Source of the DNA: a virus
Strand: one strand, 5' to 3'
Virus record (IMG/VR): IMGVR_UViG_3300032223_000248
Location: 1-36,647 of that record
Length of the DNA stretch: 36,647 nucleotides
Shown here: positions 1-36,647 of the stretch, piece after piece
Numbering within the stretch: position 1 is the first letter of the stretch
Layout of the letters: every line of letters begins with the position of its first letter
Program-made: the position numbers and the translations under genes
The notes under the pieces: generated by a model
Told to the model about the DNA's origin: nothing
Databases searched by the model: none
What the model saw: only the letters and a program-made list of their open reading frames with translations

Positions 1-642
1 AGCAGTTGCAGCTTGTGGAGAATACATACGAAGTTTATCTTCGTCTTGAATGCCAGTGACTTTCTTAATTTCGTCTAGATGTGCTTCATTCTTTTTAATA
101 TCTTTAGATGTTTTGTGAGCATTCTCAAAATCTTCATGAAGTTCTTTAGTTGTTGCTTTAGAACCAAGATATTTTTGTTTCTTAACGAACTCATCACGTG
201 CCAATGTCTTATCAAAAATTCCGCCGACATTGAACTTAGTTAAAATTGCTTTTTTGGCTTCAGCTGGATCGGTGACCATTTTGGCACCCTTTTCCATTTT
301 CTCTTTGAAGTCATTAATTCTGTCGCCGATACCTTTTACATCAGCCAAACCTTTAGCCATGTCAGCGATATCTTTAGCTTCTTTGTCCCATTCTTTTTGG
401 AACTCAGCTTGAGATTTATAGTATGCTCTGCTTTGACTTGTTTGCTGTTTAAGTTGGCCAAGAATTTCTACTTGGATCTTTTCAATAGATTTAGATTGAC
501 CTTCCATTCCAGAGATTTTGATACTCTGTTCCAATAAATCTTTCATCGTAGAGAGTTCTTTTACAGATTCAGCCTGTAATTGTAATAACTTACCGAACTC
601 GCTCGATTGAACGTGAACTTGGATAGGTGGTTTCTTTGCCAT
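1..642 (-). CDS. Probable tail tape-measure / gp29-position protein, N-terminal part
   Basis: This gene starts at the ATG at 642 and runs off the window, leaving 214 residues. The visible part is lysine/glutamate-rich, strongly helical and coiled-coil-like, with no catalytic motif and no signal peptide. It begins one base after the stop of the short frame that precedes it, and that frame follows a gp26-type tail chaperone. In contractile- and long-tailed phages the gene right after the tail assembly chaperone pair is usually the tape measure, which sets tail length and fills the tube lumen. The T4 counterpart would be gp29. The call rests mainly on position and helical composition, because the diagnostic C-terminal part lies outside the window. 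Another helical baseplate-hub protein is possible. Confidence 0.5.
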   Translation of the reverse strand, partial: MAKKPPIQVHVQSSEFGKLLQLQAESVKELSTMKDLLEQSIKISGMEGQSKSIEKIQVEILGQLKQQTSQSRAYYKSQAEFQKEWDKEAKDIADMAKGLADVKGIGDRINDFKEKMEKGAKMVTDPAEAKKAILTKFNVGGIFDKTLARDEFVKKQKYLGSKATTKELHEDFENAHKTSKDIKKNEAHLDEIKKVTGIQDEDKLRMYSPQAATA

Positions 643-643
643 C

Positions 644-781
644 TTAACTTCTTCTCATTTTTTGTTGTTCTAACCTTTGTTTTTCTTCCTCAAGATATTT
701 CACTAACATAGACACGTATAATTCTCTTTCAAACGGCATCATATTATCAAGTTCTGTAAGAGAGTATTTGTGGTACTGCAT
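644..781 (-). CDS. Short frame downstream of gp26, probably the C-terminal part of a frameshift product
   Basis: From the ATG at 781 this encodes 45 residues (starting MQYHKYSLTELDNMMPFERE, ending KMRRS) rich in Glu, Lys and Gln. No Shine-Dalgarno sequence precedes that ATG. The frame stays open upstream all the way to the T-run at the end of the gp26-type gene, which is 19 extra codons without a stop. Its stop lies one base before the tape-measure start. The lack of a ribosome site and the open upstream frame suggest it is translated mainly as a -1 extension of the preceding chaperone, like the T part of lambda G-T. Independent translation cannot be excluded. Confidence 0.65.
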   Translation of the reverse strand: MQYHKYSLTELDNMMPFERELYVSMLVKYLEEEKQRLEQQKMRRS

Positions 782-834
782 TAAAGCGAAATTCAATTTA
801 TAGTGATTATATAAGGTTTCATGACAAAGGTTTA

Positions 835-1557
835 TTAAAAAAAACTTTGGAGACCCTCCAAAACTTTATGATGATGTTTGCCACACACTGGGCAGTTATA
901 TTCAACTTCTTGTTTAAGTCTCGGCATTGTTTCAAAAAACTTTTGAACTTGTTTGAATTGTTCAGAAGTTAAATTGTTTAGGAAATCTAATAATTCCTCT
1001 TTCGTTTGATCTTTACCGTAGAAAACTTCATCTCCCTGATAAACGAAATCAATGCAGCCAGCAACGATATCGAATATATCATCAATAGTATCTGCCTTTA
1101 AATTCTCAAGTTTTGATAAAGTTTGTACTGTTGGATAACGCATAACTACGCCAACATCACCAAATAATTCAATTTTCTTATTGTGGTCAGGAGATTTTTC
1201 TACCTGAATTTTTGTAATATCGAAAGAGATTTTAACTTTAGCTTTATCGTTTTGATCTCCATGGTCTTCATCACATGGAAATAATAAATCAACTGTTTCA
1301 CCAACAGACTTACCACGGATTTGTGTAAAGATATATTCTAGATCGAATGTAGCGAGATTATCAACTTTATAATCTCCAGTAACACAAGACTCAACTACAT
1401 TCTTTAATGTTTCTACCATAGCAATAGGATCTTCGCTCTGTTGAGCCAGCAATAATGCCTTTTCTTCCTTCACTAAAAATGGTCTAAACTTAACCTTTTC
1501 TCCGCTCGATGGTATAGTTAAACTATACTGTGCCGTTGTATTAATTGGTAAAGCCAT
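835..1557 (-). CDS. 26: gp26-type baseplate / tail assembly protein (tail chaperone)
   Basis: A 240-residue T4 gp26/gp51-family protein (T4_baseplate). The N-terminus has the family's layout: a beta-rich ALPINTTAQYSLTIPSSGE segment, then the conserved FRPFLVKEEKALLLAQQSED stretch. A C-terminal CPVCGKHHH looks like a small zinc-binding knuckle. I chose the ATG at 1557 because AAAGGAG lies at a proper distance; the in-frame GTG at 1563 is almost touching that site. The gene follows gp16 directly. It ends in AGT TTT TTT TAA, a T8 run that permits a -1 slip into the next frame. In T4, gp26 is a hub assembly protein; in this position it may act as the tape-measure chaperone. Confidence 0.82.
   Translation of the reverse strand: MALPINTTAQYSLTIPSSGEKVKFRPFLVKEEKALLLAQQSEDPIAMVETLKNVVESCVTGDYKVDNLATFDLEYIFTQIRGKSVGETVDLLFPCDEDHGDQNDKAKVKISFDITKIQVEKSPDHNKKIELFGDVGVVMRYPTVQTLSKLENLKADTIDDIFDIVAGCIDFVYQGDEVFYGKDQTKEELLDFLNNLTSEQFKQVQKFFETMPRLKQEVEYNCPVCGKHHHKVLEGLQSFF
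837..844 (-). promoter_or_regulatory. Candidate -1 ribosomal frameshift site (T8 run)
   Basis: Eight consecutive T residues (minus strand) directly precede the TAA stop of the gp26-type gene, giving a T TTT TTT slippery heptamer. After a -1 slip the frame reads on for 64 codons to the stop at 644-646. The fusion would be about 304 residues. Its place just upstream of a tape-measure-like gene is that of the conserved tail-chaperone frameshift of long-tailed phages. Polymerase slippage on the same run would have a similar result. Confidence 0.6.
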
Positions 1558-1559
1558 GG

Positions 1560-1970
1560 TCACTCTCCTTTAGACATATTCTTGATTAGTTTATTCAACT
1601 CAGCAGTGCTACCTACAAAGATAGCATTATTATTTGTAACTTTCTCAGATTTCGGTCCATCCAACTTTTGTTTCTGTTGGTGAACATCCATTAATTGCTG
1701 ATTCATATCAGCAAGTTGTTTCATTAAATTACCCACAACCTCAAAGGCACGTGGGTGTTCAGATTGTTTAGCAACTTCTAAAGCAGCAGTAAGTGCTTCT
1801 TGTCCCTTTAATAATAAGTCATGTAAATTATTTCTAGACTTATCATAGTCACTTTCAATTTTTTCTACTGGGTTTTGAATTATCTCACCAGTAGAATTAT
1901 CAATCACCTCAGAAGTTTTAGTTATAGCAGGAACATCAAAAACTTCTGACAAATTATCATCAATTTTCAT
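1560..1970 (-). CDS. 16: Terminase small subunit, gp16-like
   Basis: A 136-residue acidic, helical protein. The central part (about residues 45-105) contains a helix-rich NLHDLLLKGQEALTAALEVA segment and a coiled-coil-like glutamine-rich stretch. The C-terminus carries NNNAIFVGSTAELNKLIK, which I recognise from gp16 small terminase subunits of marine T4-like phages. gp16 forms a ring that helps the large subunit gp17 start headful packaging. gp17 is not in this window, so the two subunits are not adjacent here in the usual T4 way. The ATG at 1970 lies two bases after the holin stop, and the end touches the gp26-type gene, so the genes are probably translated together. Confidence 0.72.
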   Translation of the reverse strand: MKIDDNLSEVFDVPAITKTSEVIDNSTGEIIQNPVEKIESDYDKSRNNLHDLLLKGQEALTAALEVAKQSEHPRAFEVVGNLMKQLADMNQQLMDVHQQKQKLDGPKSEKVTNNNAIFVGSTAELNKLIKNMSKGE

Positions 1971-1971
1971 T

Positions 1972-2511
1972 TTAATCGTTTCTCGTATTTCTCATAGGTG
2001 GGTCGTTTGAATCTAATCCAGAGCCAAACCCACTACCGAATGTAGTAGTTGTATTTATTGGGGCTGGAGCAACTGGGGTTGGTCTTGGGATTGGCGCAGC
2101 TGCTGGTGCTGGAGCACTAAAGGTGCTTGAACCGAACCCTGTTGACGCAGGTAAGCCAAATGCTGGAGTGCTGCTAGATGTTGCATTATTACCTCCTGTT
2201 GGTGGAACATAAGTAGCACCACCATTGTTTGCGCCAGCTAATTTTTCTTGTGTACGACCCAAAGCAGCGATACCAAGAACAGCACCCATAGAGATGTGGA
2301 ATAAACCAGCACCTTGTAATGTTAAAGGTTGCCATTGGGTTTGAACGCTACCGTGTGCCAATGATTGAACTAAAGACCAAAGAATCGGTGCTAATACGAA
2401 ATCGAATGAACATACTGCCATATACATCCAACCCATCATTGGACGCCATTTACTATTCATCCAATCTTCTTTTTTCTTTTCGCTTTCGCTTAATACTTGT
2501 TCGTCTGCCAT
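1972..2511 (-). CDS. Holin, three-transmembrane family
   Basis: A 179-residue protein. Residues 20-85 match the 'holin of 3TMs' pattern: WRPMMGWMYMAVCSFDFVLA, a middle hydrophobic stretch (PILWSLVQSLA), then LTLQGAGLFHISMGAVLGIA followed by GRTQEK. The N-terminus is charged and has no signal peptide. The rest (about 90-179) is a low-complexity Pro/Ala/Ser/Thr/Gly tail, probably disordered and cytoplasmic. Holins pierce the inner membrane to release wall-degrading enzymes at the end of infection. AAAGGA precedes the start. It lies between tail tube and terminase genes, so it should be expressed with late structural genes. No soluble endolysin gene sits beside it. Confidence 0.8.
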   Translation of the reverse strand: MADEQVLSESEKKKEDWMNSKWRPMMGWMYMAVCSFDFVLAPILWSLVQSLAHGSVQTQWQPLTLQGAGLFHISMGAVLGIAALGRTQEKLAGANNGGATYVPPTGGNNATSSSTPAFGLPASTGFGSSTFSAPAPAAAPIPRPTPVAPAPINTTTTFGSGFGSGLDSNDPPMRNTRND

Positions 2512-2527
2512 TTTTTATCCTTTAAAA

Positions 2528-3220
2528 TTACCAGCCACTGCCATATCCAGAAACATCACCCATAGGATTGCCAACTGAATATTCTGTATATGATGTTACT
2601 GCTTCGTTTTTACGTTGGTTTGTGACTTGCCCACCAACAATTACTGGTTGATTATTTAATTCAGCAGCAGTCAATGATGGCTGTTGACTTAAATCCATTG
2701 TTGCGCTGTATGAAGTTGAAGTCCAATACTTATATTGCATTGTTACTTGCAATTTCATAACATCTTTTTGATCATATCCCATTTGAATTTGGCCGATAGA
2801 TTTTGGATAACACTCATATAAGTTAATATCATACTGAGCATTATTACTATAATCTTCAACTGTAATTATCATCTGAGAAATGTAATTTACATAATAATTA
2901 AAAGCACGTGTATATGGGTCTTGAATCAAACCCATCCATCTGTCAAAATAGTTTTTAACATTCATATTATTATCAACATAGAATGTTAAGTTAATATCTC
3001 CAAAAAGTTTCTCATAAGGAACTTCTCTTAATTCACCATAAGTTCTCAATTGAGCAGTGCTCATACTAACACCTGGAAGCTGAACATCTGCGCAGTACAT
3101 CATAATTTGACGTAGATTATCTGGATCGTTTACGACGTCGCCGAACTGGACTGTATATCTGTTCGAACGCATCATTCCTTGTGTTTTTACGGTAGCGATA
3201 AATTGGTCTATTGTAGACAT
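2528..3220 (-). CDS. 19: Tail tube protein gp19
   Basis: A 230-residue protein of the T4 gp19 tail tube family. Diagnostic features are the N-terminal TIDQF..TVKTQGMMRSNRYT, the CADVQLPGVSM segment, the LREVPYEKLFGDINLTFYVD strand pair, and the FDRWMGLIQDP helix, all typical of tube monomers. Hexamers of this protein stack to form the inner tube pushed through the cell envelope on sheath contraction. The start overlaps the preceding stop in a TAATG arrangement, suggesting coupled translation. The sheath protein gp18 is not in the window. The last roughly 60 residues are less conserved and may form the outer surface. Confidence 0.92.
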   Translation of the reverse strand: MSTIDQFIATVKTQGMMRSNRYTVQFGDVVNDPDNLRQIMMYCADVQLPGVSMSTAQLRTYGELREVPYEKLFGDINLTFYVDNNMNVKNYFDRWMGLIQDPYTRAFNYYVNYISQMIITVEDYSNNAQYDINLYECYPKSIGQIQMGYDQKDVMKLQVTMQYKYWTSTSYSATMDLSQQPSLTAAELNNQPVIVGGQVTNQRKNEAVTSYTEYSVGNPMGDVSGYGSGW

Positions 3221-3816
3221 TATAGCATTCTTTTCTTAGAGTCTGCCCAGACAGTTAGCTTATCTGCTCCAGTGAATTTTTCTACTGGAAGTAGCATTGC
3301 AGTTGCCCAGTCATAGGAATTAACCTGTTTAAATGGTGAACGAACATGATCCATTAGGTAATGTTTAACGCAAGGTTGAGCAGCTTTAAACTTGGAGATT
3401 CCATCAATTGTTGACCAAGAATATTTAAGTTTTGTAGCTTCATTCATTTTGTCGTTAGACTTAAACTGCATCAAACGATCCAACAACTGAATTCTAAGTT
3501 GATATGGAAGATAATGCATATTTAAACCAAGAAACCCACCCTGAACCTTTCTAAAGGGAAATACTAATGGGAATCGGTCATAGTATGGAAGTTCATGTTT
3601 TAGTTTTGGATCATAAAAATACATATAAAGTTTTCCAGGCATCACGTTCGTTTTTAACAAATCTGGATCTGCCTTTAGGACTTTATTTGGGGTAATTTGT
3701 TGCTTCGATAACAACAGAGCTTGTTGATCAAACCATGTGCGCGATTTCTTGGCAGCAGTAGCCAAGTCGTATCGGTTTTTATCAAATACGTTCTGAAGAG
3801 TTGTTTTAGTAGCCAT
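3220..3816 (-). CDS. gp2-like DNA end protector / head protein (tentative)
   Basis: A 198-residue basic protein with no transmembrane segment or signal peptide. The central part contains MPGKLYMYFYDPKLKHELPY, a FPLVFPF strand and GFLGLNMHYLPYQLRIQLLD. I recognise this arrangement from a conserved protein of marine T4-like phages found next to gp4. In T4 the neighbour of gene 4 is gene 2, whose product protects DNA ends and helps complete heads. The match to T4 gp2 itself is by position and general character, so treat the function as likely rather than shown. It sits four bases after gp4 and overlaps gp19 by one base. Confidence 0.5.
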   Translation of the reverse strand: MATKTTLQNVFDKNRYDLATAAKKSRTWFDQQALLLSKQQITPNKVLKADPDLLKTNVMPGKLYMYFYDPKLKHELPYYDRFPLVFPFRKVQGGFLGLNMHYLPYQLRIQLLDRLMQFKSNDKMNEATKLKYSWSTIDGISKFKAAQPCVKHYLMDHVRSPFKQVNSYDWATAMLLPVEKFTGADKLTVWADSKKRML

Positions 3817-3820
3817 TTAA

Positions 3821-4267
3821 TTATTTAGGTGTTTTTAGACCGAGTTCGTGCTCTGTGATGATTTTAAATTCCCAACCACGATCTTTACAGTATTCTCTGG
3901 CAGCTTTCCATTTAGCCTCATTTTTTATATAAGTCATTGATTCAGCCAAGTATCTTTGAGTTTGACGTCCTGGAAACTCAGGTGGTTTTGTCTGTTTAAA
4001 TGGTTTCACCTCAACCAAATACCTCTTTATTTGCCCATCATTAGACTTAATTTGTATATTAAAATCAACAAAATAACGATGTATTCTATCGTCTGTTGGA
4101 CATCTGTAAGGGATAATTGTTTCCTCAGAAACCCATTTTAATACAGATGGATTTTTGTCGCACCACGACGCAAACATAGTTTCCCAACTGGAACGCATAA
4201 TTATGTTTGTAGGATCCCCAGTATACTTCTCTGGGTTTAAGGGTTTATATAATCTTTTGTGAAACAT
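3821..4267 (-). CDS. 4: Head completion protein gp4
   Basis: A 148-residue T4 gp4 (gp50/65) family protein. Its hallmarks are the N-terminal NPEKYTGDPTNIIMRSSWE, then WCDKNPSVLKW.SEE..IPYRCP.D, RYFVDFNI and LVEVKPFKQT. The E...D..VEVK order resembles a PD-(D/E)XK nuclease core. T4 gp4 acts after packaging so that heads can accept tails. The C-terminus has AREYCKDRGWEFKIITEHEL, typical of the family. It is the first gene of the minus-strand late unit, 34 bases downstream of a CTAAATAAA element. Confidence 0.88.
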   Translation of the reverse strand: MFHKRLYKPLNPEKYTGDPTNIIMRSSWETMFASWCDKNPSVLKWVSEETIIPYRCPTDDRIHRYFVDFNIQIKSNDGQIKRYLVEVKPFKQTKPPEFPGRQTQRYLAESMTYIKNEAKWKAAREYCKDRGWEFKIITEHELGLKTPK

Positions 4268-4270
4268 TGC

Positions 4271-4278
4271 CTAAATAA
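4271..4278 (+). promoter_or_regulatory. Late promoter element for the gp48 operon
   Basis: CTAAATAA resembles the T4-type late promoter core (TATAAATA in T4; CTAAATA-like in marine relatives), recognised by the phage gp55-type sigma factor. It lies 38 bases before the gp48 start, leaving room for a start point near 4285 and a short leader. Its complement on the other strand (TTTAGG) also forms the ribosome site of gp4. Confidence 0.68.
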
Positions 4279-4300
4279 TCTATTAGAATAGTAATCTCCA

Positions 4301-4309
4301 TTTATTTAG
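4301..4309 (-). promoter_or_regulatory. Late promoter element for the gp4 operon
   Basis: CTAAATAAA on the minus strand lies 34 bases before the gp4 start. With the plus-strand element it forms a 9-base inverted repeat (CCTAAATAA / TTATTTAGG, 4270-4278 and 4302-4310). On the plus strand its complement contains TTTAGGA, the likely ribosome site of gp48. Confidence 0.68.
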
Positions 4310-4316
4310 GACAAGC

Positions 4317-5399
4317 ATGGCGAAAACACCAGACCTAACCCAAGCCACGTTGCGTGGACCAGCTGCACGATTTAATGCTGGTAAACAAAAATACGACGTT
4401 TCGAGCTACTCATACCCAGCAGACATTCAAAGTGAAGAATATGGTGGCAACTTCGTCGCATTCTATATCAACGTGTCTGAAGATTCAAAGATTCTTAATG
4501 ATAAATCTGTAAAAACGATTGGCGATATTCCAACCAGAGATCGTGGTGGTATGATCGCCAACCAAGAGGCTAGTGATGCTGGTAAAGTTACCACAGCTGC
4601 TGCAGCTGGCGGTGCCACTGCTATTTCTGCTTTATGGAAAGAAGGTAAACTACCAGACGACTGGTTTAAAAATTCAGTCAAAACAGTTGCTGGTGGAGCA
4701 GCAATCATGGCAGCTGCGAGCACTACGACTCGTGCTCAAAAGCGTTTAGCCACTGCTATTATGCTTTATATTCCAAATCAACTGTCAATTCGTTATGGAA
4801 CGCAATGGGGTGAAGAAGAAACTTTTGATTATCAAGCTACATTAAATGGTGCTCAAGCATTGGGTAAAGCAGTTACAGGTGCTGCAACTTTAAACTTTGG
4901 ACAAGTGGCTGATAGTGGTAGACAGGGAACTTCAATCGCAGCAGCAATTGCATTTCGTGGAGATAATAAAAATGCTGCAGCTTTATCAGCAGCTACAGGT
5001 TTAGCAGCTAACCCGAAGAAAGAGCAGGTATTTAAGGGTGTTGATTTTAGAACATTCTCAATGGATTATCAGTTCTTTCCACGTAACGAAACTGAAGCAC
5101 AAAATGTTTTAAATATTATTAAGATGTTTAAACTTCACATGCATCCAGAATTTAAAGATGCATCAAACTTCCTTTATATTTACCCATCTGAATTTGATGT
5201 TTATTATTATCAGGGTGGTAAAGAGAACTTAAATATTCATCGTCATACTTCTTGCGTTCTGACTGATATGACTGTTAATTATACACCAAACGGACAATTT
5301 AATACATTCGCGAATGGTATGCCTACGCAAATTTCAATTACGTTAAACTTCCGTGAATTGGCTCAACTTACAAAAGAAAAAATCGGGGATGGTCTATAA
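4317..5399 (+). CDS. 48: Baseplate tail tube cap gp48
   Basis: A 360-residue T4 gp48-type protein. The N-terminal region has the marine gp48 pattern of a short YSYPADIQ segment then FVAFYINV. A middle Ala-rich helical stretch (about residues 85-145) includes the weakly hydrophobic TVAGGAAIMAAAST. The C-terminal half has RYGTQWGEEE, FRTFSMDYQFFPRNETEAQ and a HMHPEF...YPSEFDVYYY region, which resemble tube-like domains. gp48 caps the hub and starts tube polymerisation with gp54. No separate gp54 is seen, so this protein may do both jobs. The stop overlaps gp53 in TAATG. Confidence 0.8.
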   Translation: MAKTPDLTQATLRGPAARFNAGKQKYDVSSYSYPADIQSEEYGGNFVAFYINVSEDSKILNDKSVKTIGDIPTRDRGGMIANQEASDAGKVTTAAAAGGATAISALWKEGKLPDDWFKNSVKTVAGGAAIMAAASTTTRAQKRLATAIMLYIPNQLSIRYGTQWGEEETFDYQATLNGAQALGKAVTGAATLNFGQVADSGRQGTSIAAAIAFRGDNKNAAALSAATGLAANPKKEQVFKGVDFRTFSMDYQFFPRNETEAQNVLNIIKMFKLHMHPEFKDASNFLYIYPSEFDVYYYQGGKENLNIHRHTSCVLTDMTVNYTPNGQFNTFANGMPTQISITLNFRELAQLTKEKIGDGL

Positions 5400-5893
5400 T
5401 GTATTTCGAAAAATTCTCAGACTTTTTATACGACTACGAATTAACTCCAGGACACAGAACAGCTTATATCGTAACAGATATTACAAGAAATGTTCGTTTC
5501 CGTAGAGATATTTTAGCGAACATTACAGTTTACGATGAATATGATATGCAGGATGGAGAAACTCCTGAGATCGTAGCGGATAAATTTTATGGCGATTCCC
5601 AGTTACATTGGGTAGTTATGCTCGCGAATCAGAGATATGATTATCTCAACGATTTTCCAATGACTTATTCTGTGTTAAATAAATTCATTAAAGATAAGTA
5701 TGGTGATGATGTTTATGATACACACCATTACGAAGATGAGAATGGTAATTGGGTAATGTCAAACCAAGCTGGTGCGCTTGAAGTTACTAACTTTGATTAT
5801 GAACAAAAAATAAATGAATCTAAGCGTAAAATTAAAATAGTAACGCAAGATGTTTTGTCTATAATTCTGAAAAACTTTAACGATTTAATTTAA
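5399..5893 (+). CDS. 53: Baseplate wedge gp53
   Basis: A 164-residue T4 gp53 protein. It starts MYFEKFSDFLYDY and has a LysM-like region at about 55-95 (DGETPEIVADKFYGDSQLHW, then VVMLANQRYDYLNDFP), which is the family hallmark. gp53 is the last wedge subunit and bridges neighbouring wedges around the hub. T4 gp53 is about 196 residues, so this form is compact. It sits between gp48 and gp27 with one-base overlaps at both ends, so its translation is probably coupled to both. Confidence 0.88.
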   Translation: MYFEKFSDFLYDYELTPGHRTAYIVTDITRNVRFRRDILANITVYDEYDMQDGETPEIVADKFYGDSQLHWVVMLANQRYDYLNDFPMTYSVLNKFIKDKYGDDVYDTHHYEDENGNWVMSNQAGALEVTNFDYEQKINESKRKIKIVTQDVLSIILKNFNDLI

Positions 5894-7182
5894 TGGCAAA
5901 AGACAAACTTAATTATGCTGGCGATGTAAACCTTGATGACGTAACAATTATATCATCTTCTGGGTTTTCTCAAAACGTAACTAATCAAGTAATAGGTGTT
6001 CAAATCTTTGAAGATTTGTTATCGCCTTTCATCACAGGTACTCTTCTTATTCGAGAATCTATAGATTTGGCAAATTTATTTCCGTTCGTTGGTCAAGAAT
6101 TATTAAAACTAAAAATTAGCACTCCAGGATTAAAAGACGGTAACATTGATGGTCGTTTTTATGTTTATAAAATGAGCGACCGTGTTATGCTTGGTGATAA
6201 ACAAGTAGGTTATCAATTACACTTCACAAGCGTTGATGCTATTGCGGATTTAAATAATCCGATTAGTAAGGGTTTTAATGGATTAGTTTCAGATATAGCC
6301 AAGACCATTTTAACTGATGCGAAATATGGGTTAAGTACGAGTGCTAAATGTTACATTGAAGAAACTAAAAATAAACACAAATATGTTTCCAATTATTGGT
6401 CACCAGTTAAAAACTTAATTTATTTGTGCGAGTTTGCAGTAAATGAAAAAGAATCGCCTACATATGTGTTTTTTGAAAACAGAGCAGGTTATAATTTCTG
6501 TTCTTTAGACTCGTTATATAATCAGGCTAAATTATTACAGACGTTCTCGTTTGATAACTATACTCGCGATTCGAAACCACAGGGTCAAGATGCCAAAAAT
6601 CCAGAAGAAGATTATAAACGAATCTTAGAACTACATATCCCAGAAGGTATTGATTATATCGATAGATTACAGAGTGGTATGTATGGATCTAAACTTTGGT
6701 CATTTGATATGTCAACAGGTGAAGTAGAGATTAATGAATTTGATATGATGAAGAAGTGGTCTGATAGAAACCATTTAAATAAATTTGCGCCAGCAAGATC
6801 TTCAGCTATTGGTAAATTTGAAACAACGATTTTAAATAGACCGAAAGCGTTCGGAACATTCCAAGATTATGATGATGTTTCAAATACAAAAATTATTCAA
6901 GAACGCATCTCCTTAATGAAACAGGCAGAGTCAATTAAGATTGAACTAACTGTTCCAGGAAGATGCGATTATACTGTTGGTCGAATCGTTGAAGTTAATT
7001 TAAATAAAGTTGCTCCAGTTAAAAAGACTGACCCAGAAGATAAAATTAAAGATAAAATGTTCTCTGGTAAATATATGGTCGCTGCGATTAACCATTTTAT
7101 TACTCGAGATAAACATGAATGTAAATTAGAGTTAATTAAAGACTCTATGATATTTGATTTAGAAAAAGGGACTACGAAATAA
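5893..7182 (+). CDS. 27: Baseplate hub gp27-like
   Basis: A 429-residue protein with the layout of T4 gp27 hub proteins and other phage hub proteins: an N-terminal beta-barrel with VIGVQIFEDLLSPFITGTLL and QELLKLKISTPG, a YQLHFTS strand, then NLIYLCEFAVNEKESPTYVF and FENRAGY, which is typical of hub-domain 'YVFFE.R.G' segments. The C-terminal part contains VPGRCDYTVGRIVEV and a SGKYMVAAINH strand, also conserved in hub proteins. It lies immediately before gp5, the natural partner that plugs into the gp27 trimer. The start overlaps gp53 and the stop overlaps gp5 (TAATG). Confidence 0.8.
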   Translation: MAKDKLNYAGDVNLDDVTIISSSGFSQNVTNQVIGVQIFEDLLSPFITGTLLIRESIDLANLFPFVGQELLKLKISTPGLKDGNIDGRFYVYKMSDRVMLGDKQVGYQLHFTSVDAIADLNNPISKGFNGLVSDIAKTILTDAKYGLSTSAKCYIEETKNKHKYVSNYWSPVKNLIYLCEFAVNEKESPTYVFFENRAGYNFCSLDSLYNQAKLLQTFSFDNYTRDSKPQGQDAKNPEEDYKRILELHIPEGIDYIDRLQSGMYGSKLWSFDMSTGEVEINEFDMMKKWSDRNHLNKFAPARSSAIGKFETTILNRPKAFGTFQDYDDVSNTKIIQERISLMKQAESIKIELTVPGRCDYTVGRIVEVNLNKVAPVKKTDPEDKIKDKMFSGKYMVAAINHFITRDKHECKLELIKDSMIFDLEKGTTK

Positions 7183-10100
7183 TGGCAATGGAATTATATT
7201 CAGGTGTCGTTGAAGATCGTGCTGATCCATTACATCTTGGTCGTTGCCGAGTTCGTATTGTAGGTTTACACACTGACGATAAAGTAGAGTTGCCCACGGA
7301 AGATCTTCCTTGGGCAGCACCCCTACAACCAATTACATCAGCAGGTGTTTCTGGTATTGGTTCATCACCTGTTGGTCCAGTTGAAGGAACATGGGTAGCA
7401 GTCGTATTCCGAGATGAATATCAACAAGTTCCAATTATGCTTGGAACATTCAGTGCGGTTCCTCAATCACAAGCTGCTAAACAAGCTGCAGCTGATTCTG
7501 CTGGCACAGTTATTGCTACCGATGGTGGTGTATTAACTAATGGATCTGGAGATCCAGTAACAACATCTGACGGAACTCCGATTGAAGCTGGATCTAAAGA
7601 GGGTATGAATAATCCTCCCAAGGATGCTGAACCATCACCTAAAGAATCACCTAAAAATAATATTACAACTCCTGGTGCTATTAATAGTAATCTTTTGGGT
7701 AAACCTGTTCCGACAGATCCACCTCCAGGATTAGCAGCTAATCAAGTAGCGAAAGCAAGACAGAATATTGGTTTGTTATTATCAGCAATGGATCGTATCG
7801 GAATTACTGGTAAATATGCTCGTGCTTCTATCCTCGCGATTTGCGGTGGTGAATCTAGATGGCAGCCTATTGCTGAGGGATATGTATATTCAGACGCAGC
7901 TTATTTAAATAAAATTTTTAAAGGTGTTTTCCAAGGCGATTTGAATCGAGCCAAACAATATTGTAACTGGCAAGGAACACGTGAAGATTTTTTTAGAGAA
8001 ATTTATAGTCCGAAATATTCAAATGGTCGTGGTGCTGGAAACATTCAACCAGACGATGGAGCATTATTCTATGGTCGTGGATATAACCAATTAACTGGAC
8101 GTACATTATATCAATCCATTCAAACTGGTTTGAAAAAAGATTATGGCATTACAGTTGATATTGTCAACAATCAAAATTCATTATTAACAGACCCACAAGT
8201 ATGTGCGATCTGCTGTATATATTTCTATATTAGAAAAATACCAAACTGGAAAACATTACAAGATGATCCTTCGTTTATTGAAACAGCATTAACTAGAACT
8301 GGTACTGACGCACATCAAGATAATTATAAAACTAAACGTGGTTATTATGCGTATTTCCTTGGATCTAAATTACCAGCTGCAGATCCATCAAATAAACCAC
8401 GTGCCGATACTGTTCCGTCTTATACAAAAGAAGATGTTAAAGAAGAAACTCCAGCACAGAAAACTGCAGCATTAGAAGATCGCTCTTCTGCTAAAACTAA
8501 AGGTTTCCAAGACCCACAGGGTAAATATCCACTTCGTTCGCAAATGAACGAATCATCAACAAATAGATTGGCTCGTGGTGAAGTTACGGGAACTCCTCTA
8601 GAATTTAAAGACGTATCTCGTAAAAGAAATCTTCCTATGGCTGGTGGTGGAACATTTGAACAGCCACTTGCAGGATTTGGTGGTGTCTATCCATATGCCA
8701 AAGTTACAGAAACTGAATCTGGTCATATGTTTATTATGGATGATACACCTACTCACGAGAATATCAGTTTATATCATCGTGCTGGGTCATTCATTGATAT
8801 TGATGCAAACGGAACAATGGTTAAGCGTATCGTTGGCGATGGTTATGAAATTATTGACAGAAATGGTTTGATTTACATTGGTGGTGATTGTAACATTAGC
8901 GTAGGTCGTGGCGTAAATCTTAAAGTTATGGCTGGCGCAGATATTGACATTCACGGTGAAACTAATGTTAATATTATGAACAACGCAAACATTAATGTTG
9001 CTGGTAAATTAAATCTTGGCGTTGGTGATGATATTAACATCTATGGTGCTGGTAATCTTACTATGCAGATTGATGGCGAAATTAAAGTTGCTTCTGGTGA
9101 AGGAACTTCGCTTAAATCTGGAGATTTTATTCATGCTCAAGCTGCTAAAGGTATTGATTTTAAAGCTGGTAAAGAATTTGCTGTTCAAACAGGATCAGAC
9201 GTTTCATTAAAATCAGGTGCCAATACTAACATTCAATCAGCTGGTGATTATAACGCATTGACAAGTGGTGGTAGTTATACTGAAGCAGGTGGTGATGTAA
9301 CTCAGAAAGCTGGTGGAAAAATTGCCAGTGATGGTTCTTCACAAGCTATTCAATCTGGAGCATCTTCTCCTGCAGGTGAAGCAGGTAGTGTTGCAGATAT
9401 TGATGATATTAAAGTTGAAATCGATCCAGGCGAAGTTGATTCAAATGATGGATACAGTTCTGCGATGCCGTTATTGGCAACACCAGTTCGTCCATCTCCA
9501 CCTGTAATGCAAGATGCAAAAATTGTTAATCAGAACAATAACAAATACTCAGATTTCGTTAATAACCCAAATAAATTCTATAACCCCTCAGCTTCTGCAG
9601 GTGGTGTTAAAGGTAACTACGCTGGGACACCGAAAGACGATAATAATGGTCAATCTTTAATTTCTGGTCAAAGTGCATCAGAATTTACTGATTGGTTCCA
9701 GAAGTGTTTAACTCAAACAGCTGAGAATGGATATTGGAGAGAAATGGGTCAAAATGGTAAACCAAGTAACCCAAATATTATCCGTATCTGGGAAGATCTT
9801 GGTTATCCGAAGAATGCGTATTGGTTAACTGACCAAACTCCATGGTGCATGGGATATGTTAATTACACATTGAAACAATGTGGTTACCGTTATGTTCAAA
9901 CTGCTTCTGCTTGGGCAATTCGCGATGCTTATACTAAATGGGCAGCCACCCCAATTACAGATTTCTCTCAAGCACAGGCTGGCGATATTGCTCTCTGGAA
10001 ATATGGCCACGTAAACTTTGTATATGCTAATAACAATGGACGTTTATCTTTTATTGGTGGTAACCAGACCCCAACTGCTAAAACAAACAATCCAAATGAT

Positions 10101-10187
10101 GGCGATGTAACCCTCTCTTGGAAGAGTGGTTATAGACCACCTGGAGACGGAACTTTAGTTGGTATTTGGCGTCCTTCCAAGAAATAA
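7182..10187 (+). CDS. 5: gp5-like central spike with GH19-like and TIGR02594-like wall-degrading domains
   Basis: A 1001-residue spike protein. Residues 1-95 form the gp5 OB-fold (YSGVVEDRADPLHLGRCRVR, then PVEGTWVAVVF and PIMLGTF). Residues 96-185 are a flexible linker. Residues 186-395 look like a GH19 chitinase/lysozyme domain: ICGGESRW with a likely catalytic Glu224, and YGRGYNQLTGR at 298-308. Residues 510-715 are a repetitive beta-helix like the gp5 needle. Residues 829-1000 form a second enzyme-like domain resembling TIGR02594/CHAP cysteine peptidases, with TPWC (Cys889), GHVNFV (His943) and GGNQ. T4 gp5 has a single, unrelated GH24 lysozyme and nothing enzymatic after the needle. No PAAR tip gene is visible. 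The protein punctures the envelope and should cut both glycan and peptide. Confidence 0.85.
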   Translation: MAMELYSGVVEDRADPLHLGRCRVRIVGLHTDDKVELPTEDLPWAAPLQPITSAGVSGIGSSPVGPVEGTWVAVVFRDEYQQVPIMLGTFSAVPQSQAAKQAAADSAGTVIATDGGVLTNGSGDPVTTSDGTPIEAGSKEGMNNPPKDAEPSPKESPKNNITTPGAINSNLLGKPVPTDPPPGLAANQVAKARQNIGLLLSAMDRIGITGKYARASILAICGGESRWQPIAEGYVYSDAAYLNKIFKGVFQGDLNRAKQYCNWQGTREDFFREIYSPKYSNGRGAGNIQPDDGALFYGRGYNQLTGRTLYQSIQTGLKKDYGITVDIVNNQNSLLTDPQVCAICCIYFYIRKIPNWKTLQDDPSFIETALTRTGTDAHQDNYKTKRGYYAYFLGSKLPAADPSNKPRADTVPSYTKEDVKEETPAQKTAALEDRSSAKTKGFQDPQGKYPLRSQMNESSTNRLARGEVTGTPLEFKDVSRKRNLPMAGGGTFEQPLAGFGGVYPYAKVTETESGHMFIMDDTPTHENISLYHRAGSFIDIDANGTMVKRIVGDGYEIIDRNGLIYIGGDCNISVGRGVNLKVMAGADIDIHGETNVNIMNNANINVAGKLNLGVGDDINIYGAGNLTMQIDGEIKVASGEGTSLKSGDFIHAQAAKGIDFKAGKEFAVQTGSDVSLKSGANTNIQSAGDYNALTSGGSYTEAGGDVTQKAGGKIASDGSSQAIQSGASSPAGEAGSVADIDDIKVEIDPGEVDSNDGYSSAMPLLATPVRPSPPVMQDAKIVNQNNNKYSDFVNNPNKFYNPSASAGGVKGNYAGTPKDDNNGQSLISGQSASEFTDWFQKCLTQTAENGYWREMGQNGKPSNPNIIRIWEDLGYPKNAYWLTDQTPWCMGYVNYTLKQCGYRYVQTASAWAIRDAYTKWAATPITDFSQAQAGDIALWKYGHVNFVYANNNGRLSFIGGNQTPTAKTNNPNDGDVTLSWKSGYRPPGDGTLVGIWRPSKK

Positions 10188-10202
10188 TGTTTGCAAATAT
10201 GA

Positions 10203-10209
10203 ATAAATA
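10203..10209 (+). promoter_or_regulatory. Possible late promoter motif abutting the gp25 start
   Basis: ATAAATA lies only five bases before the gp25 ATG. T4-type late transcripts begin about six or seven bases after the motif, which would place the start point at the ATG itself and yield an almost leaderless message. No Shine-Dalgarno sequence is seen before gp25. The motif could also be chance in AT-rich DNA. Confidence 0.3.
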
Positions 10210-10214
10210 CTAAT

Positions 10215-10607
10215 ATGGCAAAGACAACAAGACTTTTTACAGACCTCGATTTAAACTTCACAGCCCACCCAGTAACGAAAGATATCGTCCTTCGTTATGA
10301 TGATGCAGCTGTGAAAGAGAGTATTAAGAACTTAGTTATGACTGTTAATTATGAGCGTCCATTCCACAGCGAAATTGGAACTCCAGTCAATTCTCTACTG
10401 TTCGAAAATAATACGCCAGCTTTACCGATCTTATTACAGAGAATTATTACAGATACAATTAATAACTTCGAACCACGTGCGAATTTAATTCAAGTTGATG
10501 TGGTTAATAGAGAAGAACAAAATGCGATTGAAGTTACAATTGTATTTACGATTTTAAACACAACTAGACCAATAACATTAACAATGGTACTGGAAAGAAC
10601 CCGATAA
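10215..10607 (+). CDS. 25: Baseplate wedge / sheath initiator gp25
   Basis: A 130-residue protein of the GPW/gp25 family. It carries LFTDLDLNFTAHPVTKDI at the N-terminus, the helix 'KESIKNLVMTVNYERPFHSEIG' region with its conserved ERPF..EIG core, and a C-terminal beta hairpin (AIEVTIVFTIL). gp25 forms part of the wedge core with gp6 and seeds sheath assembly. The length fits T4 gp25 (132 residues). The spacer after gp5 is only 27 bases. The start is fixed by family alignment, although no ribosome site is evident. It overlaps gp6 by one base. Confidence 0.92.
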   Translation: MAKTTRLFTDLDLNFTAHPVTKDIVLRYDDAAVKESIKNLVMTVNYERPFHSEIGTPVNSLLFENNTPALPILLQRIITDTINNFEPRANLIQVDVVNREEQNAIEVTIVFTILNTTRPITLTMVLERTR

Positions 10608-12439
10608 TGGCCAATCAGAAAATTAACGTAACCGAATTAGACTTCGATCAGATCAAGTCTAATATTAAAGAATACCTAAAAGGTCAAGATACATTCTCAG
10701 ACTATGATTTCGAAGGTTCTGGTTTATCAGTTCTTATGGATATTCTAGCATATAATACACATTATAATGCTTTATATAACAACCTTACCATCAACGAAAT
10801 GTTTTTGGATTCAGCAAGTAAAAGAAATAGTGTAGTCTCTATTGCTAAATCCTTGGGATATGTTCCTCGTTCAGCAACTTGCGCCACTGCCGTTATTAAT
10901 TACACATTATCATCTTCAATTGGTGGACCATCCTCTTTAACTCTTCCAAAATATAGCGTCTTTACTAGCTCAGTTAATGGAAGTGTATTTTCTTTCTACA
11001 CAACTGATGCTATTACGATAACTGGTTCTAGTAATGTTTATAATTTTAATAATATAAAAATTAAAGAAGGAGCTCCTTTATCATACTCATATAATGTAGA
11101 TGGTGGAACTAGATTCCTTATCCCTAACGCAAATGCTGATATTACATCATTAAAGGTTAGTGTACAAGACTCAGCAACATCTTCCGTTTATACAACATTC
11201 ACGGCATCAACAGATATTACATCGGTAAATGCTACTTCTGCTGTGTATTTCTTAAAACAAATTGATGATGGTTTGTATGAAGTTACTTTCGGTGATGGAA
11301 TAATCGGAAAGGCATTATCAATGGGTAATGTTGTTCATTTAGATTATTTCGTTTGTAATTTTGATGCTCCGAATGGCGCACGTTTATTTAATTATACAGG
11401 TCGTGCGCTAATTGGAACTCTTAATGTAGGTAGTAGTGTTTCTTGCGTAACACCTGCTTATGGTGGTGGTAAAGTTGAAGACATCGAGAGTATTCGTTTT
11501 AATGCTCCGAAATTATACGCTACTCAAAATAGAGCTGTAACTGCTGAAGATTATAAAGCAATTATTTACTCAGCAGTTCCTCAAGCACAATCAGTTGCAG
11601 TTTGGGGTGGTGAGGATAATGTCCCACCTGTATATGGTAAAGTTTTCGTTTGTGTTAAACCTTCAGACGCAACTTCTTTAACCGAAACTCAAAAGTCTAA
11701 TATCATTTCTACAATTTTATCTAACAAGAACGTAGTTTCTGTTGTTCCTGAAATTGTAGATCCAGAGTATATTAACATTGTTTTAACAGTTGGTGTTTAT
11801 TTTAACGAAAGACTGACAACAAGAACAACAGCTGATATTGGAACTTTGGTAACATCAACTATTAGAGATTATAATAATACAGAATTAAAGACATTTGATG
11901 GTGTTTTCCGTTTCTCTAAGTTGTCTAAACTGATTGATAACACAGAACAATCTATCGTTAATAATATTACTTCTGTTATGATTCATCGTGTAATGCAACC
12001 ACGTTATAATGTTTCTGCTCAATATTTGGTTAATATTATTAACCCAATTAAATATGCTGTCCAAGGTGGTTCATTAAATTCAACTGGTTTCTTTATTGGA
12101 TCTGACACTAATACAGTTTATTATATTGATGATTATGGAACAGATGTTCGTTTATACACTATTGGTTCGAATGCCGAGAAAATTATTGCAAATGCTAATC
12201 TCGGAACAATTGATCACGCTAAAGGTATTATTGACATTAAGAACTTAAATGTATCAGCGTTAAATGATGTTGAGTTTAAATTGTTTATTAAACCAGATTC
12301 TAATGACGTAGTATCAGCATTAACACAAATTGCTCAAATTGATATGGATAATTTAAAAGTTACAGTTATTAATGATAATACAGCAACTGGTGACTTGCGT
12401 GCTGGTTATAATTACGTATTTACTCCTAGCTCAACATGA
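10607..12439 (+). CDS. 6: Baseplate wedge gp6
   Basis: A 610-residue T4 gp6 protein, related to gpJ-type wedge proteins. The N-terminal signature is clear: FDQIKSNIKEYLKGQ, FEGSGLSVLMDILAYNTHYN, NEMFLDSASKRNSVVSIAKS and LGYVPRSA. The middle contains FGDGIIGKAL and APNGARLFNYTG; the AYGGGKVEDIESIRFNAPK and AVTAEDYKAII segments match the conserved gp6/gpJ core. gp6 dimers form the inner ring that opens during contraction. T4 gp6 is 660 residues. The stop overlaps the next gene in ATGA, indicating coupled translation. Confidence 0.92.
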   Translation: MANQKINVTELDFDQIKSNIKEYLKGQDTFSDYDFEGSGLSVLMDILAYNTHYNALYNNLTINEMFLDSASKRNSVVSIAKSLGYVPRSATCATAVINYTLSSSIGGPSSLTLPKYSVFTSSVNGSVFSFYTTDAITITGSSNVYNFNNIKIKEGAPLSYSYNVDGGTRFLIPNANADITSLKVSVQDSATSSVYTTFTASTDITSVNATSAVYFLKQIDDGLYEVTFGDGIIGKALSMGNVVHLDYFVCNFDAPNGARLFNYTGRALIGTLNVGSSVSCVTPAYGGGKVEDIESIRFNAPKLYATQNRAVTAEDYKAIIYSAVPQAQSVAVWGGEDNVPPVYGKVFVCVKPSDATSLTETQKSNIISTILSNKNVVSVVPEIVDPEYINIVLTVGVYFNERLTTRTTADIGTLVTSTIRDYNNTELKTFDGVFRFSKLSKLIDNTEQSIVNNITSVMIHRVMQPRYNVSAQYLVNIINPIKYAVQGGSLNSTGFFIGSDTNTVYYIDDYGTDVRLYTIGSNAEKIIANANLGTIDHAKGIIDIKNLNVSALNDVEFKLFIKPDSNDVVSALTQIAQIDMDNLKVTVINDNTATGDLRAGYNYVFTPSST

Positions 12440-14259
12440 TAACTAGACCAAAACTATCTTCGATAGTAGCAAGCCAACTTCCTGAATTTGTCAGAGAAGA
12501 TTATCAGACATTCGTTTTATTCTTACAAGCATATTACGAATATCTAGACACAACCAATCCAGATGTTGCAACTCTACGTGATATTGATAAAACTCTTGAT
12601 GGATTCATTAAGCATATTAAAAATGAGTTGTTAAATAATTTCCCAATTCAGGGACACGTTAATCAAAATACACTGATTCAACACATTAAAGAATATTATT
12701 TAACTAAAGGATCTGAAAATTCATATAAGTTTTTATTCAGATTACTTTATGGTAAAGAAGTTTCTCTCGACTATCCATCTAAACAAATGCTTCGTGCGTC
12801 AGATGGTAAATGGAAACAAGACGTTTCCATTATGGTTAAGATTAATGCTGGTTCACCGAACGACATTGTTGGTAAAATGGTCGATGTTGTTACCACAACA
12901 TCTATTGTTAGAATTTTAGTTGACCATCACCAAACAGTTGAACTTGAAGTTGATAGAGTTGTAAGAGTCTCAGATGAAATTTATGAATTTTATATCGATC
13001 GTAGATTCTTCGGTATTGTTAGCGTAGGTGACCAGATTCGTTATAAAACAGATACTACTTATTTTAGTGGAACGATTTTATCTACCACCGCTCAGTTAAA
13101 AATATTAACACCTGGAACTGGATTTAAACTAGGACAATTATACACGATTAGAAATGGTAAAGGTTCTGGATCTATTATGAAGATTACCAGAATCAGTCCA
13201 GTTGGTGGTATTCTTAATGCCGAGTTTATTAAATATGGTGTTGGATATTCTACAGATTTTACATCAACAATCTATTCTGACACAGGACAATCCGCTGTGG
13301 GATCTGGTGGACTGGAGTTACAAATTATTGGTGGAACTGTTGGTATTTCAGAATCAACAGATGGATTTACTGATGCTGGTACTGTAAATAAATTCGACTA
13401 TGCTGTTGGTAGTGCTATTGATGGTACTTATGCTGGTCAGGTTCTTCGCGAATTCGGAGACTCTGGTAAAGGAGCTCTTGTAAGTAATTTTGATCCAGCT
13501 GTTATTAAAATTAACTTAGGTCCATTGGCTAAATACCCTGGATATTATTCTACAAACGATGGTTTCTTAAATGATGCCATGTTTATTCAAGATAGTCGTT
13601 ACTATCAAGCATTCTCGTATGTAATTAAAATTGACGAACGATTGGACGATTATAAATCATTCGTTAAAACATTAATTCACCCAGCAGGTGTTGCTGTTTT
13701 TGGTGAATATAATGTTAAAAATGAGTTTGATTTGAGTTTATCTCTTGAATCAATGCTCAAAATTCTTTCTGTTACAGTACAAGATATTCAAAGAATTGCT
13801 GATCTTGGAACTACCCTATCTATAACTAAAGGTTTTGATAGTGACGCAGTTTCGATGGCGAATGAATTTATTGCTTCTAAGGGATTATCTAAACCATTAG
13901 ACGACTCATTTGCTATGAGCGACAACTCTAATTATGTATTTGCGATCGGTAAAGTTAGTAATGATGTTCAAGTGGTTGTGGATAGTGGTACCATAAACAC
14001 ATTTGGGAAAGCACTATCAGATTTCCCTTCTATGGGCGATATTATTACTCAGCGTGATATTACCAAAGGATTAATTGATACACCTGTTATAATTGAAATT
14101 CCTTTGATTAGTACGACTAAATATATTAATAATACTGCTTCTGGAGATGATACGACGTTACCTGTTGACTCGGGTGGATTTATCATTTTCAACCCTTATT
14201 CCGAAGCTGGTTGGTTTGCCGAGAGATATGTAGGCATCCCAGTCGACTTTAATGGATAA
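12436..14259 (+). CDS. Structural baseplate protein in the gp7 position
   Basis: A 607-residue protein. The N-terminal SSIVASQLPEFVREDYQTFV and LFLQAYYEYLD segments, followed by YYLTKGSENSYKFLFRLLYG, are a domain I recognise from large virion proteins of marine T4-like phages. Middle strands carry glycine-rich GTGFKLGQLYTI and GSGGLELQIIGG modules, like those in the gp8 gene downstream. The C-terminal third has degenerate repeats on the theme (ADLGTTLSITKGF, DSFAMSDN, KALSDFPSMGD). Its place between gp6 and gp8 is where T4 encodes gp7 (1032 residues), so a gp7 role in the wedge is reasonable but unproven. The start overlaps gp6 by four bases. Confidence 0.55.
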   Translation: MITRPKLSSIVASQLPEFVREDYQTFVLFLQAYYEYLDTTNPDVATLRDIDKTLDGFIKHIKNELLNNFPIQGHVNQNTLIQHIKEYYLTKGSENSYKFLFRLLYGKEVSLDYPSKQMLRASDGKWKQDVSIMVKINAGSPNDIVGKMVDVVTTTSIVRILVDHHQTVELEVDRVVRVSDEIYEFYIDRRFFGIVSVGDQIRYKTDTTYFSGTILSTTAQLKILTPGTGFKLGQLYTIRNGKGSGSIMKITRISPVGGILNAEFIKYGVGYSTDFTSTIYSDTGQSAVGSGGLELQIIGGTVGISESTDGFTDAGTVNKFDYAVGSAIDGTYAGQVLREFGDSGKGALVSNFDPAVIKINLGPLAKYPGYYSTNDGFLNDAMFIQDSRYYQAFSYVIKIDERLDDYKSFVKTLIHPAGVAVFGEYNVKNEFDLSLSLESMLKILSVTVQDIQRIADLGTTLSITKGFDSDAVSMANEFIASKGLSKPLDDSFAMSDNSNYVFAIGKVSNDVQVVVDSGTINTFGKALSDFPSMGDIITQRDITKGLIDTPVIIEIPLISTTKYINNTASGDDTTLPVDSGGFIIFNPYSEAGWFAERYVGIPVDFNG

Positions 14260-14287
14260 ACAATTAAACCCTCAATAGGAGATACAT

Positions 14288-14731
14288 ATGGATCTAAATG
14301 AATTTTTAAAAGCCAAAGGTGAACTATCAATCGTAGTTCGTGGCGCAGATGGTAAAGTTAAAGACGTTCGCCAAGTACCAAACTTGGTTGTTTCTGTGGG
14401 TAAAACATACATTGCTTCCCGTATGGTTGGTACTTCAGCAACTGTTATGAGTAACATGGCTATTGGTACTGGTACTACTGCTCCTGCAGCTGGTGATACA
14501 ACTCTAGGTACTGAAGCTGGTCGTGTTGCGCTAGCATCTTTCACATCATCAGGTGCTACAGTTACTGCGACTGCTACATTCCCTGCAGGTACTGGTACTG
14601 GTGCTATTACTGAAGCTGGTATTTTTAATGCAGGTTCAGCTGGTACTATGCTTTGCCGTACTACTTTCCCAGTTGTTAACAAAGCAGCTGGTGACTCTAT
14701 TGCTATTACTTGGGTAGTAACAGTAAGCTAA
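14288..14731 (+). CDS. Small virion structural protein
   Basis: A 147-residue beta-rich protein with a good ribosome site (AGGAGA). It begins with a short helix, then GELSIVVRGADGKVKDVRQV and VVSVGKTYIASRM. Further on it has MAIGTGTTAPAAGDTTLGTE, TEAGIFNAG and CRTTFPVVNK. I recognise this family as a small phage appendage or structural protein found widely in aquatic phages, but its exact place in the particle is not known to me. The AIGTGTTAP...LGTE..R pattern is shared with small fibre-associated proteins. It lies between baseplate genes and should be a late virion component. Confidence 0.6.
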   Translation: MDLNEFLKAKGELSIVVRGADGKVKDVRQVPNLVVSVGKTYIASRMVGTSATVMSNMAIGTGTTAPAAGDTTLGTEAGRVALASFTSSGATVTATATFPAGTGTGAITEAGIFNAGSAGTMLCRTTFPVVNKAAGDSIAITWVVTVS

Positions 14732-14748
14732 TTTTTTAGGTAAATTAA

Positions 14749-17322
14749 ATGTCATCTAGTTCATCACTACTAAAGTCTGAATTACACACGTCAGTTGCTA
14801 AAGCGTTGTATAACGAGATACAATCTAACGCATCACATTATTACTATTTCTTGGGTAAGACTTTAGAGTGGCCGATTGAAACAAATCCACCATTTCCGAT
14901 TGATTCATTTAATTATGAGTTGCAAACAAGAAATGAAATTATTACGATGAAAGAATTAAACCCAACTGATGTTGCGTTTATTGTTACTCGTGTTGATTGG
15001 AAATCTGGAACAATTTATGATCAATACGACGATCACTTATGTGACGAATTAGATGGAATTGATTTGTTTGCTGGTGGTTACGGATATTCAGACGTACCAA
15101 CTGTAACTATTACTGGTGGTGGTGGCGAAGGTGCCACTGCTCAGGCTATTGTAGTTAATGGTGTTGTTCTTGAAATTAATATGTTAACAGCTGGACGTGG
15201 ATATGTTTCTATGCCAACTGTAACTATTACTGGTGGTGGTGGTACTGGATGTGAAGCACGTGGTATTTTATCACAAGCAACTTCTGGAGTTAATCAAGTA
15301 GAACAAGCAAACATGACTGTTCTTACTGACGATTATAACGTATATAAATGTCTTGATAATAATAAAGGTGCTCGTTCAACATATAAACCTATCGGTACAA
15401 CAGTTGATCCAGTAATTATGCCTGATGGATATATGTGGAAATACTTGTATAGTATTCCTATTGCTCTTCGCAACAAGTTCTTAACAGACACATATATGCC
15501 AATTATTACTGCTTTGAGAGAACAGTTCTACTCAAATGGTAATATTCAAACAATTAACATTAAGAGTTCTGGTAAGAATTATAACTTCGCATCTATTACT
15601 GTTGCTGGTGATGGATATTTAGAAGCTGACCCACTATTCATTACAGGAACAACTATTTCAAATCCTGGATCTGGATACACTTCTGGTGCGAATGTTACAT
15701 TTGATGCGCCATTTTCTTCTAATGCTTGGCAGGCTGGAAATGGTGCGTTATTGGGGCAGGTCGTAAATTATAATAATAACTTATATAGAGTAACTCTTCC
15801 TGGAGCTTTTGATACACCTGCTCCTACTCACACAGCTGGAACTGTATCCAGTGGTACTGCTGCTCTTGAATATATCGGAACAACGGTAACTGGTACTGTA
15901 AATATTACATCTGGTGTCGTTACTTCCATTTCACTCAAAGGTGCTTTGCGTGATGTCATCGTTGGTGTTAATGGCTCTGGTTATACTTCTGCTCCGCAGA
16001 TTACAGTTTCTGGTGGTGGTGGAACAGGTGCTACTGCCATAGCAGTAATGCAAGGAACTGGTGTTTCTCAAATTAATGTTACTGCTCAAGGTAATAATTA
16101 TACTTCTACTCCAACAATTATCGTTGGTACACAGTGGACAGCTTCTACTGCATATACAGTTGGACGACAAATTTCTGCTGGTGGTAAATTATATACTGTT
16201 ACCACTGCTGGCACTACAAGTACTTCTGCTCCAACTCATACTTCTGGTGTAGCAACAAACGGAACTGTTGGTTTAACATATGCTGGTACTGCTGCTTCGG
16301 CAACGGCAGAATTACGTTATGGTGCTGGATATTCTTCATTACCAAAAATGTTAATCTCTCCAGTTTCTGGTGGATCTGGTGCAACTGGTTATTGTTCAGG
16401 TGTTAAATCTGAAGCATTATTAATTCCTATCGTTGAGAATGGACAATTGACTGGTGTTCAAATTAATAATGGTGGTGTTGGTTATACATATGCCAACTTA
16501 AACGTGGTTGGTGACGGAACAGGTGCTCAAGTTACAGCAGACCTTTCTCCTGGCGATGTTTCTACACTTCAAGCTAACACTGAATTGTTAACTGCCGATG
16601 GACGTATTATGTCCACTAAAGTTTTAAGTGGTGGTTTTGGTTATGCCTCTGCTACAGTTGTTTTTGATGGTGATGGTTCAGGTGCTTCTGCAACTGCCAC
16701 AGTAGAAAATGGTGCAGTTACAAAAATTAATATGGTAAACTACGGTACAGGTTATCGTTGGGCAACTGCCACTATTGTTGGTAATGGATTCGGTGCTAAT
16801 GCCCGTGTAATCATTACTCCATTCGGTGGTCATGGTAAGAACTCGATTAATGGATTATATGCTAATAGTTTGATGTTCTATACAAACATCTCTAAAGATA
16901 CAAACCAAGGATTTAACGTAAACAATGACTTCCGTCAAATTGGGTTAATAAAAAATCCAAGACAGTATGGAAATACATATGGCTTAAATAGCGCATTGGC
17001 TTCTGCTTGCTGGGTTATTACTGGAAGTATTAACGTAAACCAGTTTGAGAAAGATATGGTTATCTACCTCGCCCCAAGAAATACAAAATTTAGAATTGTG
17101 AGTTTGACACCAACATCAGCATTAATACAATCATTAGATAATGATATTCCAACTAGTGGTGCGATTTTCTCAAATTCTAACTCAAATACTTTTGGTGTAA
17201 CTGGTGTAACTCCTCCAACAGTAGATAAATATTCTGGTGATTTGATGTTTATTGATAATAAGCAAGCGTTTACTCCAACAGCTGACCAGACTGTTACCCT
17301 TAGAACTGTTATCAAATTCTAA
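14749..17322 (+). CDS. 8: Enlarged baseplate wedge gp8-like protein
   Basis: An 857-residue protein, against 334 in T4 gp8. The gp8 scaffold is visible at the ends: LLKSELHTSVAKALYNEIQ, YYYFLGKTLEWP and DWKSGTIYDQYDD at the start, then VYKCLDNNKGA and YMWKYLYSIPIALRNKFLT. Into this are inserted several glycine-rich beta modules (GYGYSDVPTVTITGGGG, GRGYVSMPTVTITGGGG and later copies). Two modules at about residues 325-380 and 461-517 have the pattern W...Y..G......YxV...G....APTHT.G and resemble chitin-binding-type modules. gp8 links wedges to the outer baseplate, so these inserts are probably surface exposed. The preceding gap holds a weak ribosome site (TTTAGG). Confidence 0.78.
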   Translation: MSSSSSLLKSELHTSVAKALYNEIQSNASHYYYFLGKTLEWPIETNPPFPIDSFNYELQTRNEIITMKELNPTDVAFIVTRVDWKSGTIYDQYDDHLCDELDGIDLFAGGYGYSDVPTVTITGGGGEGATAQAIVVNGVVLEINMLTAGRGYVSMPTVTITGGGGTGCEARGILSQATSGVNQVEQANMTVLTDDYNVYKCLDNNKGARSTYKPIGTTVDPVIMPDGYMWKYLYSIPIALRNKFLTDTYMPIITALREQFYSNGNIQTINIKSSGKNYNFASITVAGDGYLEADPLFITGTTISNPGSGYTSGANVTFDAPFSSNAWQAGNGALLGQVVNYNNNLYRVTLPGAFDTPAPTHTAGTVSSGTAALEYIGTTVTGTVNITSGVVTSISLKGALRDVIVGVNGSGYTSAPQITVSGGGGTGATAIAVMQGTGVSQINVTAQGNNYTSTPTIIVGTQWTASTAYTVGRQISAGGKLYTVTTAGTTSTSAPTHTSGVATNGTVGLTYAGTAASATAELRYGAGYSSLPKMLISPVSGGSGATGYCSGVKSEALLIPIVENGQLTGVQINNGGVGYTYANLNVVGDGTGAQVTADLSPGDVSTLQANTELLTADGRIMSTKVLSGGFGYASATVVFDGDGSGASATATVENGAVTKINMVNYGTGYRWATATIVGNGFGANARVIITPFGGHGKNSINGLYANSLMFYTNISKDTNQGFNVNNDFRQIGLIKNPRQYGNTYGLNSALASACWVITGSINVNQFEKDMVIYLAPRNTKFRIVSLTPTSALIQSLDNDIPTSGAIFSNSNSNTFGVTGVTPPTVDKYSGDLMFIDNKQAFTPTADQTVTLRTVIKF

Positions 17323-17328
17323 TAAATA
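17322..17328 (+). promoter_or_regulatory. Candidate late promoter for the giant DUF4815-type gene
   Basis: ATAAATA overlaps the gp8 stop codon and lies 28 bases before the next start. That is the correct spacing for a T4-type late start point followed by a short leader. Confidence 0.45.
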
Positions 17329-17355
17329 AGAAATTAACTAAGAAGATAGAGCAAA

Positions 17356-20300
17356 ATGATAGATTTCAATACCGAACCGTATAATGACGATTTTAACGAA
17401 GATAAAAGATTTTATAAAATTCTTTATCGTCCATCGTTTGCTGTTCAGGCTCGCGAACTCACACAAATGCAGAGTATTCTGCAGAACCAAATTAAGCGTT
17501 TTGGTGATGGTGTTTTTAAACAAGGCGCAATGGTTATTCCTGGACAAGCGTCTATTCAGACTGTTTCTCAGCCAGGAAAGGGTGTTAACTACGTAAAATT
17601 AGCACCATTATATAATGGTGTTGCTGTAGAAACATTCTTAAAATCTTTACAGGGACAATCCATTGTTGGTCAACAAACTGGTTTAACTGCCCAAGTAATT
17701 TTAACACAGAGCCAGCAAAACCAAGACCCAACTACAATTTATGTAAACTATACTAACTCTGGAACTTCAAATACTGAGAAACATTTCCAAGATGGCGAAG
17801 TTATTACAACTTCAGATGGTTTATATTCATTCCAAGCAATCGGAACATATATCGAAGGTGCTGATCCAACAGCTACTGGTCTTGGTTCTGTTGCTTCTAT
17901 CGCAATGGGTGTCTATTACTACAATGGATATTTCTGCCTATGCGAACCACAAACAATCGTGCTGGACAAATATTCAAATACACCAACATATAAAATCGGT
18001 TTAATTTTTAAAGAAAGTATTGTTACTCCAGAAGAAGATGCTTCTTTATTGGATAATGCTCAGAACTCTTATAACTACGCAGCTCCAGGTGCGCATCGTT
18101 ATTACATCGAACTTCAATTAGTTAAGTATGCTCTAGATGCTGAAACAGACAAATCATTCGTTGAATTGATTCGTGTGACTAATGGTAGAATTTTCACTAT
18201 TACAAACACAACTGAATATTCTGGTGTTGGTGCTGAATTGGCAAGACGTACTTATGATACTAACGGTAACTATACTGTTACTGACTTTTTAATTGATGTT
18301 CGCGAAAATCGTAATAACAATCGTGGCCAGTGGTCTGCGAATACTTCTTATTTAATTGACGACGTAGTTACTAATGGTAACTATACATATGTCGCTCAAA
18401 ATAGCGGAACATCCGTAACAACCCCACCTACTCATACAAATAGTACTGCGTTTGACGGTCCAAGCAACACTGGTATTAAATGGTTATACACTGAAACACC
18501 AAACTATAATCGTGGTATTGATTTGAATGGTGACGCTAATAGTTTGTCTGTTGGTCTTGAAGCTGGTAAAGCATATGTTCAAGGTTACGAAATTACTAAA
18601 GTTAATACAACTTATTTGACTGTTCCAAAACCAAGAACTTCTGTTCAACTATCAAGTTCTGTTATTCCTGGACCAGACGATGTTGGTAACTATGTTTATG
18701 TTAAAAATCTTTCTGGCTTACCACCTGTTGATACATATGGCACTATAGCATTGTATGATACATTAACTACTGCTCTTGGTTCTCCTCCAACTGGCGGAAC
18801 TCAAGTTGGTACTGCTCGCGTTCGTTACATAGAATATAGTAGCGGAAATAGCCCATATGATCAAACGACTGTATACAAAATGGGTTTGTTTGATGTTAAA
18901 TTAAATCCAGGTAAAACATTTTATAGAAATGTTAAACAATTTACATATACTGGCACAGCATTTTCTGCTGATATTTCTCCAATAGTATTAAAGTTAACTG
19001 GTTCAATTTCTGTTTCTGGCACTGCTGTAACTGGTGTTGGTACTTCTTTCCAGACAGATTTACAAGTTGGTGATGTTATTATCATCAATCCAGGTGCGAC
19101 GACTCAACAATATGGTAAAATTTCTGCGATCGCTAGCCAAACAGCATTGACATTGGCTGCAGCTGGAACTACTGTAACTGGTGTTGCTTATGCAGAAGCA
19201 GTTACTCAATTAGCAGAGCCTGATACAAATACATTAGTATTTAAGTTACCATACTATGGTATCAAATCCGTTCGTAGCTCAACTGGTTTAAGTACAGTTA
19301 ATTACACTTGCTACGGAAAATATACATCAACAGCTGCTTCTGGTGTTGTTACATTCACAACCTCTTCAGGAACATTCGCTTCCTATGCTGGAGTAGGCAA
19401 CTATGTGTTTATGGATAACACAACTGGTTTAGCTATTACTCCAACTATTGGACAAGTTTCGATCTCTGGTACTAACTTAACTGTTTCTGGTGTAACTACT
19501 GGACATACTTACAGTATGGTTGGTGCAGTTATCCGTAATGGTGTTGGTAACGAAAAATCTAAAACATTAAACACTACAACTGTTGTGTTTAATAAACAGG
19601 CTGATGCTCAAGCTCCAAATATCACTTTACCTAATGCTGATATTTACAGAATTATTAGTATTAAACAAGCTGATGGAGTAGCTTGGGGTGCTACCCCAAC
19701 AAGTTCTCAGTGGGGAACTAATATAATTGATGCTTATCAAGTTAATAATGGACAAACTAATGAATATTATGGTTTAGGTTCATTAGTTTTAAAACCATCT
19801 TACAATGCTCCTACTGCTCCGATTCAAGTAACATATCAATACTTTACTCACGGACAAGGTGACTTCTTCACTGTAAATTCATATAGCAGTATCGGATATA
19901 CAGACATTCCACCAAACTTAAGAGATTCTATCGACTTCCGTCCACGTGTTGCGGATTATGTTGCTGGAACTTCTCCTACTTTCGTTGGTAATGGTGCTTC
20001 TTTTACTCCAGCACCAAAACGTGGTATTGATTTAACTGCTGATTATAGCTACTATTTACCAAGAACAGACAAGATTGCTTTAGATGTTAATGGTAATTTC
20101 TTTAACATTCAAGGTGTTGCTTCGTTAACACCGAATGCTCCAACAGATCCAGCTAATGGTATGGTTCTTTATACTGTTTCTATGGAACCATATGTTTATA
20201 ACATTGGCTCTGGAAGTATAAACACAACTAAGGTTGAAAACCAACGCTACACAATGTTGGATATTGGTAAGTTAGAGAAGCGTATTTCTAATCTAGAATA

Positions 20301-23300
20301 TTACACAACTCTATCACTACTTGAGCAATCTACTCAATCTCTACAAACTACTGACAGTAGCGGTTTAAATCGCTTTAAGAATGGCTTTATCGTTGATAAT
20401 TTCAGTGGTAATAACATCGGCGATACACATAATGTTGATTATTTCTGTTCTATTGATATGGCCAACAATCAGTTGCGCCCATTCTATACTGTAGATAATA
20501 TCAAACTTATAGAATTGAATTCAAACAATTCGCAACGTGCTTCTTCTAATTACCAGATTACTGGTGATATTATTACTCTACCGTATACAACTACTGAGAT
20601 AATTAAACAACAATTTGCTTCTCAGTTAGAAAATGTAAACCCATTTGCGATCTTCACATTCTTGGGTACTGTTAACCTAAACCCACCAACTGATGACTGG
20701 TTTGAAGTTTATCAACTTCCAGATATCGTACAATCAGTTATGGGTAACTATAACACTATCAAAACTATTTCTGAAAAGAATGGTATTTTAGGAACTGTTT
20801 GGAACGCATGGCAAACACAGTGGACAGGTGTTCCTGTTTCAACAGGACAAGTTCAATATATTGCTGACAAACGTGGTGTTGGTATGGCCGACTCACGTGG
20901 CTGGGGAACTATTTCTAATATCTCTGAAGCGCAGTTATCTGCGATGGTTGGTCCAGGTGCTCCAGGTGCTCTAGGTGGTTGGGCTCACCGTATTGTTAAT
21001 GCAGAAACTACTGCTACACCAATCGGCCAAACTAGAACTGGTACTCAAACTACTATTGAACTGCAAACAGATTATCAGACTGTTGGCGATAACATCGTTT
21101 CAACTGCTGTTATTCCTTATATTCGTTCACGAAATGTTTTAGTTCAAGTACATGGTTTAAAACCAGTAACTGAATTCTATCCATTCTTTGATGGTGTTTT
21201 AGTTGGTAACTATGTAACACCTTCTACTAAGATGGTATATACTATTACTTCAGGAACATTTGATGCTAAGTCTAACGTAGGTGCTTCTGCTGGTGAACTT
21301 GCTCGTCAAATGGCTGGCGATTCTCAAGTTTGTTTGAATTTGGGTGATGTTATTACTGGTGCTCAATCTGGTGCAACTGCTGTTGTAATTAACACTTATA
21401 TTGATTATGCATTAAATAATGCGTTAGTTATGGAATTAGCTAACGTAAAAGGAACATTTATCACCAACGAAGTTATCACTGGTTCTGTGAGCAGTGCTGT
21501 TGGTCATGTTACTTCTGTAACTAAACCAACTGATAAAACTTTAACTACAAACAAACTAGGCCAATTAAACTTCTTGTTTAATGTTCCTAATGATGATACT
21601 ATGAAGTTTAGAACTGGATCTAGAGAGTTTAAACTTCTAGACGTTAACACTTCTACTGGAAAATATACATCAAGAGCTGCCACAACATACGTAGCGGATG
21701 GTACTTTAGAAACTAAACAGAAAACAATTAACGCAGTTCAAAATGCGCAAATCGTTGACGAGCAAGTTACTGCTAATCAAACAATCTACTCAACAGCAAC
21801 TAAAATTGTTTCTGATACTGGTTGGTTTGACCCACTGGCTGAGTCTTTCTACATCTCGTCTCCAGGTGGTGCGTTCTTAACTTCTATTGATATTTACTTT
21901 GCTTCTAAAGATGCAAATATTCCAGTAACATTATCTTTACGTAACATGGTAAACGGAACTCCAGGTTCTTTAACATTGCCATTTAGTAAAGTTACATTGA
22001 ATCCTGATCAAGTACACTTGTCAACTAACGATGTAGTTTTACCTGATGGAAGCAGCTGGCCATCGTTTGATACACCAACTAGATTTACGTTTGAGTCGCC
22101 TGTTTATGTAGAAGATGCTACAGAATACTGTTTCGTTCTTCAATCTGATTCGAATGGATATAATGTTTGGGTATCTAATATGGGCGATACTGTTCCAGGA
22201 ACCGACACTGTTATTACTGAACAACCATACGCTGGTGTAATGTTCTTATCTCAAAATGCATCTACTTGGACACCTGATCAAAATCGCGACATTAAGTTTA
22301 CGATTAATCGTGCCGTGTTTAACACTAATGTTATTGGTAACGTAATGTTTACTAATGATCAAATCCCAATGATGTCTTTAGAATCTAATCCTTTCCAAAC
22401 TAACATCGGAACAAATACTGTTCGTGTTTGGCATTATGCTCACGGTATGCCATCAGGTTCTATGGTAAATATTGATGGACTAAATGCAGAAGTTGCTGGC
22501 ACTGGAACTATCACAACAACAACTAGCTTAACTTCCTTAACTGGAAATGGAACATTGTTCACTAGTGAGTTGTCTGTTGGAACTTGTGTTTACACATCTG
22601 ACAATGTGTTTGTTGGACAAATCGCTTCTATCACTAGCAATATTCTTGCTGTGTTGACTGCGAATGCAACTGTAGCAACTACAACAGGTTCTTACAATTT
22701 CATTAAACCAATTAACGGAATTCCTGCATCGCAGATTATCGGAACTCATGCGATTTACAATGTTCAGAAAGATTCATACACTTTCACTACAACATCTAAT
22801 GCTACTATTGCTGGATATGCTGGCGGTGATGGATATCGTGCTTCTAAAAACATTCAGTATGATATCATTAATCCATCTATTCAGATGCAAGCGTTTCCGA
22901 AAACAACAAGTACGTTCTCGATTAAAACGACTAGCGGACAATCTATTAGTGGTTCTGAGACCCCATATGTAAACGATTCTGATTATTCACCATGTTTGAT
23001 TAAGAATAACAATTCTTTCAATGCACCTAAGATGATTGCTTCTCGTATTAATGAGATTACATATTTGTCTGGTTCCAAATCATTGACATTCTCTGCTAAA
23101 CTAACTACAGACAACGATGCGGTTTCTCCAGTTATTGATACTACTCGTGCTAGTATGATTGCTATTTCTAATACAATCAACCAGCCAAGTCCAGCTACTA
23201 CAGACGTTGCTGCACTGGATATTATCTCTATGTTTACTGGTGCAACTGGTGCATTTAATTTCTCTGGTTCAACAATTACTTCTACGAACTATGCTGTTCG

Positions 23301-23889
23301 TGCTGCGTTGGCAACTATCCCAGTTGGTAGCTACATTACTATTACTGGTGCTACAACTACAAGCAATAACCAAACTGTATTGGTAACTGGTTATACTGAT
23401 AGTAATCCAGGAATCTTCACTTCAGGTTCAACTGGAACTGGAACATTGACTCTAAGTGGAACATTTACTAGTGAAGCTGCAGTTACTGCTACGAATATTT
23501 CATACAAACAGCTATTCATTGATGAAATTGCTCCAAAAGGTAGTTCTACTTTAAGTAAGTATGTAACAACTCCAATTAAATTGGCAGCGACATCTACATA
23601 TACTAAAGTCATGTTTGGTGCTAATATTCCTACACAGGCTAACGTCTTAGTTTACTACAAGACATGTTTAGGTGATAGTAGTTTATTGAATAATACGCCA
23701 TACACATTGATGAATCCAGATAGTATGTTACCACAAGTCCAACTTGGTGATCCATCTTTCACAGACGTAAGCTACACTATCCAAAACGGAACACCTTACG
23801 ACAGTATTGTTGTTAAGATTGTATTACAATCTACAAACAGTTCTGCAGTTCCATTGATTAAAGACTTTAGAGTGATTTCTTGTGCATAA
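17356..23889 (+). CDS. Giant DUF4815-type baseplate/fibre-base protein (gp10-position)
   Basis: A 2177-residue virion protein, the largest in the window. The N-terminus has the DUF4815 pattern: FNTEPYNDDFNEDKRFYKIL, RPSFAVQARELTQMQSILQN and FGDGVFKQGAMVIPG. Residues 324-383 hold a W...Y..DDVV...YTYVA..G....PPTHT module like those in gp8. Residues from about 549 and about 1713 are two copies of a GTxVTGxGTxFxxxLxVGDVI-type beta module. Near residue 969, LEKRISNLEYYTTLSLLEQS is a coiled-coil-like linker. The C-terminal third is beta-rich and adhesin-like. In marine T4-like phages such proteins occupy the gp9/gp10 position, where they anchor fibres to the baseplate. A late promoter motif lies before it. 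Confidence 0.65.
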   Translation: MIDFNTEPYNDDFNEDKRFYKILYRPSFAVQARELTQMQSILQNQIKRFGDGVFKQGAMVIPGQASIQTVSQPGKGVNYVKLAPLYNGVAVETFLKSLQGQSIVGQQTGLTAQVILTQSQQNQDPTTIYVNYTNSGTSNTEKHFQDGEVITTSDGLYSFQAIGTYIEGADPTATGLGSVASIAMGVYYYNGYFCLCEPQTIVLDKYSNTPTYKIGLIFKESIVTPEEDASLLDNAQNSYNYAAPGAHRYYIELQLVKYALDAETDKSFVELIRVTNGRIFTITNTTEYSGVGAELARRTYDTNGNYTVTDFLIDVRENRNNNRGQWSANTSYLIDDVVTNGNYTYVAQNSGTSVTTPPTHTNSTAFDGPSNTGIKWLYTETPNYNRGIDLNGDANSLSVGLEAGKAYVQGYEITKVNTTYLTVPKPRTSVQLSSSVIPGPDDVGNYVYVKNLSGLPPVDTYGTIALYDTLTTALGSPPTGGTQVGTARVRYIEYSSGNSPYDQTTVYKMGLFDVKLNPGKTFYRNVKQFTYTGTAFSADISPIVLKLTGSISVSGTAVTGVGTSFQTDLQVGDVIIINPGATTQQYGKISAIASQTALTLAAAGTTVTGVAYAEAVTQLAEPDTNTLVFKLPYYGIKSVRSSTGLSTVNYTCYGKYTSTAASGVVTFTTSSGTFASYAGVGNYVFMDNTTGLAITPTIGQVSISGTNLTVSGVTTGHTYSMVGAVIRNGVGNEKSKTLNTTTVVFNKQADAQAPNITLPNADIYRIISIKQADGVAWGATPTSSQWGTNIIDAYQVNNGQTNEYYGLGSLVLKPSYNAPTAPIQVTYQYFTHGQGDFFTVNSYSSIGYTDIPPNLRDSIDFRPRVADYVAGTSPTFVGNGASFTPAPKRGIDLTADYSYYLPRTDKIALDVNGNFFNIQGVASLTPNAPTDPANGMVLYTVSMEPYVYNIGSGSINTTKVENQRYTMLDIGKLEKRISNLEYYTTLSLLEQSTQSLQTTDSSGLNRFKNGFIVDNFSGNNIGDTHNVDYFCSIDMANNQLRPFYTVDNIKLIELNSNNSQRASSNYQITGDIITLPYTTTEIIKQQFASQLENVNPFAIFTFLGTVNLNPPTDDWFEVYQLPDIVQSVMGNYNTIKTISEKNGILGTVWNAWQTQWTGVPVSTGQVQYIADKRGVGMADSRGWGTISNISEAQLSAMVGPGAPGALGGWAHRIVNAETTATPIGQTRTGTQTTIELQTDYQTVGDNIVSTAVIPYIRSRNVLVQVHGLKPVTEFYPFFDGVLVGNYVTPSTKMVYTITSGTFDAKSNVGASAGELARQMAGDSQVCLNLGDVITGAQSGATAVVINTYIDYALNNALVMELANVKGTFITNEVITGSVSSAVGHVTSVTKPTDKTLTTNKLGQLNFLFNVPNDDTMKFRTGSREFKLLDVNTSTGKYTSRAATTYVADGTLETKQKTINAVQNAQIVDEQVTANQTIYSTATKIVSDTGWFDPLAESFYISSPGGAFLTSIDIYFASKDANIPVTLSLRNMVNGTPGSLTLPFSKVTLNPDQVHLSTNDVVLPDGSSWPSFDTPTRFTFESPVYVEDATEYCFVLQSDSNGYNVWVSNMGDTVPGTDTVITEQPYAGVMFLSQNASTWTPDQNRDIKFTINRAVFNTNVIGNVMFTNDQIPMMSLESNPFQTNIGTNTVRVWHYAHGMPSGSMVNIDGLNAEVAGTGTITTTTSLTSLTGNGTLFTSELSVGTCVYTSDNVFVGQIASITSNILAVLTANATVATTTGSYNFIKPINGIPASQIIGTHAIYNVQKDSYTFTTTSNATIAGYAGGDGYRASKNIQYDIINPSIQMQAFPKTTSTFSIKTTSGQSISGSETPYVNDSDYSPCLIKNNNSFNAPKMIASRINEITYLSGSKSLTFSAKLTTDNDAVSPVIDTTRASMIAISNTINQPSPATTDVAALDIISMFTGATGAFNFSGSTITSTNYAVRAALATIPVGSYITITGATTTSNNQTVLVTGYTDSNPGIFTSGSTGTGTLTLSGTFTSEAAVTATNISYKQLFIDEIAPKGSSTLSKYVTTPIKLAATSTYTKVMFGANIPTQANVLVYYKTCLGDSSLLNNTPYTLMNPDSMLPQVQLGDPSFTDVSYTIQNGTPYDSIVVKIVLQSTNSSAVPLIKDFRVISCA

Positions 23890-24124
23890 CGTAAGATATT
23901 TGAAGGTTGAAGGGCATACAGGTCTTGTTAGAGATACCTCCACAGGAGCTATCCTAAATACTAACAGGACTGAGTATGAAAATTATTTAAAACAAAAAGA
24001 GGCAGTTGAGAATCGTCTACTTGAGTCTAAGCAGATTTCTCAACATACAGAAGACATAAATAATATAAAGACAGAGATTTCTGAGATTAAACAGATGCTT
24101 TTACTGTTAATAAAAGATCGCTGA
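23882..24124 (+). CDS. Small coiled-coil protein conserved in marine T4-like phages
   Basis: An 80-residue protein from a GTG start at 23882, overlapping the giant gene by eight bases. A TTG at 23900 is an alternative start. The N-terminus reads YLKVEGHTGLVRDTSTGAIL and is followed by NTNRTEYENY; the remainder is a coiled coil ending in IKQMLLLLIKDR. I recognise this 'VEGH.GLVRD..TGAI.NTNR' family from marine T4-like phages, where it accompanies fibre genes. Its function is unknown; it may be a fibre-assembly or connector protein. Confidence 0.65.
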   Translation: MHNVRYLKVEGHTGLVRDTSTGAILNTNRTEYENYLKQKEAVENRLLESKQISQHTEDINNIKTEISEIKQMLLLLIKDR

Positions 24125-24138
24125 ACTAAGGGAAAATA

Positions 24139-25317
24139 ATGGCGACACTCGTTTTAAGACAATCTAAGGGTTCTCCCCTTACAAACAATGAAGTTGATGC
24201 TAACTTCACCAATCTAAACGCAGATATTCAAACCAGAGTATTGATCACAGACTTTAATGCGAACAATATTCTTACATATCTAAAAACTGTTGACGGATCT
24301 GGTTCTGGTTTAGACGCTGATACTGTTGACGGATATAATGCCGTTGCTGCTATGCCAGCTGGACCTGACTATAGTTCGCTTGTAGCTCGCGATGCAGCAG
24401 GTAACTCAGTATTTAATAGTATCACTTCTACTGGAACAATTAATGGTGTTTCAGCTACCTTTAGTGGTGCTCTGAATGTTGGATCCATCTCAATTTCTGG
24501 TGGTTCTATTCCTGTTGCCGTTGGTGGTACTGGCGCAACTAATGCCTCAAATGCCCGAGCTAACCTTGGGTTAACTATCGGAACTAACGTCCAGGCATGG
24601 AATACCAAACTAGACGCTCTGACTACAGCAACATATGCAGCTGACACAATCCCTTATTTTACTGGTGCGACAACAACCAGCGCAACATCATTAACTGCTT
24701 ATGCCAGAACTTTGATTGCGGCAAGTTCAGATTCTGCTGCTCGTACTGTTCTTGGTGTTCGTGTTGGTACTGACGTACAACCATTTAGTGCTGAATTGTC
24801 AGCGGAAGCTAGTTTGGCAACTAACGGTATTACTGTTAGAAATGGATCAAACTCTAGAGTAACACGAGCAATCACTGGTGTTACTGGTGAAATTGAAGTA
24901 TCCAACGGCGATGGTGTTTCTGGCAACCCAGCGTTGTCAATTGGTTCCAATATCCCACGTCTAGCAAATAATAATACTTTTGCTGGTGGTTCAAATACCT
25001 TCTCGGGAACTGTTTACGCAGCTAGTTTCCAAGTTTCTTCTGATGCAAGATTAAAAGAGAACGTGGAAACGCTAAATAATGCTGTAGAGACTGTTTCGAA
25101 ACTCCGTGGTGTGTCATATACAAAGAATGGAGTTCCTGAAATTGGTGTAATCGCCCAAGAAATTGAAACAGTATTACCTAAAGTAGTTGGGGAAGACCCT
25201 AACGGATATAAAACTGTTGCATATGGCAACATTGTTGGTTTATTGATCGAAGCTATCAAAGAACAACAAGAAACTATTAAAGAATTAACTACTCGTTTAG
25301 AGAAATTGGAGAACTAA
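24139..25317 (+). CDS. Tail fibre with C-terminal S74 intramolecular chaperone
   Basis: A 392-residue fibre. The N-terminus (ATLVLRQSKGSPLTNNEVDA, then NFTNLNADI) is the common attachment segment of marine phage fibres. The middle has VDGYNAVAAMPAG, then repeated short beta units including GGTGATNASNARANLGLT. Residues from about 296 form a Peptidase_S74 domain: SDARLKENVETL holds the Ser-Lys cleavage site, GVIAQEIETVLPKVV follows, and IVGLLIEAIKEQQETIKEL forms the final helix. Such domains help the fibre trimerise, then cut themselves off before the SDARLK serine. AAGGGA precedes the start. The next gene begins one base after the stop, suggesting that the cysteine-rich protein is made with this fibre. 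Confidence 0.85.
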   Translation: MATLVLRQSKGSPLTNNEVDANFTNLNADIQTRVLITDFNANNILTYLKTVDGSGSGLDADTVDGYNAVAAMPAGPDYSSLVARDAAGNSVFNSITSTGTINGVSATFSGALNVGSISISGGSIPVAVGGTGATNASNARANLGLTIGTNVQAWNTKLDALTTATYAADTIPYFTGATTTSATSLTAYARTLIAASSDSAARTVLGVRVGTDVQPFSAELSAEASLATNGITVRNGSNSRVTRAITGVTGEIEVSNGDGVSGNPALSIGSNIPRLANNNTFAGGSNTFSGTVYAASFQVSSDARLKENVETLNNAVETVSKLRGVSYTKNGVPEIGVIAQEIETVLPKVVGEDPNGYKTVAYGNIVGLLIEAIKEQQETIKELTTRLEKLEN

Positions 25318-25318
25318 T

Positions 25319-25687
25319 ATGACTGTAGGAGCAACTGGTTTTAGAAACTCAGGTGGTACCGACCTTAACGGTATTTTCTGGGGATATAACGGAGACACAG
25401 GTAACCGTGGCGTAAACGACAGTAACGGTAACTGCGGTTGGAACTGCGCATGTAATGCGTGTAACTCTGCGTGTAACTGTAACTGTGGTAACTGTGACGC
25501 TGCCGACATTTCATTAAACGTAATTGTTACTGATTGGCGTTTGAATATCTTCCGTAATACTGATCGTGCTGATGGTATCCGTCACGATTCGCAAGACAAC
25601 ACTATGGGCATGTTCCGTTATATTCGTGTAAATTGCAACTGTAACTGTAATTGCAACTGTAACTGTAACTGTAATTGCAACTGCTAA
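25319..25687 (+). CDS. Asn-Cys repeat protein, possible modified peptide or fibre-tip protein
   Basis: A 122-residue protein of no family I recognise. Residues 1-35 are glycine/asparagine-rich (TGFRNSGGTDLNGIFWGYNG). Residues 36-59 hold eight cysteines, mostly preceded by Asn or Ala (Cys39, 43, 45, 48, 52, 54, 56, 59). Residues 60-104 are cysteine-free (LNVIVTDWRLNIFR). Residues 105-122 are nine uninterrupted Asn-Cys pairs that end the protein. In total 17 of 122 residues are Cys. GGAG is well placed, the start follows the S74 fibre stop by one base, and no signal peptide is seen. Metal or Fe-S binding, disulphide ladders, or enzymatic thioether formation are all possible. A radical SAM gene lies about 1 kb downstream. 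Confidence 0.8.
   Translation: MTVGATGFRNSGGTDLNGIFWGYNGDTGNRGVNDSNGNCGWNCACNACNSACNCNCGNCDAADISLNVIVTDWRLNIFRNTDRADGIRHDSQDNTMGMFRYIRVNCNCNCNCNCNCNCNCNC
25626..25684 (+). repeat. Hexamer tandem repeat encoding Asn-Cys
   Basis: Nine tandem copies of AAYTGY occupy 25631-25684. The order of AATTGC and AACTGT units shows a longer unit (AATTGC AACTGT AACTGT) that was copied, then extended by one AACTGT. Synonymous codons vary, so the Asn-Cys pattern looks kept at the protein level. A less regular version lies in the middle of the gene (25436-25497). Confidence 0.85.
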
Positions 25688-25701
25688 AAGGAAAAAAATA
25701 A

Positions 25702-26661
25702 ATGGCTACATTAGCACAAAGACCAATCGCAGGATTTGATGAAACTGGAGAGAAATCCGTTATCAATGGAAATTACCGTTTTACATACGGATTCGTAGAT
25801 AATAAAATTACAGTTAAAGTTGATAAGATTGTTAGACCAGATCTAACTAGAGAACATAATGACGAAGAAATAACATTTGAAGAAGTAGCTTCACGTGAGT
25901 TTACATCTTCAGAGTTCGCATTAAGAACTGATCACATGGCTTGGTATGTTGACTTTGATGTTGTTAACAATACAATCCTCGACCCATTAGACGTAATCGC
26001 CTATGGCGCAGCGAATGCATACAAAGAACCAAACTATAATGTTTTTGGTTTACATCGCGATTTAATGGCTCGTTATGATTCATATACATTACTACCGATG
26101 TTTTATGTTAAGACGTTTGATTACGGAACAGTTAATTTTGAAAATTCTTTAATTGTATTTTATACAGTTAAACATACTGAACCATCTCCTGGTGATACAA
26201 TTTTAAACAATGAAGTTATTACTTTAGAAGATGAGAACGCAACTCGTTTCTGGATTCGCGATAATCTATTATCCGCTGTAACATTCTCTATTAAAGATTC
26301 AGAAGGAAACTCTGTTGGAAATGTTTCTCCAAAATTAGAATCTACTCCAACTAAAAGACGTTATGGTGTTACTGACGAACCTGCTATGACTCCAAAACTG
26401 AATGCGTATGTAGCAACTTTACCAGCTGGTAAATATAATGTTACTTGCTCTTTCGCCAAGGAATTATACCCAACTGCTGTTAATTCATACGATATCGAGA
26501 TGATTAATGGTATTAGTGCGAAAAACAATATTACGATTGGTGCTGGACAGTCTGATGTTAACATCGACTTAACTGGTTTGAGTACGGGTGATGTATCTAG
26601 AATGAAATTTAATTTAGGCGCATTTACTGCTTACGCTCAATTATTGATTACCATTTCTTAA
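25702..26661 (+). CDS. Unknown 319-residue probable virion protein
   Basis: I do not recognise this protein. It is 319 residues with no signal peptide and no transmembrane segment, mostly beta-strand with short linkers. The N-terminal 150 residues include VINGNYRFTYGFVDNKITVK and a MAWYVDFDVVNN strand. The middle has MFYVKTFDYGTVNFENSLIV. The C-terminal 120 residues look like an Ig-like domain (VTFSIKDSEGNSVGNVSP; LPAGKYNVTCSF) followed by a short strand region. AAAAGGA precedes the start. It follows the Asn-Cys gene by 14 bases and ends before a terminator, so it probably belongs to the same fibre transcription unit. A fibre tip, capping protein or partner of the Asn-Cys protein is possible. 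Confidence 0.6.
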   Translation: MATLAQRPIAGFDETGEKSVINGNYRFTYGFVDNKITVKVDKIVRPDLTREHNDEEITFEEVASREFTSSEFALRTDHMAWYVDFDVVNNTILDPLDVIAYGAANAYKEPNYNVFGLHRDLMARYDSYTLLPMFYVKTFDYGTVNFENSLIVFYTVKHTEPSPGDTILNNEVITLEDENATRFWIRDNLLSAVTFSIKDSEGNSVGNVSPKLESTPTKRRYGVTDEPAMTPKLNAYVATLPAGKYNVTCSFAKELYPTAVNSYDIEMINGISAKNNITIGAGQSDVNIDLTGLSTGDVSRMKFNLGAFTAYAQLLITIS

Positions 26662-26678
26662 TCGTTTCTAATTTGACG

Positions 26679-26685
26679 CTAAATA
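26679..26685 (+). promoter_or_regulatory. Late promoter CTAAATA of the radical SAM operon
   Basis: CTAAATA lies 41 bases before the radical SAM start. Its AAATA forms part of the left arm of the terminator that follows, so transcripts begun here start inside the hairpin and escape it, while read-through from upstream would be stopped. Confidence 0.6.
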
Positions 26686-26713
26686 CCCTATGAAAGTAGG
26701 GTATTTTTATTTT
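26681..26713 (+). terminator. Rho-independent terminator after the Asn-Cys/319-residue unit
   Basis: A 10-base-pair perfect stem (AAATACCCTA, 26681-26690, with TAGGGTATTT, 26697-26706), a six-base loop and a T-rich tail. It ends the fibre/Asn-Cys transcription unit. Confidence 0.82.
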
Positions 26714-26725
26714 ATAAGGAATAAT

Positions 26726-28195
26726 ATGAGTAAATTTAAGTTGATCTTCCAAGGATCAAATGATGTGAAAGAAACTTTGATATATGACCCAATGACTTCA
26801 GAGATGGTATGGGAAAGTACTGGTAATAAACCTACCTTGACACATATCTCTCATGGGTTAGAGTATAAGATTGATGCTAAAGTTTGGACGCCAGCAAAGG
26901 TAACAAACCCACATAATCCAGAATTACACGGAAAAAAATCCGATAAACCAACTACGCTTAAAATCACAATGGGTCTTAAGTGTAATTATGCTTGCTCTTA
27001 CTGTAACCAAGCACACCAACCCCATGATCCAGTTGGCGGTCCAGAAGATGCTGAAGATTTGGTTCAAAAAATCAAAAACAATTTTAAGTTTTCCACCTAT
27101 GATACTTTCCGTTTAGAATTTTGGGGTGGTGAACCAATGGTATATTGGAAGACATTAAAACCTTTAGCTGAAAAGATTCGTACAGTTTATCCAAATGCTC
27201 AGTTTATGATGGTCACTAATGGTTCATTGTTGACCCGAGAAAAGATTGAATGGTTTAATCGTATGGGGTTTGCGATCGGTATGTCTCATGATGGACCACT
27301 CCATGCACAAAACCGTGGACCAGATCCACTAGACGAACCACCAGCAAAAGACGCTGTTGTTTATGCTCTTAAAACAATGGGTCAAAATAGATTTACATTT
27401 AACTGCGTATTAACACGTGAGAATGTTTCTATTGCTGCAGTTCGTGATTTTATTCTAGATAAACTAAATCGTAAAGATTATGGATATGATTATGTTGAAA
27501 TTGCTCAGCATGATCTTCAAGTAACAACAGAAGAACTAATGTTACCATATGATGACTCAGGTATGACTCACTCAATCCAAACCCCAGATGAAAAGAAAGA
27601 GATCCTTCATTCATTGTTTTGGGAAACAATTGAAAGTAGAAACCAATTTAGTTGGACAGTTAACCAGAAGATTCAAGGATTCTTCGAGTCTATCGTTTAT
27701 CAACGACCAGCTGAAGTTCTTGGTCAGAAGTGCGGTATGGATAAAGAAGATACCATTGCCATCGATATGAAAGGTAATGTGACTACATGTCAAAATACTT
27801 CATCTTTGACTAAACATAACCTTGGTAATATCGAGCAGTTGGATGATGTTAGATTAACGAACTCATATCACTGGTCAACTCGTAAAGAATGTCCTTCTTG
27901 CCCAGTAGTTCAGTTATGTCAAGGTGCTTGTTTATTCTTGGAAGACCAATATTGGACTCAAGCGTGCGAAAACCTTTTCTGGTATAATTTGGCTATCCTT
28001 GCTGCTAGTATGTTCATTATGACAGATGGATTGGTTTTAGTTGAAATCCAAGGTGAGAAGATTAGATTTGATGGTGAAACTTCACTTCCTGTTATCGATA
28101 TTGACTATGTTAAGTCAGGTGGTAAACAGAAATCATGGAAGGTTCGTAAGCCAGTTGGCATTCCAGTTGTATCGGTTCCAGCTACACCACAGTAA
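26726..28195 (+). CDS. Radical SAM enzyme with SPASM domain
   Basis: A 489-residue enzyme. I take the ATG at 26726, preceded by AAGGA; the in-frame ATG at 26690 lies inside the terminator stem. Cys86, Cys90 and Cys93 form the CxxxCxxC motif for the SAM-binding 4Fe-4S cluster (KCNYACSYCNQ), and WGGEP lies at 133-137. The C-terminal SPASM region is complete: Cys336-x13-Gly-x4-Cys355, then Cys389, 392, 398 and 402 (CxxCx5Cx3C), and Cys414, enough for two auxiliary clusters. Such enzymes mature peptides (thioether or carbon-carbon links) or proteins (formylglycine). The likely substrate is unproven; the cysteine-rich protein upstream is the obvious candidate. The 107-residue gene follows with a one-base overlap. 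Confidence 0.93.
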   Translation: MSKFKLIFQGSNDVKETLIYDPMTSEMVWESTGNKPTLTHISHGLEYKIDAKVWTPAKVTNPHNPELHGKKSDKPTTLKITMGLKCNYACSYCNQAHQPHDPVGGPEDAEDLVQKIKNNFKFSTYDTFRLEFWGGEPMVYWKTLKPLAEKIRTVYPNAQFMMVTNGSLLTREKIEWFNRMGFAIGMSHDGPLHAQNRGPDPLDEPPAKDAVVYALKTMGQNRFTFNCVLTRENVSIAAVRDFILDKLNRKDYGYDYVEIAQHDLQVTTEELMLPYDDSGMTHSIQTPDEKKEILHSLFWETIESRNQFSWTVNQKIQGFFESIVYQRPAEVLGQKCGMDKEDTIAIDMKGNVTTCQNTSSLTKHNLGNIEQLDDVRLTNSYHWSTRKECPSCPVVQLCQGACLFLEDQYWTQACENLFWYNLAILAASMFIMTDGLVLVEIQGEKIRFDGETSLPVIDIDYVKSGGKQKSWKVRKPVGIPVVSVPATPQ

Positions 28196-28518
28196 TGGCT
28201 TTTCTTGATTGTAATATTTGGGAAATTAACCAGTTCCCAAAATATGGAGTACATTTGGATAGGTATACCCTAGCCAATGTATTTCAATACAGATCTGATG
28301 TTTCTGAGTATCAAAGTAACAACTTTTATATCCAGATTCCAGAGTTTGAGATAAATGGAACAGATGAACAAAAATCATTTATCAATAAATATAAGGAGAA
28401 ATTGATACAATATCGTATCCCATTCCTTATAAATCGAATAAATAGAGGTATGGAGAGTTGGGTAATAGACCTGTCAATGTCTGATTACCTCTTGCATAAA
28501 ATAACAAAGGAGACGTAA
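28195..28518 (+). CDS. Unknown 107-residue protein in the radical SAM operon
   Basis: I do not recognise this protein. It is aromatic-rich and soluble, with no signal peptide or transmembrane segment. Visible segments are FLDCNIWEINQFPKYGVHLD, a QSNNFYIQIPEFEI strand pair, a lysine-rich helix (DEQKSFINKYKEKLIQY) and a C-terminal WVIDLSMSDYLLHKI. It overlaps the radical SAM stop (TAATG) and ends directly before the TRAP-type gene. In many peptide-maturation operons a small protein of this size delivers the leader peptide to the enzyme, but I see no winged-helix pattern to claim that here. Its position makes it a partner of the enzyme or the binding protein. Confidence 0.6.
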   Translation: MAFLDCNIWEINQFPKYGVHLDRYTLANVFQYRSDVSEYQSNNFYIQIPEFEINGTDEQKSFINKYKEKLIQYRIPFLINRINRGMESWVIDLSMSDYLLHKITKET

Positions 28519-29466
28519 ATGGAACAAAAACACGTAAAATGGGTTATCGCTCACGAACCTATTGGTTTGTTCTTGAAAGTTGCTGATTCATTCGCTAAGG
28601 AAGTTAATGAACAGACTGGTGGAAAGTTTAACATTGAAGTTCTTTCATTGTCAGACTATGCTACAAAATACAATGATGGTAAGAAAATTACCAAGAACGA
28701 CCTAATGGAGTTGGTAAATACTGGCGCAATCGAAATGAGCCATATCTACACTACTTGGTTGGCCGACTACAATAAAGATCTACACGCATTGGATCTACCA
28801 TTCCTATTCCGCGACCATGACCACGCTGACGCTGTTCTAGAAGGTCCAATCGGTAGCGATTTGTTAGCTGGTGTTTCTAAACAATCAAACATCAAAGCCA
28901 TGTCTTTCACTTACTCTGGTGGCTATCGTGTTGTTCCAGCTAATTTTAAAGCTGACACTGTAGAAGCATGGCAAGGTAAAACTGTTCGTACAAGTCGCAG
29001 CCCAGTTGCTGTTGAGACTTTCAAATTGCTTGGTGCTGAGCCTAAAGAGAATATTGCTTTGGAAGAAATGAACGCAGCTGCTAAAGCTGGTGAAATTGAA
29101 GCTGGCGAATCTACTTACGTTCGTGTATTCCCACTACAACAGAACGAAGCATTTAGCGTTGTTAATGACACTGCTCACAGTTTGTTTTTGACTTCTATTA
29201 TCGTTAACCAAGATTTCTTCAATCAGTTTGATGCTGAAACTCGTCAGATTATGTCTACTGCTGCATTTAATGCTGCTCGTAAAGAGCGTCGTGAATCAGT
29301 TGCTGACATTCCAAATATCTTGGCTGAGTGTGAAGAAAAAGGTGTTATGGTTGTTACTATGTCTGAAAAAGAAAAAGCTAAGTTTAAAGAAATAACTTCT
29401 CAGGTTTATGAGAAGTTTGCTGACTATTTTACTCCAGGTCTAGTAAATGGCATTCAGTTACATTAA
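28519..29466 (+). CDS. TRAP-type (DctP family) solute-binding protein without signal peptide
   Basis: A 315-residue DctP-type binding protein. Landmarks are VADSFAKEVNEQTGGKFNIE (20-40), the LDLPFLFRDHDHADAVLEGP segment (91-110), AMSFTYSGGYRVV, and WQGKTVRTSRSPVAVETFKL with Arg157 at the place of the conserved carboxylate-binding arginine. The following LLGAEPKEN is also typical. Bacterial relatives start with a Sec signal peptide; this one begins with MEQKHVKWVIAH, directly at the first strand of the mature fold, with a strong AAAGGAG site. No TRAP membrane subunits are nearby. It is therefore cytoplasmic or virion-borne rather than a normal periplasmic protein. A ligand-binding or host-attachment role in the particle is conceivable. 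A host origin is likely. Confidence 0.88.
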   Translation: MEQKHVKWVIAHEPIGLFLKVADSFAKEVNEQTGGKFNIEVLSLSDYATKYNDGKKITKNDLMELVNTGAIEMSHIYTTWLADYNKDLHALDLPFLFRDHDHADAVLEGPIGSDLLAGVSKQSNIKAMSFTYSGGYRVVPANFKADTVEAWQGKTVRTSRSPVAVETFKLLGAEPKENIALEEMNAAAKAGEIEAGESTYVRVFPLQQNEAFSVVNDTAHSLFLTSIIVNQDFFNQFDAETRQIMSTAAFNAARKERRESVADIPNILAECEEKGVMVVTMSEKEKAKFKEITSQVYEKFADYFTPGLVNGIQLH

Positions 29467-29476
29467 TTAGTAAGTG

Positions 29477-29483
29477 CTAAATA
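29477..29483 (+). promoter_or_regulatory. Late promoter CTAAATA of the PP-loop gene
   Basis: CTAAATA directly precedes a strong hairpin and lies 40 bases before the PP-loop gene start. A start point near 29490 would fall inside the hairpin, so new transcripts would lack its left arm. Confidence 0.58.
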
Positions 29484-29484
29484 T

Positions 29485-29512
29485 TGGGGAGCTTCGGCTC
29501 CCCATTTTTATT
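29485..29512 (+). terminator. Rho-independent terminator with TTCG loop
   Basis: An 8-base-pair stem (TGGGGAGC, 29485-29492, with GCTCCCCA, 29497-29504) closed by a stable C(TTCG)G tetraloop and followed by TTTTTATTT. It ends the radical SAM/TRAP unit. Confidence 0.9.
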
Positions 29513-29522
29513 TGAGGATATT

Positions 29523-30545
29523 ATGCAAGTTCTATATTACAATGTGTTCAATGTGCCAGAGATGATTAATAGTGATAATGTAACACCTTACCTATCACCA
29601 AACTTTTCATCAGATTTATTTTCTAATTATAGAAAATTTGGAATGGATAAACAGAATTTTGTATATGATAGAACTGGAACTATTCCTCATTATGTCAACA
29701 TAAAACCAAACCTAGCTCCAATCCCCAACACACAAGGTTTTAATAAATCGTTTGAGCAAGTTGTTGAAGAACGAGCCAAAGAACTTCTTAGTTTTAATAA
29801 ACAAGTTAATGTTGTATGGAGTGGTGGAATTGATAGTACGCTGGCTTTGTTTGCTTTAATTAAATACGCAAATGACCCAAGCCAGATAACTGTTTACGGA
29901 ACATATACATCAATTCTAGAATCAGGTAATCTATTTGATAATAATATTCTACCTAAGGGTGTGCGTCATAGAATTAGGGTTGCTTCAAAGAAAGAGTTTG
30001 AAAGTCCAAACGAAATATATGTAACTGGATTTATGGGTAATCAGTTATTTGGTCCGACAGATGACTTCTCTAAAAACTCAAAGGTAACATTATTTCATCA
30101 CCAATTTAATTATGAAGATCCTTTGGCTCCATACGAGAAGTGTATTTCTGGAGAAAAATTAGAATTTCTGCAGCCGATGATTGACGCTTCTCCAAAGAAA
30201 ATAGAAACAGTTAGAGATTTACGTTGGTGGTTTATTTTTAATTTAGACTGGTATACAGCTAAATTTGATGCACTGGTTCATACTAAGAATAGAAACGATG
30301 TCTATCATTTCTTCGATACAGAGGATTTTCAAAGATATGTTCTTACTACTAAAGAACCATTTACGAAAGAGGTTGGTAACGCATTGACCCATCGTTGGGA
30401 AATGCGACAACTAATTGAAGATTACAGTGGTAATAAACATTACCCTTGGAATAAAACAAAAGGGGTTTCGAATCTTAGCAACTCGAACCCCTCTTGGATG
30501 TTTTTACTTGAAGACTACAGTTTAGTAGTTAGTAAACCCAACTAA
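29523..30545 (+). CDS. Asparagine-synthase-like PP-loop enzyme
   Basis: A 340-residue protein. I place the start at the ATG at 29523 (GAGGA upstream); the TTG further upstream falls in the terminator. Residues 94-110 read QVNVVWSGGIDSTLALF, with the SGGxDS PP-loop at 100-105 that binds ATP pyrophosphate. GFMGNQLFG at 169-177 resembles the GxGgDELFGGY motif of asparagine synthase, though the acidic pair is missing (NQ), so full activity is uncertain. The N-terminal glutaminase domain is absent, so ammonia or another amine would have to be the donor. Relatives of this fold make amides, including macrocycle or lactam bonds. It follows the TRAP-type gene behind its own promoter/stem-loop cassette. 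Confidence 0.72.
   Translation: MQVLYYNVFNVPEMINSDNVTPYLSPNFSSDLFSNYRKFGMDKQNFVYDRTGTIPHYVNIKPNLAPIPNTQGFNKSFEQVVEERAKELLSFNKQVNVVWSGGIDSTLALFALIKYANDPSQITVYGTYTSILESGNLFDNNILPKGVRHRIRVASKKEFESPNEIYVTGFMGNQLFGPTDDFSKNSKVTLFHHQFNYEDPLAPYEKCISGEKLEFLQPMIDASPKKIETVRDLRWWFIFNLDWYTAKFDALVHTKNRNDVYHFFDTEDFQRYVLTTKEPFTKEVGNALTHRWEMRQLIEDYSGNKHYPWNKTKGVSNLSNSNPSWMFLLEDYSLVVSKPN
30453..30492 (-). terminator. Terminator of the minus-strand gene, embedded in the PP-loop gene
   Basis: On the minus strand, AGGGGTTCGA pairs with TCGAAACCCCT with one bulged A, and a TTTTGTTTT tail follows. It lies about 30 bases after the stop of the convergent gene and inside the 3' coding part of the PP-loop gene. Confidence 0.72.
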
Positions 30546-31139
30546 AACATTAAAGAAAACTTGTGCTTGGTCAGACAAGTTAGTTTCAGTATAACGCTGA
30601 ACATATCCAGGAGTTACAAAACACTCTCCGAGTTGCCCTCGAATACCAAAACTTGTTCCAACTAAATTCTGATAAACTTTCTGACGAATGGTTTGAACGC
30701 CACCACGTGTATCTGCGAAATATGTAAACTGCGGATATTGCCCAGTGTTAAGTACGAAAGTTAATACCAATGGAACATGCTCATATGCATGTAATGGAAT
30801 GTGTTCTTTAGCTTGTTGGAACAAAATGTTTGAACCAATAATTTGCGGTAGGTAATTGACGTTTTCACCTTCCTGCAATCCTTCTGTCGATTTTGGTTGG
30901 AACTCTTCCAACTGTTGGCAAATATCATATACAACTTCTTTAAATCTATCGATAGTTGGATGATCTAAAGACATTAGTTCAACATCTTCAGTTTGAGACT
31001 GGTTCAAATCAATCAACGATTGCTGTAATTCTTCAGTCAAACCATAAGAAAAACAACGAAGTTCTGTTGGGAATAGGATTTTTGAGAAAGTCTGTTTAAC
31101 TTCAGTTGATACTTCTTGTGGTGCTTGGTTGTTTTCCAT
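30522..31139 (-). CDS. Unknown protein with a possible 2OG-oxygenase/cupin-like fold
   Basis: A 205-residue protein with no confident family match. Residues 100-145 (IIGSNILFQQAKEHIPLHAY, HVPLVLTFVLNTG, FTYFADTRGG) and 172-202 (ECFVTPGYVQRYTETNLSDQ, QVFFNVLVGF) have the spacing of the two conserved blocks in phage 2OG-Fe(II) oxygenases. However, the HxD pair and the distal His are not clear: His113, His117 and His121 are the only nearby histidines, and Arg182 stands where the distal His would be expected. It may be a non-catalytic relative. The N-terminus is charged and helical. It is the only minus-strand gene between the fibre clusters, converging on the PP-loop gene with a 24-base overlap. 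GGAG precedes the start. Confidence 0.55.
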   Translation of the reverse strand: MENNQAPQEVSTEVKQTFSKILFPTELRCFSYGLTEELQQSLIDLNQSQTEDVELMSLDHPTIDRFKEVVYDICQQLEEFQPKSTEGLQEGENVNYLPQIIGSNILFQQAKEHIPLHAYEHVPLVLTFVLNTGQYPQFTYFADTRGGVQTIRQKVYQNLVGTSFGIRGQLGECFVTPGYVQRYTETNLSDQAQVFFNVLVGFTNY

Positions 31140-31159
31140 ATAATAACTCCATGAATTTG

Positions 31160-31191
31160 TTTAAAAATCGCTTCGCAGCTAATCTATTTAG
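31160..31191 (-). promoter_or_regulatory. Late promoter with weak stem-loop for the minus-strand gene
   Basis: CTAAATA (31191-31185, minus strand) lies 45 bases before the start at 31139. A short hairpin with a GNRA-type loop (GCT GCGA AGC) and an ATTTTTA run follow, resembling the cassettes before the radical SAM and PP-loop genes, though the stem here is only three base pairs. Confidence 0.42.
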
Positions 31192-31205
31192 CGTTCCCAA
31201 ATAAG

Positions 31206-31212
31206 ATAAATA
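31206..31212 (+). promoter_or_regulatory. Candidate late promoter for the second fibre cluster
   Basis: ATAAATA lies 42 bases before the start at 31255, within the 115-base divergent gap that also holds the promoter of the minus-strand gene. A ribosome site (AGGA) follows. Confidence 0.5.
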
Positions 31213-31254
31213 AAAGGGTAAAATAGATTTTATTCGGATATTTAGGATTCTACA

Positions 31255-31590
31255 ATGGCAACCATAAGTAACTTATTTGTTGATGCTGGAAGTGATTACA
31301 GTAACATTATTACAGTAACAGCGACCAATGGCCAACCATTAAACTTGACTGGCTATACTGTCGCTGCACAAATGAGAAAGTCTTATAGTTCCAGTACAGT
31401 CTTCAATTTCACACCATCACTTTATGACGCTCCAAACGGTAAGGTAAGATTGCAGCTTTCTGCATCTTTGTCTTCTAGTATGCCAGCTGGACGATGGTTA
31501 TATGATGTTGAGATAACTTCTCCTTCTGGTGGAAAAACCAGAGTTCTAGAAGGTATCGTTACAGTAACCCCAGAGATAACAAAGGTTTAA
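31255..31590 (+). CDS. Small Ig-like fibre-associated virion protein
   Basis: A 111-residue all-beta protein. It begins ATISNLFVDAGSDYSNIITV and contains LNLTGYTVAAQMRKSYSSST, a GKVRLQLSASLSS strand, GRWLYDVEITSPSGGKTRVL and a final EGIVTVTPEIT strand. I recognise this pattern from small virion proteins of marine T4-like phages that precede fibre genes, similar to the N-terminal domain of BppU-type baseplate proteins. It may link fibres to the baseplate. The next gene starts four bases after its stop. Confidence 0.65.
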   Translation: MATISNLFVDAGSDYSNIITVTATNGQPLNLTGYTVAAQMRKSYSSSTVFNFTPSLYDAPNGKVRLQLSASLSSSMPAGRWLYDVEITSPSGGKTRVLEGIVTVTPEITKV

Positions 31591-31594
31591 AAAA

Positions 31595-31846
31595 ATGGCT
31601 GATACAATCGCCACAGTTACCCCTGAAGAAGCACTTGCCGTTGCTGTATCTGAAGGTGTTCTTACACTTTCGTCAACCAATTTAGCTAGCCCAGCCGTAG
31701 TAGAATCATTATCAAACATCGCCGATGTTGATATGACTACCAATGGTAAGAAAAATGGGTCAATTTTAATCTATAAAGCTGCCACTGACAAATGGACAGC
31801 TGGAACTACCTTAGATGCTCAAAACATGGAAGGTGGATACTATTAA
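31595..31846 (+). CDS. Small fibre-associated protein ending in GGYY
   Basis: An 83-residue acidic protein. The N-terminal half is helical (TPEEALAVAVSEGV), followed by SLSNIADVDMTTNGKKNGSI and a LIYKAATDKWTAGTTLD strand pair. It ends in NMEGGYY, close to the endings of the large fibre (VDGGTY) and the 220-residue fibre (VDGGTIV). The N..DVD.....G..L.Y......W segment is a common tip or linker module of marine phage fibres. It is probably a structural part or chaperone of the neighbouring fibre. The start follows the previous stop by four bases without a strong ribosome site, so it is likely translated by coupling. Confidence 0.6.
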   Translation: MADTIATVTPEEALAVAVSEGVLTLSSTNLASPAVVESLSNIADVDMTTNGKKNGSILIYKAATDKWTAGTTLDAQNMEGGYY

Positions 31847-31860
31847 ATGGAGAATAATAG

Positions 31861-34800
31861 ATGGCATCAATAATCAGAATTAAGCGTTCGAGCGGTAGTT
31901 CCGCTCCAGCGATACTAGGGGATGGTGAGTTAGCCTATTCATCTGGTTCAGGTAAATTATACATTGGTTTCGGTGCAGAAACTGGTGGTGGTGCAGCGCA
32001 ACAACTTATCGGTGGTAAATATTTCGCTGACTTGCTTGGTGGTGACACTAGCATTGCTGGTACTGCCACTGCTGGTAAAGCGTTAATCCTCGATAGCAAT
32101 AAAAAGGTTGACCAAATATACATTGGCAATCTACGTTTAACTGGTAACACTCTATCATCAGAAAATTCTTCTGGCGATATTATTCTATCACCACAAGGAA
32201 TCGTTCGTGTAGCTGGTACAAACCAGATGATGATTCCAGCTGGTACTACTCTACAAAGAACTACACCTGCTTATGCTGGTGCGATTCGTTTCAATACAGA
32301 TACTACATCCTTTGAAGGTTACTCAGGTGCTAACTGGGCATCCTTAGGTGGTGTTAAATCTGTTGACGGATTAACTTACATTATCGCTGAATCATCTCCT
32401 GGTGCTTCAGATGATACTTTACACTTCTACGCTGCGACTGGTGTTACAACAAACGTCCAAGTTGCTACATTAGATGCTACTAAATTTGCGATCCTTAACA
32501 CTACAGCTTCTACTAGCACTACTACTGGTGCGTTGACAGTTGCTGGCGGTGCTGGTATTGCTGGTGACTTGTATGTTGGTGGTAACCTTAACATTGCTGG
32601 TACTGAATTATCTATCGGTTCTGTTACATTCAATAATGGGTTAACATTATCTGGTTCTTCAACACCTGCAACTGAATATTTCACTATTACCAACGGAGCT
32701 GCTACTCCGATTACTAAGTTCCAAGTTGATACTGCTAACGGTAATACTACTGTTGCAGGTACTTTATCTGCTGGTGCTTCTACACTATCTTCTGCTACAA
32801 TTAGCAACAATGCTTCTGTTGGTGGAGCATTAAGTGTTACTGGTAATACTTCTTTAGCTGGTACTCTTGGCGTTACTGGTGCTACAACACTATCAACTCT
32901 ATCAGCTACTTCAGGTACATTCTCCAGCACTTTAGGTGTAACTGGTGCAGCTACTTTCAGTTCTACTGCTGATGTTTCTGGTAACTTCTCTGTTAATACA
33001 AATAAGTTTACAGTAAACGCAACATCTGGTAATACCGCTGTTGCTGGTACTCTTGGTGTAACAGGTAATACAACTCTATCAGGAACATTAGGTGTAACAG
33101 GTAATGCGACATTATCTGGAACTGCTACTGTTACTGGCGATGCTACTTTCGGTGGTAACGTAATAATTAATGGTTCAACTACTTCAGCTACTGAATACTT
33201 CCGCATCACTGATGGTGCTGGCACTCCAGTAACTAAGTTCTTAGTTGACACTTCTTCTGGTAACACTACTATCTCTGGTGCATTAGGTGCTGGTAATACT
33301 ACTGTAACTGGAACATTAAACGTATCTGGTAACTCTACTCTTGCTGGTTTAACTGCTACAACTGGTAGCTTCTCTAGCACTTTAGGTGTAACAGGTAACA
33401 CTACTATTGGTGGAACTTTAGGTGTTACAGGTACTTCTACTTTAGCAGCTCTATCTGCTACAACTGGTAGCTTCTCTAGCACTTTAAGTTCAACTGGAGA
33501 CTTCGCTGTTAATAGTACTAAGTTTACTGTTGCTGCTTCTTCTGGTAATACAGCAGTTGCTGGTTCATTAAACGTAACTGGTGCTACTTCTTTAAGTTCA
33601 ACTTTAGGTGTTACAGGAAACGCTACATTCAGTGGAACTACTTCTACAACTGGTGCTGCGACATTCTCAAGCACTGCTGCAGTTGCTGGCGACTTCTCTG
33701 TTGCTACTAACAAATTCACAGTAGCTGCTGCTTCTGGTAATACTGCTGTTGGTGGAACATTAAACGTATCAGGAACTTCAACTTTACAAGCATTAAGTGC
33801 TACTGCTGGTAGTTTCTCTACAACTCTTGGCGTAACTGGTGCTGCTACATTCTCTAGCACTGTTTCTTCACTAGGTGACTTCTCTGTTGCCACTAACAAA
33901 TTTACAGTAGCCTCCGCAACTGGTAATACTCAAATCGCTGGAACATTAGGTTTAACTGGCGACTTAGCAATCAACACTAACAAGTTTACTGTTGCTGCTT
34001 CTTCTGGTAACACTGCTATTGCTGGAACATTGACTGCTGGTTCTACTACATTGTCGGGTAACTTGGCGATGGGTGGTAACAACATTACTGGTTTAGCTGA
34101 TCCAGTTAACCCACAAGATGCTGCTACTAAGAACTATGTTGACGCTGCTCGTTCAGGTCTTGATGTTAAACAATCAGTTCGTGCTACTACAACTGCTAAC
34201 ATTACACTTTCTGGTTTACAGACAGTTGATGGTGTTTCTCTTGTTGCTGGTGATCGTATCCTCGTTAAAGACCAAAGCACTGGTGCTCAAAACGGTATCT
34301 ATGTTGTTGCGACTACTGCGTGGACTCGTGCTTCTGATGCTGACGCAAACGCTGAAGTTACTCCAGGTTTATTTACTTTCGTTGAGGAAGGTACTACTCA
34401 AGCATCTACTGGTTGGGTATTAACTACAACAGGAACTGTAACTGTTGGTACTACTCCTCTAGCATTCTCACTATTCTCTATTACTAACAACATCGCTGCT
34501 GGTGCTGGTTTGGTTAAGAATGGTAACCAATTCGATATTCAGTATAGCAATGGTTTAACAATCATCGCTGATACTTTACAAGTTGCTTCTACTATTGCTG
34601 GTGCTGGTTTAACATTCACTTCTGGTGTTGTTGATATCGTTGGTACTACAAACAGAATCACTGTTGGTGCTGACAGCATTGATATTGCTTCAACTTACGT
34701 TGGTCAAAACTCTATTACAACTCTTGGTACTATTACCACTGGTGTTTGGAATGGAACAACTATTGGTGCTGCTTATGGTGGTACTGGTTTATCAAGCTAC

Positions 34801-34932
34801 GCAGTTGGTGATTTGTTGGTTGCTTCTGGTACTTCTACTTTAAGTAAATTAACAGTTGGTGCTTCTGGTAAAGTACTACAATCAAACGGAACCACATTAG
34901 TTTATGGCGACGTTGATGGTGGAACATACTAA
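31861..34932 (+). CDS. Long repeat-rich tail fibre
   Basis: A 1023-residue fibre. The N-terminus is a tail-attachment domain like the Mtd N-terminal module (RIKRSSGSSAPAILGDGELA, then GKLYIGFG). Residues 115-160 carry a short beta domain (AGAIRFNTDTTSFEGYSGAN W). From about residue 215 to 735 it is made of many imperfect units such as GTLGVTGNTTLSG, SSGNTAVAGTL and TGSFSSTLGVTG, which should form a long trimeric beta shaft. The end has DAATKNYVDAARSGLDVKQS, an AGDRILVKDQSTGAQNGIYV domain and a GTTIGAAYGGTGLSSYAVGD module, all common in phage fibre tips, and stops in VDGGTY. A GGAG ribosome site precedes the start. The protein probably binds the host surface. Confidence 0.85.
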   Translation: MASIIRIKRSSGSSAPAILGDGELAYSSGSGKLYIGFGAETGGGAAQQLIGGKYFADLLGGDTSIAGTATAGKALILDSNKKVDQIYIGNLRLTGNTLSSENSSGDIILSPQGIVRVAGTNQMMIPAGTTLQRTTPAYAGAIRFNTDTTSFEGYSGANWASLGGVKSVDGLTYIIAESSPGASDDTLHFYAATGVTTNVQVATLDATKFAILNTTASTSTTTGALTVAGGAGIAGDLYVGGNLNIAGTELSIGSVTFNNGLTLSGSSTPATEYFTITNGAATPITKFQVDTANGNTTVAGTLSAGASTLSSATISNNASVGGALSVTGNTSLAGTLGVTGATTLSTLSATSGTFSSTLGVTGAATFSSTADVSGNFSVNTNKFTVNATSGNTAVAGTLGVTGNTTLSGTLGVTGNATLSGTATVTGDATFGGNVIINGSTTSATEYFRITDGAGTPVTKFLVDTSSGNTTISGALGAGNTTVTGTLNVSGNSTLAGLTATTGSFSSTLGVTGNTTIGGTLGVTGTSTLAALSATTGSFSSTLSSTGDFAVNSTKFTVAASSGNTAVAGSLNVTGATSLSSTLGVTGNATFSGTTSTTGAATFSSTAAVAGDFSVATNKFTVAAASGNTAVGGTLNVSGTSTLQALSATAGSFSTTLGVTGAATFSSTVSSLGDFSVATNKFTVASATGNTQIAGTLGLTGDLAINTNKFTVAASSGNTAIAGTLTAGSTTLSGNLAMGGNNITGLADPVNPQDAATKNYVDAARSGLDVKQSVRATTTANITLSGLQTVDGVSLVAGDRILVKDQSTGAQNGIYVVATTAWTRASDADANAEVTPGLFTFVEEGTTQASTGWVLTTTGTVTVGTTPLAFSLFSITNNIAAGAGLVKNGNQFDIQYSNGLTIIADTLQVASTIAGAGLTFTSGVVDIVGTTNRITVGADSIDIASTYVGQNSITTLGTITTGVWNGTTIGAAYGGTGLSSYAVGDLLVASGTSTLSKLTVGASGKVLQSNGTTLVYGDVDGGTY
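33353..33486 (+). repeat. Exact 32-base direct repeat pair within the long fibre gene
   Basis: The 32 bases at 33353-33384 recur exactly at 33455-33486, spaced 102 bases apart (34 codons), so a crossover would remove or add whole units in frame. A second exact pair of 29 bases lies at 33520-33548 and 33982-34010. Confidence 0.8.
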
Positions 34933-34935
34933 ATA
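34929..34935 (+). promoter_or_regulatory. Late promoter CTAAATA of the 220-residue fibre gene
   Basis: CTAAATA overlaps the stop codon of the long fibre gene and lies 67 bases before the next start. The predicted start point (about 34943) precedes the hairpin, so this leader would carry a complete stem-loop. Confidence 0.5.
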
Positions 34936-34948
34936 ATACTATAAGAAC

Positions 34949-34971
34949 GGAGGGATTCTTATCCCTCCTTC
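34949..34971 (+). terminator. Strong stem-loop between fibre genes (terminator or leader structure)
   Basis: A perfect 8-base-pair stem (GGAGGGAT, 34949-34956, with ATCCCTCC, 34961-34968) and a TCTT loop. The tail (TTCAAATTT) is less T-rich than a standard terminator, so it may be a weak terminator, an mRNA 3' end protector or a leader element. Confidence 0.62.
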
Positions 34972-35002
34972 AAATTTGAGATATCCTTTTTTAAGGTAAA
35001 TA

Positions 35003-35665
35003 ATGGCCAATACGGTAAAGTTAAAAAAGTCTTCCGTTACTGGAAAGATCCCACAATCTACAGATATAGATTACGGCGAAGTTGCATTAAACTACGCTGA
35101 TGGGAAGATGTATTTCAAAGATTCATCAAATGTAATTCAATTATTTGGTGCATCAAATGCCGTTGATACTTTAACTAACAAAACGATATCTTCTCCAACA
35201 ATTACTGGTGGTTCAACCAGTAATACCACAATAGGTGCTACTACAGTAACAGCATCTGGGATTGTAAGTGGTTCAGAACTAACTTCAACTAATGCTTCTG
35301 GCGACGAAGGTGGTCAGATAAATTTAGCTAAAGCACCAAACAGTACTTTAGCTGGTGGAATAACAGTTGACATTTGGCAAAATAGGTTAAGATTTTTCGT
35401 ACAGGGTGGAGATGCCCGTGGTGCTTATATTGATTTATCATCAACAGCTGCTGGTGTTGGAACAAACTTATTAAGTGGCGGATCTGGTGGTGGAACAACA
35501 TTACCTTCTCAAACAGGTAATGCTGGCAAATATTTAACAACTGATGGTTCATCTCTATCGTGGGGTGCAGTTAGTGGTAGTGGTGGATGGTCATATGTAG
35601 ATGCAGGACTTATTACAGAATCAATAAATACTAGTGCACTAGTAGATGGTGGAACGATAGTATAA
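35003..35665 (+). CDS. Short tail fibre
   Basis: A 220-residue fibre. The N-terminus (NTVKLKKSSVTGKIPQSTDI, then YGEVALNYADGKMYFKDSSN) is the typical tail-attachment module of marine T4-like phages, followed by DTLTNKTISSPTITGG. The middle (WQNRLRFFVQGGDARGAYID) is a compact beta domain. Next comes a Gly/Ser linker and a GNAGKYLTTDGSSLSWGAV unit, which is a common fibre joint. It ends in a short tail and LVDGGTIV. AAGG precedes the start. The protein is short, so it may be a fibre base to which another fibre binds. Confidence 0.78.
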   Translation: MANTVKLKKSSVTGKIPQSTDIDYGEVALNYADGKMYFKDSSNVIQLFGASNAVDTLTNKTISSPTITGGSTSNTTIGATTVTASGIVSGSELTSTNASGDEGGQINLAKAPNSTLAGGITVDIWQNRLRFFVQGGDARGAYIDLSSTAAGVGTNLLSGGSGGGTTLPSQTGNAGKYLTTDGSSLSWGAVSGSGGWSYVDAGLITESINTSALVDGGTIV

Positions 35666-35675
35666 AAGGTAAAGA

Positions 35676-36647
35676 ATGTCAATTCAAATACAATTAAGAA
35701 GAGGTACTGCTACTCAACATACAACATTTACTGGTGTGTTGGGTGAAGCCACAGTTAATACAACTAATAATTCTTTACATGTTCACGACGGTACCACTGC
35801 TGGTGGATTTGAGTTAGCCAGAAAAGATCTGAGCAACGTCGCTTCGATTCCAAATTCTAAATTAGCGAACTCAACAATTTCTGGTATTGCTCTTGGTTCT
35901 AACCTAGCAGCACTAACAATCGGAACTGGTTTAAGTGGTACTTCTTATAATGGCTCAACTGCTGTTACTATTGCTCTAGCCAATACAGCTGTTACTGCTG
36001 GAACTTACGGTTCTTCTACAGCAGTTCCAGTTATCACTGTCGATGCGCAGGGTCGTATCACTTTGGCAACAACTGCTGCAATTTCAGGTGCTTTAACTTT
36101 TACTGGTGATGTAACTGGTACTGGTACAACAGGGACTTCAACAACATTAACACTCGCAAATAGCGGAGTCACTGCTGGCACTTATTCTTACGTAACAGTA
36201 AATGCCAAGGGTTTAGTAACTTCAGCTACTCAAGCAACTACAACTAATATTGCTGAAGGAACAAACCTTTACTATACTCAAGCTAGATTTGATACTGCGT
36301 TTGGTGCAAAATCAACTACTAACTTAACAGAAGGCACAAACCTTTACTATACTCAAAATAGATTTGATTCTGCGTTCGGCGCGAAATCTACAACAAACTT
36401 AACAGAAGGTACTAACTTATATTACACAGATGCACGTGCCAGAGCTGCTCATTCAGCTGGTACTGGTATTTCTTACAATAGCACTACTGGTGTTATTAGT
36501 ACTTCTCAAGATATTTCTGCATCTGGTTCTCCAACTTTCGCAGCTTTAACAACAACTGGTAATGCCAATGTTGGTGGAGCATTAGTAGTTACAGGTAATT
36601 TAACTGTTAATGGTACTACTGAATATTTGAATTCAGTTACTGTTCAA
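35676..36647 (+). CDS. Tail fibre, partial at window end
   Basis: A fibre gene with 324 codons visible and no stop before the window ends. The start has AAAGGTAAAG upstream. The N-terminus (IQIQLRRGTATQHTTFTGVL, then GEATVNTTNNSLHVHDG) is an attachment module like that of Mtd N-terminal domains. Residues 88-165 hold AVPVITVDAQGRITLA and a YVTVNAKGLVTSA copy of the same joint. Residues from about 194 contain three 75-base units (EGTNLYYTQARFDTAFGAKS and variants), a frequent fibre repeat, followed by SGTGISYNSTTGVIS-type and GNANVGGALVVTGNLTVNGT units. Confidence 0.8.
   Translation, partial: MSIQIQLRRGTATQHTTFTGVLGEATVNTTNNSLHVHDGTTAGGFELARKDLSNVASIPNSKLANSTISGIALGSNLAALTIGTGLSGTSYNGSTAVTIALANTAVTAGTYGSSTAVPVITVDAQGRITLATTAAISGALTFTGDVTGTGTTGTSTTLTLANSGVTAGTYSYVTVNAKGLVTSATQATTTNIAEGTNLYYTQARFDTAFGAKSTTNLTEGTNLYYTQNRFDSAFGAKSTTNLTEGTNLYYTDARARAAHSAGTGISYNSTTGVISTSQDISASGSPTFAALTTTGNANVGGALVVTGNLTVNGTTEYLNSVTVQ
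36255..36440 (+). repeat. Three 75-base fibre repeats (EGTNLYYT units)
   Basis: Units begin at 36255, 36330 and 36405, each exactly 75 bases apart, encoding EGTNLYYT followed by RFD.AFGAK-type residues; the third is cut short after LYYTDARARA. They form the stiff shaft or joint of the last fibre. Confidence 0.82.

Follow-up and report, generated by a model that had tools for sequence, protein, structure and literature searches.

A radical-SAM maturase gene paired with C-terminal Asn–Cys arrays on phage fibre-associated proteins: a candidate system for chemical finishing of the virus tip

Radical-SAM maturases are known chiefly from bacterial peptide natural products and from enzyme maturation. 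QhpD, the quinohaemoprotein amine dehydrogenase maturase, puts thioethers into a subunit of a larger protein, and CxPxR is the motif of the sulphatase type. In freyrasin-type systems (PapA/PapB, NF047865), a radical-SAM/SPASM maturase gene lies near the gene for a Cys-rich precursor, PapA – a leader–core peptide. PapB makes thioethers from Cys to acidic residues, adjacent ones included, and takes Cys-Xn-Asp with n from 0; the reversed order, with Asp before Cys, was tested and is not processed (PMC9413430). Similarly, in the streptococcal RaS-RiPP NxxcA/NxxcB a SPASM enzyme forms a Cys–Asn β-thioether, Asn (in NxxcA) and Asp (in freyrasin) both being established acceptors of radical-SAM β-thioethers (PMC8326336).

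The locus described here lies in a viral sequence of 36,647 nucleotides (the window, by which the whole stretch analysed is meant), classed by its sequence as a T4-like phage, with a gp6-like gene nearest to those of Methylophilales and Pelagibacter myophages (about 42%). Three of its genes would form a late-type cassette, made up of a fibre-associated protein with an (Asn/Ala/Asp)-Cys array as its C-terminus, an Ig-like partner and a radical-SAM/SPASM maturase. The features of the locus are as follows.

24139..25317, plus strand: tail-fibre protein with a C-terminal Peptidase_S74 chaperone domain (PF13884, 52.9 bits against a cut-off of 22)
25319..25687, plus strand: gene 1, a Cys-rich protein of 122 residues and the proposed substrate (ATG to TAA; 17 Cys)
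25430..25495, plus strand: middle cluster of gene 1 with eight Cys, residues 38–59 (sequence, alignment and codon counts)
25631..25684, plus strand: (Asn-Cys)9 of gene 1, residues 105–122, the proposed maturation tag (shuffle test and codon variation)
25702..26661, plus strand: gene 2, 319 residues, with an Ig-like C-terminal domain (alignment A2, neighbourhoods and AlphaFold2)
26679..26706, plus strand: CTAAATAC motif inside a terminator-like hairpin that separates gene 2 from the maturase gene (terminator scan)
26726..28195, plus strand: gene 3, predicted radical-SAM/SPASM peptide maturase (Pfam, PHROG, TIGR04085 and conserved Cys)
28195..28518, plus strand: protein of 107 residues, found behind the maturase in seven relatives (identity 41–69%)
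28519..29466, plus strand: DctP-family solute-binding protein (PF03480, 150 bits against 23.4)
29523..30545, plus strand: SGGIDS-motif (PP-loop-like) protein, conserved in relatives and at locus L033

To the extent that sequence can tell, the cassette works like a radical-SAM RiPP system, its enzyme falls into no curated maturase family tested and its substrate class differs from those described. PapB needs Cys before Asp, whereas the array of the window and its relatives has Asn, Asp or Ala before Cys; and where PapA is a leader–core peptide, the putative substrate here is a fibre-associated viral protein with a C-terminal array. NxxcA receives one cross-link per peptide, while the proteins considered here have up to 17 Cys, with Asn enriched at position −1 rather than −3. 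The substrate of QhpD is a dehydrogenase subunit, not a virion protein, and the anaerobic sulphatase-maturating enzyme (TIGR03942) has the radical-SAM/SPASM architecture in common, but its CxPxR is absent from the substrate here. Maturation of the virion by radical chemistry might form a category of its own. In the open literature searched, which takes in few subscription journals or preprints, nothing was found that ties the maturase to Cys arrays or to fibre maturation.

Domain matches and conserved Cys residues place the predicted product of gene 3, at superfamily level, among the radical-SAM/SPASM maturases. It scores 39.7 bits with the Pfam Radical_SAM model (PF04055, cut-off 29.5) and 36.5 with the SPASM domain model TIGR04085 (cut-off 27), and matches phrog_1802 (E 6e-63), a family already catalogued as ‘radical SAM domain-containing protein’ and filed under ‘other’, with neither partner nor function. 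The CxxxCxxC motif of the SAM cluster is invariant in alignment A1 (C98, C102 and C105) and present in 106/106 maturase clusters, and seven SPASM Cys are likewise invariant in A1 (C348, C367, C401, C404, C410, C414 and C426), the full seven-Cys pattern of two auxiliary clusters being found in 99 of the 106. The gene probably starts at the ATG at 26726 and not at the opening of the reading frame at 26690, since the former start is conserved in relatives.

Among curated NCBIfam families, the PapB ranthipeptide maturase model matches 11/11 members and is the top one among the models listed; the QhpD model TIGR03906 matches all 11 as well. The scores of the window maturase itself are nonetheless far below every equivalog cut-off – 70.7 against 340 bits for NF047865, 67.7 against 349 for TIGR03942, 56 against 453 for TIGR03906 and 43.9 against 425 for the SCIFF maturase TIGR03974, whose hallmark of six Cys in 45 residues also differs from the Cys pattern of gene 1 – so that the reaction is not readable from a family. 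Full-length relatives are rare in named phages, where 3 of 50,697 records cover at least 80% of the maturase. The pair of array and enzyme is present in at least two phages in culture, Achromobacter phages JWF and 2-1; in JWF the maturase homologue is annotated as a sulphatase-maturating enzyme and adjoins a fibre with a Hint domain.

A preliminary description of this DNA, made from its letters and reading frames, had drawn attention to gene 1 as a 17-Cys protein with eight Cys in a middle cluster and nine at the C-terminus, an account confirmed from the reading frame at 25319–25687; Asn or Ala precedes most Cys of the middle cluster, and a single base separates the gene from the stop of the S74 fibre (25317). 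When the residues of gene 1 were shuffled 100,000 times, the longest run of Asn-Cys pairs was 4 against the 9 observed, and a chance or low-complexity origin of the array was rejected on these shuffles together with codon variation. IMG/VR yielded nine first relatives of gene 1 (52–78% identity), all nine preceded by the S74 fibre, which for its part has many PHROG tail-fibre matches. In the near family 278 of 283 cells in the Cys columns keep Cys, the nine C-terminal Cys are invariant (18-row protein alignment A3), and both TGT and TGC occur in 16 of the 17 Cys columns, as counted over 17 aligned rows that represent 16 distinct sequences, one of them entered twice. Because Cys is kept while its codons swap, selection acts on the protein, as had been proposed; variable repeats without Cys conservation, which the description had named as evidence against its reading, are not what the near family displays. 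The description had also spoken of strict Asn-Cys pairs, which holds for the (NC)9 of the window but not for relatives with Ala or Asp at some positions. Near-family arrays comprise 9–11 pairs, and the residue before the array Cys, with all arrays counted, is Asn in 331 cases, Ala in 86, Asp in 46 and Gln in 6. Finally, the layout had been thought unfamiliar among phage families, whereas it is in fact common to a large, apparently undescribed class. Queries with gene 1 itself gave nothing usable in named phages, Pfam, NCBIfam and the PDB and one chance-level match in PHROGs, and the AlphaFold2 model of its product was uninformative (pLDDT 38).

The strongest evidence on the function of the array, absent from the preliminary description, is the maturase gene two genes downstream of gene 1. 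The maturase is found in the same order in seven of the nine first relatives (72–88% identity), with gene 2 between it and the array gene and with the 107-residue, DctP and SGGIDS-motif proteins after it, and farther from the Cys-protein gene in the other two. A profile of the enzyme, applied more broadly, matched bacterial genomes at 76 loci and viral contigs in more than 580 stretches. Once maturases had been clustered at 90% identity, 84 clusters had at least 6 kb of upstream DNA, and 75 of these had a same-strand NC-array gene within 8 kb upstream, at a median distance of 1.4 kb (44/44 viral, 2/2 named-phage and 29/38 cellular contigs); downstream of the maturase, an array gene was found in none of 57 clusters. 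Array-like frames on the opposite strand, present in 19 of the 84 regions, are probably a by-product of the (AAYTGY)n repeat, the complement of which can be translated as N-C or S-C. The nine clusters with no upstream array are all from bacterial contigs, several of them from Variovorax or Ramlibacter with other neighbours. In three Variovorax loci (L140, L141 and L152) and one from Ramlibacter (L142), the array-less maturase adjoins two conserved large genes, and this bacterial branch may be a separate cellular system.

The linkage also holds in the reverse direction, from array to enzyme. Exact DNA scans with array-only queries were run on 2.9 million viral contigs. A scan for (NC)5-stop, with degenerate codons and no part of the enzyme in the query, returned 23 contigs, and the maturase was found in 20/23 of the whole records (E<=2e-152). 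A second, for NCNCNCAC, with records already seen left out, gave the maturase in 37 of 45, including two with a divergent maturase alone (about 1e-54) and one with a fragment alone. Pooled, 57 of the 68 records tested carry the maturase, and all 11 that do not stop 75–2184 bp downstream of the array, their contigs breaking off at the point where the enzyme gene, or the rest of it, would be expected. A matched control scan for (NG)4-stop gave the maturase in 0/15. The counts were made with regular expressions and profiles on contigs many of which are fragments, and they are not all independent events, as many loci derive from related phages. The array gene and the maturase are almost certainly a pair, in which a maturase gene is linked to a characteristic precursor as in RiPP systems, and comparison of the loci makes it very probable that the array is the substrate of the enzyme.

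What the enzyme would do to the array is suggested in part by the residues around each Cys. Isolated Cys in array proteins have Asn at −1 in 72% of cases, an 8-fold enrichment, so that Asn-Cys looks like the unit. At −3, Asn is enriched only 2.9-fold outside arrays, while inside (NC)n the NxxC spacing holds trivially; NxxC as an exact geometry was downgraded on this comparison, and the known geometry does not seem to be specially required. On the mechanism proposed here, the maturase would recognise Asn-Cys units and modify one array many times over; the likeliest product is a thioether, with the sulphur of Cys linked to a carbon atom of Asn or Asp. By analogy with the known enzymes, this particular bond has about an even chance of being the right one; counted against it is Ala, which lacks an activated side chain and occupies 18% of the positions before the array Cys. 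Thioether chemistry had been among the options of the preliminary description and was, in retrospect, a sensible guess, whereas its other options, binding of metal or of an Fe-S cluster and simple disulphide bonds, are now less favoured.

It seems rather unlikely that the maturase acts on the array through some other radical-SAM reaction, be it epimerisation (giving alternating L- and D-residues), conversion of Cys to formylglycine or the formation of C–C cross-links. The anaerobic sulphatase maturase is indeed among the closest families, its model matching 11/11 members, but the best NCBIfam match of the profile is a thioether maturase, and gene 1 contains zero proline and hence no CxPxR motif on which a formylglycine-forming enzyme of the sulphatase type would act. 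As to epimerisation, PoyD works in a 1,3-pattern (PMC8326336), to which an alternating array would be well matched; against this, the epimerase YydG matches weakly and over the core only.

A decidedly improbable alternative is that the array is an unmodified metal, Fe-S or disulphide ladder and that the maturase serves another protein – gene 2, for instance – or a cofactor of the tip. Soft metals are generally bound by dense Cys arrays, and gene 2, too, is a companion of the maturase at most of the loci examined, usually between it and the array gene but in L041 behind the maturase. Yet in every record of sufficient length the array-only scans led to the maturase, and Asn directly before Cys is unexpected for simple metal binding. 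Gene 2, moreover, is highly divergent: relatives have 24–34% identity and the wide set 11–17% to the window copy, with the Ig-like C-terminal domain retained. Its AlphaFold2 model (pLDDT 84) weakly matches generic Ig-like domains (best E 2e-3).

The preferred reading, in which the maturase modifies the array, extends to a large group of carriers. There are about 97 non-redundant array proteins, mostly fibre-like and including a few likely chance frames, which range from 65 to more than 700 residues and have many unrelated N-termini, so that the array is what they share; no common N-terminal leader was found among them, nor an RRE-domain model among the Pfam and NCBIfam matches listed. Many are tail-fibre-like proteins of 300–700 residues whose own C-terminus bears the array, among them the whole tail fibres of L038, L044 and L059, while small stand-alone carriers resemble the window protein. 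Most arrays lie at the C-terminus or within 10 residues of it. Where long extensions follow, these are autoprocessing domains of the Hint type (about 11 carriers), an S74 domain (one) or an uncharacterised domain (three), and in several Hint carriers the last array Cys is where the Hint domain begins. The uncharacterised domain (L288, L061 at 5171–5965, and L310) has about 165 residues, starts with [GS]KIICTKLY and has no Pfam match.

Array genes have fibre, S74 and baseplate genes around them, and both context and architecture are those of fibre genes, in keeping with the place that the preliminary description had given gene 1. Its idea of a fibre tip is likewise favoured by the other tail-fibre-like carriers with a C-terminal array or with one before Hint or S74. 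Given the fibre and baseplate context, the T4-like phage and the many carriers that are fibres, the modified product probably sits at the virion tip. Its last 18–22 residues would there become a stiff, reduction-proof and protease-resistant end of the tail fibre, and a Hint or S74 domain behind the array could cut itself off, leaving the array as the mature C-terminus. That the product is instead a diffusible RiPP-like peptide – a toxin, a signal or a superinfection factor – and no part of the virion is very improbable: small precursor-like carriers of 67–130 residues do exist, in tandem in L048, L051 and L061 (up to three copies per phage in L048 and L051), but many carriers are tail-fibre-like proteins of the size and layout given above, encoded among virion genes, and the loci inspected showed no export genes and nothing that was assigned as a RiPP transporter or peptidase.

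Several further genes accompany the cassette in some phages, the optional neighbours including 2OG-Fe(II) oxygenases, a second radical-SAM enzyme and S74 fibres. The oxygenase models PF13759 and PF13640 match 8 and 4, respectively, of the 36 neighbouring proteins that were scanned. Such genes, at times three in a row, lie beside the cassette in L037, L038, L048, L089 and L215 and represent a possible second modification. A second, shorter radical-SAM gene, found in many alphaproteobacterial-type phages, lies between gene 2 and the maturase gene in L173, L174, L093, L040 and others. A second architecture is seen in L368 (2000–9500 of a 160.9-kb phage contig) and L369 (340–8181): a protein of 67–68 residues with ...HTHLFYDDYSTNCNCNCNCACGRGSC or a similar sequence at its end is followed by one of gene-2 size (about 320 residues) and then by a row of some 3–5 radical-SAM-like genes, one of them on the other strand and all divergent from the window maturase.

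As regards the rest of the window, the CTAAATAC motif was noted by eye as a possible T4-type late promoter; a CTAAATA-like motif is visible at this site in most relatives and the hairpin in some only. For CTAAATAC itself the window shows no enrichment (3 copies against 1.84 expected), a count that gives no support to a distinct late promoter. The 107-residue protein has no Pfam match; L044, where the substrate is unrelated, likewise has a look-alike of it behind the maturase. The DctP protein has 75–90% identity in relatives and no signal peptide obvious by eye; a DctP-type protein also occurs in L044 (6621–7565), beside a different array protein. The SGGIDS-motif protein, with a copy in L033 at 9598–10605, is only weakly similar to PP-loop ATPase models; its start is likelier the ATG at 29523 than the TTG at 29484, since the latter overlaps a strong terminator-like hairpin (29485–29504). 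At 36255–36416, a 75-bp unit occurs in 2.2 tandem copies of 86% identity.

Taken jointly and with the bond left open, the array as substrate and the tip as its destination form, on gene content and context, a reasonably likely combination. The complete picture – an (Asn-Cys)n tag on unrelated fibre proteins that becomes a poly-thioether ladder at a receptor- or membrane-contacting tip, exposed by self-cleaving domains – is more tentative and somewhat short of an even chance. If true, it would describe a portable virion maturation tag used by phages of several tail types and by prophages of Alpha- and Betaproteobacteria, and it would account for the Cys-rich tag on the roughly 97 non-redundant proteins annotated as hypothetical. 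Were a single enzyme to cross-link such a C-terminal tag on many scaffolds, it would be a useful tool for protein engineering. For phage biology, a maturase with a C-terminal fibre tag would mean a new class of post-translational modification in the part of the virion that meets the host, and the pairing of the two genes in many unrelated phages suggests a widespread, as yet undescribed chemical finishing of the virus tip.

Follow-up and report, generated by a model that had tools for sequence, protein, structure and literature searches.

The window analysed here, a viral fragment of 36,647 nucleotides (IMG/VR record IMGVR_UViG_3300032223_000248), probably encodes a phage fibre-tail maturation system in which a dedicated radical SAM/SPASM enzyme modifies an alternating Asn-Cys tail; we give this reading a probability of roughly 0.6. 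An earlier, sequence-only reading had proposed that the island forms a single phage modification pathway. Our analysis upholds the core of that proposal, the radical SAM enzyme and the Asn-Cys protein, and does not uphold its extension to every gene of the island.

Organisation of the locus

The genes previously named in the island are all present in the window. A tail fibre gene lies on the plus strand (24139-25317); its product has PHROGs tail fibre matches and a C-terminal S74 chaperone domain (Peptidase_S74, E=4.7e-14). It is followed on the same strand by the gene for the 122-residue Asn-Cys protein (25319-25687), the proposed substrate, which is kept in the cassette of close relatives; by a gene for a 319-residue Ig-like protein (25702-26661); and by the gene for the 490-residue radical SAM/SPASM enzyme (26723-28195), the proposed maturase, which belongs to the phrog_1802 family (E=6e-63).

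The Ig-like gene was overlooked in the sequence-only reading. It recurs at the place between the tail gene and the enzyme, and it belongs to the core. The AF2 model of its product is largely β (pLDDT 84), and a fold search returned nothing beyond weak β-sandwich matches. By hhalign, its C-terminal 73 residues align with the equivalent gene in distant loci (probability 93%, E=3e-7).

An Asn-Cys tail at the C-terminus of unrelated phage proteins

The 122-residue protein terminates in VNCNCNCNCNCNCNCNCNC, nine Asn-Cys units encoded by 18 codons (25631-25684, plus strand) in which AAC and AAT, and TGC and TGT, are mixed. A 21-base Cys-Asn pattern occurs six times in the window, against none expected from 100 dinucleotide shuffles. 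The alternation is conserved in relatives, where the spacer residue is occasionally Ala or Asp and Cys is the invariant element; overall, Asn fills 366 of 442 spacer positions, and the Cys codons divide into 231 TGT and 211 TGC. These mixed codons rule out a DNA microsatellite as the origin of the run in the window and its relatives, although that explanation is correct for most bacterial matches to the Asn-Cys pattern and for 17 viral ones. The tail is thus a coding feature, and its position is C-terminal: the tails usually stop on the last Cys, and 48 of 76 runs finish at the last residue of the protein.

At least nine mutually unrelated protein families carry the tail, several of them fibres by PHROGs. 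In two relatives (L042 and L064) it forms the C-terminus of the S74 fibre itself, with the terminal sequence NCNCNCNCNC. In gp028 of Achromobacter phage JWF the tail peptide, ...RQNCNCDCNCNCS, is followed by a Hint part. A Hint-like domain lies directly after the tail in three lineages (JWF, L072 and L105); none follows the tail in the window.

A conserved radical SAM/SPASM enzyme

The sequence-only reading had called the enzyme a radical SAM protein with a complete SPASM domain, and profile searches bear this out (Pfam Radical_SAM, E=7e-10; TIGR04085 SPASM, 36.5 bits, cut-off 27), with Pfam's own SPASM model falling under its cut-off. The CX3CX2C motif and all seven SPASM cysteines are invariant in alignments of 40-49 relatives. 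The open reading frame was first called at 26690-28195; its first ATG falls within a hairpin (26681-26706), and relatives begin at the second Met, at 26723.

The AF2 model of the enzyme (pLDDT 92) has CteB as its top fold match in the PDB. The nearest solved folds are CteB, AnSME, ChlB, TigE and SuiB, all of which modify peptides or proteins; EpeE is also among the matches, with scores far below those of CteB and AnSME. Only a β-hairpin precedes the core, and the N-terminus of the model showed no RRE-like winged helix, so the means of peptide recognition found in many RiPP maturases is absent from this enzyme. Prokaryotic viperin was considered as an identity and rejected: the score was 58.1 bits against a cut-off of 180, and the SPASM domain, which viperin lacks, is present here; the PADLOC pVip model reached 55 bits and covered the core only.

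The enzyme shares with CteB, the SCIFF maturase, and with ranthipeptide and sactipeptide maturases such as PapB, its best NCBIfam match, the combination of radical SAM and SPASM domains, the full set of cluster cysteines and a Cys-rich partner encoded close by. It differs from them in scoring far below curated cut-offs (70.7 versus 340 bits for PapB; 43.9 versus 425), as it does for every named maturase family, and in its N-terminus. The proposed substrate also differs: it is structural and fibre-like, with Cys alternating as CxC, whereas theirs are short peptides with a CX3D motif or spaced Cys. The closest solved sequence is TigE (8vpo; E=2e-21). TigE belongs to a cellular peptide system and acts on a repeated, TIGSVS-like motif that is free of Cys.

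Tail and enzyme occur together

Close association of tail and enzyme is observed across unrelated phages. An (Asn-Cys)5 DNA pattern, picked independently of the enzyme, matched 75 viral records, each of which was searched separately; 53 of them encode the phrog_1802 enzyme. A control Asn-Ser pattern gave one such record in 50, itself a weak match at 42 bits, and a search of 30 additional Asn-Ser records with the enzyme profile gave no match. Pure hexamer repeats account for 17 of the 22 (Asn-Cys)5 records without the enzyme. The other five contain genuine tails, on contigs that stop about 1.6 kb or less past the tail gene.

In the reverse direction we evaluated 49 distant enzyme loci, each with at least 6 kb of upstream flank. 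A tail lies upstream in 41 under a strict rule, and six more have an Asn-Cys-rich protein immediately downstream, giving 47 of 49 with one nearby; in the remaining two (L411 and L449) no tail was found. Among loci gathered by DctP, 29 had both enzyme and tail, 2 the enzyme only, 1 the tail only (a spurious match) and 15 neither (Fisher p=3e-9). Because many loci are related, these raw counts overstate the number of independent events, for which 36 clusters at 70% identity are a fairer count. Independence of the two genes had been named as what would refute the earlier proposal; in the loci sampled, whether gathered by tail, enzyme or DctP, tail and enzyme were not independent.

The pair recurs amid many different neighbouring genes, and in three loci (L034, L036 and L047) no more than 20 bases separate the tail gene from the enzyme gene, with no partner gene in between. 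The pair is also found in two isolated phages, Achromobacter JWF and 2-1, which makes the system directly testable.

Proposed maturation of the tail

We take the Asn-Cys tail to be very probably the enzyme's substrate; the association and the conservation of the enzyme do not by themselves establish this, nor the chemistry. We envisage that a small fibre-associated protein ending in the tail, encoded next to its Ig-like partner, would be modified by the dedicated enzyme inside the infected cell, ahead of fibre assembly. A SAM-derived radical would abstract hydrogen from residues adjoining Cys (Asn in most cases, occasionally Ala or Asp), and the radical-bearing residues could then couple to Cys sulfur to give thioether cross-links; for this particular reaction we put the odds at slightly less than even. 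The fibre would as a result have a stiff tip of altered chemistry on the side that faces the host, which may serve adsorption. In some lineages the Hint-like domain, as a self-processing element, would expose the tail as a free C-terminus.

One alternative is hitch-hiking, in which tail and enzyme merely co-travel in variable fibre regions. Genes are exchanged especially often in host-recognition regions, and radical SAM gene cassettes have been noted in those of pelagimyophages (PMC7029224). We nevertheless regard this explanation as highly improbable: the co-located DctP, PP-loop and 107-residue protein genes do separate from the enzyme, whereas the tail stays with it, and the pair recurs among many different neighbours. 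It is also improbable, if less extremely so, that the tail goes unmodified, binding metal or forming disulfides at the fibre tip, while the enzyme targets another cassette protein, such as the Ig-like partner, whose gene likewise adjoins it. CxCxC repeats are able to bind metals, and other phage fibre and spike tips, host-facing ends that also have alternating side chains, bind iron via HxH repeats; to our knowledge these tips use His and need no maturase. Against this, the pairing persists over unrelated carriers with only the tail in common, and it persists in the three loci where no partner gene intervenes.

The remaining alternatives keep the tail as substrate and change the product. Cα epimerisation of the proteusin or EpeE type, giving alternating D and L residues, or some other change to Cys or Asn, is in our view unlikely. 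In its favour, strict alternation suits a D/L β-helix, polytheonamide-type peptides show Asn-rich alternation, and the fold matches include EpeE. What stays invariant in the tail, however, is Cys and not Asn, and the enzyme has the full SPASM set with fold scores for CteB and AnSME far above that for EpeE. We judge it very unlikely that the enzyme works as AnSME does, making formylglycine by oxidising Cys of the tail to aldehydes. The JWF gene is annotated "anaerobic sulfatase-maturating enzyme", AnSME is near in both sequence and fold, and AnSMEcpe, which acts on Cys, has the same SPASM layout; yet the position of its catalytic Asp (CDF), after the Cys of the SPASM GX4C motif, is Gln (TCQN) in more than 90% of relatives, and TIGR03942 scored 67.7 against a cut-off of 349. 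The proposed substrate also lacks the CxPxR sulfatase motif. As the catalytic Asp is not conserved, AnSME activity itself was rejected.

Returning to maturation of the tail by the radical SAM/SPASM enzyme, phage fibre tips determine which cell becomes infected, and such a system, if real, would add a chemical layer to phage-host recognition. It would also give a function to phrog_1802, a large phage enzyme family so far labelled just "radical SAM", and supply peptide engineering with a maturase whose substrate is repetitive and very simple. The description of phrog_1802 ("radical SAM domain-containing protein") includes neither the Asn-Cys pairing nor a function or substrate. Our literature search found no paper describing Asn-Cys tails, PMC7029224 only mentioning radical SAM cassettes, and enzymatic remodelling of a phage fibre tip by radical chemistry is undescribed in the literature searched. 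More tentatively, there may be a widespread phage class in which a ribosomal Asn-Cys tail is made into an unprecedented cross-linked or backbone-altered fibre-tip polymer, portable on unrelated fibre proteins and released by Hint domains in some lineages. This would represent a previously unknown class of post-translational chemistry on virion adhesins; we hold this broader claim as possible, if somewhat doubtful.

A separable DctP and PP-loop module

Downstream of the enzyme on the plus strand lie genes for a 107-residue protein (28195-28518), a DctP-fold binding protein (28519-29466) and a PP-loop enzyme of the N-type ATP pyrophosphatase kind (29523-30545). The 107-residue protein has no assigned fold and matches no family in profile searches; its gene is mostly found immediately 5' of DctP, which it also adjoins in L042, L103, L344 and L346. 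The DctP-type binder was correctly recognised from sequence and has the family 7 binding fold of TRAP transporter P subunits (Pfam DctP, E=8.5e-44). It lacks a signal peptide, its sequence opening with the mature domain in the window and in the relatives examined, and no DctQ/M gene was seen nearby. The PP-loop assignment also holds: the SGGIDS motif is present, and SGGxDST is nearly invariant among 15 relatives, with weak matches to QueC and asparagine synthases (asparagine synthase itself, E=0.06). A terminator-like hairpin 3' of DctP (29485-29504, plus strand; 8 bp, TTCG loop, T-run) makes the ATG at 29523 the likelier start of the PP-loop gene, because the alternative TTG at 29484 falls in it.

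DctP and the PP-loop enzyme are present in phages that have neither the radical SAM enzyme nor the tail. Conversely, L015, L019 and L071 retain the enzyme without the 107-residue protein, DctP or the PP-loop enzyme; L019 and L071 also have the tail, and the L015 contig is cut upstream. A stricter whole-record tail pattern had no match in 10 DctP-only phages, which is weak evidence because the pattern also missed two enzyme-bearing records whose tails are short. Since this module separates from enzyme and tail, we reject the single-pathway reading of the island; in the window, DctP and the PP-loop enzyme ride along as a passenger module outside the core.

The 205-residue protein encoded on the minus strand (30522-31139) keeps the same place in close relatives. 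A 2OG fold had been suggested for it and is not supported: it has no Pfam match above cut-off, and no conserved HxD/E...H metal triad was seen among 15 relatives. Nothing we found ties it to the tail-maturation pair. Elsewhere, a true 2OG oxygenase match adjoins the radical SAM enzyme in L072, and another, slightly under cut-off, does so in L024.

Layout of the island

The window, a 36.6-kb virus record, corresponds to the part of a T4-like phage genome that encodes the baseplate and tail, with a DUF4815 match in the large gene preceding the fibres and the island lying between two fibre clusters. An S74 fibre (24139-25317) is followed by the Asn-Cys protein (25319-25687), an Ig-like protein (25702-26661), a radical SAM/SPASM enzyme of family phrog_1802 (26723-28195), a 107-residue protein and then a DctP-type binding protein. 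The PP-loop enzyme lies 3' of DctP, beyond a terminator-like hairpin, and a 205-residue gene runs opposite to the other island genes. From the S74 fibre gene through DctP, neighbouring genes are separated by no more than about 61 bases, so this stretch looks like one operon. For two genes the ORF list probably gives the wrong start: the enzyme more likely begins at 26723, where its relatives also start, and the PP-loop enzyme at 29523. An 11-bp hairpin with a T-run (26681-26706) separates the Ig-like gene from the start of the enzyme; it encloses an upstream in-frame ATG and may adjust how much enzyme is made for a given amount of substrate.

The Asn-Cys tail is a portable protein feature

The window tail mixes AAC with AAT and TGT with TGC codons, and 16 relatives keep the Cys register while Asn is sometimes replaced by Ala, Asp or Gln; the tail is therefore a feature of the protein rather than a DNA repeat. 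Across 76 distinct tails of 3 to 11 units, Asn precedes Cys in 366 of 442 cases, Cys is encoded by TGT 231 times and TGC 211 times, and the run finishes exactly on the last residue in 48. When the Asn-Cys runs are masked, single linkage sorts the carriers into nine families unrelated to one another, among them S74 fibres, fibres of the collagen-like or repeat type that PHROGs recognises, and short proteins that PHROGs does not know. The tail thus behaves as a portable module.

In the Achromobacter phages JWF and 2-1 and in loci L072 and L105, a Hint-like start directly follows the run. That of JWF, NCNCDCNCNCSCFPAGTMV, matches Pfam Hom_end_hint (E=3e-12); the other Hint-like regions tested fell below the Pfam cut-off. 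A Hint-like domain in this position is consistent with a tail that must become a free C-terminus. Another group instead has a conserved C-terminal domain (SKIICTKL or GKIICTKL...), seen with membrane-like helices after an Asn-Cys-rich region in L436, L441, L445, L451, L452, L101 and L103.

In bacterial genomes the DNA pattern is nearly always a meaningless hexamer repeat, except at prophage-like loci such as L185 and L194, both of which also encode the enzyme. Clostridium and Firmicutes proteins in L156, L199 and L176 have short runs within coat-like or membrane-anchored proteins; no phage context was seen for them, and they are probably unrelated to the phage tails.

Tail and enzyme occur together

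We evaluated the association starting from the tail, from the enzyme and from DctP. Among records found with an (Asn-Cys)5 DNA pattern, 53 of the 75 searched contained phrog_1802 (93-231 bits), compared with 1 of 50 (42 bits) for an Asn-Ser control pattern, and the enzyme profile had no hit in another 30 Asn-Ser records. Pure hexamer repeats accounted for 17 of the 22 negatives; the remaining 5 were real tails, each on a contig stopping within about 1.6 kb.

Because the first collection was partly gathered by tail pattern, the enzyme-first and DctP-first searches are the unbiased tests. Eighty loci were fetched using the enzyme alignment; 49 of the new loci had 6 kb or more of upstream sequence, and 41 of these have an upstream tail under a strict rule. 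Six more of the 49 (L436, L441, L445, L451, L452, L459) encode an Asn-Cys-rich protein immediately downstream, and L411 and L449 have none near the enzyme. DctP-first loci, selected on neither enzyme nor tail, carried both in 29 cases, enzyme only in 2, tail only in 1 and neither in 15 (Fisher p=3e-9). One "enzyme only" contig is cut at the enzyme and the other has a shorter tail; the "tail only" case is spurious. Whole records (up to 207 kb) of ten DctP-bearing phages lacking the enzyme at the locus contained it nowhere. Relatives do not count as independent cases: at 70% identity the first collection's 117 enzymes form 36 clusters; every cluster has a same-strand tail gene, that of L092 overlapping the called start.

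Another radical SAM protein, smaller at about 340-355 residues, adjoins tails alongside the main enzyme in L029 (1672-2694) and L076 (4695-5711), and alone in L047 (6012-7079). Genes resembling 2OG-Fe(II) oxygenases lie directly 5' of the radical SAM enzyme in L072 (1794-2510, above the Pfam cut-off) and L024 (90-614, just under).

Proposed modification of the tail

With a repetitive Cys tail linked so tightly to one enzyme family, the tail is the likely substrate of the enzyme (probability about 0.85). All three radical SAM and seven SPASM cysteines are invariant in aligned relatives, and the enzyme model (pLDDT 92) is nearest in fold to CteB, then AnSMEcpe, ChlB, TigE and SuiB, all of which modify peptides or proteins. 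The enzyme falls far short of every NCBIfam equivalog and so belongs to no named family. Many RiPP maturases have an RRE domain, whereas no RRE-like domain was found in the phage enzyme model, which sets it apart.

As the spacer varies but Cys is invariant, we tentatively prefer S-C bonds linking Cys to adjacent residues over epimerisation, which seems unlikely, and other changes. Formylglycine is a disfavoured product; AnSME has a catalytic Asp after the GX4C Cys, where the phage enzyme has Gln. From its place at the end of a fibre-like protein, the modified run would probably face the host. Radical SAM gene cassettes have been described in the host-recognition region of pelagimyophages (PMC7029224). 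Our literature search found no account of Asn-Cys tails; subscription papers and preprints were outside its scope, and an unseen report is possible.

In several distant loci, as in the window, an Ig-like gene separates tail and enzyme; the profiles match across the C-terminal 73 residues. Among close relatives it is far more divergent than the enzyme (about 23-37% versus 71-89% identity). Speculatively, it might present the tail to the enzyme or decorate the fibre.

The DctP and PP-loop genes form a separable module

The sequence-only reading had suggested that the PP-loop enzyme forms amide rings, an idea left without linkage support because the two gene sets separate in both directions: phages lacking enzyme and tail can carry DctP with a PP-loop enzyme, in some cases accompanied by a DUF2061 membrane protein, and L015, L019 and L071 keep the enzyme without the 107-residue protein, DctP or PP-loop. 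DctP has no signal peptide, so import is an unlikely role. The 205-residue protein, suggested as a possible 2OG fold, shows no 2OG triad.

Solute-binding folds at DctP loci without the enzyme are an undescribed phage module. In L341, L353, L361, L362, L366 and L372 a DctP-fold protein lacking a signal peptide occurs alongside a PP-loop enzyme, several of these loci having in addition an unassigned protein of about 240-280 residues; TctC/Bug-like binding proteins, these with signal peptides, lie next to it in L341 and L353. The small DUF2061 membrane protein (L103, 4072-4296, minus strand, E=4e-13) recurs near DctP and the PP-loop enzyme, also in L341, L366 and L369.

Follow-up and report, generated by a model that had tools for sequence, protein, structure and literature searches.

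A phage radical SAM/SPASM enzyme paired with tail proteins ending in Asn-Cys arrays: a probable fibre-tip maturase

Why does a tailed phage carry a complete radical SAM/SPASM enzyme among the genes for its virion, and on what would such an enzyme act? The question is raised by a 36.6-kb virus record, the whole of which was analysed and is referred to here as the window. The window is a T4-like myovirus with genes for the tail tube, the baseplate wedge and fibres, and its baseplate gp6-like protein shares 42% identity with that of Methylophilales phage Melnitz. The enzyme ORF is embedded among the genes for these virion parts, namely the tail tube, subunits of the baseplate wedge and an S74 tail fibre, in agreement with the phage structural region claimed for it in the original prediction, which was made from the sequence alone. 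The S74 fibre gene is located upstream of the gene for a small tip protein that ends in an Asn-Cys array (Table 1). Because terminator-like hairpins separate genes in the window, the second of them at positions 29485-29504 before the PP-loop gene, we treat these genes as one-strand neighbours and not as a proven single operon.

Table 1. Features of the window around the enzyme gene, with the evidence for each
Feature	Position	Strand	Evidence
S74 tail fibre protein, C-terminal Peptidase_S74 intramolecular chaperone	24139..25317	+	PF13884 4.7e-14; PHROG tail-fibre/baseplate matches
Asn-Cys tip protein, 122 aa, 17 Cys, proposed enzyme substrate	25319..25687	+	homologous tip proteins or fibre C-termini beside the enzyme in divergent phages
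Internal Cys-rich segment of tip protein, NCGWNCACNACNSACNCNCGNC	25430..25495	+	conserved within window group
C-terminal (Asn-Cys)9 array, putative modified core	25631..25684	+	ends exactly at stop codon; mixed synonymous codons
Partner protein, N-terminal domain and C-terminal Ig/PapD-like domain	25702..26661	+	relatives in 83 of ~130 loci
Terminator-like hairpin between partner protein and enzyme genes	26681..26706	+	11-pair stem, T-rich tail; consensus match only
Radical SAM/SPASM enzyme (candidate maturase), 489 aa	26726..28195	+	Pfam, NCBIfam, conserved Cys, AF2 model, structure comparison
CxxxCxxC radical SAM cluster motif	26981..27004	+	invariant in homologues
SPASM region, seven invariant Cys	27731..27967	+	TIGR04085, homologue alignment
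107-aa protein, conserved in close (myovirus) group	28195..28518	+	12 loci
DctP-type (TRAP) solute-binding protein	28519..29466	+	PF03480 8.5e-44; 10 loci
PP-loop ATPase-like protein, SGGIDS motif, asparagine-synthetase-like	29520..30545	+	relative also after the enzyme in L022
Distant relative of 2OG-Fe(II) oxygenases	30522..31139	-	hhalign probability 86, E 5e-6 against oxygenase family

The enzyme ORF is intact and ends at position 28195. The longest possible ORF opens at 26690 (501 aa). The ATG at 26726 is favoured as the true start, being served by a ribosome-binding site (AAGGAATAATATG) and shared with the close homologues, while position 26690 falls within a terminator-like hairpin; all of this backs the start that had been proposed originally. 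With 26726 as the start, the cysteines of the SAM cluster are residues C86, C90 and C93 (motif CNYACSYC), and those of the SPASM region are C336-X13-G-X4-C355 ... C389-X2-C392-X5-C398-X3-C402-X11-C414, which follows the seven-cysteine SPASM pattern CX9-15GX4C - CX2CX5CX3C - C. All ten cluster cysteines were invariant in 14 homologues and also in 49 diverse homologues, confirming the earlier reading of three SAM-cluster and seven SPASM cysteines with canonical spacing. The enzyme scored 39.7 bits against Pfam Radical_SAM PF04055, over the curated cut-off of 29.5, and 36.5 bits against NCBIfam SPASM TIGR04085, for which the curated cut-off is 27, and it combines the CxxxCxxC motif with the TIM-barrel core of the radical SAM superfamily. 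The nearest PHROG was 1802 (6e-63, 214 bits, residues 71-429 of the 501-aa ORF), an existing phage family of "radical SAM domain-containing protein" that includes these enzymes, for example that of Achromobacter phage JWF; its annotation carries neither a function nor a partner. Among sequenced phage isolates, relatives were detected in 29 of 50,697 records, with full-length matches in just 3, while at least 576 related stretches were found in environmental phages of IMG/VR. The claim that such enzymes are rare in phages is thus true of the sequenced isolates but not of environmental phages.

Tail proteins ending in an array recur upstream of enzymes that are just 32-37% identical, on contigs of unrelated gene content. 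The upstream tail proteins of L021, L026 and L022 end in ...TNCNCGAFNCRTNCNCNCNCNCGK, ...YNCNCNCVCACNC and ...CTSACACACNCGG, respectively, a 404-aa fibre upstream in L027 ends in ...TNCNCNC, and an array-ending tail protein likewise lies upstream of the enzyme in L029 and L023. To count such cases, enzyme loci were dereplicated at ~90% identity, giving 107 loci with at least 3 kb of upstream sequence, and an array was defined as ([NADSGT]C) repeated at least three times in an ORF within 5 kb. An array ORF on the same strand was present upstream in 92 of the 107 loci and downstream in 2 (Fisher 3e-41); on the opposite strand, an upstream array ORF was present in 14 of 107. When the comparison was confined to loci flanked by 5 kb or more in each direction, the values were 45 of 52 upstream and 1 of 52 downstream. 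The reverse test set out from IMG/VR DNA that matched a nucleotide pattern encoding (Asn-Cys)4, with no reference to the enzyme. Among the matches listed, 103 loci contained (Asn-Cys)4 within an ORF; the enzyme was present in 72, the contig ended early in 26, and five were enzyme-free, defined as having at least 4 kb of room without an enzyme. Accordingly, the enzyme was found in 72 of the 77 informative loci among the matches listed, and at least two of the five enzyme-free loci look like chance frames. A few members of the enzyme family were without a recognised array nearby. The enzyme and an Asn-Cys-ending tail protein are paired in hundreds of environmental phages. Based on these counts, the pairing is very probably real, and the enzyme family is defined by what accompanies it, tail proteins with (Asx/Ala-Cys)n at their end.

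Codon usage within the arrays indicated that they are held by selection at the protein level. Of 115 distinct array DNAs, just five are perfect hexanucleotide repeats, which rules out DNA-level repeat expansion as the origin of (Asn-Cys)n, and in most of them the two codons of Asn occur mixed, as do the two of Cys. Codon differences in the arrays of close relatives comprised 147 synonymous versus 38 nonsynonymous changes, the latter being exchanges among N, A and D while Cys remained fixed; it is this excess, together with the fixed Cys and the scarcity of perfect hexamers, that argues for protein-level selection. Across 186 tail proteins, the X position of the X-Cys arrays is occupied by Asn (70%), Ala (17%) and Asp (8%), and never by Pro, Lys, Glu or Ile. 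Gly accounts for 2 of 1173 at this position, in contrast to 12% across the rest of the same proteins. The tip protein of the window, when its array was left out, had no tblastn match in sequenced phage isolates.

The array is located at the C-terminus, or within 7 residues of it, in 132 of 172 distinct cases. In the fibre gp28 of Achromobacter phage JWF, an isolate in which the enzyme is gp30, the array NCNCDCNCNCS is followed at once by a Hint domain opening CFPAGT, with PF05203 over its cut-off. The same layout was recognised by sequence in L069, L084, L099, L142, L144, L145, L154 and L155; in the Pfam analysis of these loci L142 and L145 were weakly supported and L084 was unrecognised. In L289, a Peptidase_S74 chaperone comes directly after the array. 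Both the Hint and the S74 domain types are self-cleaving, so that the array would become the mature C-terminus if cleavage occurs here as well. Another conserved domain (...ICTELYSQGYMTKTVYELDGEFGKRL...) follows the (Asn-Cys)n array in fibre ORFs of L318 (2-937, minus strand) and L218 (44-943, minus strand), and it had no Pfam match in the L318 ORF that was scanned.

Array-free members of the family were identified beside a YcaO protein in Variovorax (L191 and L194), in Ramlibacter (L186 and L193) and in L187. PF02624 scored ~140 bits in the two YcaO neighbours that were scanned, and one of these two has a nitroreductase domain. A small ORF, which either lies between the YcaO and enzyme genes or shares sequence with the beginning of the enzyme ORF, encodes a precursor of ~65-75 aa with the core (T/S)-x-D-C-x...ISP-x-P, in which Asp precedes Cys in five of five. 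Judged by their layout, these loci are RiPP gene clusters, and the Asp-Cys of their precursors obeys the same Asx-Cys rule as the arrays of the phages, which provides an independent clue for a peptide maturase. In a quick tree the YcaO branch was single (support 99) and nested among phage-type enzymes, which suggests that its enzyme was recruited from phage to bacterium, with the root and long branches leaving the direction uncertain. A YcaO/radical SAM cluster with a DC...ISPxP precursor also seems to be an undescribed type of RiPP cluster. The near-exclusive two-way co-occurrence, the selection on the array and the YcaO-cluster branch speak together for the original proposal of a peptide maturase acting on the adjoining Asn-Cys protein, and we consider it highly likely that the array is the substrate of the enzyme.

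To which class of maturase the enzyme belongs was examined with profiles, structure and phylogeny. Across ten bacterial genomes, the scores were 294-616 bits for family members, 175 and 87 for two fragments and no more than 71 for radical SAM proteins of other kinds. The commonest NCBIfam matches among 49 members were PapB (48), geopeptide (47) and QhpD (46), none of them near its cut-off. The enzyme itself scored far under the cut-off of every named maturase family in NCBIfam, including PapB NF047865 (70.8 bits vs 340), ScfB/CteB SCIFF TIGR03974 (43.9 vs 425), anSME TIGR03942 (67.8 vs 349) and QhpD TIGR03906 (56 vs 453), which places it outside each of them. The AF2 model of the enzyme (pLDDT 93.5) matched solved radical SAM enzymes, with CteB as the nearest (Z 24.0 over 351 residues), followed by ChlB (20.3), anSME (19.9), TigE (19.5), a viperin-like enzyme (15.9), SkfB (15.6), SuiB (15.3), EpeE (15.2) and PqqE (12.1). 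No RRE-like domain was detected in the enzyme or its neighbours by Pfam PqqD; the N-terminal domain of the model consists of three strands, and the helices of an RRE fold were not seen there, yet it aligns to the N-terminus of CteB.

The phylogenetic tree included QhpD, anSME, CteB, PqqE and NirJ as references; no anSME references were gathered from 60 genomes of one phylum, and these were taken from a separate search. Our analysis revealed that the focal family constitutes a long-stemmed clade of its own (support 100/100), and that NirJ and PqqE form a separate 100/99 clade. Placement among heme d1 or PQQ enzymes is thereby excluded, and the heme d1 placement that the original prediction had set against itself did not occur. 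The deep forks were weak and gave no single known maturase family as the sister group. CteB is the nearest structure and PapB the most frequent profile match, but the family forms its own clade and falls inside no known family.

The enzyme would work in the manner of the radical SAM/SPASM enzymes of ranthipeptides and sactipeptides, except that its substrate here would be a structural tail protein and not a secreted peptide. CteB of the SCIFF peptide thermocellin (PDB 5wgg/5why), the nearest of the solved structures, aligns over ~350 residues with its N-terminal part included, has a full SPASM domain and forms a thioether on a Cys-rich peptide; however, its identity to the enzyme is ~18-20%, and its substrate is a short secreted-type peptide instead of a phage tail protein. 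QhpD makes Cys-to-Asp/Glu thioethers within a protein subunit and so comes closest, in function, to a precedent in which the substrate is not an antibiotic, although it did not group with the enzyme in the tree. PapB, the most frequent NCBIfam match, performs Cys-to-Asx chemistry, tolerates adjacent residues and cross-links Cys-Xn-Asp with n = 0-6 (PMC9413430), its own substrate motif being Cys-X3-Asp in contrast to the alternating X-Cys found here. A ranthipeptide with a Cys-Asn S-Cbeta bond exists as well (PMC11002830), and these two precedents make a thioether a reasonable proposal. Given CteB as the nearest structure and PapB matches in nearly all members, the thioether keeps its place as the likeliest chemistry, as had been predicted, and we give it a slight preference as the product bond.

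Taken as a whole, we consider it fairly probable that the enzyme is a dedicated virion-protein maturase that installs Cys-to-Asx thioethers on the fibre tip. The scheme begins with translation of a tip protein or fibre whose C-terminus carries an (Asx/Ala-Cys)n array, as can be read in the sequence. The SAM cluster would then yield a 5'-deoxyadenosyl radical and two auxiliary clusters would activate Cys thiolates, a hydrogen would be taken from the beta- or alpha-carbon of an Asn, Asp or Ala next to or near a Cys, and thioethers would be closed along the array. Since Ala lacks the side-chain carbonyl that favours a beta-radical, not every X position need be linked. In some phages a 2OG-Fe(II) oxygenase from the neighbourhood may add a further change, and self-cleavage of the Hint or S74 domains found behind some arrays would leave the array as the mature C-terminus. 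The resulting tip, rigid, oxidation-proof and possibly metal-binding, would serve host attachment or fibre stability. Several findings weigh against this scheme: the scores far under every named maturase cut-off, the missing RRE-like domain, Ala at 17% of X positions, the few array-free family members and, in the window phage, both the lack of an intact 2OG oxygenase and the terminator-like hairpin that parts the substrate gene from the enzyme gene.

The near absence of Gly agrees with a reaction that requires the X residue to have a side-chain carbon or a stereocentre, and epimerisation therefore remains the main rival. The enzyme would in that case modify the array otherwise, by epimerising X from L to D or by another radical change, to give an alternating-chirality helix or a ligand. 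Strict two-residue alternation and the exclusion of Gly, which cannot be epimerised, both fit; the epimerase EpeE (Z 15.2) is a structural neighbour, and the 2OG oxygenases encoded close by show that modification may go beyond a single change. Nevertheless, CteB (Z 24.0) and anSME (Z 19.9) are clearly nearer than EpeE, and the full seven-cysteine SPASM and the all-Cys face of the partner suggest sulphur chemistry, and we regard a change other than the thioether as unlikely. The array could also be an unmodified metal- or cluster-binding tip, with the target of the enzyme elsewhere. Iron is held by HxH motifs along the fibre tips of the T4 type (PMC11705849), a role that alternating Cys could fill as well; tips of the T4 gp37 type share with the array the alternating metal-ligand residues, but with His for Cys and no modifying enzyme. 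Against an unmodified tip, array and enzyme are almost never apart and no other small partner is equally constant, which renders it improbable; metal binding as a function of a modified tip is possible and compatible with the thioether proposal.

anSME is among the nearest structures and profiles, and formylglycine formation by anSME-like Cys oxidation, be it at the tip or elsewhere among the virion proteins, was considered for this reason. Enzymes of this type (PDB 4k36-4k39) are likewise radical SAM/SPASM proteins that act post-translationally on a Cys of a full protein. In our analysis, however, the anSME score was far under its cut-off, anSME fell in a separate clade, and the window contained no sulfatase. 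Direct reading of the translation of 25319-25687 revealed no C-x-[A/P]-x-R, nor any other form of the anSME target motif C/S-x-[A/P]-x-R, just as the original prediction had noted for the CxPxR sulphatase motif; formylglycine formation, called unlikely from the start, is very improbable both on the tip protein and on other virion proteins. Other phage radical SAM genes, for example those of Campylobacter phages, sit among metabolic genes, and the enzyme could in principle be a small-molecule enzyme or host-metabolism cargo gene placed in the tail region by chance. Its constant coupling to tail proteins and its position apart from the NirJ/PqqE clade make this scarcely credible, and thioether maturation of the array remains the preferred reading.

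Other neighbours of the enzyme gene recur as well. The commonest companion is the ~300-aa partner protein (Table 1), which may be an accessory protein or an adhesin. Its AF2 model (pLDDT 83) has an Ig-like C-terminal domain (Z 7-9), which is a common arrangement, and for its N-terminal domain there was no convincing PDB match and the viral-library matches were all unnamed. The second commonest is a 2OG-Fe(II) oxygenase (52 of ~130 loci; PF13759 over cut-off), and further oxygenase families rank next. The window group has no intact 2OG oxygenase; in the distant relative, encoded on the opposite strand between fibre genes, the distal metal His is apparently replaced. A relative of the PP-loop protein is also present downstream of the enzyme in the divergent contig L022, and no significant solved homologue was found for either the 2OG-like or the PP-loop neighbour. 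PP-loop ATPase-like proteins in phage tail regions might be another protein-modifying enzyme. Pseudomonas phage Cygsa01 (L358) carries two PP-loop copies annotated as MnmA beside baseplate genes at 5998-8147. The DctP/TRAP-type protein, which has no evident signal peptide, sits among tail genes and is kept in ~10 related phages.

Further radical SAM genes were observed near Cys-rich tail proteins. In L029 a second one (1672-2694) lies directly 5' of the family member and 3' of an irregular Cys-rich tail protein. In the region 1195-5257 of Erwinia phage vB_EamM_ChrisDB (L355, KX397366), two tandem radical SAM genes of a different family, gp183 and gp184, are found near ORFs with C-terminal Gly/Ser-Cys-rich tails (...GCSGCSGCSGSCSGSCSGKCSGCSG...), and the locus looks like a second, independent phage system of radical SAM enzyme and Cys tail.

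Radical SAM/SPASM peptide maturases are already known; the open-access literature yielded no case of such an enzyme acting on a structural phage protein that carries an alternating Asx-Cys tail, and searches there on the pairing of enzyme and Asn-Cys tail, on the motif NCNCNC, on RiPP-like radical SAM enzymes of phages and on phage JWF returned nothing on point. The phage probably cross-links its own tail tip chemically, for which no virus-particle precedent was found in the same literature. More tentatively, and a little short of what we would call probable, many unrelated tailed phages may rigidify the C-terminal tip of their receptor-binding fibres by poly-(Asx-Cys) thioethers, maybe also between chains of the trimer, with the tip exposed by self-cleavage of Hint or S74 domains and sometimes 2OG-decorated, and bacteria may have recruited one branch of the enzyme into YcaO clusters. 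If the proposal is true, it leads to the question as to how oxygen-sensitive chemistry operates during infection of bacteria in aerobic water, and peptide cross-linking would gain a ready enzyme-substrate pair whose repeated motif is very simple. The hardening of phage tails is commonly ascribed to folding, to metal ions and to the intertwining of trimers. The fibre tip would be the first radical-SAM-matured part of a virion, with RiPP-type chemistry at work on structural proteins, and its radical processing would bring a further layer into the assembly of virions.
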